A stretch of DNA of 64,000 nt. Source: Eucommia ulmoides (taxonomy: Eukaryota > Streptophyta > Magnoliopsida > Garryales > Eucommiaceae). A model generated the notes under the pieces. It was not told the origin of the DNA. It saw only the letters and a list, made by a program, of their open reading frames with translations, and did no database searches. Numbering within the stretch: position 1 is the stretch's first letter; every line of letters starts with the position of its first letter. Of the stretch, positions 1-64,000 are shown piece after piece. The stretch covers positions 12,904,880 to 12,968,879 of the forward strand of contig CM028336.1 of assembly GCA_016647705.1 (NCBI GenBank), given 5' to 3'. The position numbers and the translations under genes were made by a program.

Positions 1-900
1 TCCCACACCACTGTTGATCATTAGTTTGATCAATGGTGACGACATACACACCACCCACGGTTGGCACAAAAACAGAGTACACATACCCACATTGTTTGCA
101 CCAAACCAAAAACAGAGTACACACACACACCACCGAAACTTTACCGACTGAACTCGCAACACCCATGCATGCATACACTCACCAAGAATAATTAGAAAAA
201 TATTACACACAATTACGTACCAAATCGACGACGACGAACGACAACGTTTTTACAGGGTTGACGATCTCACTCCACGACGGTTGATCCTGCACCAAATCGA
301 ACGACAACAATCAATCCATCCCATGATCACCGGAGAGTAGTCGATGAATGGAGAGCAGAACACACTCAAACTACCCCACACACATGCACGCTAATTCCCT
401 CCCCCTCCCCATCGCCGGAGGAAACACACCACCGAGACCCCCCCTCCGTTTTCCTCTCTCTCTCTATAAATTTCTCCAAATGGGTTTGAGATTGTTTGAT
501 TAATTTCTCTTGCATGATCCTATATATATCTTGCATGATTTTAGTGAAGAAAATTTTATCTTAGTTTGCCACGTTGCCCATTTTCGTTCTCCCTACATCC
601 GGCTAGCGACGTTGCTTCATCGACTGAAACAAACACACACCTATATATATGTGTTTTTTTTAAAAATAAACTTAAATTAATTACCCTTTTCTCCCCCCAA
701 CTTCTTAAAGTCTCTTTTCTAGTCAAATTTTCATTTTTAACATTTTCTAAATTTGTAATTTGGTCCCTAATAGTTAAAATTTTATAAATTGAATGGAAAT
801 TTTGAATCCCAATTTAAATTTAATGTTTCTAAATTTCCAATTTTACCCCTAAACTTTTTATTTGGACTTTAAATTAACAAATTTTTTCCCCCACTTTCCC
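1..900. other. Unassigned leading segment, AC-rich then pyrimidine-rich
   Basis: The first 450 bases are rich in CA/AC runs and C-rich stretches, then turn to CT repeats and T-rich DNA. No protein similarity is recognisable in any frame; the short frame at 566-787 is low-complexity and looks like chance. It could be the promoter side of a gene lying outside the window, or intergenic DNA. Confidence 0.4.
441..475 (+). promoter_or_regulatory. Candidate core promoter: CT-rich patch followed by TATAAA
   Basis: A pyrimidine patch (CT repeat, about 441-464) runs directly into TATAAA at 465-470. Pyrimidine patches near TATA boxes are common in plant core promoters. No recognisable gene follows on the plus strand, so this is only a motif-level call. 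Confidence 0.25.
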
Positions 901-1569
901 GATGCTCTAAAATACACCTATTAATGACGTATGTGTTATGATTTAGGTCTTACAATAACTGTCCTCAATGATCTCTATGATATCTTGAGAGCCTAGTAAA
1001 TCTCTCATTTGAATGCACCAATTTTCAAAGTTGAATATGGTAAGCTTTCGAATAAATGCCCGTGTGTTTTCGTTTACCATCTTTATGAGAAAGTATAATA
1101 TTTGTCTTAGATAGCCTTCTGGAGTTAGATATTTGAAAATCTGACTAATTAGATGTGTCCGGAACGATCAAAATAGTTAGAAAACATTATCAAATCGTCT
1201 AAGTTGGACTTTGAATGACTTAGATCAAGCCAAAACAATTCTTACAAATCGAATGATCAAGATTCATGAGGATTAGTGGGTGCGAAGCACTGGATTTTAA
1301 TTCTTTTTCGGAGAGTTTGTCGGTTGATAAAGAAGAAGACCACTGCAAGTAGTTTGAGTTTTTCTAGAACATTGACCAGTGATAGCTAGCGAGTGGTACA
1401 AGATTCTGTTTGGGGCATTCTTTGTATTGTTTCGATTGTTCCGAGGAGACCTTCTAGATGGTGTAGTCAATATTGAATTTCACACAATTTAAAATATCTG
1501 GGCAGAAACACAAAATGTGCTTTATTTTTGTGTTTTTGGACTTCAGACTCTCTTGGGGCTCTGGTACCA
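900..1569 (-). mobile_element. Probable leader of a minus-strand copia element (element K)
   Basis: This stretch lies on the internal side of the primer-binding site at 1,557-1,569, so by position it should be the 5' leader of element K. No gag or pol similarity is visible, and the left limit is arbitrary. The element is a fossil fragment. Confidence 0.3.
1557..1569 (-). other. Primer-binding site for initiator tRNA-Met (element K)
   Basis: On the minus strand the bases next to the LTR read TGGTACCAGAGCC, one base away from the usual plant copia site TGGTATCAGAGCC. That site pairs with the 3' end of initiator tRNA-Met. It marks 1,571 as the inner end of a 5' LTR on the minus strand. Confidence 0.65.
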
Positions 1570-1570
1570 C

Positions 1571-2106
1571 TGTTGGTGGGAGTGGATCACTTCAGGACAC
1601 CGGTGGTGTACCTCTAAAATATGCAATTAATAAAAAAAAAAAAACACAATAAAATTTTGCTTGAATAAAATCAAGAACACTCAAAATTTATAAATGTGGA
1701 AGAAATATAATTTATATTACAAATCTCTCTAAGATACTTAATTTATCTTACTACTCCACATACTCTTTAACTCACAAACCACATCTATTTATAAAAAATG
1801 AGAAAGAATCAAAAGCTAACTTGAATTCTTCAAAATCATCAAGGACTTGCTAGATTTTCCAAGCAAGGTAGGCTGACTGTTTTAACAATGGTGGTTGACT
1901 GCTTTAACAATGGTGATTGTGGATTCAAGGTTACACTTCAATAATAATCTTACAACAATTCATATTTCTTCATTTGCAACAACGAAAATTCACATATCAT
2001 AGTTTGGAAGCAAGTTTTCTTGATGTTGCCAACTCTACCATAATAGGTCAGAAGAATGTTTCACGCTTATTTTTTTATTTTGTTGATTCTACAATTTTCT
2101 TCAACA
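1571..2106 (-). mobile_element. Copia-type 5' LTR (element K)
   Basis: The segment begins TGTTG next to the primer-binding site and ends CAACA at 2,106, giving matching inverted ends over about 536 bp. A 22-bp unit is repeated twice inside it (about 1,873-1,916). No second LTR is present in the window, so this is a solitary end of an old element. The outer limit rests only on the CAACA end. Confidence 0.5.
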
Positions 2107-2695
2107 TAGAATCATCCTAAGATTATTGGATGATGGAAAACGCCATTTGATTTTTCACTCTATTTTTCAAAACTGGAAATACATGAAAAATATATGTCAC
2201 TCTAAAACTTATAAGCCATGATTTTTCATTATCAACCATTACCTAACTAATCATTTTCACTCACACACTAACCCACTGACACCATAACTTATTATAATGA
2301 TCACAACACTAGCTAACTCTACAAACAATTAACTCTTAATATATATAATATTAAATTAAAAATATTTATAAAATAAAGTTGATTTTCTATGATTTCTCTT
2401 TCTTTTTTTTTTTCTTTTTTTTTTGATTGGTATCGATTATACAAGTTGCCTGTTTGCAGCAAATAATTCTTTTCGCTACATGGATTTTGAATCTGTTTTC
2501 AACAGATTGACCCACATTTGCACAACTATATTTTTCGAAGTCTGTTTTGCGAACTCATTTTTTTTTTCCCAAAAGGAGAAGAAAACAATTTCTTTAGATA
2601 GAAAAAATATCAATTCCTACATATTAAACCAAACTTGAACTAAAGCTGTAAAATTTGAAATTATCTCATTATAATCAATTCAATGCAATGTGTAG
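2107..2695. other. AT-rich stretch without recognised gene
   Basis: AT-rich DNA with long T runs near 2,400 and 2,560. It lies just upstream of the P450 remnant, so it may hold decayed 5' exon or intron sequence of that gene. I could not align it convincingly to a CYP716 N-terminus. Confidence 0.4.
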
Positions 2696-3000
2696 GAAAT
2701 TGGCGCCCTCAAGTGTGGTATTCTACACAAAATTCTCAAGCCAGAAGCTCGGAAGCAGTACATTCCAATAATGGATTCTATGGTGCGCCACCACATGGAC
2801 GCAGAATGGTCTTCCCAACGAAAAGTTAAAGTCTTCCCTCTCTCAAAGAAATACACATTTGAATTGGCATGTCGATTATTCATGAGAGTCGAAGATCCCC
2901 AACACATACAGAAATTTCCCAATTGATTTCCCGAGAACTGCTTATAACTGCGCATTCTGAGGCAGAAACACAGTTAGGGATGAGCTTGTGAAGATTATCA
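2696..3000 (+). pseudogene. P450 pseudogene, middle exon fragment (C to E helix region)
   Basis: One frame reads KPEARKQYIPIMDSMVRHH, then a tryptophan-containing segment, then FELACRLFMRVEDPQHI, which matches the CYP716 pattern of FLKPEA...YI.IMD followed by FELACRLF...EDPEH. After KFP the frame changes: about 12-15 codons (normally a DPFHLLASGL-like stretch) are gone, and the next frame resumes with PIDFPRTAYN. That frame has a stop just after it and continues with RDELVKII up to base 3,000. There the copia LTR begins, so the exon is physically truncated by the insertion. Confidence 0.85.
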
Positions 3001-3514
3001 TGTTGGGATTTTAATCCCTATAGATCTAAATCTATAATATCTTAATCAACATGTCAAATCACCAAGAGTTTTAATGTACACGTAAATTACGTACTTGGAT
3101 CCATTACGATCAATTGATTTTTGAGGAGAAATCCTGTGACAATTGATTACGAGAAGAACACGGATCGAACGGGTATGTGATCTTCCTCAATTAAATCTCC
3201 GGAGTTCCTCAATGGGATTTGCGATTCACTTCCATATGGGGAGAAGTGAGTCTTCAAGATGATTTGATATATTTTGGGGACCATAACCCTAGTATCATCT
3301 ATTTATATAGTATTATTAGGGTTCTCATAATCCCCTAATCACCCTAACAGTTTCTGGTATCCACTCATTTAACCCATATTATTTTGAGTAGTCTATGAAT
3401 TTACCTAAATTAATTAGATCACTTAATTTTTAGCCCATTAAATTTAAATAGCAAATGTAATTGTATTAATAATATGTTACCCAAAATCAGATTAGGAAAT
3501 AAAATTTCCTAACA
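3001..3514 (-). repeat. 3' LTR of copia element J
   Basis: Runs from TGTTGGGATT to TTTCCTAACA on the plus strand, with short inverted ends. It aligns base for base with 9,625-10,102 at about 85% identity by eye. It starts directly at the end of P450 coding sequence. Confidence 0.9.
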
Positions 3515-3535
3515 ATCTTCCACTTGGGCTACATA
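3515..3535 (-). other. Polypurine tract of element J
   Basis: On the minus strand the bases before the 3' LTR read CCCAAGTGGAAGAT, close to the common plant copia tract AAGTGGGAGAT. It primes plus-strand DNA synthesis in this family. Confidence 0.7.
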
Positions 3536-3959
3536 TTATCCCTGAAACAATTATATCACAAAATTTCTTAGTCGCGTATCCGTATGCTATTTTATCCTTA
3601 GACTTCTCCATAAACAATCTGGTCCATCTCATATACTAACAATGGAATTACCGCAACTTATATCACAATACAATTATGATTAAACCACGATGATCACCAT
3701 ACTAATGTACTCAATGACATAGATCAAATGTGAATGATTAGCATGGAAATTACATGCAATGTGATCTTAGACATGCCTATTTCCAACTGGTCCAACTCTA
3801 ATCTTTAGTGAGATCAATCCAAAGTCCTTAATGCAACGCAAACATTGCAAACAAAAATAAATCATCAACTTTATTCTGTAGAAAATTTAAACAATTAAAT
3901 GTTTAAATCAAAACATATATAACAAAAATGACTCTTACTAACCCAAGGTATTATCAGAA

Positions 3960-6900
3960 ATAACACCTATGTGAGCAGTGTGCTCATGAAAGACTTTAGG
4001 GGTCAAACGCTTGGTTAATGAGTCCGCCAGCATAGAATCTGTCCCTATATGTTCTATAGTAATCTGTTTATCCTAAATTCTCTCCTAAACAACTAGAAAC
4101 TTGATGTCAATAAATTTTGACTTTGTCGAGCTCCTGTTGTCATTGGAGTAAAGAACCGCTGAGTTATTGTCACAATAAATTTTCAATGGCCTTTCAATGT
4201 CATCTACCATACGTAGCCCAGCGACAAAGTTCCATAACCATATTCCGTGATTAGATGCCTCATAGCAAGTAATAAACTCCGATGTTATGGTTGAAGAGGC
4301 TATGAAAGTCTACTTGGTAGACTTCCATGAGATAACTCCTCCAGCCAACATAAAGACGTAGCCTGATGTGGAGCGCCTACTATCTTGCCATTCTACAAAA
4401 TCAGAGTCAAAGAACCCGATGATCTCCAACTTATTCGATTTCCCATAAGTGAGCATGTAGTATTTTGTTCTCCTCAAATAATGCATCACGCGTTTGGCTG
4501 CCTTCTAATGTTACATACCTGGATCACTCAAGTATTTGCCCAAAACTCCAACTATAAATGCTATGTTAGGACAAGTACAAACTTGAGCGTACATTAGACT
4601 CCCTATTGCTGACGCATAAGGAATCTTCTGCATCTCTTTTCTTTCAAGGTCATTGTTGGGGTATTGATTGAGACTAAACTTGTCTCTTTTAGCTACGAGT
4701 ATATCTCCTGATTTACTGTCTTTCATGCATAATCTACTCAAAACCTTATCGATATAGCCCTCTTGTGATAATCTAAGGATACCTCGAGAGCGATCTCTCA
4801 GTATCTAGATACCTAATATAAAAGAGGTGTTACCAAGATCTTTTATTTCAAATTTCTTCGTCAGAAATTTCTTGGTTTCGTACAACAAGCCTATATCGCT
4901 GCTAACGAGCAGAATATCATCGACATATGATATCCGGAAGATATATTTACTTTCACTGAACTTGTGATATATATGATCATCAATGACATTCACCTCAAAA
5001 TCGGACAAAGTGATGACTTGATGAAACTTGTGATACCATTAACAGGAAGCTTGTTTGAGACTATAGATGAATTTCTTCAATTTGCAAACCATGGACTTTG
5101 AATCTCCCAATACAAAGCTTTCTGGTTGTACCATATAGATTATCTTGTCAATGTCTCTATTGAGAAACGCATTCTTGACATGCATCTGATGTAGCTCTAG
5201 ATCAAAATGAGCCACTAGTTCCATTATAGTTATGAAAGAGTCTTTCGAAGATACTGGAGAGAAAGTCTCTTTGTAGTCTATGCCTTCCTTTTGAGTAAAG
5301 CCTTTAGCGACTAGATGAGCTTTATATCTCTCGACGTTACCCTTTGAATCCCTCTTAGTTTTAAATATTCATTTACAACTAATGGGCTTCGCACCTTCAG
5401 GTAACTTGATAAGATCCCAAACATCATTGTCTTTCATAGACTTCAACTCATCCTTCATGGCATTGATCTATTTTTTAGAGTTAGAACTGTGCATGGATTG
5501 ACATAAGTTCATTGGGTCATCATCTGTCAAACCAACGCCATCCTCATGTTTTTGGAGAAATACGATACATTCATTCGAAATTGCACTTCTCCTGTCCTTA
5601 GTGGATCTCCTTAATGGTACTTCTTGAGGTTGTTGAGTTTGTTCTGTAGGTTGTGTTTGAGGAAGAATCTTATTGTTGTCTTGTTCTGGAACAATATCAA
5701 GAATAGGAGCGTGAGTCTGAACATCGTTATCCAGAACTGGAATAGTATCTTGAAGAACAATAGGTATAGAGACCTGATCACCGTCAATAACATGTTCCCC
5801 TTCGAACAAATTGTGTCTTGAACTGTGATAGGTAAAGATATCTGATCACCGTCAATAGCAGATCTTCTTCAATGACAACAATTTTTATGTTTCCTTTCCC
5901 TCAAACTCAACATCCTCAAGGAATCTCGCATTTCCCATTTCAAAGAAGGATCTTGATGTGATATCGTAAAACTTGTAGCCCCGAGAGTGCTCAGCATAAC
6001 CAACAAAACAGCAGCTAGCCGTTCTTGAGTCTAGTTTTATTTCATGTGGTCTATAAGGTCGTGCCTCAGCTGGACAACCCCAAATGTGAAAATGCCTAAT
6101 GCTAGGCTTCTTGCCTATCCAAAGCTCATAGAGAGTTTTGGCAACTACTTTGCTGGGTACCTGGTTAAGGATATATACTGTGATCTTTAAAGTTTCTCCC
6201 CAAAGTGACTCCAGTAAGGGAGAATAACTAATCATACTCCTTACTATCACCTTAAGAGTCGAATTTCATCGCTCTGCAACACCGTTCATGTTGGGTTTTT
6301 CCGGCATTGTGTATTGCAGAACAATTCCACACTCATTGAGAAAAATTGTGAAGGGTACTGGACGTTATTCTCCTGATCCGTCATTTCTATCATAGTATTT
6401 GCCACCACGGTCTGATATGACAGTCTTAATTTTCTTTCCAATGTGAAGTTTAACTTTAACTTTGAAAGATTTGAAAGCGTCTAAGGATTTAGACTTCTCG
6501 TGAATCAAATATAGGTACCCATAACGAGAGTAGTCATCTATGAACGTAATAAAATATTGTTATCCATTCCATGAAGTTGTAGGTAATGGACCACATATAT
6601 CCGCACGTTTTAGTTCTAAGATATCTGTAGCTTTCTCGGCACCTAATTTTTTTTCGTTTGTTCGTTTCCTCTTGATGCACTCAATACAGACTTGAAAGTT
6701 TGTTAAGTCTAGGGGTTCAAGAATTCTATCAGATACACGTCTCTAAATTCTCTGTTTAGAATTATGACCTAAGCACGTGCACCATAAGGTGACAGAATTC
6801 TCATTAAATTTTCGCTTTGTACCATGTGAATTTGTTTGTAGTATTTCATTATTAGAACTAATGTCAAGCATATATAGATTATCAATTAAGGAACTGGAAC

Positions 6901-7213
6901 CAATAAAATTTGAACCTTGATAGAGACTAACTTTATTATTTTTGAAAGAATAATTAAAACCTGATTTGTCTAAACAAAAAATAGAAATCAAATTCCATCT
7001 AAAAGACGGTGCAATAAATGTCTCATACAAATCCAAATAAAATCCGATTTTCAACCGTAATCTAAAGCTCTCTATGGCTTCCACCGCAACTTTATTTCCA
7101 TCGTCCACAAAGATGAATCTTTCAGCATCACTTAGCAGTCGGCTCCACAGGCAATCCTGCATAGTCATACTTATGTGAGTAGTAGCACCAGAATCTACCC
7201 ACCAAGTATCCAT
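3960..7213 (-). mobile_element. Copia pol region of element J: protease, integrase, RT, RNase H
   Basis: Reading right to left on the minus strand: a protease start with WWVDSGATTHI (about 7,200), the integrase C-terminal region with a [15 protein letters not shown] segment (about 6,150), RT with NAFLNRDIDKIIYMVQPESF (about 5,150) and the catalytic YVDDILL (about 4,930), then an RNase H-side segment with YASAIGSLMYAQVCTCPN (about 4,600). This order (integrase before RT) is diagnostic of Ty1/copia. The region is a fossil with many breaks and no intact frame. Confidence 0.9.
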
Positions 7214-7526
7214 AGGTACAGAAGCAAAATTAACTTAAGAACAAACCAATGATAGAATCATACCGTTCTTTGCACACCAGCCGACGTACTTGGAACACTT
7301 CTTCTTCAGGTGTCCTTTCTTCTTCCAAAAGTAGCAGGTAAAGTCCTCATCCTGTTTCTTTTGTTTCTTCTACTAAGAAGATCCTTCCAGAGCAACCTTA
7401 ACTATCTTCTTTTTCTTGCTTTGAGAGGTCGGGGCGAAGTGAACACTTTTAGTCTTTATCTCACTCCTGTCTCTCTTCTTTTTGCACACAGTGAGATATA
7501 AGCTCATTGAGGGACCATTTATCCTT

Positions 7527-8153
7527 CTAAGTATCATAACTCACTTTGAATGGCCCAAAGCATGCAGGAAGAAAGATTAAAACTAAGTGCACGAGCAAGT
7601 CATCAAACAACTCTAACTTTAGTGCCTTTAGTTTTGATGCTAGATTAGCCATCTCCATGATATACTCTCTTATGTTTACTTTTCTCTTATACTTAATCGA
7701 GATGAGTTTATCCCAGAGGTTACTCGCCTTTGACTTTTTTTTTTTAGCAAAGAATTGCTCAACTTCCTCCAAGAATATCTTGGCATTCTTGCTCTCAACA
7801 ATTGAACCTCGAAATGCTTCCGAAATGGTGCGTTTCTTAATCATCAAACACATCCGGTTGGATCGATCCCACTTTTCTATTTTAACCTTATTAAGGTTTT
7901 CTAGAGTAGAAGTGGGTCATTCATCCCGTAGCGCTTGATCCAAATCCATACAACCAAGAACAATTTCCAAGGTTTTTTTCCAAGCCTTGAAGTTCGTCCC
8001 TTTCAGCATTGGGATATTGTTGATTTGAGCAGAAACATTTGGTGCAGTACCAATAGAAACTGTATAGAGAACAAAATAAATAAGCACATACACAAGCATG
8101 TTATAAAATAATAAAATAAGATATGAATAATTAATCCAAATTTGGGGACCCAT
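7527..8153 (-). mobile_element. Copia gag region of element J
   Basis: Minus-strand frames contain IPMLKGTNFKAWKKTLEI and a following segment with WDKLISIKYKRK and IREYIMEMANLASKLKAL. These are the usual landmarks of plant copia gag (the LNG.NY..W start and the DUF4219/UBN2-like body). Gag forms the virus-like particle. The copy is broken. Confidence 0.8.
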
Positions 8154-8726
8154 CTCAAGATACCTAGCACAACATTAATTCCTAGTCTTTGGACAAAGGA
8201 ATTAACTGTAATTGATACTCTCAGTGTAAAAAATCAAATGTTGATAATAGGTCATGTCAAACAAGAAGCCTTTCCTTGGACTAACTTATTGTTCACATAG
8301 AAACTTGATAATTATCACACATTTATTCTCGTAGGTATGTTTACTATTTGGTCAAACAATAACCTTCATTTGGGCCGATTATTGATTGCATAGATAATAA
8401 TCATATTAATCTTAAACAATGCTTATTATTTAGTTAAACGACAACCTTCCTTTGGGCCGGTTATGGTTTGCATAAATAACAAATATCAATGTTTATTATT
8501 TAGCCAAACAATAGTCTTTCTTTGGGCCGACTATTGCTTGCATAAAATAATAAACATTTATATCTTAATATCCCAAAATAAAATAAACTACACAACAGAG
8601 ATTAATTTGGTAATATATTGTTTAATTTTAATTTATTTCAAAATATAAGATTATGTTAGTTGACCATCCTTATGGTCCGTTGATCAAATGTCGTGTAATG
8701 AGTTAAAGTTTCCGACGTTGGGCATT

Positions 8727-9360
8727 CAATCGATTGACTTGTCCTTAAGATTGGAATGATCGAATCTGTCCTTAAATTGTCGGTTAACCAACCAGTCGAC
8801 CGACTGAAAAGGTTGGGATCCTGAATTAAGATTGGAATGATCGATCGGTCATCCCAGGAAAAGGTTGGGATCCTGAATTAATCAGTCGACCGACTGAAAA
8901 TGTTTGGTCGATCGCAATTGGGAAACCTTAACATCCTATATCGATCGGTCGACCGACCATAAAACGTCGGTCGACCGATCGATTAGAACCCCAAAATCGG
9001 CATCAAGAATCAATCGGCCGACCGAACGAGTAGGTTTGGTTGACTGATCAATTCAGAGCCCAAAAATGTTCGTTTATTTAATCGGTTGACCGATTCCTAA
9101 GAATCGATTGACCGATTCAAACCTAATTTAACTAGATCCGATTTAAATCCCAATTTTGACTATTATTAAATTCTATTTTGGGAATACTCAAAACATGAAA
9201 GTTGTAGAGCTCGTTGTTAGATTTTCACAGAATTTTGAATCGCCTCAATCGGAGTTTATATGAGAAAATTATGGCCAAAATATGAACATCTACAAAAACT
9301 ATCTGAACTGTCTCTAAATAGATCGGTTAACCAATCGAAAAGGGTCAGTTGACCGACCTA
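8727..9360. repeat. Cluster of GTCGAC-centred palindromic words in the leader of element J
   Basis: About a dozen variants of GATCGGTCGACCGATC lie here, mostly between 8,727 and 9,116, with two more at about 9,320-9,359. Several are perfect palindromes, for example around 8,940-8,985. The cluster lies between the primer-binding site and gag, in the transcribed leader. Spacing is irregular, so it is not a simple tandem array. Related words occur in repeats A2 and A3. Confidence 0.8.
9160..9300 (-). repeat. Conserved module M, copy 1 (in copia J leader)
   Basis: The plus strand reads ACTCAAAACATGAAAGTTG, then TTTTGAATCGCCTCAATCGG, then AAAATTATGGCCAAAATATG. The same ordered blocks occur in reverse in the Athila-type LTRs at about 44,515-44,640, 51,300-51,430 and 55,495-55,620. 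In each case the module adjoins a palindrome cluster. Similar strings are common in plant repeats to my memory, but I cannot name an official family. Confidence 0.7.
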
Positions 9361-9610
9361 TCTAGATCTGGTTCATTGCTTTCGTTTTTTAGGCGAAACG
9401 ACCCCCAAAAAATCCAAAATTTAGGGTTTTTCTTTCTTTAGATCCATAATATTTAGAAAGAAATCATATAAATCATGCAAAACGCATAATAAACCTTAAT
9501 GTTTTCTCCCATTATTTCCCAAATAAGCCAAATTTAATGGAGAAAACATAAACCCTAAAATTTTACGAACTTGAAAATCTCAGGAACCCTAATGATTTAA
9601 CATGAAGTAG

Positions 9611-9622
9611 ACTCTGATACCA
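9611..9622 (-). other. Primer-binding site for initiator tRNA-Met (element J)
   Basis: On the minus strand the site reads TGGTATCAGAGT, matching the plant copia consensus TGGTATCAGAGC except for the last base. It lies two bases from the inner end of the 5' LTR at 9,625. Confidence 0.85.
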
Positions 9623-9624
9623 CT

Positions 9625-10102
9625 TGTTGGAATTTTAATCCCTATAGATCTACATCTATAATATCTTAAGTAACATGTCAAATCACCAAGAGTTCTAATG
9701 TACATGTAAATTACGTATCTGGATCCATTATGATCAATTGACTTCTGATGTAGAATCATGTGACAATCGATCATGAGAAGAACACGGATCCGGTGGGTAC
9801 GTGATCTTTCTCAACTAAATATCTGGAGTTCCTTAATGGGATTTGCGATTTACTTCTATATGGGGACAGTGAGCTGTTAAGACGATTTGGTATATCTTGG
9901 GGACCATAACCCTAGTATCATCCATTTATATAGTGTGATTAGGATTCCCATAATCCTCTAATCACCATAACAGTTTTAGATATCTACATATTTAACCCAT
10001 ATTATTTTGAGTAGTCTTTGGGCTTACTCAAATTAATTAGATCACTTAATTTTTAGCCCATTAAATTTAAATAGAAAATATAATTTTATTAATAATATGT
10101 TG
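9625..10102 (-). repeat. 5' LTR of copia element J, interrupted by repeat A1
   Basis: Aligns with the 3' LTR from TGTTGGAATTTTAATCCC up to AATAATATGTT, where alignment stops at the start of A1 (TGTTGGCC). The missing last 35-40 bases appear to be at about 13,186-13,223, ending in the same CTCCTAACA-type terminus. Confidence 0.85.
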
Positions 10103-13100
10103 TGTTGGCCTAGTGGAATATCCAAGAAGGGGGGATGAATTGGGTAATTAAAAATTATATCAGAATAATACTAACACTTCAAAAATCAAACAATTAATTT
10201 TATCCTAAAATTAATTATTATCTTTATAACAGCAGATAAGTGTTATAAGCTCTAGGTGCACACCCAAACAATTACAAGATAAACAAAATAAAGATTTTAG
10301 AACACACCGATATATTCTGGTTCACCAAACTACTCTTGGCTAATCCATTCCTCCGATCCTCACGGAGATTCACACCCACTAAACTCAAGATTCTTTTACA
10401 GGTAGGAACCAAACCTTAACAATGATTCTTTTCATAAGTCCATAATCAACCTTTACAAATTCTTTTTCACAAGCTTAGGAATAACCTCTACTTTTTACAA
10501 ACTCAAGAATAACCTAATTCTATTATAGGGAGAATCACAACCTAATTCTTTTTATATGGTAGGCTCAAGAATCAAAACCTCATAAAAATACTCAAATTAT
10601 CCTTTTCCCAGGTAAGGATGGAACATTTACAAAATTCACTCAAAATCAATTCTATCTAGGAAGAATTACTACCTCAATCTCTTTACAGGAAGAGACTAAA
10701 AATCGGCTACCCTTTGATTAAATAATCCCAACAGTATTTAATCTGTCACACTACTCACCAATAAAAATTGATAAGCAGATTATCTCACTCGGAGCTTCTA
10801 CCACTCTAGATAAATTAAAACTCGATTAATATCTCAAATATAGTAATAGAAAAGTGTGAAATTGAAAATATAATTTTTAACAAAATATGGGTAGCAAATA
10901 ATTGAGTACATAATCAAATTCAAGAAATTGTTTATAATATAATTTCTTAAATAAAAATCAAAAACAATTTCTAAAGATCAATTTCCAATAATTAAACAAG
11001 CAATGCACAAATATAAAGTAATTGGAAAGATCTCACCCGGAATTCACAGAAAAAATAAATAGAGCGATGATACTTTAGATCCGGTAGCAGCAAAGATTAC
11101 TAGCAATGATTCTCAAGATCGTCTCTTAGAATAGCTCCTCAAAATCTTAGAAAAATAACTCTTAGAATAATACAATATGATCTTATCTCTTTTAGCTCAC
11201 TTGCTCTTGATTCTATGTTTCACTGCTTAATGATATATAAAAAAACACAGGTCTATATATACGGAAAATAAATCAGCTCTCTAACAGCTAATTCCCATGT
11301 GTCATGACATTTAAATGCTCTCTTAGACCTTGTATATCATTATGACTTCATTTTGGTTCAATTCACTTCATAATGACTTTTAAATCTTTCAGTTAAGTCC
11401 CCCAAATATTTTTCAATCTCAATTAATTAAAATAGAAACAATTTTATGTACCAAATTGAGAAACATTAAAATTTAATGAAGCAAATCAATAGAATTTAGA
11501 TATTAGGTGAAACATATCTTAAATATAATAATATCCCTGAAATCTCTCTCAAATCCCAACAAAAAACGGCTACTTTTGGATATAATTTCGGAATCAACAG
11601 TATTTTGAAACAATGCCCCCAGTCGACTGCCCAATTCAGGATATAGCCAAGCCAATACTGTTGTGTTTATCGGTCGACCTATCCGTCCGCCATGAAACAA
11701 ATATATGAAAAATGCGTTAACATTAACGCAAATTTCAAATCGTGGTTTTATAATATAGATAAAGTTGGACAATGGGTAAACGTTAACGCACACAATAAGG
11801 TTTTCAATTTTTGCTCACATATTTTGTGGACAATGCTTAGCGTGTTAACGTTAACACACACAAGACCCCCCAAAATGTGTATTTTTTAACGTTAACGTTA
11901 GCGTTTTGTTTTTCATTTATCATATATGGGTTTTTTCAAACAATATGAATGCGTCAACATTAACACAGGAGACCTGGGAAATGTATAGTAACATGGATGG
12001 GGTGTTTTATTTTTTTACGTTAACATTAGTGTTTTGTGTGATTTTTACACACATGTTTTTCTGGATAATATGAATGTGTTAACGTTAACACAGGAGAGAC
12101 CCCAAAAAATGTTCATTTTTAACATTAACATCAGTGTATATTTTAATGTTAACGTTAGCGTTTTGTTTTTCATTTATCACATATGATTTTTTCCAAACAA
12201 CATGAATGTGTGCACACATGTTTTTCTGGATAATATGAATATGTTAACGTTAACACAGAAGAGACCCCAAAAAATATGCATTTTTAACGTTAACGTCAAT
12301 GTTTTTCTTTTTTTGATCTCTCACATTTTGGGTTCTAGATAACATGAATGAGTTAACGTTAACACAAGGAGCCCAAGAAACATATGTTAATGTTAACACA
12401 AACAAGAATACTTTGACATTTAATATATAGAAGCCCAAAAAATGTTCATTAATGTTAACGCACAACCAGCTAAAAAAAAAGATAAATATCACAAACGGTG
12501 AGTTAACGTTTTAACACAGAAGAAAATAAAAAAATGCGCATTAACATTAACGCAAACTCAACCCAAACACACATATGGTGCATGATGTTAACATAAATTT
12601 TCAAGCAAAATACATAAAATAATCAAGTAAAAAAACCAAAATACGTTAACGATAAAACCACAATCCGATGGCTAAAAATATGTTAACGTTAATACACAAA
12701 ACATACGAAAAATATGTGGTAAAGTGGAATACAAAAAAATTAAAAAAATTGCATTAACGTTAACGTAAAATTCAAATCATAGTTTGTGTAATATAGATAA
12801 TACACTCAAAATAGATGTGTTAATGTAAACACACACTGAGTAAGGTAAATATTCAAGAAAAAAACAAAAACACGGCATGTGATGAAATTAAGTTAACGTT
12901 AGCGTAACACACACAAACAGATAGATTGGGGGAAATGCATTGACATTAAAAAAAGAAAAACATGGATTCAACAACATTAACGTGAATTCAAAATGTGATT
13001 TTGTAATAAGTGTCTGAACAATTTACGATAACGTTAATGCACTACTATCCAATTTTTGTTTTGTTACATAGGATAAAATGACAGATTCGTAAATATTGCT

Positions 13101-13185
13101 GAACATAGTGGACAAAATACAGAGATTTTTTTCTAAACAATTTGTGATTTCTAAAAAGTGGTCTCCAAGTCTAAATTCTAAACAC
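10103..13185 (+). mobile_element. LTR-like repeat A1 (TGTTGGCC family) inserted in the 5' LTR of J
   Basis: Begins TGTTGGCCTAGTGGAATATCC and contains short repeated phrases (TTACAGG, TCAAGAATAACC) up to about 10,700, then a region shared with A2 (AGATCTCACCCGGAATTCAC at about 11,030). It ends in a long palindrome cluster. Sister copies are A2 (60,553) and A3 (ending 59,625, opposite strand). TGTTGG at the start suggests an LTR, but no primer site or coding part was found, so the lineage is unresolved. The right end is set only by the resumption of J's LTR. Confidence 0.6.
11715..13040. repeat. Long cluster of GTTAAC/AACGTT palindromic words
   Basis: About 25 variants of GCGTTAACGTTAACGC are spread over 1.3 kb at irregular spacing of roughly 30-75 bp. 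Two contexts recur: one followed by ACAGGAGAGACCCC, the other preceded by TTTTT and followed by AGCGTTTTG. Most words are perfect or near-perfect palindromes. Two GTCGAC-type words precede the cluster at about 11,620-11,690, so two word types meet in one copy. Confidence 0.85.
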
Positions 13186-13223
13186 TTGTTCTACAAAGGA
13201 CTAAATAATAGAATCTCCTAACA
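13186..13223 (-). repeat. Remainder of the 5' LTR of copia element J
   Basis: TGTTCTACAAAGGACTAAAT followed by CTCCTAACA resembles the last 40 bases of the 3' LTR (TGTTACCCAAAATCAG to TTTCCTAACA), allowing small gaps. P450 coding sequence resumes immediately after. The match is short and gapped. Confidence 0.55.
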
Positions 13224-13328
13224 TTATTGGTATGTTATTTGCGAGCTATGATACCACAAATACGGTGGTCACCTTCATGCTAAAGTATCTTGCGGAGCTT
13301 CCACATATTTATGCTGAGGTTTACAAAG
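13223..13328 (+). pseudogene. P450 pseudogene, I-helix exon fragment
   Basis: Reads IIGMLFASYDTTNTVVTF, then KYLAELPHIYAEVYK, which is the CYP716 I-helix (normally [AG]GxDT, involved in oxygen activation) and the following LAELPH segment. The I-helix glycine is replaced: the local motif is ASYDTT. The exon ends in AAAG before GTAACA, a usable 5' splice site (phase 1). The front of the exon is lost at the retroelement junction. Confidence 0.85.
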
Positions 13329-13416
13329 GTAACATTTCAAATTAGAAAAATAAATTTCAGTTTGTAGCCCTGAAGTTCATGACTAGTGGCATATTGATCC
13401 TGGAAAGTCTACGTAG
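13329..13416 (+). other. Intron of the P450 pseudogene (88 bp)
   Basis: Starts GTAACA and ends ACGTAG. The codon split across it restores the conserved KEQMEIAKS sequence of CYP716, so the boundaries are well supported. Confidence 0.8.
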
Positions 13417-13604
13417 AACAAATGGAGATTGCAAAATCAGAAGGTGCGAATGAACATCTGAATTGGGAAGACATTCAGAAGATGAAATATTCATGGCATG
13501 TGGCATGCGAAGCAATGAGGCTATCACCACCAGCTTTAGGTGCCTTTAAGGAGGCCAACACTGACTTCACATACGTTGGTTTTATCATTCCCAAGGGTTG
13601 GAAG
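13417..13604 (+). pseudogene. P450 pseudogene, K-helix exon
   Basis: Encodes [39 protein letters not shown] and a [14 protein letters not shown] end. The K-helix ExxR motif (E-A-M-R) is intact; it pairs with the heme region in active P450s. The exon is open and ends after lysine in phase 0 at GTATTT. It agrees closely with the CYP716 pattern [17 protein letters not shown]...R..PP..G.FREA..DF.Y.G..IPKGWK. Confidence 0.9.
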
Positions 13605-13964
13605 GTATTTATAAACTAATTTAAGGGTTATTGTAAGTACCACTAGTCGTCTGGAATAATTGGAATTGTTGTGGATTCATTTTACTTTTATGTTCTATTT
13701 TTTAAATCATATTTTAATATTTTAAAAATATTTATTTTTTTAAATAATAATTTGACTTCTGATTTTTTTTTTTTTTTTTTTTGGTAAATTCACAAAAATA
13801 AATAATCATGGACAGGGCACATCACTGAATAGAATAATTATAATTTTTTCGGGACTTGAGTGAACCATAATGTTCGACACTAAATTTGTTAGTGAATAAC
13901 ACAACAAATAATTTTAGGGACCCAAAAATTAAATTTTGAAATTTTATGGACTTAATTTGAAAAT

Positions 13965-14419
13965 GGGTTAGTTGTAATTTGCACCCTTGTAGTCAGACTG
14001 AATTGCACTTTGCACCTCAATATTATTTCGTCAATACTTATATTCCCTGTGATTAAAACTAAAGTACAACGGTTAAATTTTCTATTAACTTGAAAGGTCA
14101 ACAGTAATAGTCAAATAATTCATCATACAAAAAATAAAAAATAAAAAATGAAAAATATAAGATAAAATATATATTATTGACCTCTAAGATTTGGATTAGA
14201 TTTAAAATAATTCATATTAAAATTCTTAAGGGATATAAATGTTATTTGATATTAATATCTAATTTTTATTGACTTTTAACCATTGACCATTAAAGTTAAC
14301 AAAAAACTTAACCGTTGCATTTAAATCTTAAGCACAAGAGGTGTAAGTGTTGACGAAAGTAACACAGAACAAAAAATACAATTCGATCTAAGTATAGGGA
14401 TGCAAATTGTGATTTACCC
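13965..14419. mobile_element. Mutator-like MITE with long terminal inverted repeats
   Basis: The ends are inverted copies over at least 120 bp: the left begins GGGTTAGTTGTAATTTGCAC, and the right, reversed, begins GGGTAAATCACAATTTGCAT. Blocks such as CAACGGTTAA and CGTCAA match in order on both arms. Flanking 9-mers TTTGAAAAT and TTGGAAAAA agree at 7 of 9 positions, as expected for an aged 9-bp Mutator-type duplication. There is no coding capacity. Inserted in the P450 intron. Confidence 0.75.
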
Positions 14420-14549
14420 TTGGAAAAATTAGCTTCATATGCAAAATCTCTTGAATTGAGATACGCGTATAAACTAAGTAGATTATATACCATTCCGATT
14501 AACCCAAAACTTGTAGCCTAATAGTTATTTAGTGTGTGTTTTTAGTGGG

Positions 14550-14552
<3 letters not shown>

Positions 14553-14612
<60 letters not shown>
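14553..14612. repeat. TA microsatellite
   Basis: About 29-30 uninterrupted TA units, just outside the MITE in the same intron. Confidence 0.95.
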
Positions 14613-14613
<1 letters not shown>

Positions 14614-15088
14614 CGTTCTGACTAAATTTCACCTACCACCTTTAATGTATGGATGCGATTGAGTTTTGTTGTCTTAACTTTATTTTATTTTTATGATTGC
14701 TCTTTAATAAGTTATTTCCATGTTTAATTGGTCCACTTTTTTTTATCACGGGAATAATAAGAAATGTACAAATACTAAAATCATAAAGGTGTACAATGCA
14801 ATTTCATACTTTAATTAGCTCCTCTATGTGCAAGTCGTGATTAATTCCACCGAAAAAGTATTCAAAATTCTCAGAGTGAGAAATTAAATATTGAAAATGA
14901 AATGTAAGAGACTAATATGCACAAATTAAAGATTTGATGTGATACCTAGCGGTTATCTAGTGAGAACTTTAGTATTTAAAATCCTCTTCCCTACCGGTTT
15001 CTTAAAACCAAAAAAAAAATAAAAAAATCTCATAGCAGCTTTATCTCAAGTTCAAGTGCAATTGGACTATATTTTTATTTTCTTGCAG

Positions 15089-15334
15089 GCATTTTGGACG
15101 GTGCATTCCACCCACAAAAATCCCAAATATTTCACAGATCCGGAAATGTTTGATCCCTCACGATTTGAAGGAGGACCCGCACCGTATGCTCGCCTGGAGG
15201 TATTCATTTTCATGCACAATGTGGTTAAAAGATTCAAGTTGAAGAAAGTAATTCCCAATGAGAAGATAGTTTACCAAGCGTCCCCAGTTCCGGCCAGTGG
15301 ACTCCCACTTCGCCTCCACTCTCATGGCAAATAA
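15089..15334 (+). pseudogene. P450 pseudogene, C-terminal exon lacking the heme-binding loop
   Basis: Encodes [53 protein letters not shown] and a [16 protein letters not shown] end with a stop at 15,332-15,334. This is the meander-to-C-terminus part of CYP716. The conserved loop that should follow PAPY (F-x-P-F-G-G-G-x-R-x-C-P-G, with the cysteine that binds heme iron) is absent: PAPY runs straight into ARLE at about 15,187. The frame stays open. The tyrosine codon normally occurs on both sides of the loop, so deletion between short direct repeats is plausible. No such protein could bind heme normally. Confidence 0.9.
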
Positions 15335-15379
15335 AATTAGCATCTATTGTCCTACTGAAGATATCTCAACTTCTTATTT

Positions 15380-16030
15380 TCGGTAATATAATTGGGTTGT
15401 ATTAATAAAAAATTTATTTGTAAAGCTTGTTCTCTTGCTAAAAGTCACAAAACTACTTTTTAATCTTTTTATTTCTCCTTTTCTTTTTTAGATACTAAAA
15501 ATGTCATTTTAAATTGCGTTATGCATGTTCTTGCGTTTTAACATGAGCTTCACGCTAAATCACAGGACAATAAATAATGAGTCTCTTTCTTTTGTCCTAT
15601 TAATTTGGATTCTATTAATAAAGATTTTATTTGTAAAGCATGTTGTGTTGCTAAAAGTCACAAACTACTTTTAATCTTGCTAAAATTTTTATACAGACAT
15701 TTTTCGGTTTTGTGTATCATTATCTTATTGAGAAAAACTGAAACATTAAACTATTTAGAACAAATAATGACACTAAGTGCTAATTTGGCAAACTTCAAAT
15801 TTGAGATTATTTTTCTCTCTCGAAAAATTAACCATATGGACCCATTTGAAGGTGCAAAATACCGTCTGATACTTGCAATATACGATTAAACCAAATAATC
15901 TCGTTGAATTGATTTTTTGAGCGAAATATACTCATTTCTAAAATTTTCGGAATTTGTATGACAAATATGCCCACTAATTTTCGGGACTGACAATTTGTCA
16001 AGTTTTACTTATTAAGTTGAATCCAAAGAA
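15380..16030 (+). mobile_element. Ty1/copia integrase remnant with a local duplication
   Basis: A frame at about 15,605 reads FICKACCVAKSHK, resembling the Cys-Cys-GKSHK zinc-binding segment before copia integrase, and a later stretch (DPFEGAKYRLILAIYD) resembles the WGPF...Y.L...DD part. A near-identical segment lies about 210 bp upstream (15,395-15,460 versus 15,607-15,680). Very decayed fossil. Confidence 0.45.
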
Positions 16031-17240
16031 TAAAATAATTACTTTAAATATAGATTGAGAAAGAACGATTTTAGATTATATTTCAAATTTGAAATCTGTC
16101 CAGAAAACATATATCCAGAGCATTGTGTCTTGCACGTTGCAAGTAGTTTCATAAAGACTTAGAGATGTTTGCTCATTCCATTGCGATTTTTCGGTTGAAG
16201 ATCCTAACATTTATATGTAAGTAATGATTTTTTTTTTGGTAATGTTTTGTCATTGTTTGTTGGGAGAAGTAGTGTTTTTTTTTGAGAACCTAATGGGTCG
16301 TGCAACGAATTCGGTGTCAATAGTTATATAGAGTTAGAACTTGCGATTCATTTGAAGGTTGCAACTTTCATTGCAGTAATACAATTATGGAAGTTTACGT
16401 TTATAGAAGTTATTTTTGGAATCCCACATTGGAAGTTAGTATCATGTTATATTTAACATGCGTTAAACTTACGTAACATACGAATTATGAGTTTGATGCG
16501 ATTTTATATTCACCATGATATTGTTGTATTTCATTAATTGTTCATTTTTGTGTTTTATTTGGTGTTATATTGAACCGACGTAAGTCATGCAATTTTTAAC
16601 ATGATTATATTGTTTTTATGTTATAGTCAACATGCGTTAATCTTAATTGATTTTATGAATATAATTATAATGACAAATTATTTGATTTTGTTGTTATATT
16701 TAACACGATAAATTTTCTGTTTCTGTTGTTTTTTCATACTGGGATTTCATTTGGTGTTATATTCAAGATGATATGTTTTGTGCTTATGGATGTTATAATT
16801 AAGTAATGTATAATATAGTCAAATTAAGGTAGGTTTTTTAATACACATTTATATAGCAGAACTGATATTTGTCAATACACATTTTTGTCATGCTAAGTTA
16901 AGTCAATTTATTTTCAACATATGCAATCATTAGGTCAAATGAAATAACTGATTACATTAAGCATGATGTCTTTTTCGTGCATATTTTTTTAATCATAATG
17001 TCAAACACCATTCTTTTGTTGTGTAAGTATGATCAAACGTATCTATGTTGAGGGTTGGAAATGGCAGTACAATTGTTTTAATAGTACACAAAATTGTTAC
17101 CAAATGGTTAGATGTTTCAAATGGTAGATTTTATATGTCGTATGTGTTGCTTGGTCATCTAAATTATTTGCTGATCAAAATAATTTTGAAAAAAAATATT
17201 ATTGTAGGTTGCCCACAAGAAGATTGAATTTCAAGAGGTA
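16030..17240. other. Unassigned AT-rich stretch with recurring GTTATATTTAAC-like words
   Basis: No protein similarity found. Between 16,440 and 16,820 the phrase TGTTATATTTAACATG and variants recur about six times at irregular spacing, several of them inverted-repeat-like (CATGTT...AACATG). Decayed transposon sequence is likely. Confidence 0.4.
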
Positions 17241-17356
17241 TGCATGAAGAAGAGAGAGGATGATTTTGGTGGGTCGAATAGAGCATCATCTAGTGCTATT
17301 ATTCTAGTTAATGATATAGGCAATGGGGATGACAGTAATGAAATGAATTATATAAG

Positions 17357-17520
17357 ATGTTAGTAAAAGTTGAGGATTCATCAAGAAAGTCCTTTGGAAA
17401 AATGCATAACCTAATCTTACCCCCAAACTCTCAAAAAAAGGGAAAAGTAAGGCAGACGGCCAGAAGAACATTCGCATGGACAAATCAAAGCAACCAAGGT
17501 CGTGAAACAAGTTAGTAGAA
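17357..17520 (+). repeat. Dispersed repeat, copy 1 (partner at 21,303-21,470)
   Basis: Shares the blocks TCAAGAAAGTCCTTTGGAAA, GGGAAAAGTAAGGCAG and ATGGACAAATCAAAGCA with 21,303-21,470 in the same order. A third, partial copy precedes the second at about 21,215-21,300. Both lie around the Ogre-like fragments, so they are probably internal sequence of one family. Confidence 0.7.
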
Positions 17521-17639
17521 GATGAAGTCGGTGGTACAAGGTGAATATCAGCGCCAAGAAAGGAATCATCATGGATAGAGCAAAACCAACAATTGAGATT
17601 GACTCAAGTTTTCCCATTCTCACTATGAAATGACCCGCA

Positions 17640-18442
17640 AGTATGTGTTGAGAAAGCCAAAAAAAAAGAGAGAGAGAGAGATAAAGAAAAAAGAAATAAA
17701 TGGCCGGTCATAGAAAGTTTTTCAACACCGAGTGGTCACACAAAGAAGATCTAGTTAATCGAACATTTTCTGTAATCCGAGTGATTTAGTTATAGGGTCT
17801 CAACACCTTATGAATTGGGCTAACTAGACTAGTATCACTACCCAAAGCTCGTTATATGGACTACTTAGAAAGTACGAGATACTAATCGCCCGATTAGTAA
17901 AAAAGAAAAAAAATATATAGAGAAAAAAAAAAGACTTTTCTCTCAATACTTACTGGACAATCAACATTTGATCAGTCACCCTTGCTATCATTTGTTTCCT
18001 TACTTTTCTTTTCTTTTTACATGAGTCATCTCAAAAGTTCTTGCCTAAGTTTTCCTCAATATCAAGATAGAAGGAAGAAGGTTAAAATATCCAAGAAACT
18101 TCGGGAATCATATAGGGATTAGGCAATCTTGATAACAACCTCAAGAAGGACCAAATATAGAACTTGAAGGAATTGAGCTAGACAACCTCTCCAAACAAAT
18201 AGCAGTGAATATTTGGTCCAAATTACTTTGAAATCATATTCATCATAAGCCCTGAATTGTTTTTTTGTGTTATTTAAAAAAAAAAAAAAAAAAAAAAACC
18301 TGCAATGAAAAGCCTTGAATTATTTTTAAAAAAGAATAAAAAAATAAGCTTATCCAAAAATATTTTAAAAGTGAAGGATAAATTTGCTTTCAAAAAGAAC
18401 AAATTAACAACATGAACATAAAATATTTTTTCGGGTGCGTCA
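17640..18442 (+). mobile_element. Ogre/Tat-like gypsy LTR, 3' part
   Basis: The sequence ends TTCGGGTGCGTCA directly before a primer-binding-site-like stretch, the usual arrangement of a 5' LTR and its internal region. The start is uncertain. It contains a GA microsatellite near 17,665 and an A run at 18,278-18,299. Confidence 0.5.
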
Positions 18443-18444
18443 GT

Positions 18445-18463
18445 TGACGACTCCGCTGGGGAC
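18445..18463 (+). other. Primer-binding site, tRNA-Arg-like
   Basis: TGACGACTCCGCTGGGGAC differs at one position from TGGCGACTCCGCTGGGGAC, a primer site I associate with Ogre-type gypsy elements. It follows the LTR end TCA after two bases. Confidence 0.55.
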
Positions 18464-21400
18464 TTTTAGAGGGTCAAGCCTAATTTAAGTTTAAATAAAT
18501 CTTAAATTAAAATTAAGTCAAAAAATATGTTTTCGGTTTTTAAATGATGGTTCTCCTTTGTTCAAAAAAAAATTTGCATTTCCTTTTAAGTTTCTTTCAT
18601 AGCTGATAGTATTCATGTACAAAAGGGTGAGTGTGTTTATTTTCTACCTTTACTTTTCGCACTTTATTTTATATACTTCATTTCTTTATTTTTTTTGTAT
18701 TTTATTTACTATTTTTATTATATTGCATTTGTTGAGACTTTCTCCAAGGCATGAGTATTGCATCATACTTGCATTTGTACAACTCAAATTGTAGAAGCTA
18801 AATTGAGCGATTCACCCACCGAGTTTGATTTCGAAACTTTGTAGGATTAGAAAGAGGTTGATAGCAAAAGCTAGGCTGTGCGGTTCATCCGCCAGGACCG
18901 ATTCCAAAACTCACCTTACTCAGATCACCAGCCAACGATGGATGTTCTCTCTGGAAGTCGGAAGTTTGAAGATCTAGGAACAAAATCTTTTTAGGGTGCG
19001 CTAGTAAAAGCTGGGAACCACATATAGTGATCTTATGATAGTGCCCAAACCCTTTAGGACACTATTAGGAAATGGAGATAAATTTCATTCGAAATATTTT
19101 GTTACATACTTGTACCTCGAAATGATGCAAAAGAAAATCTCTAGGGTCAACAAAGAACGAAATAACTAACATAGCAATTTCTAGTTTTTCCCAAACTTTT
19201 ATGAATTTGTTCGAAGTCAAAAATAATTTCTCAAAATGACTATGAACAATCCATAGGGAGTAGATAAAAATCATTATTTTTTTATATATTATACTTTATC
19301 AGGCCAAGAGATGTCATTTTCATGTGGGTCTAATATATTTTATACGTTTAGTTTAGAATTGATAATAAACTGATAAAAAGAAAAGTTTTCATCAAGACCT
19401 AAGAGAAATGATCCATAATTCAAAAATAAAATAAAATCGTGCCATAATCTGGTGTAATTGCAACCTCAAAGTCAAGGACAGTTGGAAACTACGAGTTACT
19501 CTAGTCACGAGAAATCAGTCTAAGCTAAGGTTTGTCAAGGTTTGTAGTTGCATGATAGAGTTGCATCCTCCTAGGATTGCATGTCAGGATATAGCACACA
19601 GATTGCATGTTCATAATCATCCCTTCAAATAGATTTATACCGCAAGGTCATACATAGGCAACAATACAATCATGCCTAAGATAACTTGTATAAGAAAACC
19701 CTAATATTTCATTAGCTAGGAGTTAGGTTTCTAACTACTCAGTAATTTAATGAAACTTGCTTTGCTAAAGGTAAATTTTGCTAAGAATCCATATAACACC
19801 CACCCGCAAGATCATCAAAAATGTGCCCGACCCCATCCACCATACGTACTCAAGACGATACCAAGATCGCCACGATACGGGAAGGTGCCACGTTCCTGAA
19901 ACAAGTTATGGACTAGATGAACCTAGCACCACCATCCCAATAAATAAGGAAATAAGTCCAATCACCACCACTTGTATGGGGAAATGATGTTAATCATGAA
20001 GAATTGAAAACCAAAGACGAAGTTGAATCAACCAAAAGTTCAGTCGACCCTTGGGTTACCGCCATAGGCTAAGTATTGCCTAGCTGGGAGAAAGATGCCC
20101 TTGCAAACCAATGAGCCACAAAAAGACATCCCAAACCCAAGAAAGACCCAATCCAAGGAGAAATCACCAAGTTTTGAAGCAGATTGATAACATGGACCAA
20201 TTCATTAAAGAGATCAAGTAATCCATAGCAGTTTGTCAGCTTTGTAGTAGGTGCGCCACCCCAAAACAAGAAATCTTGCACACAAACTTAATAATAGGGA
20301 CCTCTACCTACCCAAAACACCATCCTTTTATCTCTTCCCCAAGTAACTATCCTCAAACCCACATCTAACCCCTAACTCCGATCCGACGACTTTATCAAAA
20401 ATTTAAGCCTACTCAATCACCTAAAGAGAAGAGATAATTCACCCCACTTCTTGTTTCACTCTCCTAAATCTACCACTACTATCTCGAAAATAAATTATTG
20501 GTGTCGATTTCCCCAAATCAATCAAACCCGAAGTCTTTAAAGCTCTAATTCTATGCATTCTGGAAGTACCACTCTAGAGGTGTCAGCCATCTCATTGACC
20601 AATGCTATAACCTCAAGCATCACGTCAAACATCTTATCCAAGCAGGGGTCATAAACTTCTCAGCAGAGGCAGTTTGACCAGGAGCTTTAAGAAGGTAATA
20701 TCTATCTTTTACTGTTCCTCCAATGCCTTTAGTACTTTTCAATGAATTTAATTATTATCTTGCACGACTATATACTAGGGCTATGTTTCAATGAATGCAT
20801 GCTTATTTTATCTAGAATCAACTCAAGCCTTTATACTCTCACATTTAAGTAATTAATTTGTTTATGGTAATTCAAACATCACGAATAATTAAAATTATAA
20901 CATTACGTTTTCAATACTAAATTGGACCATCATCCAAAGAAAAATGCTAGAAGAGATATCTCATTTCAACTAGATGATGGTGAGATATTGGCAAATATTT
21001 AAGAAAGTTAGAAAGAAAACTAAGCCCAGATATGGAATCACTACACATGTTCCAACCCGGGAACATCGAAGAAACTATGAAGTTAAGGATAAGATCTATA
21101 GATGGTATGCTTATTGTTCATCAGAAAGAAAGTAAGAACTCGAGACGCCACAAGGAAGAGTTATGGCTAACACGCACCTCATTCATTAAAAAGCCCTGGA
21201 AAAAACAAAAAAGAAACACAACCTAGCCTTACCCCAAACTCTCAAAACAAGGAAAAGTAAAGCAGATAGTGAGAAGAATGTTTTTAGGGGTAAATCAAGT
21301 TTGTAAAAGTTAAGGATTCGTCAAGAAAGTCCTTTGGAAAAATACAGAACCTAGACTTACCCCAATCACTCAAAAAAAAAAAGGGAAAAGTAAGGCAGGT

Positions 21401-21793
21401 GGCCTACAGAATATTTGCATGGACAAATCAAAGCAGCTAAGGTCATGAAAAAAGTTAGTAGAAGATAAAAGTTGTAAAAAAAAAAAAAACACATGAATTC
21501 GATTACTTTTGAAATCATATTCATCATAATCTAGATTAATGTAATTATGCAAGAGATGCACACCATGTTCCATTAATAAGGCATCATTAGCAAAATTTGG
21601 GACATGGAATTTGCATTTATGTATATTAATTGGTAGCTCCTGTAGACCAGCCGTTGGGCCAACAACGACTCCAAAAATATTTATGACCTGGCGAAAGACT
21701 CTATCTATTATTGCAAAGCATAGGGATGGGGAAAATTGTTACTAGGAAATGTGGTTGTGTTAGTGTCCAACATGAATTCAACTTGAAGGCAGT
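18464..21793 (+). mobile_element. Ogre/Tat-like leader and gag fragments
   Basis: The leader contains the paired phrases GAGCGATTCACCCACCGAG and GTGCGGTTCATCCGCCAGG (about 18,800-18,900), typical of this lineage's 5' region. A gag end is visible at about 20,550-20,690 as YHSRGVSHLIDQCYNLKHH followed by LIQAGVINF, matching the degenerate zinc-knuckle pattern YH...GH....C..LK..I..LI..G. The rest gives no clear similarity. Broken throughout. Confidence 0.55.
21303..21470 (+). repeat. Dispersed repeat, copy 2
   Basis: Same ordered blocks as 17,357-17,520; the half-length third copy just upstream makes a short tandem here. Confidence 0.7.
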
Positions 21794-22078
21794 TGTCACA
21801 CCCTACCCCGTGCCCCCAACACCCGAGGCTAGGTATGACCACGACTTGATGTTACCCGACTAACAACAAATATATATAAATATGTATTGATATCGATTTT
21901 TTTTTTTTGAAAAAAATATTTACAAACTTTAAAATTCGAAAATATATATGTCCCAAATATCCATAAGAAAAATACGAAAAAACTTAACCTTTCACAGTTT
22001 ACATAGGTCCTGTCAATCCTAAAAAAAATGACACCACCCTCTGATTCTATCTAGTGCCAATAGTGGACTCATCTCTAG
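21794..22078. other. Possible LTR end fragment beginning TGTCACACCC
   Basis: A sharp change of base composition occurs at TGTCACACCCTACCCCGTGC. Reversed, this resembles the GGGTAGGGTGTGACA ends of some plant gypsy LTRs. A T-rich run near 21,900 and AT-rich DNA follow. No partner end was found. Confidence 0.3.
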
Positions 22079-23420
22079 TTGAGGTACTTGAGACTGACGT
22101 TAAATGACCATATTATAAAAGTACAGAAGTCAGATGCCCAACTGGGAAAGATCATAAATGAAGTAAAAAATAGTCAAAGAATCGACTATCGTGTCAGATA
22201 TAATGATGAATCCTTGTTGTTTGAGAATAAACTGTGTGCACCTAATAATGTCGATTTGAAGAAAGATATCTTGGAAGAAGCACACATCTCAGCATATACA
22301 ATGCATCCAAGCAGTACCAAAATATATCAGGACTTGCGAGAACACTATTAATGGAATGGAATGAAATAAAAAATTGAAGAATTTGTTGCCAAATGTCTTG
22401 TCTATCAGCCAGAATTTGTTGCCAGGTATCTTGTCTATCAGCAAGTCAAGATCATGCACCAGCGTCCAGGGGGATTATTGCAGGCTTTAGCTATCCCAAA
22501 ATAGAAGTGGAAATATATCATGATGGATTTTATTTCTAGATTGCCCCGTACTCAAATGGGACATAATTTCATTTGGGTGATTGTTGATAAACTTACAAAG
22601 TCTGCTATTTTTTTGGTTGTGAAAACCACGTACTCAATGGACAAGTATGCAAAATTGTATGTTGACGAGATTGTCAGACTACATGGTGTTCCGCTTCTCA
22701 TAGTGTCGGATAAAGATATGAGATTTATGTCGAAATTCAGGCCGAGTCTTCAAGCTGCTTTGGGTACCAAGTTAAAATTAAATACATTTTTTCATTCTCA
22801 GACTGTGCTATTAAAAAGATTCAAGGAGTTGGTGAACAAAAATTATTGATGCCCGACACAACTCAGATGATAGCAAAAAATGTGAAAGTGGTTTAAGAAA
22901 AACTGAAGATTGCTTAGAGTCGACAAAAGATTTATGCTGACAAGCATAGATGGGAGTTGGAATTTAAAGTGGGTTATTACGTGTTTTTACATATATCTCC
23001 ATGGAAAGGCATCATGAGATTTGGAAAGAAGGGGAAACTAAGTCCGAGGTACATCGGTCCATACGAGATTCTAGGAAGGGTCGATACAGCCGCATATCGA
23101 CTAGTCCTGCCGCCATAATTATCTAGATTACACGATGTTTTTCTCGTTTCGATGATCAGGAAATATGTGTTGGATTCTTTGAATGTGTTGACTTCTCAAC
23201 CAATCGAATTGCAAGAACACTTGTCATATGTTGAAGAGCCAGTGCAGATTCTAAATTGTAAAGATCAAGTGTTGCGAACATAAATAATCCCGTTGGTGAA
23301 AGTGCTATAGCATAGTTACTCCGTAGAAGAGGCGAGGTGGGAAAGAGAAGATGAGATGAAGAATGAATATCCACATTTATTCGTTTAAGGTAACTAAAAT
23401 TTCGGGACGAAATTTCTTTT

Positions 23421-23433
23421 AGGGGGGAAGGAT
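23421..23433 (+). other. Polypurine tract of element G
   Basis: AGGGGGGAAGGAT lies directly before the LTR start TGTAAGACCC, the usual arrangement in this lineage. Confidence 0.75.
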
Positions 23434-25433
23434 TGTAAGACCCAACTTCTACATATGCATATGTTTAATTGCATTTTAAAATATTTGAAAAATAATAGGG
23501 TTCACTGTGACATTTAAATTTTACTTTAAAATTTGTTAGGGGTCATTTTGATATTTAAATTTTAGCTTTAAGAATTTTAGTGGGGTTAATATGTTAATTT
23601 AATTTGAATTTTAAAAGTTTTGGGATTATTATTTTATTTAAAATAGTGTTTTAATAACTTGAGGGTATAATTAATATATTCATTATATTAGGATGGTATT
23701 TTGTGTAAATAATAATATTTATATAAAAAAATTTGTAATATATATTAGTGTTGTCAAAAAATGACAACACGTACAACACGTGTGTGCTTCAAAATTTAAC
23801 ATTAAAGGAAAAAAATAACAACTATGGTAGTGAACTTGCTCCATATATTTGTGGGGTAAATAGGTAAAGGACTTCCTCTCTCTTCCCTAGTGCTCTCTCT
23901 CTCTCAAATGTTTAAGGTGTGTGTGTGTGTATATATATATATATTTGTGTAAGCTTAATATGTGTGTGTGTGTGTGTATATATGGGTAAGAGAAATATAG
24001 TGGGTATATTTATATGTAGATATATCTATTTGTGAAGAATGTAATTTAAAGTAAAAATTATAATTTTTATTAGAATGATATATTTGGTATTTGATTGCCT
24101 AATAATATTGTTAATAATTAGGTAATATTTTTATCTATAATTAAATTATTAATTGATAAGTTTTATAAATGTAATTATAATATTTTAGTTGTATAATTAA
24201 TATTGAGTTGTGGAAATAGAACGTCTAATTATAGTAAATTTTATATAATTAGTGAAATTTGGGAATGGAAACGTAATTACATTTTTAGTCACGTATTTCA
24301 TGGCATATTAGATTTATTTAGATAAATTCTTAGTTTAGGCTTTGTCATTGTTAGGTTCACAAGCGATGCTGACTACGACAATATTCCGACGATAGCTTAA
24401 TAGTAGTGTGATTATCGAAGTGAGTGTACTGTATTCTATATAAATTATCAAATTATATTTTCGTATTAAAGTGTGAAAAGAAAATATTTATTTAAATTGA
24501 CTATTTTATAACGTTACAATGGATCAAGTAAAATATTAATTGTGGAAAGTGATTTTAATGATCATCCGACCATGCCATAGGGTGGTTCCAACAGGAGGGC
24601 ATGTCCTACGAGATGTTGTTGGTCCTAACAGGAGGTCATGTCCTGTAAGACCTTATGTTGTGACCTGACAGGAGGACAAGTTCTGCAAGTGGTGGTTATT
24701 ATTGTTGTTGAAGATGATGATTATTAACATGATATGATGGTTTATACCAAGTGTTGACTCCTACCATTGGAGATATTGAATGTGCCTAACACTGATGTTA
24801 ACCTTAGATTGACAGTTGTACTGGTTACAGTACCGTTATAACTTCCAATCGTGAGGTGAAACAATCCTATGGCTAGTAGGAAAATATGTGTGTGGTATTT
24901 TATTATATATTAAAGTAATTTGATTAGTTGATTTAAATACATTTGTATTATTGTGATGATAGCTATGGAATTTTATTTCGGTTTAGTGTGCGGTTATATT
25001 TATATTATGTTTTGAAAAATAGTTTTGATAAATGTACTTGATTCATAAATTGTTTTTATATTATGAAAATAATACACCGATAAAATATTTTGTCTTAGGT
25101 ACTCCAAGTAGAGACGGATCCAATACTAGCATTAAATAAGGTTAGAAGGTGGTACTACTTTGGAGGGAGTTGGGGCAATTGTGGTAGTAAGTTATTCAAG
25201 CTTTTGTAGTGTTACAGTAAAAGTTGGATTGGTATAGTTGAAATTTGAGTTAGTAAATTTTAAAATTAATGTCAGTTGACAATTAATTTATATTTTTATC
25301 TATTATTATTTTATTTATCATAGTGACACAACGGAAGTGTGGCGATGAAGTGATTTGTGTTTTTCCAATATTTCTCCGTAAATATAAAAGAGAGAAACCG
25401 AGTGTGGCGGCCTTGGGAAACAGGATCATCACA
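23434..25433 (+). repeat. 3' LTR of chromovirus element G
   Basis: Runs from TGTAAGACCC to GGATCATCACA. It contains a region of GT and AT microsatellites (23,917-23,998) and a set of ACAGGAGG.CATGTCCT phrases repeated three times at about 24,587-24,685. Its middle part aligns with 63,190-64,000 on the opposite strand. Confidence 0.75.
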
Positions 25434-27090
25434 GCAGTCATTCCTAAGAAAAAAGGATGCTAACTTCAAGATATTTTAGTTCCTTTGGGAAGATCAAAAT
25501 CTTTCCTCGACTAAACGGAAGGGTAACCAAGATAAAGAGCTCCCTAAAAGAAAGAAACATTAGCTTCAAATGCCTTTTTTTAAAATGTTCTCGGCCTATT
25601 TTCATGATATCATAGGAATTTTGCATTTGCTAAAATTATAATGTCATAATTCATGATTTCATAATAGGTCTTTCACATCATGGGAGTTAGATAGGTTCAT
25701 ATAAACAGGAAGGGCATGAAATCACGTCATCTTAGGTTTGAAAAAACATATGACACACGACATCATTTAATACTTAAAAACGAATATACATTGCATCGCA
25801 TCATATATACACTACATTTCATACAAGATTCATAATTGTAGGTCAGCATCCAAGACTGCATAAGAATCATGCATTGTTACATCTCCATTAAGGAAAACTA
25901 GTCATTACCTGGCCATAAAAGCTCATTAAAAAAAAAAAAAAAAAAAAAAAAATCCTCTTGATAATTTGTTTTTATCATTTCTCAATTTGTCTTAATATTC
26001 TTTCCCTTTCTCAAGAGGTCAGAGATTCTAGTATTCTCTCTATGCCCGAATGGCTGAAGATAATAATATTATCTCCATGTTCAAATGATTGGAGATCCTA
26101 GTATTCTTTCCTAGTCCTGAGAGACTGGAGATCCTAGTATTCTCTCCATACCTAAATAGCCAAAGATCCTAGTATTCTTTCCTAGCCCCTATAACCCAGA
26201 AATCCTATTATTCTCTCCATACCCAAATAGCTGAATATCGTAGTATTCTATCCATTCCTGAATAGCTGGAGATCCTATTATTCTTTCCTAGCCCTGAGAG
26301 GTCGAAGATCCTTATATTATTTTCCAGTCCTAAGATGATGGAGATCCTAGTGTTCTTTCCCAGCCTGAGAGACTAGAGATGCTGGTATTATTTTCCGTCC
26401 GTAAGAGGCCATAGATCCTAGTATTCTTTCACAGCCCTGAGAGGTTGAAGATCCTAATATTATTTCCTTGCTTGAATGGATGGAGATTCTAATTTTCTTT
26501 CCTTGCCTAAATAGCCAGAGATCATGATATTCATTTATCCTAGTAATAGGAAAAACCTGTGTTATAACATTCGTTCCATACCCCGTATGGAAGGAAACAT
26601 TTGTGTTCCAAAGCCCCACCAAGGGCTGGGGTGTATTTTATCCTCGGATAGTCTTGCGACTTTCTTTAGGGAGCACATGTTACTTTCTTTGATATTATTT
26701 TATTTTACTTTCTTTAATATTGTTTTTTTAGAAATCCCTAGTGCAGTGAACTATATTTTGACCTAATTCCTAGCCTAAGGTTCAGGATATGTAGGTAGCC
26801 ACATGGGTTTGATCACATCTTAGCCAAAATTTCATGATAATATCAAACTGGGCCCAAACCCAAGTAAGTTTTCTTCTAATCATGCATACACCAGCCTTAG
26901 GATAGGGATTATTATATTTGAAATTGATCTCTTCCCTGAGAATCATTTCTCGATCAATCCCAGTGTGGGCCTAGGGCACATTTTATGTCATTTTGTCGTC
27001 CCCAGTCATAGACTAAGACATATTCAATTGTATTTGACTTCCTTCATGAAGTCCCAAGATTAAAAAAATTGCTAGTGTATGGAACCTTGA
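25434..27090 (+). mobile_element. Probable Tat/Ogre-type 3' untranslated region and LTR part
   Basis: After the tandem array comes CCTAAGGTTCAGGATATGTAGGTAGCC (about 26,773-26,800), a phrase typical of gypsy LTRs of this group, then T-rich and C-rich stretches. No coding part or clear LTR ends. An A run lies at 25,927-25,952. Orientation is inferred from that phrase. Confidence 0.4.
25981..26545 (+). repeat. 36-bp tandem repeat array, about 15 units
   Basis: Units of about 36 bp centre on GGAGATCCTAGTATTCTTTC. The second half of the unit alternates between a CCTGAGAGACT-like and a CCTAAATAGCC-like form, giving a loose 72-bp higher-order period. Units differ from each other by several bases, so the array is old. 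Tandem arrays near the 3' LTR are known in Ogre-type elements. Confidence 0.85.
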
Positions 27091-27179
27091 CATTGATAAC
27101 CATGCTAAGGATCATCATATTTTTAACAACCATTATTGTACACTTTGAATTATGAAATCTAAAATATTATTATAGAAAC

Positions 27180-28337
27180 CTAAATGGCAATGTTATAGAT
27201 GATATTTACATAAATCAGCTATAAGGCTTCATAATAGTTAACAAATGTCAAGAAGGATGCAATATGAAAATGTTTATTTATGGACTGAGGCAAAGTTTCT
27301 ATAATATGGAACATTCATTTTTAACATGGCGGTCAATTATTTTGACTATGTTAAGAATGAGGAATGATTTAAACATGTACACTAATAGGATGGATAAGCA
27401 AAAATTCCAATATATATAACACTCCAATCTTGGAACGTTATCTCTCGTTATAATATAATTTTCAATAAATATTCTCCATAAATATTTGGAAACATCTTCC
27501 TTGATACCAGGTAAAAAGCTTATAAGATAGATCAAAGGATGTTTAATTGTCAAATCTCAACACATAGGGTCGAGAGCAACATATTGCTAATGGGGACCTT
27601 TACCCATCCATCATGAGATTTGTCTGCTAATGATGCGACCAAAGGACACTTGTTAAGAGATATATGGTGAGTAATATTCCATATGTTTTAACAATTAAAA
27701 GTCTCATGTCCTTTGTGCTATGTACTAATAATTGATATAAGACACACTATCATTTTGACTAGTAAATATCAATTTCGTTCAAACTAAGAGTATTAAATTG
27801 TAAAGAAATATATCCCAAAGTACTTTAAAATAACTAAGGATACATTTATTTGATATTGAGAATGATAACATTAGATTAATGAATTCATGGTATTGAATTC
27901 CAAATTTGATGTAAATAATTGTTAGTCTTTTTCAAGGTATTCTTATATCTTGATTGATGGGGTCGTTAATGGGAGAAGTTATGGATGAGATTCAAAACAT
28001 CATATTCTGCTAAGGACACCAAGTTCATGGCTGCATAAGATGTAGCCAATGAAATTCGAAGGATTACAAGTCGTTTGACAAACAACCATTGAGTCATGAT
28101 ACCTCAATATTATAACTACGATGAGGCTATTGCTCAAGCCGAGGAACCTAGATCAAATCAATCCAAATACTCGGAGCAATGTTTTCATATATTCATTAAA
28201 AGTTAGTATAACTAAATAAAGAGTATACATTGTGGACAAACGTTACCGATCCACTCATTAAGATCCTAACTTTACAGTGATTAATTGGACAAAGTATTAA
28301 ATGCTTTGTTGGATTGGCTACAGTATTAGTGGGAGAT
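27180..28337 (+). mobile_element. Ty1/copia RT and RNase H remnant (element F)
   Basis: A frame at about 27,180-27,300 resembles the copia RT stretch with LNGN...DIYI and KMFIYGL (usual form FLNGNL.EDVYM and .SIYGLKQAS). Weak RNase H-like and tail similarity follows to a GTGGGAGAT polypurine tract at 28,329-28,337. The coding part is badly decayed. Confidence 0.55.
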
Positions 28338-29340
28338 TGTTAGAGATACGCCCTATACACAATCCTAGGTAGACTTATTTCAAGTAATAATCGCAAGTAA
28401 ATAATGAAAGGTATTTTGATACTATTATTTAATTATATAAATGTTGTTGTAGACCTTGGATGTTGATTAGAATGTCTACCTATTTAAGATGATTAAATAG
28501 GAAAAGACTAAATACATTAGATCTTGGATTGTTAAAAACGGTCTTCAACAATCTAGGTTAGCTTGATCTTATGTTTTGTCTTTAAGAATGGCGAGTCTCA
28601 ATCCATTAGTATGATCTACTATAAGATCTATAAAGGGACTTACTAAGATTAGTAAGGGACTGAACATGATCATCCTTGATATCTTATATCGTAGTTTTGC
28701 TCGAGTCAAAATAAAATATCGGAGGTGCGATTGTATTTCGTGATATTTTGACTTGAGGTGTTGTATATTACATGTATGCGTTGCTATACTTTTTTAATAC
28801 TAAGTGTTGTTTTCTAGCAACGAGCCTCCAAAGTTATTAATTAGATATAGTGGGACATGCATGTGGATATAAGAGTATGCAAGAAATAATCTATCTCTCT
28901 TAGTAAAAGAGATGCGATCTATGTGATTTAATCTAACTTAATTTAACCAAGTCTATGGCTAGAGCAGTATGATGATTTGGACGAGATTCCAATTGGTATC
29001 ACAACATATTATATTATCAATCAAATACATATGATTGGAATATGATTTTTGACTTAACCATACATTGTTATTCCTTTTCGGGTATATTGATAGAGAAATC
29101 GTTGAAATACTCTTATCATACTAGATGATGTTCTCTTGGTTAAATTCCAACGAACTTGATATGGTTGTGATATGTGGGTAAACGTGACTCACAGTCAAAG
29201 GAAATGCTTTAAGGAAGAATTTTATTATTACCCCTAGATTCAAATCAGAGTTATCTTACATTCTTAAGATTAGATTTAATGGTTAGTAATTTAAAGAACA
29301 CTTGTCTTTCAGATATCCTCTATGTGGATACTGTTAGAGA
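28338..29340 (+). repeat. 3' LTR of copia element F
   Basis: Begins TGTTAGAGATACGCCCTATA right after the polypurine tract, the standard copia junction. The far end is not clear; 29,340 is a guess based on a second TGTTAGAGATA phrase at about 29,334. No partner LTR in the window. Confidence 0.45.
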
Positions 29341-29846
29341 TAAGACATCTGTGTCACTTTTAAGATAATCAAATCTCTTGTGCCGATTTTGTTCATGTTC
29401 AGAATCTCTCAAAAGAGCTTACTTAAATCAAGCCTGAGTAACTACTAGTTTTGAGACTGAAGCACCAAAAGAGGTAATCAATGTATTAAATATGATTTAA
29501 TATTACCTTATTTATTGTTTTATATTAATATGGTTTGATTCAGATTTAAGGTATTGGATATTAATTGTGATTGATTTTCTTTATATATTCATTGTGTACA
29601 TCTATGATTTTAATATCTAATCCCTTCACTTATGACTTTGAACTATGTTATGATTCAAAAATTTGATGTTGCTACTTTACCTTACTATCTTATGGTCACG
29701 AATAATATGGTCTAAAGGGACATGTCTAGGAAAGCAGTCAAATAGAAATTAAATAACATGATGATCAAAGGCAAATAATTTAGTAATGTATCTTGTTAAA
29801 ATTGCGATGTACAATACTTAATATTGACCACCACATATGAAGTTAT

Positions 29847-29851
<5 letters not shown>

Positions 29852-29892
<41 letters not shown>
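29852..29892. repeat. TA microsatellite
   Basis: About 20 AT/TA units, pure apart from the edges. Confidence 0.9.
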
Positions 29893-29894
<2 letters not shown>

Positions 29895-30187
29895 TATTTT
29901 TGAAAGTAAGCACGCTACTGCAAAGTGTATTAAGCATGTGTTGAGTTTAGACTCTAGAGGGGTTAGAAATGATTCATTTAATGTGATTAAATTGGTATGG
30001 GGCATAGACGGGTATTTTATTTTGCAGTGGGATATTGCCATGTTAGTTAGATAGAAACATAATGTGGTGCTCCCTCATTATTTGAAGACATTTATCGGTA
30101 GCACGCACCACTAACCTGCATAAAGAGAGTATAATGTATTAGTTTAAAGAGAAGCACATTTGGTGCCCATTGTGTCCGAGTGAGAGA

Positions 30188-30532
30188 TGTTGGATTATGG
30201 AGAGGGTCGGGTCGACCCGTGGAGCGTCCACATGGGTCTCTTCCATGAATAGACACTATGTAAATGGATGTGGTTCTTGGTCGCAAGAATTATGTCTATT
30301 CAATAGATATTCATTGAAAAGACCACACCTTTTAGAATTCCCTCTTCTAAGGTTTCAAACCCTATTGAATTACAAAAAAATCGAGTGATTTTGGTTAGTT
30401 AGTGTATAAAGATTATCGAAAAAACACTCTAATAACGTTTTGTACCGACAAGAGAAGAAATGAAAAAATACATGTTGTAAACCGATCTTCTTAATCCTAC
30501 ATTTCCATTTAATATTTTCGCATTAGGTTCCA
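30188..30532 (+). repeat. Copia LTR E1
   Basis: Starts TGTTGGATTATGGAGAGGGT after GAGTGAGAGA, which resembles a copia polypurine tract, so this is likely a 3' LTR. It aligns with 46,708-46,976 on the opposite strand from the first base through the AAGGTTTCAAACCC / AAGGTTCTATTCCC region and beyond. The right end (GGTTCCA) is a guess. Confidence 0.65.
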
Positions 30533-31969
30533 TTTTTTTTTTATACTTATAAATTTACAATTGATATTGTAAAAGTAAGGAATTCCTAATAAATAAGCAA
30601 AATCTTGCGTTGAGCACTAGTGGGGGAAAGAAATCAACGAAATTTTAAAAGGAAAAAGGGATGGGTAAATGCCAACATGACCATGGAAAAGTCCTGGTTG
30701 ACAAGCTTTATACATAATACTCTCTTTGTATAGTTCCATATAGATATAAATGGTTTCACACCTTTAAAAACTTCAACCCACCAACAGGTTGGTAAGTTAA
30801 TTCAAACAAAGATTTGACTTTAAAAATAAATTTCAAATTTTCAAATCTTTCTAAATAGTTATTTCACCTCAGTGTAATTAAAATAATATTGACAAAAATT
30901 ATATTATTAATTACTAAAATAAAAATTATATTATTTAGTATTTTTTCACCATTTTTGTTATTAAAATTTAATGAATTTCAAAACGGTACAAAAACGTCTC
31001 TATCCAAATAAAAAAATTATAAAATTATATAATTAATTTTTTTTTTTATCTAAAATACCTATCCAAATATAAAATTTATAAATGATTAAATTTATAAATT
31101 TTAAATTTTAAAATATCATCATTTATAAAAATTTATCAAATTCCTTACGAAAACACACGTATTTTGGTTATACTCTTATCCCCAAAATTCCTTGACTAAG
31201 ATTTCCATGAACAATTCCTAACAAACCATCTATTCTGTCTCTTATCCTGTTATTAATAATAGCATCTTTTATTGGGAAGTTAATTCCTTCTCTGAATCGT
31301 GCTTTAAAAACAATTTGTATTCCCCCGATATGTATATAGCCAATCTTTTCTTTGTTTTTTCCTAATTTTTATAATTGTGTGTTTATCATGTCTCAATTTA
31401 TCAATGAAATATTTACTTTTCCTTTACATTCTTCAGTATTAAGAGCCGCTTCAAATTGATAGGTTCCATAGTAATAAATATTTTTTCTATTAAACTTTTC
31501 TGCAAAACATTTTCGAAACAACCCATTATTATTATAAGTTCCAACTTTTTTAAGGAGTTTTTGATCTATTAAGGCTTGAGCCTTATAGTTTCCTTATAGT
31601 CTTCTTTTAATGTTTAAGAGTATTATTTGATTGTATACATATTTGTTACATATTAGAAATCTTTAATGAAAATAATAGTCAATAATATTAATCAAAATTA
31701 GTATTTTTACCATTATTTCTAACATTTACTTTGTTTTTTAATTTTCTATAAACACCATACAAAAAGATAAAACAAAATTTAAACAAATGGAGTAAAATCT
31801 ACAAAAACTAAAAAAGAAAGAAAGAAAAAGAAAAAAAAGAAACAGAAAGAAACAAGAGAGAGATGGGCAAAACAATAAGACAATATGAGGTAAACAACAA
31901 CAAAAAATTATATTGTGATGATATTTTTATCAATAAAATGTGATAGTTGGTGTTTTAAGTAATCAAATA
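30533..31969. other. AT-rich intergenic stretch, nothing recognised
   Basis: Very AT-rich, with repeated TTTATAAATTTTAAATTTT-type sequence near 31,080-31,110 and a GAAA-rich run near 31,800-31,860. No coding similarity. Confidence 0.5.
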
Positions 31970-32689
31970 TGTTGGTGTCAGAAATTGGTCCAACCAGTAG
32001 TATGGTCCAAACACTCTAGAATCAAGGGTAAGAGGGGTGTTAAAGGCTGAACTTTCTCACTTGCTGTAGTTGGGTTGCACAGGTTTGGTCTGTCCTGAGT
32101 CTGAGCCCGGGTCTTGTTTTCTTTCTGTGCTCTTAGCCGTTGTCTGGGCCGAACTCCAATCCGTCACCTACACAGAGGATGGTCGGGTTTTTCACGGTGT
32201 GTCCCCTTCGGTGTGATAATAAGATTCTGGGATAGAAATATAGGTCAGAGAGTTAATGTTACCTCGATCTGTCTGACCGATCTGAAGCAAAGTTTCTCTC
32301 TCTAGAATTATTTTTTCGTCCTTTTGAAGTGTTGGGGAAGCATTCCATTTATAGGCGGGAGTGTGATTAGCATAAACAAGATTAAGACCTTAAAATCGGA
32401 TTACCGGTAAGCAGTCAAGCACGGTGGTGGCATGACGGCTTAGAGCTATGAGCCTGGGCCTTGGGCCTATTACTGTTGATGGTGGGGACCTAGGTCCGGT
32501 CTACCGAGGAGGCGAGCCACACCGGCCCGAATGCACTAGGGTCGATCTGGGAACTCCGACCTCCTACTTACTGTTGACCTAAGGACACCCGGGCTGTCTA
32601 TACACCGGGACAGAACGAGACAGTTGGTGATATGGTAAATCTGTCTAAGGTGGTTGACGCGTGGAAGAGGCCCGACTTTACCCACATCA
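31970..32689 (-). repeat. 3' LTR of Tat element T
   Basis: The minus strand begins TGATGTGGGTAAAGTCGGGC after the purine-rich tract CTTGGGGGCAAAC (32,690-32,705 on plus). The outer end is taken as TGTTGGTGTC at 31,970 (or three bases further). About 720 bp. Base composition changes sharply from AT-rich to GC-richer at this outer edge. Confidence 0.65.
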
Positions 32690-32985
32690 GTTTGCCCCCA
32701 AGCCTTAGTGTGAAAATAGAACATGAGACACTGAGGATTCAGAAGTTAGGCCTCCCAAAACGAGAAACCAGGCTAATGTAGAGAGAGACTGGCAGAACCA
32801 GGGTACCGCAGCCCGACAGGGCATGCCCATTGGCATCCCCTAGAAGTTAGTAGATCGACACGTATCGAACGCGCCTTCTGGCTTTTCAAAGAAGCCAGAT
32901 TGTCAGTCCGTCCAGATGCCCGACACGGGAATTGAAGTCCTACGAACCGTTCGATATGATGTGACGGTTTAACTTCTTGGCACCC

Positions 32986-32993
32986 TATAAATA
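32986..32993 (+). promoter_or_regulatory. TATA box ahead of the antisense ORF of element T
   Basis: CCCTATAAATATGCGG gives a strong TATAAATA. The first ATG downstream is at 33,115, in frame with a serine-rich start, and no earlier ATG lies between. This fits an independent promoter for the plus-strand ORF just inside the 3' LTR. Confidence 0.5.
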
Positions 32994-35337
32994 TGCGGCC
33001 CATTCTTCAAATTTCCTCATTAGATTATCGCAAAAGCTCTTCCCGACCTCCTGAGCACGATACTCCTCCTGTCATTGTCTTTTTTTTTTTCCTTTCATTT
33101 TCATTTTCTTCTTCATGTCTTCTACTTCTGGGTTCGGCTGGTCGGGGAGTAGCGCATGCCTAATTGATGTGATAGCGACGTACTCTTGGGGTGTCCAGAT
33201 GGAGCTCAACTCTTATGCGACAGAGTTAGACCCCATCACCCCTCTGGCCTTTGGGTCGGCAGGCGAGAATGAGCTCTCCATTCAGTAGATGTCTTCATTC
33301 GAAGAGTCTCAGCATGAGACTGGAACAGGAGCACTCCCTACGGTTGGTCCCTCTCGCGGGTTTCAGATGACAAGGAGTGAGACGGGCTCCTTCAACAGTT
33401 TTGCGGCTGCCAAACTATCTACGTCAGGGCGTCCTCCCCAAGTGAGCTCGACTTTCCGTCGACCAGCTTGTGAGGTTCCCCTGGATGCTTCGGTCTGGAA
33501 GTTGGATTACGAGCTTTCGGAGAAGGCGGTCCATAAGCTACGAACCAGGTATGTGATCCCCAATTTAGTTGAGTTACATGCTCCCAGGACAGATTACCGA
33601 GTATATAACCCACTTGAGGGGTTTATCGTGGTCTATGACCAGCAACTGCAGGCTAGGCTACAATTTCCATCCACCCCTAGGTAAGGAAAGCCTATTGGGA
33701 TTTGGGCTTGTGTCCATCACAACTCTCTCCCAACAGCATCCGTCTGATCGTGTCGTTCCATGTCATGTGTCTGGTAGAGGGGATTCTACCATCCCTCGAC
33801 CTGTTCTATACTTTATTCCTGGCGAAGTCCGTACCCGACGGGAAGGGTTGGTTTTATCTCTCAGCCCGGCGAAAATTCCTCAAGGGCTATCCCAACTCCA
33901 TTAAAGACTGGAACCTGAGATTCTTCTTCTTGGAAGGTACCGGGTGGGAGGCTGACAAGGCACCGTTGTTCGATTTTCTTATCCAAAGGCACTGGGGAGA
34001 TCTGGGTAAGCTTTTTTAGCTCGGACCTAGTTCCCCTTCACCCTGATTTTCGTTCTAACGTGCTCATTTTCTTTTCAGTGACGAAGAAATATAAGCCCAG
34101 CCTGAAGATCCTTGAAGAGAAGGAGGTGATCCTTCGGACACCACTTACTCACGTCGACTTTCTACTCACATCATGCTTATACGACGTTTACTTCTGGAGT
34201 GACCCCTCTCCATCGGCGCTGACCCTAAACCTAAATTCGCAAAACAGTAAGTGTCTCGAACTCGTCCCAATCATTTAGTTTTAGTTCAATTATTTTTCTT
34301 CCTCGCTGATCGAATTATATATTTATTTATTTTTTAGAAATAGATATGGCTGTGATAGCCCGAAGGGCGAAGCAGGGTGTAAACGTATGGCAAGCTGCCC
34401 AAAGCAAACAGCCCAGCCAAGGGGCCGAGGAGGTGAGGCCCACCAGCCAGGTAGGGCCCGTCCCAACACTGAGGAGATCCGGGACCCTGGGCGCTGCAAG
34501 GGCTGAGTAGGAAGAGATCGCCTAGGAAGACCCCGCCCCTCTCGTCAAACAAGACAAGGGGAAAAGGAAGGTGGGGATATTCGACATGCCATTCAAAAAA
34601 CACAAGAAGAGCTAACCTGCCATAGTGGTCCAGGAAGAGGAGTGGTCACACGGCCATGAAGAGAGGCCTATGGAGGTCGTCGTCCGGATTGGGCTCCTTC
34701 TCGATGAATCGGCTATTGAAAATGCGAGTGTGCTAACGAGATTCGCTCTGCGGATGGTACCCTAGGTAGATAGGAAAAGATTCGTTGCGAAGTCCGATGC
34801 CAAACTCTATGCCAACATGAATTGGCACGTGCTCTCATTAAGTTATTCTCCCTGGGTAACGCTTAGTACTTAGAACCTTTTAAATTTTTAATAACAGCAT
34901 TGTTGACGTTGTAGGTGTTATTTGCTTCGCTAGAGGCCAGTGCTCACCTACACCAGGCCATCTAAATGGTCAAAAGGATAATAAAGGCACGAGATGAGGA
35001 TATCTACCTCCTGGAAGACTACAAGAAAGAGATGGAGTGCATGTGCGGCGAGATGGAGTGTATGTATGAGGAGAAAGAGAGAAATCATGAGGAGAATGAG
35101 GCGGCAGAGAAGAGGACTGAAGAGTCTAGGTGATCCGAGCACATTACTGAGTGGCAACTTGAGGATATCTAGAGGGATCAATTGTCCGAGCTGGAGAAAG
35201 CCCGAGCTGAGGCAGTCGCTCTGTATAAGAAGAGCGAATAATTCAATGGGCTCCGAGACCGCATTTCCATCAGCGTGATTGAGCTCAGTTTTAAGGGAGT
35301 GGTCAACTCTATCCAGCATCAGTTCCCGGAAGGTAAT

Positions 35338-37100
35338 TGATAGGTGTGATCTACCTACATATTTTCAAACCGATTTTGTTAGTTTTAGAGTAGTTTTATA
35401 GTTATTTTTATATGTTTTAATATGTTTTTATTCATTTTGTATTAAAACAGGTGTGTGAGGTGAAAAGGTATGAAATCAGAGCATAAAAGATCAAATCATA
35501 TTGAGAACGGTGGAAAAATGATCAAGGCAGCAAGATTCTGCAAATAAGCCCACCGCCACGGCGTCTAAACCACCGTCGCGGCGGTGAAGATGCTGAGAAG
35601 ACCAAATGCTGCTGATACCCCACCGCCTAAACGGTGAACCAGCAGAATGTTTTCCACAGCCACCGCCTTATCTATCACCTCGGTGAACCTTAACCGACAT
35701 ACTCCACCGCCGTGGCGGTCAGCTCTACGCAGTGTTAGATATTTTGTTTATTTATACCTCTTTTCGCCCCTCTCTTTTGCTCTCTCCGACCATTATAGCC
35801 CTTAAGGATTATTTTAGGATATAGAGAGAATATGGGTAGTGCTCAAACATATCCGAAGGAGAAGATCAACACACAGAGACGGAAAATCATTCGGTGGACG
35901 ATTTTAGCGGCTAATCTTCGAATATTGGCTAAGTTCATCCATTTTTCCTTTTATTTCTTGTCGTTAATATATGTTTGAGTATGTTTATCCTAGTTTTAAT
36001 TGTATAAATGGCTATGGCCATAGGTTAAACATGGATTATGTATGAGATTAATATCGTTTATAAAAACATAGTTTTGGTTTAATTTTGTCTCTTTGATGAT
36101 TGTTTTTCAATGTTTGAGTCTATTTATCATATTTTTTGTTTATTATGCTTAGAATTATATATTGAGAATATGAGGTTTGACAAATCTTGGATTCGGATTA
36201 GAATAAACAAACGCCACGATCTAATAACCCAGTCGGGGTTAGGTTTGTAGACAATCAATGACGTTGGGGAAAGACTCATGTGACCTAGGGTCGTTAATAC
36301 GTTGAGGGATACTTATTTATTGACTTGAAGTCATGTATTCCCCCATCTTACACTCGGGAAAGGTGGCGGTGGAGTTTTAGAACTGAGATTGTTGATAGGG
36401 TAAACACAACGCATGAAATCAATGACGTTGGGGTGAGACTCACGTGACTTAGAGTTGTTAAGACATTGAGGGAGATAATCCAATCCGATCATTGTATAGT
36501 TATATTATTGAGTCTCGCACTAACACGTTTAAAGGATCTAGAATAGCGTTCACCATTATTGCATGTTGAAATTCTAGAACATTACATGCTATGTGCTACC
36601 GCCTGAACTCGATACTACTGGCGGTTGTTGAGGAAAAAATAAATAGGCTGTTAGAAGAATTTAAAACTCGCATGCTGTTATGTTTAGAATGTTTTTAGGT
36701 TGTTTGTTATTTAATTCAGTTTGTTATTTTTGTATTTTTTTCATTTTAGTGTGTGTGTTTGGCTCGAGGACTAGCCAAATTTTGAGTTTGGGGGTAGTAA
36801 ACTAAACTAAATCAAGCGCAATTAAGTAAATAGAGTTTATCCCTAGATAATCCATCCCATAACTATCTCGTATTAGTAATTAGTATAGTAAAATTAGTAT
36901 TTTAGTATTAGCATTAAATTAAATACCATTTTTGTTGCCTAGATAAAGTCGGGTTATGACAATCGCGGTACTCGATAGTAATGTCAACCAATCCCTGTGG
37001 ATACGATACCCGACCGAAAGGTCCATTATACTAAAACTTGATCCGTACGCTTGCGGTGAAAGTGGAAACACTTAATTAGCGGCTGTCATTAACCATACCA
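35338..37100 (+). mobile_element. Athila-type LTR B1 inserted in element T
   Basis: Starts TGATAGGTGTGATCTACC and carries the conserved end phrase CCAATCCCTGTGGATACGAT...CGTACGCTTGCGGTGAAAGT, which also occurs (reversed) in B2 and in both LTRs of D1. No internal region is attached, so it is probably a solo LTR. The right end is uncertain (37,095-37,104), and no clean target duplication was found. The region 36,180-36,480 contains a duplicated phrase, CAATGACGTTGGGG...GACTCA, about 180 bp apart. Confidence 0.7.
35549..35720. repeat. Palindrome cluster in B1, CCGCGG-type word
   Basis: Five words of the form CCACCGCC..GGCGGTGG occur here (for example CACCGTCGCGGCGGTG at about 35,570-35,586 and CCACCGCCGTGGCGGT near 35,704-35,719). 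It stands where the other Athila-type LTRs carry different words. Locally very GC-rich compared with its surroundings. Confidence 0.75.
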
Positions 37101-37199
37101 AGATAACCCTCGTGCTGAGCCGAGCCAACCTCTAGGAACCCGTGAAGAAGACGACGTAGAGGAGGCGATCGTCGATCAGCCCGATGCGGAGCAGTAGCC

Positions 37200-38190
37200 T
37201 CCCAACCACCACCCTATCATGATCATCTAACTTTGCTTTTTATTTCTTTTTCCTTTTTGTTCGGCCCAGCATATAGCGGGCTTGTATATCGCGAGCAACA
37301 ATCCTACTATTTTTTTGTAAATTTGACAATCTCATCTGAATATAATCTTTGTTTTGGTCGTTCTTCTCTTGTTCCTTTATTTTATTGGATGATTGATGAC
37401 AATTGTGTTTGGAAAATAAATTTTATTTTATTCTCACAAGTGGCCAAGATTTGCCGAGCTGGATTACTACTCTTGTGCCTGGTAATCTGAACACACCCTA
37501 CCCCCCAGTCGATCAGAAGAGCTTGTGTCGAGCGAGCTGTTGTGGTCGACTTTGTGGTGCCTGAGAGTTTTTCACCCTGATCGGTGGATGTGTTGTAGTT
37601 GTTCACTTTTCTCCCAGACGACCAAGGGAGCCCGTCCCAACCGAGCTTCCTTGGTGTCTTGCCGGATATGACATTGAGGTCAGTCGTCGTCGCCTAACAG
37701 GTGTCTTGTTTAGATTATAGGTCACCTTACCCCCCAAACAATCTGACCAGCTCGATTTTTTCGGGCTTACCGATCTTCTTCAGGCCGTGGCCTTTAGTTT
37801 TGTTTCATTCCTGTAGAATCCCCGAGGCTAGAGGGCCACCCCTTCCTGGGTTGATGGCTGAAGCATGGTACACCCAGCCTTTGGCACGGGGACTGCTCAG
37901 TTCTACCTTTACAGGGAGAGAGGCTTTAGGATGGCTCACCCCCGGCCTCTCGGTACTCAGAAGGCTACTATTTCCCGTCCTCGAATCTTTGGGATCGTTT
38001 TATCCCCGAAATGATCTATCGAGATCGATTTTTCTGAGCTTACCGATCTTCTTTAGGGTCCGATCCGTAGACGTGCTATTTTGCAAGAACTAGAAATTAA
38101 TTGAACCGAAAATGCTTATATTTTTATTGACTACAACCTTTTCCATTACAACTCTTGTGAGATCAAAATACCAAATATAGGACAAGTTTT
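37200..38190. other. Spacer of element T between antisense ORF and pol end
   Basis: GC-richer sequence without clear coding similarity. The phrase GCTTACCGATCTTCTT with flanks occurs twice, at about 37,766 and 38,036, about 270 bp apart, so part of the spacer is duplicated. Confidence 0.5.
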
Positions 38191-41100
38191 ATGGATTTCG
38201 GTCATCGGTTTGGTAGTAGCGTTTGAGTTGTTTAGCGTTCCAGGGGTGCCTGAGTGGTACCCCTTCTTCCGTTTCCAAGTTGTACGTGCTTGGTTGGGTT
38301 ATGCTAACTACACGATAGGGACCTTCCCATCTTGGAGCTAGCTTCCTAACATTTTGCTCCTTAGTAACTAGGGTGACCTTCCTTAGGACGAGGTCCCCAA
38401 TGTCAAAAAATTGAGGCTAGACGTGGGGATTATAGTACCGGGTCATCCTCTGCTTGTAGGCGGCCTGATGAATCTGAGCTCACTCTCTCTTTTCCTCAAG
38501 CAGATCGAGGTTCAGGGCCAGACCTGCCCTGTTCTTGGTTGGGTCAAATGGGCGGGCTGTATGGGGAGAGGGTTTTTTGACCTCCACGGGGATCATAGCT
38601 TCCAAACTGAATGTCATGGAAAAAGGCGTCTCATCGGTCGGTATCCAGGCTATAATGTGGTAAGCCCATAGCACAGGATAAAGGTCTTTCACTCATAACT
38701 CCATTGATTTGTCCAACCGGGTTTTCAGATTATGCAAGATAATCTGGTTGGTGACTTTAACTTATTCGTTGGCCTGGGGGTGGGTAGGGGAGGAGAATTT
38801 CGTCTTAATCCCCAGCCCGATACACAACTCGGCGAATAGGTTATTATCGAACTGCTTTATATTGTCGGAGACGATAGCCCTTGGTATGCCAAATTTATAA
38901 ATCATGCGTTTCCATACAAAGTCTCGAATCTATTGCTTGGTGCTCATTTCAAGTGGCTCGGGTTCAACCCACTTAGTGAAGTAGTCGATGGCGATGACCA
39001 AAAATTTCCTGTGTCCTGTCCCTAGGGAGAATAGGCCGAGGAGGTCGATTCCCCACTAGGTGAACGGCCACGAGCTGGACATCAGGACCAGCTCGGTCGG
39101 TGGGGTATGAGGGTATGCGGCAAATCGCTGGCACTTGTCACACTTTTCAAGAATTCTCCTGTGTCTTTCAGGATCTTCGGCTAGTAATACCCGTTCAGGA
39201 GCAACTTCTGAACTAAGGACCTGCGCCCCTAGTGATTTCTACAAATACCCTTGTGGACTTGCCTCATTACAAAGTTGGCCTATTGAGGTTGGAGAAACAG
39301 GGAATATGGTCCTGAGAAGGATTTTCGATACAGAATCCCGTCGATAAGGGTATACCGTACCGCTTGGTACTGTATTTTTCAAGAGTGAGCCTGATCACTG
39401 AGAAGCGTTCCATCAGTAAGATAGCTCACTGTGGGGTCCATCCAAACCAGCTCGGAATCTAGGGGCATATCATCGCGGGCTTGTTTGAGGAGGTTGTGCT
39501 CAAATCGGCGAGAAACTCGATGGGGACCGTCCTCTTGAGTGTGTATTCGATCGCAGAGGCTAGGTTAGCCAGGGCGTCGGTGTTCCTGTTCTCTTCTTGG
39601 GGTATTTATGTGACTTTTACCTTCTCAAAGAGCTTTGTCAGGTCTTTTACCCTCTCTAGGTAGGCCACCATGCTCGGGTCCTTTGCGAGGTAGTCACCGT
39701 TGACCTAGTTAACCACAAGCTGGGAATCACACATCACTAGAAGGGTTCTTACATTAAATTCTTAGGCCAAATACAGTCCAGATAACAATGCTTCATACTC
39801 GACCTCATTATTTGTAGCTCGAAATCCAAGCTTGAGGGCATACTTGATCTCTTCTTTATCTGGGGCCACGAGAACCATCCCGACACTCGAGCCACTCTGA
39901 TTGGAGGGTCCGTCAGTAAAGAGCTGCCACGAGTCGGGGCCAAAGTCTCCATGGGCTTCAGTCAGCTCGTACAAGGTTTTAGCCTGACCCGTGCTCTTAG
40001 ATGCTAGCTTTGATTCACCTAGATTAGGAATAGTCTCCTCCTCGGAGAAGGTCAGCTCGGCTACAAAGTCAGCCAGGACCTATCCCTTGATTTCCGTCTT
40101 GGGGTAATACTAAATATGGAATTAGCCTAGTTCCAGGCTATACTTCATTAACCTCTTCGAGATCTCAGGGGAGTGGAAAATCTGCCTCAACGGTTGGTCC
40201 GTCAACACCACAATGGTATGAGCTTGAAAATATTGTCATAGCTTCCTTGAGGTGATCAGCAAGGTGTAGGCCAATTTTTTGAATTTTGTGTACCATGTCT
40301 CGCCATCAGTTAGGACACGGCTTGAGTAATAGATCGGGCTCTGGACACCGGTGTCCTCCCTGACCAGGGCGGTACTAATGGCCGTCGGGGAGACCACGAT
40401 GTAAAGGAGAAGGTCTTCACCCTTCTAAGGTTTAGTGAGTAAGGGAGCCGATGAGAGATATATTTTCAGCTCTTCAAAGGCGCGATCATACTCCTCGGTC
40501 CATTCGAATGCCTTGTTACCCCGGAGGATTTTTTTGGATGACTTGGAGATAAACCGGTTTAGGACGACCAACCGAACTATTAGTATCTGAACCTCCTTCT
40601 TGTTCTGAGGAGGGGCCATGCCGAGCACTGTACTAATTTGGTCAGGGTTCGCGTCATTGCCGCCCTGGGAGACCATAAAGCCTAGGAATTTAATAGTGAA
40701 CAGGCCGAAGATACATTTGTTTGGATTCAACTTTATGCGGTGAGCTCGGAGCTTATCAAAGTAGGCCTGGATATGGTCGAGATAATCTTCAGCCCGGTAA
40801 CTTTTTATGAGCATATCGTTGATGTGCACCTCCATCGTGTTCCCGATTTCTTTCTTGAACATTTTATTGACAAGCCTCTGATAGGTCACCCTTGTGTTGC
40901 GGAGGCCAAATGGCATGACTTTGTAGCAGTAAGTGGAAAGAAATCTTTGGGAGAGACCTTGTTCAGATCCTTAAAGTCGAGCAAGCTGAGTCGCTCGTGC
41001 CCCGCCGTTGCGTCGATTACGATGTCAATCCTTGGAAGGGAAAAGAAATCGTTGGGATAGACCTTGTTCAGATCCTTAAAGTCGACACACAGTCGCCATT

Positions 41101-42170
41101 TATTGCTGGCCTTCGAGGCCAGCATGACGTTCGCGAGCCAGTCTAGAAATTTGACATTTTCTATGACGTCTGACCTAATGAGCTTATCCATCTCATTTTC
41201 TATTATCTTCTGCCGATCTGGATGAGACTTCATTCTTTTCTGACGAACAGGCGGATGGTGAACATCGACATGCAACTAGTGCATGGCAACACTTGGTTTG
41301 ATACCGAAAAGTTCATTGTGGAACCAGGCAAAAACATTGTGGTTATTCAACAATAGCTTGGTGAGGCTGGATTGTTCTTCTGGGCTTAGCCGAGCCCCAA
41401 TCCTCACCGTTCTTTCTGCGATAATGGGGTGAAAGGGGACGTCAACCAGATTTTTATGGGGTCGCGAGATGGGCTCGTCGTCACACAGATTGTTGATCGG
41501 AACGGGCTCAACCCCATCAGCGAGGACCACGAGCTCCCCGACCACCCGATGCGGGGAACACAGCCCGGGCCCCGACTATAATTGTTATTTTTTCTCCAAG
41601 GCCCTTTTTGCACAAGACCAGGCGGTTTCTTGGTTCTCCTGTACTTCTCAAACACTCGACCCTGTGGGGAATTTCATTTATTGGTGATACGAGGAACATA
41701 CGGCCTTCAGGGCGGTCACGGTGGGCCGACCTATGACCACGTTGTGTAGAGATGGCCTATCAACAATAACAAATTTGGACCAGACAGTGGCGACATCAGG
41801 GCTAGAGCCAACGGTGACGGGCAGAGAGACCTAGCTGACCGAACTAACCACATCGCCACCAAACCCGACGAGCGAGGATTTGACGAGCTGTACAGAGCTC
41901 AATTCTATACCCATTTTTTCGAATGCTCCTTTAAGGATAATATCTGTCAAGCTGCCCCCGTCGACGAGTATCCTCGCTCTCACGAAATGATTGATTAGGG
42001 ATGCAATGACCAGGGTGTCGTCATGCAGAACGTGCACCTCCATCAGGTCAGCCTCACTAAAGGAGATCACATTGTGGAAGGCTACATATATTGTGTTAAC
42101 CTCATAGACACCCTGTTCCGCTTTCCTCTTACTCTTGTCTTCGTACCTCTTCCGGGAATAAGACATTTCT
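38190..42170 (-). mobile_element. Tat-lineage pol region of element T
   Basis: Minus-strand landmarks, right to left: a protease segment with ILVDGGSLTDII (about 41,970); RT with WRLCVDFKDLNKVYP (about 41,080), MPFGLRN (about 40,910) and LNPNKCIFG (about 40,720); RNase H with SWQLFTDGPSN and NEVEYEALL (39,930-39,800); an integrase tail with TPFSMTFSLEAMIPVEV (about 38,610); and a pol end with LRHPWNAKQLKRYY (about 38,240). The order RT-RNase H-integrase is Ty3/gypsy. Fossil, many breaks. Confidence 0.9.
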
Positions 42171-42359
42171 CCTCCGAAACCCTGGCCGCTGTGGATGACA
42201 TTGATTTTACCTTCGACTCTCAGATTGGAGTCGTCCCCAGCTTGCTCACCATGGGGCGGAGCTTGGTTATCATTCCGCGTTCTACGCTATCCTCGGCGTC
42301 CATCACGACGATCATTTGATCCAAACCGATCTTCATCAGGTCGACGGATGTAATTTCTG

Positions 42360-42960
42360 ATTTAGCCTTTGCAGATAAAGGCTTCAATTTCTTCCTTCAG
42401 CTGGAAGCATTCGTCAGTGGCATGACCGTTGCTCCTGTGGAAGTCGCAGTACTTATCAATCAACTTTCTTAGGGTCTTCCCCGTATGGGGAGACGCGGGT
42501 GAGAAAATACCTTTTTCTGATGTTCTCGGCGAAGATGGTTGCAACGGATGCAGTCAGGGAAGTATAAACGACCTGACGATGACCCGAAGACGAGGCCTCC
42601 TATCATCGAGCAATGGCCCCAACCTTCCATTCGCTTCGAGTCTTCGAGAAGCTTGAGATCGGCTCGTACCCTCGTCGGCTCGGGACTTCTTTCTGAGAAG
42701 ATCTTCCTTCTCTTTTATAATCTTGTCGACGAGGTCGACCTTATAAAAATTGGCACCGAGGTCAAGTGCCTCACGTAGGCTGGAAGCTGGCTTGGAATTC
42801 AGGTCATACAAGAGTTGTCGGTGCCTTAGTCCGCCAATAAAGGCGTTGAGTGCTACCTCATCAGACACTCCCTCACACGCGAGGGACTTCATCCAAAATT
42901 GGTGCATGTAATCGGCCAGGTTCTCATTTTCCTCCTGCTTGACGCCAAGGAGGTGAGAGG
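42360..42960 (-). mobile_element. Tat-lineage gag, C-terminal part, of element T
   Basis: A minus-strand frame at 42,907-42,554 reads ACEGVSDEVALNAFIGGL and ...LREALDLGANF, typical of gypsy gag. A zinc-knuckle-like CDFHRSNGHATDECFQLKEE follows (about 42,450). Gag N-terminal parts continue weakly toward the junction with B2 at 43,377. Confidence 0.85.
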
Positions 42961-44420
42961 TGGTCTTTGGCCTATATCATGACCGGTGGGAGGTCGTTGA
43001 ACCATGACCTGGAAGGACCAGTTAGTCTGAGTGAAAAGAACTTACACCTTTTGGAGTTGGTGGCAGCGTGCACATCCATGTGGGAAACATACACGGAGAG
43101 ATGGTCCAACGGGTCAGTTGTCCTATCGTATTATACTACCGGGAGGTTGGGAAATTGATACGGAATTGTCTCTTCTGTGATTTTCGCAGTGAAGGGAGAT
43201 CAAATTCCAGTATAAAACCCGGGAGATCCCCCGGTGTTGCGCATTAGATTGAGGGTAACTTCTATTTCTGCCAGGCGTCATTCCATCGTGGTTGTCACCC
43301 TCTCTGGGGCGACAATATGACTGGCAGCCGGTCTGGGCTCCCTCCTACAAACTTGTGGCGGGGAGTGGGAATCCACTGGTAGGGCATAAAATACGTCGCT
43401 ACTTTCACTCGCAAGTATACAAGGTCAAGTTTTAGTATAGATCGGGAGAGTTAGGGTTATCGTGTCCACAGAGATTGGGTTTGACTATAATTGAATATCG
43501 CGTTTATCATGACCTAATTTTATCTAGGCGAAGATAAATTGAATAAAATTAATTATACTAATACTAAGTTAATTAATCTAATTAAATTAACTATACTAAT
43601 ATTATTATGAGATGTGTAGGGAAAGTATTGCCTAGGGATTAGCTTTTGTTTACCAAAACGTGTTCGGTCTCGTTTTAGTTTACATTAACAGCGTTGACTT
43701 ATCCGAAAATCTCAGTTCATAAATTCCCTCGCCACATCTCCCGAGTGTAAGACGTGGGACATAACGCGACTTCGTGTCAACGAAGAAGTCCCCCTCAACA
43801 TCTTAACGACCCTAGGTCGCGTGAGTCTTGCCCCAACGTCATTGATTGCACACAATCCAACTCCCGACTGGGTCATTGGATCGTTGTGTCGTGTTTACCC
43901 TATCGACAATCTTAGTTCTAAAACTCCACCGCCACCTCTCCCGAGTGTAAGACCCCATATTCTCAATATATCTAAACTAGCATATAATCATAGAAAACAC
44001 GGCAACACAATCGAAATTATAAGGAACAACCATCAACGAAACACAAATTCAACCAAAACTACATTTTCATAAATAATACATTAATCCCTAGAAAAAAAAT
44101 CCGTTTAGCTCATGTCCATAGACAATTATACAATTAAAACAAAGCTAAACATGCTCAACTAACTACTGAAGTTAAGAAATAAAAGAAGAAACGAAAGAAA
44201 CTTAGCCTAGTCCGTAGATTTGTCGCTAAAAATGCTTCAGGATTGCTTCTCCTTTATCGCAATGTGATCTTCTCCTTCAGAATTGGTTGAGCACTCCCAA
44301 AACCTCTCAAAATATCCCTCTCAAGTCTATGGAGGTCCCCTAGCCTAATGGAGAGGAGAGGAGGAGAAAACTAAGCTAAAAATATCCTAAAATATCTAAA
44401 ATATTATCTAAACTAGCGCA

Positions 44421-44500
44421 GAGGTTTTCGCCTAGGCGAAGTTACTGCAAGAAGGTTGGTTAACTTTCTGCCGGATTTCCGCCTAGGCGAAATTACTGTA
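44421..44500. repeat. Palindrome cluster in B2, CCTAGG-type word
   Basis: TTCGCCTAGGCGAA is a perfect 14-bp palindrome at 44,427-44,440 and recurs (CCGCCTAGGCGAA) at 44,479-44,491. Both are followed by an ATTACTG or GTTACTG phrase. A related CTCGCCTAGGATTTCGCC lies in the internal region at about 45,881. Confidence 0.75.
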
Positions 44501-44514
44501 GGTTTGCAATTTTG

Positions 44515-44640
44515 TTTTGACTGTAACTTCTTCATCTGAACTCTGATTGAGGTGATTCAAAAACCTATGGAAAGATAAGAAAAATATATACAATGTATAT
44601 GTTTTGAGTGTTTCCAAAATCGGATTTCATCATAGTCCAA
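44515..44640 (+). repeat. Conserved module M, copy 2 (in LTR B2)
   Basis: Reads CTCTGATTGAGGTGATTCAA, then CTATGGAAAGATAAG, then ATGTTTTGAGTGTTTCCAAA: the reverse of the copia J leader module. It begins within 25 bp of the palindrome cluster. Confidence 0.75.
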
Positions 44641-44860
44641 AATAGCCTTGAAGTTACAACACCTGTACCAGCTTTGCACATTTTCGCCCTTTTTCCGCCG
44701 TTCTTGATCCGATTTGATCGTTTTTGATCCCTTTACATACCTTTTCACCTCAAACACCTAATTTAGAAAAAAACACATAAAAACATATTAAAATGTACTA
44801 AACATACTTGAAAACTAACAACGTTCGGATTAGAAATAGATAGGTAATTTACACCTATCA

Positions 44861-44885
44861 AATACCCCAAACTCGGACTTTTGCT
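44861..44885 (-). other. Polypurine tract region of B2
   Basis: On the minus strand: CCGAGTTTGGGGTATT directly before the LTR start TGATAGG. The preceding GCTCGAGGACTAGCAAAAG is a phrase typical of Athila-type 3' ends. Confidence 0.7.
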
Positions 44886-46339
44886 AGTCCTCGAGCAAAA
44901 CACCCATGGAGTAAAAGAAAATATAACAACTAAAAATGAAAAATGAAAAACACGATAAACAAATATGTGCAAGTTTTGAGTATCATCTACCGGCCAAACG
45001 AAATATCCCTCATCGGCCCCCAATCCTATCAACTTCAGGCATAAAACACATCATGTAATGTTCTATAATTTCAACATTTATAATAGTAAATGTCGTTATA
45101 GATCCTGCTAAAGTGTGTATGTGTGTTTAAAAACTCAAATAGATAATTTTCCGTTAATCAGATTGGATTATCCACCATATAAGTGCATGACAGGAAAAAA
45201 AAAAAACCCCGAAGGTATAGGGAATCCATAGGCTTAACCCATGATCTATTCTCCACTAATGTAGGCTCGGAAGTTCAAGAAGATCAATAGGTCTTGGTTC
45301 GGTTTAGGACAAATGGCCAATTGTAAATTTGAAAAAGAAAACGGGTTAACGTCGTTCAATTGACGTTACCCAAGGCACATCGCTTGGCACTCTCTCACTC
45401 TCGAAACCCCATACATATAATTGAACCAACCCTGAACATAATTTTAAGAACTTTGTACTCACTTGTAAAAAATAAACAGAAAATAAAAATCATATGTACA
45501 TTTGATTTTTTTTATTTTTTTTAAAAAAAAATACACCCCCAAATTTATTTGATTTGTAAAATTTAAGGGGTATGTGAAATATGAAAAAAAAAATGACAAG
45601 TGAGTACTCGAATACCTAACCAATTAATAGTTCGCCAAAAACGCAACTGCTCACTTCAAGTAGCATAATGAATGCTAACTTGATTCTCTCAAATTGTGCC
45701 TTTGGTTTAGCGATTTAGGTTTGGAAAGAAATTTAATCGGTCACGTGGTATTGGTTAAGTGTTCAGAATTGAAATGGCTATTAGGTTTCGACAGGGTAAC
45801 GAGGGGTAATGATTTAACAAGGTTGGCTTAAAAAGGATCAAGCGAGAAAATAAATGCCTAAATCGTGTCTTCCAAACTACCTCGCCTAGGATTTCGCCTC
45901 GAATTTCCCCCAAGTCAAGTTTTAGAAACCCTAATATCATGAATTTAGGTGACAGATAATCGTTTTCAAATCAATTAGACAGTTATATAATACGTTTTCA
46001 TGCTCATGCAAGTAGGATTTATAATAACTATTACTAAAACATAACGTTGAGCACACAGAACATACATGCATGAGTTTTACACTTGACCTCAATAAACAAC
46101 CAGGGGACAGACTCATCATTGGGTAATGGCCCAAATGACGTCAAAACTCAGCACATAACACAACAACTATCCTAAACAGACATGCACATGTAAAAACAAT
46201 AAAACATACTAAATAAAACATATACTAAAAACATACTACACATCACATCCGACTCAAACAGGAAATGCCCATAATAACCTAGTCAGCGATCCCAATGACA
46301 TGATAAAGCATTATAATATAGACTAGGGTTTAGAACACA

Positions 46340-46707
46340 TAACTAGGAGGCGAGAGACTCTCGCCTCCGAATCAAATCGGTTATGATGGATCTAACTTAT
46401 TCTTTTCCTTGGGTTGCCTCCCAAGAAGCGCTTATTTTATGGTCATCAGCCTGACATGCCGAAGTGCTCGTCCAAGAGCTGCTTCCGTTCGTAGCAAGTG
46501 TCGTACAACACCACATACGGGTCTTGGTTCAGTACGCCCTCAAGACTGGCGAGATGTGGCAATGTATAGCTCAAGCTTTCAACGACATGCCTAATCGGCT
46601 CATGTACTTATTGGGCATGAAAGAACGTTGCTAGTGGCGGGGAAGGATCATTGAGCCACATCAGATCCTCATAAATATGATCGTCTTGGATCGAGTGCGG
46701 CATCAAC
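46340..46707 (-). mobile_element. Partner of the D1 conserved ORF in element B2
   Basis: The minus strand encodes VLNQDPYVVLYDT and nearby residues matching the D1 ORF at 53,273-53,542, at the equivalent position in the internal region. Broken copy. The product is not known to me. Confidence 0.6.
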
Positions 46708-46976
46708 AACTATTAGATGATTTTTTTAATAATATCCCCACACTCACTAACCAAGGCCACTGAAATTTTCTTTAATCTAATGGGAATAGAACCTTAGAGG
46801 TATCAATACATATTTATAGAGAAAACCCCAAAGAATATGTTTGTTCCAATGGGTGTACTGAATAGACGTGATTCTTGAGAGTAAGAAGTGCACCCATTCA
46901 CATGGTGACTATCTATGTAACATGGGGCTCATGTGGATGCTCCATGAGTTGACTCGACCCGCTCCATAATCCAACA
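46708..46976 (-). repeat. Copia LTR E2, partial, opposite strand to E1
   Basis: On the minus strand it starts TGTTGGATTATGGAGCGGGT and follows E1 through the TCTATAAATATG TATA box (absent in E1) and the GGCCTTGGTTAGTGAGTGT block. The last part of E1 is lacking, so this is truncated at the B2 junction. Confidence 0.7.
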
Positions 46977-47919
46977 TTAACATATCAAATCATTATAGAG
47001 CTTAATTCAATTAAATTTTAATTTTACGAATTTTAATTTTACAAATTTCCATTTAACCTAATTAATTACCATAATGCACGGATTATTTGTAAATTATATT
47101 GATTTTTTATAATTCTTATATTTTCATTCATTAGTAAATTAAATATTAAAATTTAATTAATAAAAAATTTATAACAAAAAATCGATGAAAACCTCGAATA
47201 ATTTGATTATTGAACGAATCAAGTTGAACATAAAGTTTCAATCTCGCCGCGAATTCAAATATTTAAAGAAAAAAAAAAAACGAATCAAATTGGACGTTTA
47301 ATGTATACCAATAGAATCTTGAGAAACAGTGCAACACTTGATCTCCCAAAACATAGAATAATGTTCGGAATCATTTTTTATTTAATTAACGAAACCCAGA
47401 TCAAAATGATTTAATGCAGAGAATAGCGAAATTAACTCTCCTTGAACTACAAAACCAAAATATTGGGTCCCTTCATAAAAATCAACATGCAAAAGAAATG
47501 ATTACTCAATATGAAAATCAAATAGCCCCTGTGCCGTAAACTTTACACCAAAAATTTAAAATAAATGATCATTCTATCAAACTTGAACACGAAATTACAT
47601 AAATATCAAATAATTTCAAACCTGAAAACAAAAAAATGATGCCCCACAAAGGAGACATCATACAATAGAAATTGGAAATAGAAAACAAAATTGAATTGAA
47701 CAATCATGAAACAAACCATTACTTTTTAATATTGAGCATCCAATATGTTTGTTTAGTCTTTTGTTCCATAAATCTGTTTTAAGAATAGAAACAAAATATG
47801 GGAACAAAAAACAAAAGTTTTCAACATAAATTTATGGGGCAAAACACAATTGATCCCAAATTTCATAATTCCGTGAAACAGAATCCGAGTTTGAAAACAA
47901 AAATATTAAACAAAGATCA
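46977..47919. other. AT-rich stretch, nothing recognised
   Basis: AT-rich intergenic sequence between LTR E2 and element C. It has A-rich runs but no coding similarity and no clear terminal repeats. Confidence 0.5.
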
Positions 47920-48101
47920 TGATGTTGCAAGATTTCGTTAGTAGTAAGCTTTCTCCCAATCTGTATAACCCCTGCAACACTTGAGATTAGCATTTGGGAG
48001 ACCGGTGTGATATCGGCTAAATACTTGCCGGTGTGAGAATAAGTTAAACATATCTAGTAGAGAAAAAGCTTATGTGTGTCCCCTTTGGCCTGAATGACAT
48101 A

Positions 48102-48132
<31 letters not shown>

Positions 48133-48388
48133 CGTACCTGATTTCTCAAATCTTTCATCATGATCATAACTGTCTCAACATTCATGTACAAGATTTTGCC
48201 TGAGAGTGTATCTATCATTGGTCTCATGTGCTGAGCTGAGCTCATATTGACTTATGATTATTCGTATTAGCTCATAATCCAGGCCCACTTGAGCATAGCC
48301 TATTGGATATTGGTGAGTTTTATACGATCCAACCCACATCTGCCTGTTTAATACGTGCAATACTTTGTGGGTAAAATCACCTGTATCA
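47920..48388 (-). repeat. 3' LTR of element C
   Basis: Plus-strand ends TGATGTTGCAAG and CACCTGTATCA. It aligns with the two parts of the 5' LTR over shared blocks such as GTGTGTCCCCTTTGGCCT and CTATTGGATATTGGTG. It contains a TA microsatellite at 48,107-48,132. Confidence 0.8.
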
Positions 48389-48705
48389 TTTGCCCCATTT
48401 GAAATGAGTTCAACAAGAGCTGATTTCAACTATGTTTCTCACCATTTTGTACATTAGCACTTTTTGTAATATATCGTGCATTTTTACATTTTGTTGCTGA
48501 GGTTTCCTTTTGGGTGTAAAGATTCTGACCTCGTTGTCCTTTGTCGCTAAATATATTCGAGCCTTTGAAATAACTTCTTCCTCAATTTTTTACTTTGCAT
48601 TTTTCAATAGTTTAGGCAAAACTAACCTTCCTCAAAGCATCTTTATTAGCGTTGTTTATTACTCGCTTCTGGTTGTTATGTCTCCTCAACTCGAGTCCAT
48701 TTCTT

Positions 48706-49190
48706 GATGACCTCGAACTCAATTCTGGCATTGAGATGAGTTTGACGGAATTTAGCTTTTTGAGCTGACTTCGAACTCATTCCTTGATAACACATAGAGT
48801 TTAATGGAGGTTAGCTTCTTGAGCTGACCTTGAACTCATTGCTAGTGTTGAGCTATGTTTGATGGAGGTTGTCTTCTTTAACTGACCTCGAACTCATTCC
48901 TTCATGACTCCTAGACTTTAATGGATGTTAGCTTCTTGAGCTGACCTCAAGCTCATTGTTGGCCTTAAGCTGAGTTTGATGGAGGTTAGATTATTAAGCT
49001 AACCTCGAACTCATTGTTGGTATTAAGCTAATTTTGATAGAGGTTAGCTTCTTGAGCTAACCTCGACCTTATTCCTTGATGACACCTAGAGTTTAATAGA
49101 GGTTAACTTCTTGAGCCGACCTCAAACTCATTGCTAATGTTGAGTTGAGTTTGATATAGGGTAGCTTCAAGAGCTGATATTGAACTCATT
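48706..49190. repeat. 59-bp tandem repeat array, about 8 units, in the 3' region of element C
   Basis: Units of 58-60 bp share GAGGTTAGCTTCTTGAGCTG followed by ACCTCGAACTCATT. Two forms alternate: one continues CCTTGATGACACCTAGAG, the other TTGAGCTGAGTTTGATGG. The real period is therefore near 118 bp. The array lies a few hundred bases inside the 3' LTR. Confidence 0.85.
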
Positions 49191-49352
49191 TCTCAGCTTG
49201 TTGATGATGTCCGAGAATTATAGTTTATAGCATGCTCATTCCTTAGCTTGTCCTTAGGCATTGAGTTCGTTATTGAACTTAGCCTTCTGGAAAATCCCTA
49301 TTCAGTTTCATTCTTTTAAAACACAAGGCTAATTTGCAAATAACAAACTTTA

Positions 49353-49730
49353 TTTATAGCTTTCGATAATATATTTTAGCAATAAAATTAAAAATAATTT
49401 TAAACAAAATGTTTTCTTTGCTAAATCCTATGTTGATTTTCTTTTGGATGGTTGATCTCTTCTCATATTTCTAGATCTTTCTGATCATCCCTTTGTTCAT
49501 GGGGTTTGATTGAGACACATAGCACTTTAACCTGCTTTATTTATAGCTTTCGATAATAGATTTTAGCAATAAAATTAAAAATAATTTTAAACAAAATGTT
49601 TTATTTGTTGAATCCTTTGTTGATTTTCTTCTGGATGGCTGATCTCTTCTCATCTTTCTATATCTTTCTGATCATCCCTTTGTTCATGGGGTTTGATTGG
49701 GACACATAGCACTTTAACCTGCTTTATAAA
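49353..49730. repeat. 187-bp direct tandem duplication
   Basis: TTTATAGCTTTCGATAATA starts at 49,353 and again at 49,540; the two units end with CACTTTAACCTGCTTTAT. They differ at only about ten positions by eye, so this duplication is much younger than element C. Confidence 0.9.
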
Positions 49731-50848
49731 AGCTGCAGTTTCTTGTATGTCTAATAATAATCATTTTCCATAAATAAGATGATATGCAGAAAAACTAATG
49801 CACTTTTGGAAATAATACAAATTTCATATTTCACATAATATTCAGGTCATGCGCCATAATGGGTTTTCACCTTTAAAATTCTATTTTTATCAAATAGGCA
49901 TACTCTTGAATCAAATATTTGGTTATTATTCATGCAAATCTATATTTTAAAATAAATTGTTGTAGTTTAGTTGATAAAAGTATTTCCTGAGACAATGTGC
50001 GTTTTACGATCTTAAGACTTTTATTTATTTTTAGATCTTTAATGTCTGAATTTATTATCTACCCAATCAAAAATAACAAAGGTGAACTGTATATTGGTAG
50101 CAAAATTATTCGTCGTTACTTTTACCGCAAGTGTACGAGTCAAGTTTTAATAGAATAGTGATGAGTAGGGTTGTCGTATCCACAAGGATTGGATTAAATT
50201 ATCGTTAAGTACCGTAATTATTGTAACTGAACTTTATCTAGGCAATAGAATTTTTAGGGTTTTTGTTATAAGATAAGCTAAACTAAAATTATAACTAATT
50301 AAAATACAATACTAATATTGACGTTTATGGGAATAGATTATGTAGAGATTAACTTCATTCACTTAAACGTGTTTGAATTAGTCTAGTTTACATTAATGGT
50401 ATTCAAACTATCCAACAATTTAGGTATCGAAAACTCACTCACTACCTCTCCCAAATATAAAGTGAATGAATATGCAATTTGTGTCAACACCGATATCCTT
50501 ATCTAGCGTCTAAATGATTACATGAGTCTTGCCCTAATCTCACGGATTGCACACTTTCTGATAATCTCCTGAAACATTAGAATGTCGCGTTGAGTTTAAA
50601 CCGTAGTCCGAATTCGAGGTTACCTCTCTCGAGTGTAAAACCCCGTATTCTAAAATCAACCAATATATCATAACAAGCATATAATGGAAGTAAAAAAAAA
50701 TGATAAATACAATCGAATAGCGATGAACAACCAATAAAAACGTAGATTTATTCAAACAACATACTTTATAAACTACATTAATCCCTAAATAATATATGTT
50801 TAGCTCATGACCATAACCACATATTCAACTAAAAATGAGATAAACATG

Positions 50849-50888
<40 letters not shown>

Positions 50889-51148
50889 ACTTAGAATGAA
50901 AGAGAGAAATAAGAGAGAATAGTCGTTATCTGAAGAATAGACGGTTCCACGTCCGTAACATCTGCTCCGGTCTTGTTTCCTCTTCTCCAATTTGTGTTCT
51001 CCTCAAGCTTGGTATGATCTTGGAGCTCCAAAATACTCCCAAAAACATTCCCCAAAACATTCATAGGGTGTTGGGAATGAGGGGATATCAAGACAAATCC
51101 AAAATATCTCAAAACTATCCCAAAATATCTTTGTCAGGTGGTGCGGGG

Positions 51149-51284
51149 TCGCTACAGCGATGGGGGGAATTATTGTAGCGATCAAAGGGAAGTACCTTAC
51201 TACCAGATCACTACTACAATGATGGTAACTATCACTGCAACGATTCCATCACTACAACGGTGGAAATGGTCGCTGCAGCGATGG
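51149..51284. repeat. Palindrome cluster in the D1 3' LTR, CTGCAG-type word
   Basis: TCGCTACAGCGA at 51,149-51,160 and the perfect palindrome TCGCTGCAGCGA at 51,270-51,281, with several decayed forms between them. Both D1 LTRs carry the same word, as expected from copying at insertion. Confidence 0.8.
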
Positions 51285-51299
51285 TTAAGGCTATGCCAA

Positions 51300-51430
51300 C
51301 ATTAGGTTCTTCTTTTGCTATAAATTTCTTGTCCAAACTCTGATTGAGGAGGTTCAAAAACCTATGGAAATATAAGACAGAGATATACAAATTCTATGTT
51401 TTGAGTTTTCCCAAAATCGAATTTCATTAT
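51300..51430 (+). repeat. Conserved module M, copy 3 (D1 3' LTR)
   Basis: CTCTGATTGAGGAGGTTCAA, CTATGGAAATATAAG, TATGTTTTGAGTTTTCCCAA in the same order as copies 2 and 4, adjoining the palindrome cluster. Confidence 0.75.
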
Positions 51431-51605
51431 ATTCAAAATTGGCCTTGAAATTAGTGCACCTGTACCGAATTTGCATCTTTTCACCCATTTATTCAAAAAC
51501 CTATAAAACAATACAAAAACACATTAAACTAACAAAAGATCTTGAAAACAAACAAATATTTGAATCTAAAAGTACTTGATTTGTTGGTAAATAAACCACT
51601 CATCA

Positions 51606-51625
51606 AATACCCTCAAACTCAAACG
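51606..51625 (-). other. Polypurine tract region of D1
   Basis: The minus strand reads CGTTTGAGTTTGAGGGTATT before the LTR start TGATGAGTGG. GAGGACAAGCAAACG just upstream is the usual Athila-type context. Confidence 0.75.
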
Positions 51626-53272
51626 TTTGCTTGTCCTCAAGCAAAAACAAAAGAAAATAAAGAAAACAAACTACTACAACAAAATAACGAACACAACTAT
51701 TAAAAAAGAAAGGACAAACGAACTAAAAATAACGACGTGTGAGTTTTGAATTTCAACTAAACAATCAAAAAGCTTTCCCTCAACGGCCCCCAATTATATC
51801 GAGTTCAAGAATAAAATTGCACCATGTGGTGTTCTAAAATTTTAACATTCAATAATAGTAAAAGCCATTCTAGATCTTTTCCATGTATGTGTGCGAAAAC
51901 TCCATTATACAACCATCCAAAGGCCGGATTGGATTATCTACCAATAAAATTCATGACTTAAACCAATAAGTCATAGGATTTCCATAAACCAATTGGGTTC
52001 CACTCTCCACTAATGTTGGTTAAGTAATTCAAAAAGATAAAAAATACTTGGATCAGTTTTTATCAACTAGCCAAAGGTATATCGGGAATAGGTAAACGTT
52101 ATTAACTCGACGTTACCTAAGGCACATGCTTGGCATTCAATCACTATCAAACCCCGAAAGATCAATTCGAAATAACCCTGAACTATCGTTTAAAAATGTC
52201 GTACTCACTTGTCAAAAGAAACTAAAATAGAACTATATTTACATATGGTGCTTTTTTTTTTTTTTTTTTTAAAATACCACACTCCTAAACTTATTTGATT
52301 TGAACAATTTCATGGGTGTGGGAATACAAAAGAAAAATGACAAGTGAGTACTCGAATACCAAACCAATTAGAAGTTCACCCAAAACCCAACCGCTCACTT
52401 CATGTAGCATTTACAAATGCTAGCTTAATTTTGACTCAAATTGTGCCTTAATTTTTAGTGACAAAGACCTGGAAAAAGTTTCATTGGCCAGGATATTTGT
52501 TACATGATCAAAATTGAAACGGATTACAGGCTTCAACAGGGTAACGAGGGATAAAACATATAGCATGGCAGATTTCAAAGGCTTAAGCGATCAAATTGAA
52601 TGCCTAAATTATGTCTCCTGAACTACCTCGCCTAGGATTTCGCCTTAAGTTTCCCCCAATCAGGTTTTAGAATCCCTAACATTGTCATGAACTTGCTACT
52701 GAATAATCAGCCTCAAATCAATTAGATAGCTAGTATATTGAGTCTACGTGCTCATGCAAATTAGGATCTATAATAACTTTTACCAAAACGAAATGTCAAG
52801 CACACAGAATACACATGAATGGGTATTACCCTAGACCTCGAAAAATAATTAGAGGATAATATCATCATTGGGTAATTGCCCGGAAGAACTACAAAACTCA
52901 GCACACAATTACTACTTCATACATAAACACATTTATACTAATACTAAACACAAACATGCATACATTACACTAAATATCTACAACACAGCAACATACTAGT
53001 AAACATGCATGAACAACAACTACATTTTAACTTAAACTAATAACTAACAAAAAGATATCTTACTATAAAGCATACAAAACATCCCCCCCAAACTCAGAAC
53101 GGGTACTGTCCACAGTGACCCAACATCCAACTCAACAAATAGCATGCATTATAGTGACGAAGAGGGTTTTCAATACATACCTGGGAGGCGAGACAATCTC
53201 ACCTCCGAGTGTAGTTGGTGGTGATGAATTGATTTATTTAAAAACTTGGGTTTCCTCCCAAGAAGCAATTGT

Positions 53273-53542
53273 TTAATGTCCTTGGCTTGACACGGAGAAG
53301 GGCTCATCAAAGAGCAGTTTTCGCCCATAGTATGTGTCATACAACACAACATACGGGTCTTGGTTCAGAACGTCCTCAAGCTTGGCGAAATATGGCTTTG
53401 TTCGGCACGTACTCTCAACGTGACTCGGCATTGGCTCATGTGCTTGGTGGGCTTGAATGAACGATACTGCAAATGGGAGAGGACGGGTGAGCCACATCGG
53501 ATCCTCGTAAATGTGATCATTTTGGATCAGTGATGGCATCAA
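53273..53542 (-). mobile_element. Open frame of unknown function in D1, conserved in B2
   Basis: The minus strand gives an 89-residue frame with IQNDHIYEDPMWL, a central LEDVLNQDPYVVLYDTYYG and a RKLLFDE segment. The equivalent place in B2 preserves VLNQDPYVVLYDT and other residues, so this was coding sequence in the family. I do not recognise the domain; it may be a part of gag or a linker to it. Confidence 0.55.
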
Positions 53543-53869
53543 GTTCTTCCCGCTCGTATCTGGTTCCTCCTAGTGGATTTCACATATGGATGTGACTTGT
53601 GTATCTTTTAGTGCTACTACTTCTGACCTGACCTCAATAAAGCAAATAAGCTGACTGATTTGAGTCCCAAGAGACTTTACGGTTACATTAATTTTAGCGC
53701 AGGTCATCTCAATATTGTCAAGAGGATCCTCATGCTCATTGAGACGATCATTCGTTTTCTCTAGAAAGCCTGAGTCTCCGCCATAAATTCAGCGAACATC
53801 TCTTCCTGGATAGGAGAAGACTCCACATGTTGGTCTTGTGTATTAATCCATGGCTCCGAAACGGTGGTA

Positions 53870-54140
53870 CTATCCCCCAAGTTTTGGTAGCTTGTTGAAT
53901 AATCTAACTCTGAAAATCAAATTCTATCATATCATCCAACAACCAATAGGCTTCATCCGCGGTTAGTTGGTTAAAAGAGGTGATACCATTTCCTCCTTCC
54001 ACCCAAGTTCTTGTTACGGCTAGTAACCCATCGAGGAATTTCAATAGTCGACACTCCCTCGGGAAACAATGATTTGGGAACTGAATGAGAAACTCCTTGT
54101 ATCCATCCCAAGCACAATAAAATAGCTCGGAATCTCGTTA
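53870..54140 (-). mobile_element. Athila-type gag-like fragment of D1
   Basis: The minus strand includes EFLIQFPNHCFPRECRLLKF and, further on, FNQLTADEAYWLLDDM, resembling the Athila gag pattern FPHHG......L..F..GL...T.......GG.F....DEA..LL..L. It lies soon after the primer site, where gag is expected. Broken. Confidence 0.6.
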
Positions 54141-54282
54141 AAAAAATACAATAGCACTTGTTGATGACACATCTTTAAGTACCTCGCAAGATAAACAAAA
54201 CTGAAAACAAAAATTAAAAATAAAATAAATGCCTAAAATAAAATCAAATCACTTACAATATCAACAATAATCTAAAAGCCAA

Positions 54283-54300
54283 TCCTCGGCAATGGCGCCA
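54283..54300 (-). other. Primer-binding site, Athila type (tRNA-Asp-like)
   Basis: The minus strand reads TGGCGCCATTGCCGAGGA six bases inside the 5' LTR. The usual Athila site is TGGCGCCGTTGCCGGGGA, complementary to tRNA-Asp by my recollection; two positions differ. Confidence 0.75.
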
Positions 54301-55335
54301 AAAACTTGGTAGCAGAATTATTCATCGCTACTTTTATCGAAGTGTACGGGTCAAGTTTTAATAGAATAGTGATGAGTAGAGTTTTCGTATCCACATAGAT
54401 TGGATTAAATTATCATTAAATACCGCAATTATCGTAACCGAACTTTATCTAGGCGATAGAATTTTTAGGGTTTTTGTTATAAGATAAACTAAACTAAAAT
54501 TATAACTAATTAAACTACAATACTAATAAATACATTTATGGGAAAAGATTATCTAGAGATTAACTTCGTTCACTTAAACGTGTTTGAATTAGTCTAGTTT
54601 ACATTAATAGTAATCAAACTATCCGACAATCTAGGTATCGAAAACTCACTCACTATCTCTCTCGAGTGTATAGTGAATGAATATGAAATACACTCAACAC
54701 CGATATTCCTATCTAGTGTCTAAATGATTACATGAGTCTCGCCCCAACGTCATGGATTGCACACTTTCTAATAATCTCCCGAAACATTAGAACGTAGTGT
54801 TATGTTTAAACCCTAGTTCGAATCTGGGGTTACTTCTCCCGAGTGTCAAACCCTGTATTCTCAAATCAACCAATATATCATAACAAGCATATAATTGAAA
54901 TAGAAGAACGGTAAACACAATCGAATACCGATGAACAATCGATAACAAAACGTAGATTTATTCAAACAACATACTTTGTAAACTACATTAATCCCTGAAT
55001 AATATATGTTTAGCTCATGGTCATAACCACATATTCAACTAAACATGAGATAAACATGATCAAACAATAAGAAAGGCTTAGAATGAAAGAGAGAAACAAG
55101 AGAGAATAGCTGTTATCTGAAGAATGGACGGTTCCACGTCCGCAAAATCCGCTTCGGTCTTGTTTCCTCTTCTCCAATTTGTGTTCTCCTCAAGCTTGGT
55201 CTAATCTTAGAGCTCCAAAATACTCCCAAAAAGGTTCCCAAAAACGTTCATAGGGTATTGGGAATGATGGAATATCAAGACAAATCCAAAATATCTAAAA
55301 AATATCCCAAAATATCTTTACCAAGTGGTGTCGGG

Positions 55336-55470
55336 TCGCTACAGCGATGGGGGGCATTGCTGCAGTGATCAAAGGGCAGTAACTTACTGCCGAATCATTA
55401 CTACAACAATGGGAACCATCCTACAGCGATGCCATCGCTGCAGCGGTGGACATTGTCGCTATAGCATGGC
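55336..55470. repeat. Palindrome cluster in the D1 5' LTR, CTGCAG-type word
   Basis: TCGCTACAGCGA at 55,336-55,347 and further forms up to GTCGCTATAGCATGG. Same word set as the partner LTR. Confidence 0.8.
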
Positions 55471-55494
55471 CAAGGTAGTACCGACACCAGATTT

Positions 55495-55620
55495 TTCTTT
55501 TGGCTGTGACCTTTCTTATCTAAATTCTGATTGAGGTAATTCAAAAATATTTGGAAAGATAAGATAGAGATCTAAAATTTCCATGTTTTGAGTGTTTCCA
55601 AAATTGAATTAAATCGTGCT
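55495..55620 (+). repeat. Conserved module M, copy 4 (D1 5' LTR)
   Basis: TTCTGATTGAGGTAATTCAA, TTTGGAAAGATAAG, CATGTTTTGAGTGTTTCCAA, in the same place as in copies 2 and 3. Confidence 0.75.
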
Positions 55621-55798
55621 AAAAAATTAGCCTTGAAGTTACTATACCTGTACCAAATTTGCATCTTTTCACCCATTTATTAAAAAAATTATAAAACAAT
55701 ACAAAAATACATTAAATTAACAAAAGTACTTGAAAACACACAAATATTTGAATCTTAAAGTACTTGATTTGTTGGTAAATAAACCACTCATCATATAT

Positions 55799-57028
55799 CC
55801 ATCAAATCACATAGTTACGCTAAGTAATATTTTATCATTTGTCACATATTGAGTATCTTGTAAATAAAATATTTCCATATTGGGCTTTAAAATACTTAGC
55901 CCCTATGTCATTTTCGTTAACTTCTTCATATTCTCGCTATTATTATAAAACTAGAGTTCTTCCATATCATGCGCACCATATAGAATGTAAATACTAATTT
56001 CACAATGTATTCATTAATTTGTTTGAACTTTGAAAATAATTGATGAGCCAATTTCGAAAGTTTTAACAATGCCTTCTTCAATTGCCTCTTGGTTAAAGGT
56101 TCCTCAAATAAAAGGATATATGATAAAGAAAGAGTATTTTGCCAAATTTACCATTAGGCGCTTGGGTTCTAAGTTGAACCAAACCTTTATTTTTAGGCCC
56201 AGTCTACGAAATTAACCTAACCACTTTTTTGTTGGATCGTCTTGTGGAATAGGCTAACCTAATCTTTTTGAGGCCAGTTTTGGAACTGAGCTAACCTTTC
56301 ATTGTTGTTGGTTTATGAAAGGAATTGGCTTGATCTATTAGAGGTTAATTTATGAACTGAGCTAACCTTCATTATTGTTAGTTTGTGAGCGGAGCTAATC
56401 TTTATTTGTTGTTGAATTCTTGCCAAAACAGAGCCTTAAGGTGTTTGGGGTCTTAATTGATCCTGGCCTCTATTTGTATGAACTCATATTATCACTAGAT
56501 GACTTGTTAATGGGTTGTCTTGCCCCATTTTTCTTTACCTTTATTGGGATCACCTTGTGGTTATCCTACTGCCGACGATTGCAGTTCTGGTCAAATCGGA
56601 GGCAAATGGCCAGATTGATGGCGATTCAGGTCAAATCGGCATATGATTGTGGTTACCGCCTCTTTCGTCTTCCTCACGGAGACCAATTCCAATGAGTTTA
56701 TGTCCTGATACAAGCCTTGTGATAAGATGCGGGTTGACTTATTGATTCAGATCGACGGTAAGAAATTATCAACGTAGCGAATATAGAGACATGCTAGGAA
56801 TCCTAATAGAGTTTGGTTGTGAATATATTTGGCTTTGCCAAATTTATTCTTTCATCTCTGTGTTGCTCTAGGTGTTGATAAATTTGCTAGTGGTCCATGA
56901 TTAACTCTGCTACGACGATCATGTTGTGAAGGTGGTCCCATCTACTTGATCTGGAAGATTCAAATAATAAGAAATTGTTGAATATTTATGAAAAACTGAT
57001 GGAAATATCGAGGCTTTCTACTCGTTTT
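55799..57028 (-). mobile_element. 5' internal part of element C
   Basis: Sequence between D1 and the primer site of C. It contains degenerate repeats of a GAACTGAGCTAACCTT phrase (56,200-56,400), echoing the tandem array on the other side of D1. The open frame at 56,420-56,695 on plus has no similarity I recognise. Confidence 0.5.
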
Positions 57029-57046
57029 CCCCAGATGGCGCCAACT
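57029..57046 (-). other. Primer-binding site of element C, Tat type
   Basis: The minus strand reads TTGGCGCCATCTGGGGAA just after the LTR end CAGTATCA. It resembles the Tat/RIRE2-type site TTGGCGCCGTCTGTGGGAA. Confidence 0.65.
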
Positions 57047-57312
57047 GATACTGTATGATTTCTTCAGTAATAACCTTCCTCCCAACCTATATAACACCTC
57101 CAACATTTGGAATTAGCACTTGGGATACCATTGTAGTATCAGCCAAATACCCTCCACTTTAATAATAAGTTAAACATGTCTAGTAGAGAAAAAGCTTTTG
57201 TGTGTCCCCTTTGGCCTCAATGACATAATATATATAGAGAATAAAAGTACATGATTTCCAACATCTTTCTTCATGATCGTAACTGTCCCAACATTCATGT
57301 GGAAGATTTTTC
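57047..57312 (-). repeat. 5' LTR of element C, inner part
   Basis: Starts TGATACTGTATGATTTC on plus and aligns with 47,920-48,195. The match ends after GTGGAAGATTTTTCC, where a short local duplication (CATGAT.GTAACTGT) and then A3 follow. Confidence 0.75.
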
Positions 57313-57479
57313 CATGATTGTAACTGTTTTAATGTTCCTATTGATCCTAAGATTTTGATGGACAATTAAATTTTGATGTTTGGTGGAACTAACGAGTTTA
57401 TTAAGTATTTCAGTGTAAAAGTTCCATTGACGATTTAATCATGAAGAAATTGTTAAATATGGTTAAGGATGCAAAAGAC

Positions 57480-59625
57480 TGATAAAAATATAAGCACACG
57501 AAACAATTAGGATCACACACGACACAAAAATGATTTTATATTTACGTGAGTTTTTATTAGGATCTTAATTAATTAACATATTTGCTCTAATGTAAAATTA
57601 AAAAAGAAATATTGACTTAAGAAATATTAGTGCTTAAAATGGTTAATAGTGTCAATTAAATTAATTGAGAAAAGAAATCAGTTAAAGGGGAAAAAACATC
57701 GAAGGTTGGAGTTAAAATGAACTAAGGAAGAAGTAATTCCAGCACTGATCAGTCGACTGGCCTGGGAGGATCGTTCAACTAATGGGTAAAGGCTAAAAAA
57801 TGGTAAAGTCTCCGGATCGATCAGTCAACCGACTAAGAGAGATCAGTCGACCTATGAAACACTTTGAATTGATTAGTCAATAGTTCATAGAGAATCGATC
57901 GATAGACCTTGACCGAGAAATGGCTTGGGGAGCATCCAGAATCGATCGGTCAATCAATCTATAGAGTATCGATCGACCAATGGGCGAGTATTTTTGGCTT
58001 GGGCTACAACCTAAATTGACCGGTTGACTTATGGACTTTGGTCGATCAGCCGATGGCTCTATTTCAAGACTCGAAAATTTCATGGATTTGATCAAAAAGT
58101 AGTTGTTACTAGCCATTGTTTGGTTAACATCTAAGAGATATTTTAGGGATTTGATGATATTATAGATAGATGGTTGTTATTTTGATATCCCTAAATATAT
58201 GGTATATATATTTTAAGTATTTCTCAAATTGGTACATTTAAATCTTTAAATCCTATTGATTTGAGTTTGAGAAATATTTGAGGGACTAAATTGAATGATT
58301 TAAAAGCTATAATTAACTGAATTGATCCAGGATTGAGTCATATTGTTATAAATGGTCTATAAGAGCAATTAAGTGTCATAATATGTGGAAACTAGCCATT
58401 GGAAGGCCTGTTTCAAATCCTTATATATAGACTTGCGTTTTAGATCTAAAATATTCCAATTAATCAATTTTTAAGAGCTATTCAGTTCCCGAGCTTTATG
58501 AGAGTGATTATTCAGAAATTATATTGAGAGTATTGTGAGATTATTCTTGAGAATTGTTCTTGAGGAAATTATTGTAAATTGTTGCTATCACCGATCTAAA
58601 ATCTTATTGCAATTCAATTTACATTCATTCGGTGGTATCCCGGTGATATCGTTCCAAGTCTTTGCTTTTAATTGTTATTTGATAATATTGTTTACTGCTT
58701 GGAATTTTTATCTTTGAAATTGTTTTTTTTTTTTTTTAACTTTAAATTGATTAAAAATATTTTAAAGCGATTTCTTGTGAAAATCTGATTACGTGCTAAA
58801 TTGTGTGCTACCCGTCTATATTAAAATCAGATTTTGATATTCTCACTTTATTTCTATTACTAGTATATATCGGGACATTAATCGAGTTTAAATTTAATCT
58901 AAGGTAGGAGAAGTTCCGAGTAGGAAAACTTCTCAATTTGTGTAATTGGTGAGTTATGTGTGGGTTAGATATTATTGAAAATATCTAATCAGGGGTAGCT
59001 GAGTTTCAATCTCTTCAGTAAAGGCATTGAGGTTTGATCTTTACCTAAAGCATAAAAAGATTAGGTTATTCTTTTTCCGTGAAAAGAAATAGGTGTAAAT
59101 TTTTTTGGACTAAAATTAATTTTGAGTGAATTTGTAACGGTTTAATCCTTATCAGGTAAAGGGATACCTGGAGTGCTTTGTGAGGTTTGATTCTTAGCTT
59201 AAATATAAAGGAATTAGGTTAATCTTTAGCCTATGAAAAGATAGAGGTTCTTCCTTAGCCTGTGAAAAGGAAAATTGTAAAGGTTGGTTCTGAGTCTGCG
59301 AAAATAATCATTTGTACGGTTTGGTTCCTACTTGATTAAAAGAATCATAGTGATTAGTGGGTGCGACCCTCCGTGGGGCTCGGAGGACTAAATTAGCCAA
59401 GAGTAGCTTGATGAACCAATATAAATTTTGGTATGCTGCTATTTTACTTTATTTACTTTCAGTTGTTTGGGTGTGCACCTATTTTACTTAATACTTGTCC
59501 TCTGCTATAAAGATAATAATTAATTTAGGATAAAATTAATTACTTGAATTTTCAAGGGTTATAATTTGATTTAATTTTATTACTACCTAATTCACCCTCC
59601 TCTTGGGTAGATCACTAGGCCAACA
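57480..59625 (-). mobile_element. LTR-like repeat A3 (TGTTGGCC family) inserted in the 5' LTR of C
   Basis: The minus strand begins TGTTGGCCTAGTGATCTACC at 59,625 and parallels A1 and A2, including the GGTGTGCACC block and the ACCTAATCTTTTTATG-like phrases. It carries a GTCGAC-type palindrome cluster at 57,745-58,045. The left end is uncertain: 57,313-57,479 could also belong to it. Confidence 0.6.
57745..58045. repeat. Palindrome cluster in A3, GTCGAC-type word, decayed
   Basis: About ten variants such as GATCAGTCGACTGGCC, TCGATCGGTCAATC and GATCGACCAATGGG. The same word as in copia J and A2, but less perfect than in J. Confidence 0.65.
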
Positions 59626-59897
59626 GTTTTTGTTAGGTTCATTCTGGGTATTAATAGGTCTGAAATTGTATCTCTCATTGGTCTCATATGCAGAGCTAAG
59701 CTTGGTCTCATGTGCTAACTTGAGCTTGATATCATGTGTTGAGCTAAGCTCATATTGACTTATGATTACTCGTACTGGGCTCACAGTCCAAGCCAACTTC
59801 AGCATAGTCTGTTGGATATTGGTGGGCTATATACGATCCTACCCACCTTCGCCTGTTCAAGACGTATGATACTTCGTGGGTAAAACCACCCGTATCA
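59626..59897 (-). repeat. 5' LTR of element C, outer part
   Basis: Resumes the LTR after A3 and ends CCCGTATCA at 59,897. A 24-bp unit (TTGGTCTCATGTGCTGAGC-like) occurs three times here but once in the 3' LTR. Confidence 0.75.
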
Positions 59898-60552
59898 GAC
59901 CACCTAACAAACTGTATCAACCTCAATTGCTCATTCTGAATTCCATTATCTTCTTATTCCCTTTCTGATTGCAACATGACATAGTTTAAGGCATTGTTCT
60001 TATATGATATCCAATCACACTAAATTTAAGAGAATACCTGTGACTATTGTTTTTAAGAGGGGTTAGTAAAAATTAAGAACTGTAACAAAAAAAAAAAAAA
60101 AAAAAAAAAAATAGATGTTGAAATTAAGATATATGAACAAATTAAAGGTTAAAATAAAAAATATTGAGGTTAAAAAAATAAGTATAAGATAGCGTTCAGG
60201 ATCTCCAAAAAAGAAGTTCTAGATAATTAAAATAAATTTATCAAATAAATATGTGAAAATGAAGGTACTGTTTTTAGGTGATATCAAATTGATATTTTTA
60301 TTATTTAATCCTCTAAAGATATGTAACCTATTAAAAAGACCCTCAACTACAAAAAATAAGTTCTTGGTCATGCAAGATTTTTCCCAAAAAAGTTCTTAGT
60401 CTTTGACCGCTATGTTCCCCTTAATTTAAATGTTATGCCATTCTGACCACTGTAACCACCGACTACGTGAATGGAAAGTAGAAGTCTACGACGAGCTATA
60501 CCAACTCTTCAAATTCCACCATTACAACCGTACAACAGATCAAAAAAAGATT
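59898..60552. other. AT-rich stretch, nothing recognised
   Basis: Contains a long A run at about 60,083-60,111 and no coding similarity. Confidence 0.5.
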
Positions 60553-62500
60553 GTTGGCCCAAATAACTACCCAAGAGTGAGGAGTGAATTGGATAGTTAC
60601 TAAAATTAAATAATTAAATTCTTTAATTCAAATAATCAATTTCCTTAAATCAATTATTATCTTGTTACACAGTGAAAGTATATTTATTTAGATGTATACC
60701 CAAACAAACAAAAATAAGACAATGCAGCACATAACAATATATCTTGGTTCGGTAAGTTACTTTTACCTACATCCAGTCTCCCGAGCTCCACGGAGATTCG
60801 AAATCCACTAAACCCCTGATTCCTTCCCAGGTAGGAATTAAGCTCTCACAATCTTGATTATTTTTATAGGCTCCGAATCAACCTTTATAATTATCCTTTT
60901 CACAGGCCCAAGAAGAACCCTATATTTTTACCAATCTCAAGACTAACCTAATTCTATTATAAGAAGAATCAAAACTTAATCCTTTTAATAGGCTAAATAT
61001 CAAACCTACCACTTCCTCAAATTTTCACACTTATCCTTTTATCAGGTTTAGGAAGAACCTTGACAATCACTCAAGTTTATTATTGGAATAATCAAAACCT
61101 AGATTTTTTCAAGGGAAAAGAATAACCTAACCTTTTCGTATGACAAAGATCAAACCCTAATTGTCTTCATGAAAAAAGGATCGAAACCCTAGCTACCCAG
61201 ACTAGACACTGTCTCAAACGTGTTTAATCCACTCAAACTCACAAATATAAAAAATTGTAAGTTTTTTCCCACAAGGAGCTTCTGTAACCTCAATACAATT
61301 ATACTCAATTAATATCCCGAATAATTACCATGGGATAGATGTAATGTGAGGAAAATAAAATCTGATTAATAAATAAAGTGGATAACACAAATTTAGCACG
61401 TAATCAGATAGTCAGGCAAAAATCGTTTAAAAAATATTTTTAGGCTTTTAAGTTTAAAGTGATTTTCTAGAAATCCTAAACTAAACAATAAATATAAATA
61501 TAACTTTAAAGAAAATAATAAAACTTCGATAGATCTCACCGGAAAAACACCGAAGACAATGATAATATCGTAATTAGAACTAAAGTTGGTGATGCCAAGC
61601 AATAAGCATTTTAGATCAAGAACTTATAAAGAATCACTCGTAAAAATATCAACAAAAATCATACTCTTATAATAGCTCAAACTGATGTTCTTGATGTATA
61701 TAATTCAATTTCCACAGGTCTCTATTAATAGACCAATAGCTAGCCCTCCAACGACTAGTTTTTCAAAGATATGTCATTAAATGACACTCTAAAACCTCAT
61801 ATAACATATCTTATCAATATAGGTATGTTCCACTTAAAAATATCTTTTAAATCTCACTTTTAAATCCATAAAACTATTCCCAATTTAAAACCACAAGAAT
61901 ACGAAGTATTAAATCATTTAAATTAAGATAATATCAAAATATATGGACCATATCAATAGAGATTACTAAATAGGTTGTTCATATTTGAAATACATTCAAA
62001 TCCCCCCAATCCTTATCTTGGAATCATAAAAAATGGATAGTTTTGACCAAGACAATTAAAATAGTTGTTGATTTCACTATAATTGTTGGTTGACCGACCG
62101 AACCTGTCGATTGACTAACCCTAACATGTCAGTTGACCGAATTGTTCAGATTGCTCACTTTTTTCCTCAATTCAGTTACTGTTTCCAACTGTTGACCGAT
62201 TACTTTTCTCGATAGACCGAATGGATCAGTAGGACTCAATTTTAACTCCCAAAACTCACTGTTTTGATAAGTCGACTGACCTTTTTTTGCTGGTTGACCG
62301 AATTGACCCGAAAACACAATATTTTATACTGTAAACATATTTTTCAATTAGGTCAATTATCAAAATCATTTCACATAAAAAGCACATAAATTATCTCATT
62401 TTAGAATCTTAAACTTATCACATCTTATAATGACATACATAAAATTAACTCATTTTAAGTGTCATGTGTAATCTTAATTCGGGTTGCATTAAGAGTATAT
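60553..62500 (+). mobile_element. LTR-like repeat A2 (TGTTGGCC family)
   Basis: Begins TGTTGGCCCAAATAACTACC and parallels A1: the CTCCACGGAGATTCGAAATC block, the run of CAGG...AAGAATAACC phrases, and AGATCTCACCGGAAAAACACC. The palindrome cluster at 62,085-62,310 is of GTCGAC type. The right end is taken where similarity to A3 fades. No coding part. Confidence 0.6.
62085..62310. repeat. Palindrome cluster in A2, GTCGAC-type word, decayed
   Basis: GGTTGACCGACCGAACC, GTCAGTTGACCGAATTG, GTTGACCGATTAC, AAGTCGACTGACC and GGTTGACCGAATTG in 225 bp. Confidence 0.65.
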
Positions 62501-63190
62501 AAGTAAAGAGTATTTATTATTTTTTTATTTTTTTTAGCATCTTCAAAACTCTTCCTACATTCGTTATATCCATCTTGCATCATTTATATTTTCTTCATCA
62601 AATCTTCTTATTAATCAAATGTATAGAACTATAAATCTAAAACAATTGATAAAACCATTAGTTCAACAAAAAATATCGATACTTAATTGCTCATCAAAAC
62701 CTTGAATTCAACAAAGACAAAAAAAATATTCAAATTAATGTATACAAAATCCTCTTTGGAGTCATATGAAAATTGTATTTTTTGGATAATAAACACAAAA
62801 AATGAATGTTAACGTCTGTAGACAAAATTCTCTTTGCAATCACATGAAAATTTCATTTTTGCTAAACGTTTTTTTCCAAAAATAGATGAGCCAACTATCC
62901 CACTAATCACTTCTCTTCCCAAAAATAAAAATTCTTACCATTCCACTCTCTTTCTCATTCCCAAAAATCCTAACTAGACGATACAACTGTTTTCTGCGTC
63001 ATAACAACTCAATGACGAAAATAAAAGACCTTAAAGCATCATCATACAAAAAAACAAAAGAGAGTGTTAGTCCACAAGGTATGTTAGAAACCATTTCCTT
63101 GTTAGGGTTTTGTTGATTTCAGTTTTTGTTTGCACAGTCAAAACTCAATTCATGTTATGTACCCTAATTTTAAAAGCTTGTCGCATATAG
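62500..63190. other. AT-rich stretch, nothing recognised
   Basis: No gene, repeat ends or coding similarity that I can support. Confidence 0.4.
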
Positions 63191-64000
63191 GAATGTTTAT
63201 GTACCCTAAAAATATAAAAATCGATGTATTCTCTTCATAATATTAAATAATTTATGGATCAAGTACATTTATTATAATCCACTTTTCAAATTTGAGTATA
63301 GCCACACATTGAGTAATATAAAAATGTCACCAATATCATAATAATGAAACAACTGAATTGAAATCAGTTGCTCATTCATGTTTATGTAATAAAATATCAT
63401 ATACGTACTTCCATACTAGCCATATGATGGTTTTCCTCACCATTGAGAGTTGTGACGGTACTGTAACATGTACATCGATGCAATCTAAGGTTGTGAGTGT
63501 CAGGAGAACACATGTGGTAGAAACCACCATATCATACTAATAATAAAAAACATATATCAACAACTTGAAGAACTACCCTCTTGTCATGTCACACATACCC
63601 CCACATGACAACCTTTATGTCAGGTCATACAATATCTTATAGGACTACCCTCCTGTCAAGATCAACATAACCCATAAGATATGCCCTTATGTTGGGATAA
63701 GCGATATTGAATAGCAAGATAATAATATAACCAGTTTCCATATTTAGTATTTTCACTTGATCAATTTAACGTTATAATGTCATCCGTTTTAATAAATATT
63801 TTTTCAAAATTTAATAAAAGAATATAATTTGACAATTTACATAGAATACAATACAATCACCTTAATAATTGTACCACTAGCACACCACTATCAGGAAACT
63901 AATGTGGACGAGGTCGTCTGACAATCAAACAGATGACATTGTCGAAAACTAAGAATTTATCTAAATAATATAAATATGAAATGAAATACGTGAGAATTAA
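63190..64000 (-). repeat. Partial chromovirus LTR H, running off the window
   Basis: On the minus strand it follows LTR G in order: CACGTATTTCAT, TAGATAAATTCTTAG, TGTATTCTATGTAAATTGTC, the repeated CATGTCCTATAAGA-type phrases, TTACAGTACCGTCACAACT, and AAATGTACTTGATCCATAAA. Similarity ends near 63,190. Opposite orientation to G, and truncated by the window end. Confidence 0.75.

What the first reader, a model, noticed from the sequence alone, without database searches (positions are those of the whole stretch)
35549..55470. Exchangeable palindrome words at one fixed site in Athila-type LTRs
Three insertions of one LTR family (B1; B2; D1 with two LTRs) share start, end and body sequence, but at the same internal position each carries a cluster of a different perfect palindrome: CCGCGG-centred in B1 (35,549-35,720), TTCGCCTAGGCGAA in B2 (44,421-44,500), TCGCTGCAGCGA in D1 (51,149-51,284 and 55,336-55,470). 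The two LTRs of D1 agree, so the word is inherited at transposition but replaced between lineages while flanks persist. Point mutation does not easily turn one palindrome into another across a whole cluster, so replacement, template switching or selection for self-complementarity is implied. One inference is that the words form hairpins or loop-loop contacts between RNA copies, where self-complementarity matters more than the exact word, as in retroviral RNA dimer initiation sites. A protein-binding or silencing role is also possible.
Basis: partly seen in the sequence, partly recalled or inferred. Interest (0 to 1): 0.88.

Follow-up and report, generated by a model that had tools for sequence, protein, structure and literature searches.

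The report
Phased palindrome arrays in plant retrotransposons
In one plant genome, related retrotransposons carry, at one site in front of their promoter, rows of short mirror-image DNA words that are swapped for different mirror-image words from lineage to lineage and mostly stand whole turns of the DNA helix apart, which points to docking sites for a paired DNA-binding protein rather than to an RNA device.

Summary
Athila-like LTRs in this plant genome carry usually 2-6 short inverted repeats between a conserved ~130-bp block and the promoter. The word differs by lineage: ACCGCC(GC or TA)GGCGGT, TTCGCCTAGGCGAA, ATCGCTGCAGCGAT, ACCGCTGCAGCGGT and rarer ones. In a word-blind sample 39 of 40 block copies have recognisable words. 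Four exact words occur 518-3,269 times genome-wide, reversed controls 0-1 times. The common form is CGC-N4-GCG. New: outside the copia set, 210 of 249 neighbouring spacings lie within 1.5 bp of whole helical turns (29% expected), as do 32 of 35 TATA-like boxes. That fits sites for a dimeric DNA-binding protein in the U3 promoter and speaks against RNA kissing loops. The same block sits beside arrays of another, W-box-like palindrome in the leader of a Ty1/copia element; those are not phased. Replacement is whole-cluster in the word-blind sample but slot by slot in B1-like LTRs. Closest known: palindromic RM boxes upstream of the TATA box in Sirevirus LTRs. A new variant of a known kind; the binding protein is unknown.

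The parts
35338..36490 (+). B1 LTR head (rearranged Athila-like copy; LTR tail continues at about 36797-37063 after a stretch of internal sequence)
   Evidence: alignment, self-BLAST, boundary
35549..35720 (+). B1 palindrome cluster, class ACCGCC(GC/TA)GGCGGT, mostly decayed; best words 35572-35585 and 35706-35719
35749..35756 (+). TATA-like box (TATTTATA) downstream of the B1 cluster
   Evidence: 23 of 30 B1-like copies have a TATA-like box within 150 bp of the last word
43377..44860 (-). B2 LTR (3' LTR; polypurine tract begins at 44861)
44425..44493 (-). B2 cluster: TTCGCCTAGGCGAA (44427-44440) and TTCGCCTAGGCGGA with core 44480-44489
44510..44698 (-). conserved block upstream of the B2 cluster
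   Evidence: profile hit E 1e-63, (the stretch was part of the profile); BLAST to D1 E 3e-39
50095..55793 (-). D1 element, complete insertion with TSD TATAT (50090-50094 and 55794-55798); LTRs 50095-51605 and 54307-55793; PBS-like TGGCGCCATTGCCGAGGA at 54283-54300
51149..51284 (-). D1 cluster, 3' LTR: ATCGCTGCAGCGAT-type words
55336..55470 (-). D1 cluster, 5' LTR, same word type
51279..51495 (-). conserved block, D1 3' LTR
55466..55682 (-). conserved block, D1 5' LTR
9114..9313 (+). the same conserved block inside the leader of a Ty1/copia element, antisense to that element
   Evidence: profile hit E 2.8e-49, (the stretch was part of the profile); independent BLAST to D1 E 4e-27
8700..9360 (.). 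array of ATCGGTCGACCGAT / GGTTGACC words around the copia-leader block
3005..10110 (-). host Ty1/copia element of that array: 5' LTR 9629-10110, PBS about 9618 (recalled motif), leader, gag-like frame about 8062-7376 (not scanned for domains), pol pieces 7234-4088, 3' LTR 3005-3478
   Evidence: Pfam SH3_retrovirus and Pol_BBD in two of the pol pieces

Best explanation
The clusters are arrays of binding sites for a dimeric sequence-specific DNA-binding protein in the U3 promoter of Athila-like LTRs. Each palindrome is one site: two inverted CGC(Y) half-sites with a 4-bp spacer. The sites lie roughly 40-250 bp upstream of the TATA-like box, on one face of the helix, in phase with each other and with the box, as cooperative binding with the core machinery would need. 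Lineages exchange the outer and central bases, and so perhaps the protein or its paralogue, while keeping dyad symmetry because a homodimer needs it. Words inside one array are kept alike by copying between slots or by recombination between elements. Shown: location, symmetry, strict half-site spacing, phasing, inheritance by lineage, exchange at homologous slots. Inferred: that a protein binds, that it is a dimer, that it activates rather than represses, and the copying mechanism.
For: Position: 39 of 40 word-blind block copies carry words downstream of the block. TATA-like box within 150 bp after the last word in 23 of 30 B1-like copies (control windows of 150 bp upstream 0, further downstream 8) and 12 of 39 word-blind copies (controls 5 and 0; these loci are short), median 42 and 46 bp; 32 of these 35 distances are within 1.5 bp of a multiple of 10.5. 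Phasing (108 loci, all but the copia set): 210 of 249 adjacent spacings within 1.5 bp of a multiple of 10.5 (29% expected); best period 10.4 bp; 33 lineage-spacing pairs seen at least twice give R 0.76, never reached in 20,000 jitters; every distinct integer once, regardless of lineage, gives a weaker R 0.41; without the word list R 0.61, best period 10.3; of 96 spacings that are not near multiples of 21, 62 sit at odd multiples of 10.5, so copying a 2-turn unit is not enough. 16 of 19 close pairs of exact palindromic words that I read from the capped listings agree; with the five close pairs of one-sided words it is 19 of 24 (counted by hand). Half-site: CGC-N4-GCG 119 times, against 0 for N0, N2, N3, N5, N8, 2 for N6, 1 for N7; 47 for N1, which I put down to CGCGGCG inside CCGCGGCGG. 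Symmetry: around CCTAGG cores 54 of 183 four-base arms are fully complementary, shuffled mean 25.9, maximum 40. Centre exchange GC to TA takes two transversions: 2,134 GC and 3,269 TA words against 624 one-sided, where 2,907 are expected if the two bases were independent; same at single homologous slots. Orientation and position: block plus palindromes also occur in a copia leader in reverse orientation, where GGTTGACC outnumbers its complement 49 to 5 in 20 loci, matching the WRKY W-box TTGACC (recalled).
Against: No protein, ChIP, DAP-seq, methylation or expression data. B2-like (0 of 30) and D1-like (0 of 8) copies have no TATA-like box by my pattern. The copia-leader arrays are not phased (R 0.26-0.28). 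Arm covariation is absent for CCGCGG (3 of 23 vs 3.5 shuffled) and CTGCAG (1 of 82 vs 1.2; many of these are not words) and unclear for GTCGAC (9 of 55 vs 4.2, maximum 12). The two-sided change TTCTCCTAGGAGAA (36) is 3.7 times its expectation but far rarer than the one-sided form (319). TCGGCCTAGGCGGA, common in B2-like LTRs, is not a perfect palindrome (6 of 7 pairs). Shared ancestry makes spacings non-independent. The word list was made after looking at the sequences.
Confidence: 0.62

Rival explanations
1. The palindromes act in RNA: hairpins or loop-loop contacts between genomic RNAs, as in retroviral dimer initiation sites.
For: Words are self-complementary and repeated, so copies can pair with each other in a folded transcript (70 of 85 word centres paired in predicted folds). 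In the copia element the array lies in the 5' leader, where dimer signals usually are (recalled). The block alignment folds slightly better than column shuffles on both strands, though the energies are small (sense -1.45, shuffled minimum -1.01; antisense -4.52, shuffled minimum -1.25 kcal/mol).
Against: In Athila-like LTRs with a TATA-like box the words lie upstream of it, so they would be at the 3' end of the RNA only. Helical phasing with each other and with the box has no meaning in RNA. Own-hairpin folds in 10 of 85 words. C>T: G>A near 1:1 (50:44, 31:31, 26:22) although RNA would tolerate C>T through G-U pairs; the copia words give 84:41, which I ascribe to the W-box-like centre.
Confidence: 0.06
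2. The words are primarily silencing hot spots: inverted repeats that form hairpin RNA, small RNAs and dense CpG methylation.
For: Palindrome clusters in maize Sirevirus LTRs are small-RNA hot spots (passages of PMC5311732 and PMC10760457). C>T and G>A make up 94 of 163, 62 of 95, 48 of 65 and 125 of 238 differences in the four word classes tallied, and the D1 LTR pair differs more inside the cluster (27 of 137) than outside (165 of 1,343).
Against: Silencing would be a cost to the element and does not explain maintained symmetry, strict 4-bp half-site spacing or phasing. It can be a consequence of the same sequences.
Confidence: 0.14
3. No function: a tandem duplication of a short GC-rich palindrome spread within LTRs by slippage and gene conversion.
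For: Many spacings are 20-21 or 42 bp, as expected of a copied unit; B1-like clusters are mosaics with frequent slot exchange.
Against: 62 of 96 spacings that are not near multiples of 21 still fall on odd helical multiples; different palindromes recur at the same site in many lineages; one-sided centres are depleted 4.7-fold.
Confidence: 0.08
4. The 10.5-bp periodicity reflects rotational positioning of a nucleosome rather than protein sites.
For: Periods near 10.4 bp also mark nucleosomal DNA (recalled); a nucleosome-binding LTR motif is proposed for wheat RLG_Quinta (passages of PMC11302176).
Against: Nucleosome signals need no palindrome and no strict CGC-N4-GCG half-sites.
Confidence: 0.06

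Closest known systems
Sirevirus RM boxes (Bousios et al. 2010, PMC2829016; abstract, section 9 and passages read)
   Same: Repeated palindromes in the LTR, upstream of a TATA box, different palindromic words in different elements, a shared short core (CGG-CCG there), many copies; a regulatory role proposed but untested.
   Different: Sireviruses are Ty1/copia and the authors call the motif Sirevirus-specific among the Ty1/copia elements they compared. Here the carriers are Athila-like LTRs and the leader of a copia element; the core is CGC-N4-GCG in the former, these arrays are helically phased, a conserved block adjoins them, and word exchange is shown inside one genome at homologous slots.
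[quoted passage not shown] 2016; not held; known here only through passages of PMC5311732 and PMC10760457)
   Same: Variable palindrome clusters in an LTR regulatory region, tied to host small RNAs.
   Different: No small-RNA data here; different superfamily and words.
VANC anti-silencing targets in VANDAL transposons (Hosaka et al. 2017, PMC5735166, abstract and passages; PMC10398659, abstract only)
   Same: Arrays of short motifs in non-coding parts of a transposon that change together between related families.
   Different: VANC motifs are arrayed in one orientation and are not described as palindromes; the binding protein is known and element-encoded. No such protein was looked for here.
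Motif shared between RLG_Quinta (Gypsy) and RLC_Gisela (Copia) LTRs in einkorn (PMC11302176, passages)
   Same: A non-coding segment shared across the two LTR-retrotransposon superfamilies.
   Different: There a 162-bp motif proposed to bind a nucleosome; no palindrome array is mentioned in the passages seen.

Membership tests
Sirevirus RM boxes | Carrier is a Sirevirus (Ty1/copia) | tested here: inconclusive
   No retrotransposon domain in 5 open pieces from D1, the B2 side and the B1 side (one weak DUF16 match below its cut-off); PBS-like and polypurine tract fit Athila by recall. The copia carrier at 3005-10110 was not tested for Sirevirus features.
Sirevirus RM boxes | Palindromic repeated motif in the LTR upstream of a TATA box | tested here: met
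   TATA-like box in 23 of 30 B1-like, 12 of 39 word-blind, 0 of 30 B2-like, 0 of 8 D1-like copies
Sirevirus RM boxes | CGG-CCG core signature (12 of their 13 elements) | tested here: not met
   Core is CGC-N4-GCG in the Athila-like words; the copia-leader word CGGTCGACCG does have CGG-CCG and equals the word listed for their Vitis element
Sirevirus RM boxes | At least eight copies per element | tested here: inconclusive
   0-6 words per LTR in the word-blind set; internal regions were not searched; copia-leader loci average 11.4
Athila lineage of Ty3/gypsy | Athila PBS next to the 5' LTR | tested here: inconclusive
   TGGCGCCATTGCCGAGGA at 54283-54300, 0 expected by chance; that this is the Athila/tRNA-Asp-type PBS is recalled
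Athila lineage of Ty3/gypsy | Athila gag/pol or ATHILA ORF | tested here: inconclusive
   No such Pfam match in 5 open pieces of D1 and the B2 and B1 sides; D1 has only short open pieces
Retroviral dimer initiation site | Palindrome exposed in the loop of a hairpin in the 5' leader of the RNA | tested here: not met
   Athila-like words upstream of the TATA-like box where one was found; 10 of 85 words fold as own hairpin. In the copia carrier the position is in the leader; its fold was not tested.
VANC-type anti-silencing system | Element-encoded protein that binds the motifs | not tested
   No search for such a protein in intact relatives was made

The most novel reading that the evidence does not exclude
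A conserved block plus an array of exchangeable palindromes is a mobile cis-module of plant retrotransposons, shared across Ty3/gypsy-type LTRs and Ty1/copia leaders. Lineages swap the palindrome as a specificity code for a matching dimeric regulator (host paralogue or element-encoded, as VANC proteins do with VANDAL motifs), so that each lineage is addressed separately by activators or escapes a word-specific repressor.
Probability: 0.25. Interest if true: 0.85.

Novelty: new variant of a known kind. Interest (0 to 1): 0.64.

Why it matters
What regulates abundant plant retrotransposons, and how lineages in one genome keep separate regulation, is largely open. Here more than a thousand copies (1,353 exact block cores) hold natural variants of one promoter region in which mainly the site word is exchanged. 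That makes the question directly testable with existing DAP-seq data and simple reporters, and the helical phasing says what to test: a dimer on one face of the DNA.

Tried and rejected
Single-LTR shuffles are too weak for B2 and D1-right; replaced by genome-wide counts. Core-anchored arm test fails for CTGCAG, because AAACCTGCAGTAAC next to the words is not a word. RNA fold of the block: energies are small on both strands, though below those of column-shuffled alignments (sense -1.45, antisense -4.52 kcal/mol); not followed. Rfam: no match at gathering score. One LTR against the plasmid collection and one exact block pattern against viral contigs: no match. Six block and word strings appear in no held paper. 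Searches for a print report of such arrays outside Sireviruses; I saw the listings and abstract starts only, and none names one. Copia-leader phasing was tested and not found. Whole-cluster replacement as a universal rule was rejected for B1-like LTRs: last slot CGCG 11, CTAG 10 of 28 found (2 of 30 not found), at least 5 changes among 21 copies on the body tree, and label clustering little better than shuffled (122 and 76 of 500 shuffles as low).
Full report
What is there. The window is plant DNA (by its elements; 946.7-Mb assembly). The three LTRs of the finding are related over their length but far apart: B1-B2 71% over 611 bp, B2-D1 66-67% over about 790 bp. D1 is a complete insertion, 50095-55793, flanked by TATAT, with LTRs 50095-51605 and 54307-55793 that are 85% identical. 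B2 is a 3' LTR, 43377-44860. B1 is rearranged: LTR head, then internal sequence next to the polypurine tract, then LTR tail. 'Athila-like' rests on the PBS-like TGGCGCCATTGCCGAGGA, the polypurine tract and recall; no retrotransposon domain was found in five open pieces of D1 and the B2 and B1 sides.

The site. Reading in element direction, B2 and D1 have a conserved block of about 130 bp (no profile hit in B1), then the palindromes, then an AT-rich stretch with, in many copies, a TATA-like box.

Genome-wide sampling. Four searches of the own genome gave D1-like (8 loci cut of 40 hits), B2-like (30 of 40), B1-like (30 of 40) and copia-leader copies (20 of 41 hits fetched). To avoid choosing by word, I searched the block core alone: 1,353 exact matches, none for the reversed control, and fetched 40 well-separated ones, all from the first 18.4 Mb of one contig. 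In 39 of these 40 a word with at least 11 of 14 letters of a listed type follows the block (L111 has none, two loci have one); the list was made after reading them, which is a bias. 29 of 40 have two or more words with at least 12 of 14 letters, and in all 29 the centre type is the same within the cluster, against 12.6 on average (maximum 20) when words are dealt out at random.

The words. Lineages carry ACCGCCGCGGCGGT, ACCGCCTAGGCGGT, TTCGCCTAGGCGAA, TCGGCCTAGGCGGA (6 of 7 pairs only), ATCGCTGCAGCGAT, ACCGCTGCAGCGGT, and rarer GCGC- and CTCG-ended forms. Exact sites in the genome: 2,134, 3,269 and 2,644 for the first three, 518 for ATCGCTGCAGCGAT; the same letters reversed, also palindromes, give 1, 1, 0 and 0; the others were not counted. 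The common form is CGC-N4-GCG: 119 cases in the 108 clusters outside the copia set, 0 at spacers 0, 2, 3, 5 and 8, 2 at 6, 1 at 7; spacer 1 gives 47, which I put down to CGCGGCG inside CCGCGGCGG.

Exchange. On a tree of the block (98 copies, words left out) word classes need 12 changes, the least possible is 7, and 0 of 200 shuffles are as low; most inner branches are weak (4 of 95 strongly supported). Exchange at homologous slots is clearest in B1-like LTRs: in the last slot, found in 28 of 30, the centre is CGCG in 11 and CTAG in 10; of the other seven, one is the one-sided form CGAG, five fit C>T or G>A decay of CGCG, and one is AGCG. Genome-wide the one-sided centre has 624 sites where 2,907 are expected if the two centre bases were independent. 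These B1-like clusters are mosaics, and the last-slot state changes at least five times among 21 copies on the body tree, hardly better clustered than shuffled labels. So replacement is whole-cluster in the word-blind lineages and slot-wise in this one. Not all results favour symmetry: TTCTCCTAGGAGAA has 36 sites (9.6 expected) but its one-sided form 319; arms around CCGCGG and CTGCAG cores do not covary, GTCGAC is unclear.

Phasing. Neighbouring words in the 108 loci outside the copia set are mostly 20-21, 32, 40-42, 49-53, 62, 72 or 83-85 bp apart: 210 of 249 within 1.5 bp of a multiple of 10.5, where 29% is expected; best period 10.4 bp. Counting each spacing seen at least twice once per lineage (33 pairs) gives R 0.76, never reached in 20,000 jittered sets; counting every integer once gives R 0.41. 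A search for dyads without any word list gives R 0.61 and best period 10.3. Close pairs of exact palindromic words read from capped listings elsewhere in the genome give 16 of 19 in phase; adding the five close pairs of one-sided words, 19 of 24 by hand. The TATA-like box follows the last word at 41-43 or 50-51 bp in 30 of 35 cases, 32 of 35 in phase. It was found in 23 of 30 B1-like, 12 of 39 word-blind, 0 of 30 B2-like and 0 of 8 D1-like copies; 150-bp control windows upstream and downstream gave 0 and 8 (B1-like) and 5 and 0 (word-blind, short loci). Multiples of 21 alone could come from copying a unit; the 62 of 96 other spacings at odd multiples could not.

The block is shared with another superfamily. 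The same block lies at 9114-9313 in the window, E 4e-27 to D1 by BLAST, inside the 1.5-kb leader between PBS and the gag-like frame of a Ty1/copia element (pol domains), in reverse orientation, among words of ATCGGTCGACCGAT type. The 20 fetched relatives show block and array with a downstream flank like the window's leader; that each lies in a copia element was not checked. L071 and L079 have the block doubled and ATCAGTCGACTGAT words, and L069 has fewer words (by eye). There GGTTGACC outnumbers GGTCAACC 49 to 5, which fits the WRKY W-box (recalled) and not a strict palindrome, and the spacing is not helical.

How it most likely works. Upstream position, dyad symmetry with fixed half-site spacing, helical phasing with the box, and use in both orientations in two kinds of element point to DNA-level binding sites for a dimer in the promoter. 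The RNA dimer idea is disfavoured by position, phasing, folds and the even C>T to G>A ratio in three of four word classes. Silencing by small RNA is plausible as a consequence, as in maize Sireviruses; words decay somewhat faster than the rest of the LTR in D1, 27 of 137 against 165 of 1,343. Which protein binds is unknown.

Comparison. Sirevirus RM boxes are the nearest kind: palindromic, repeated, upstream of the TATA box, with different words in different elements. Core, block and phasing differ, and probably superfamily, so I file the Athila-like arrays as a new variant of that kind, not as a member. The copia-leader word CGGTCGACCG, in contrast, equals the word listed for the Vitis Sirevirus, but it sits in a leader, and whether its carrier is a Sirevirus was not tested. 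VANC targets show that transposons can change arrayed motifs together with a binding protein; no such protein was looked for here.

Noticed in passing
window 3005-10110: Ty1/copia element with a 1.5-kb leader that ends in an intron-like polypyrimidine-CAG stretch (about 8062-8080, minus strand) just before the gag-like frame; the array and block lie inside it.
   Followed up: partly
L071, L079: Copia-leader-type copies with the conserved block in two tandem copies and an AGTCGACT-centred word instead of GGTCGACC.
   Followed up: partly
window 8945-8978: The copia-leader word contains CGGTCGACCG, the same ten letters that Bousios et al. list for a Vitis Sirevirus RM.
   Followed up: no
window 35338-37063: B1 looks like a recombinant of LTR head, polypurine-tract-proximal internal sequence and LTR tail, without the usual LTR start after the tract.
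   Followed up: no
L096: A block copy with TCGGTTGACCGA-type words that groups outside the copia-leader clade, a possible second origin or transfer of that word.
   Followed up: no
window 25987-26516, 48708-49116, 49341-49714: Tandem repeats of about 107, 117 and 187 bp.
   Followed up: no
D1 clusters, between words: A further palindrome GGCAGTAA-G-TTACTGCC sits in the gap between words in the D1 5' LTR and, changed, as GGCAGAAAGTTAAC in B2-like LTRs.
   Followed up: no
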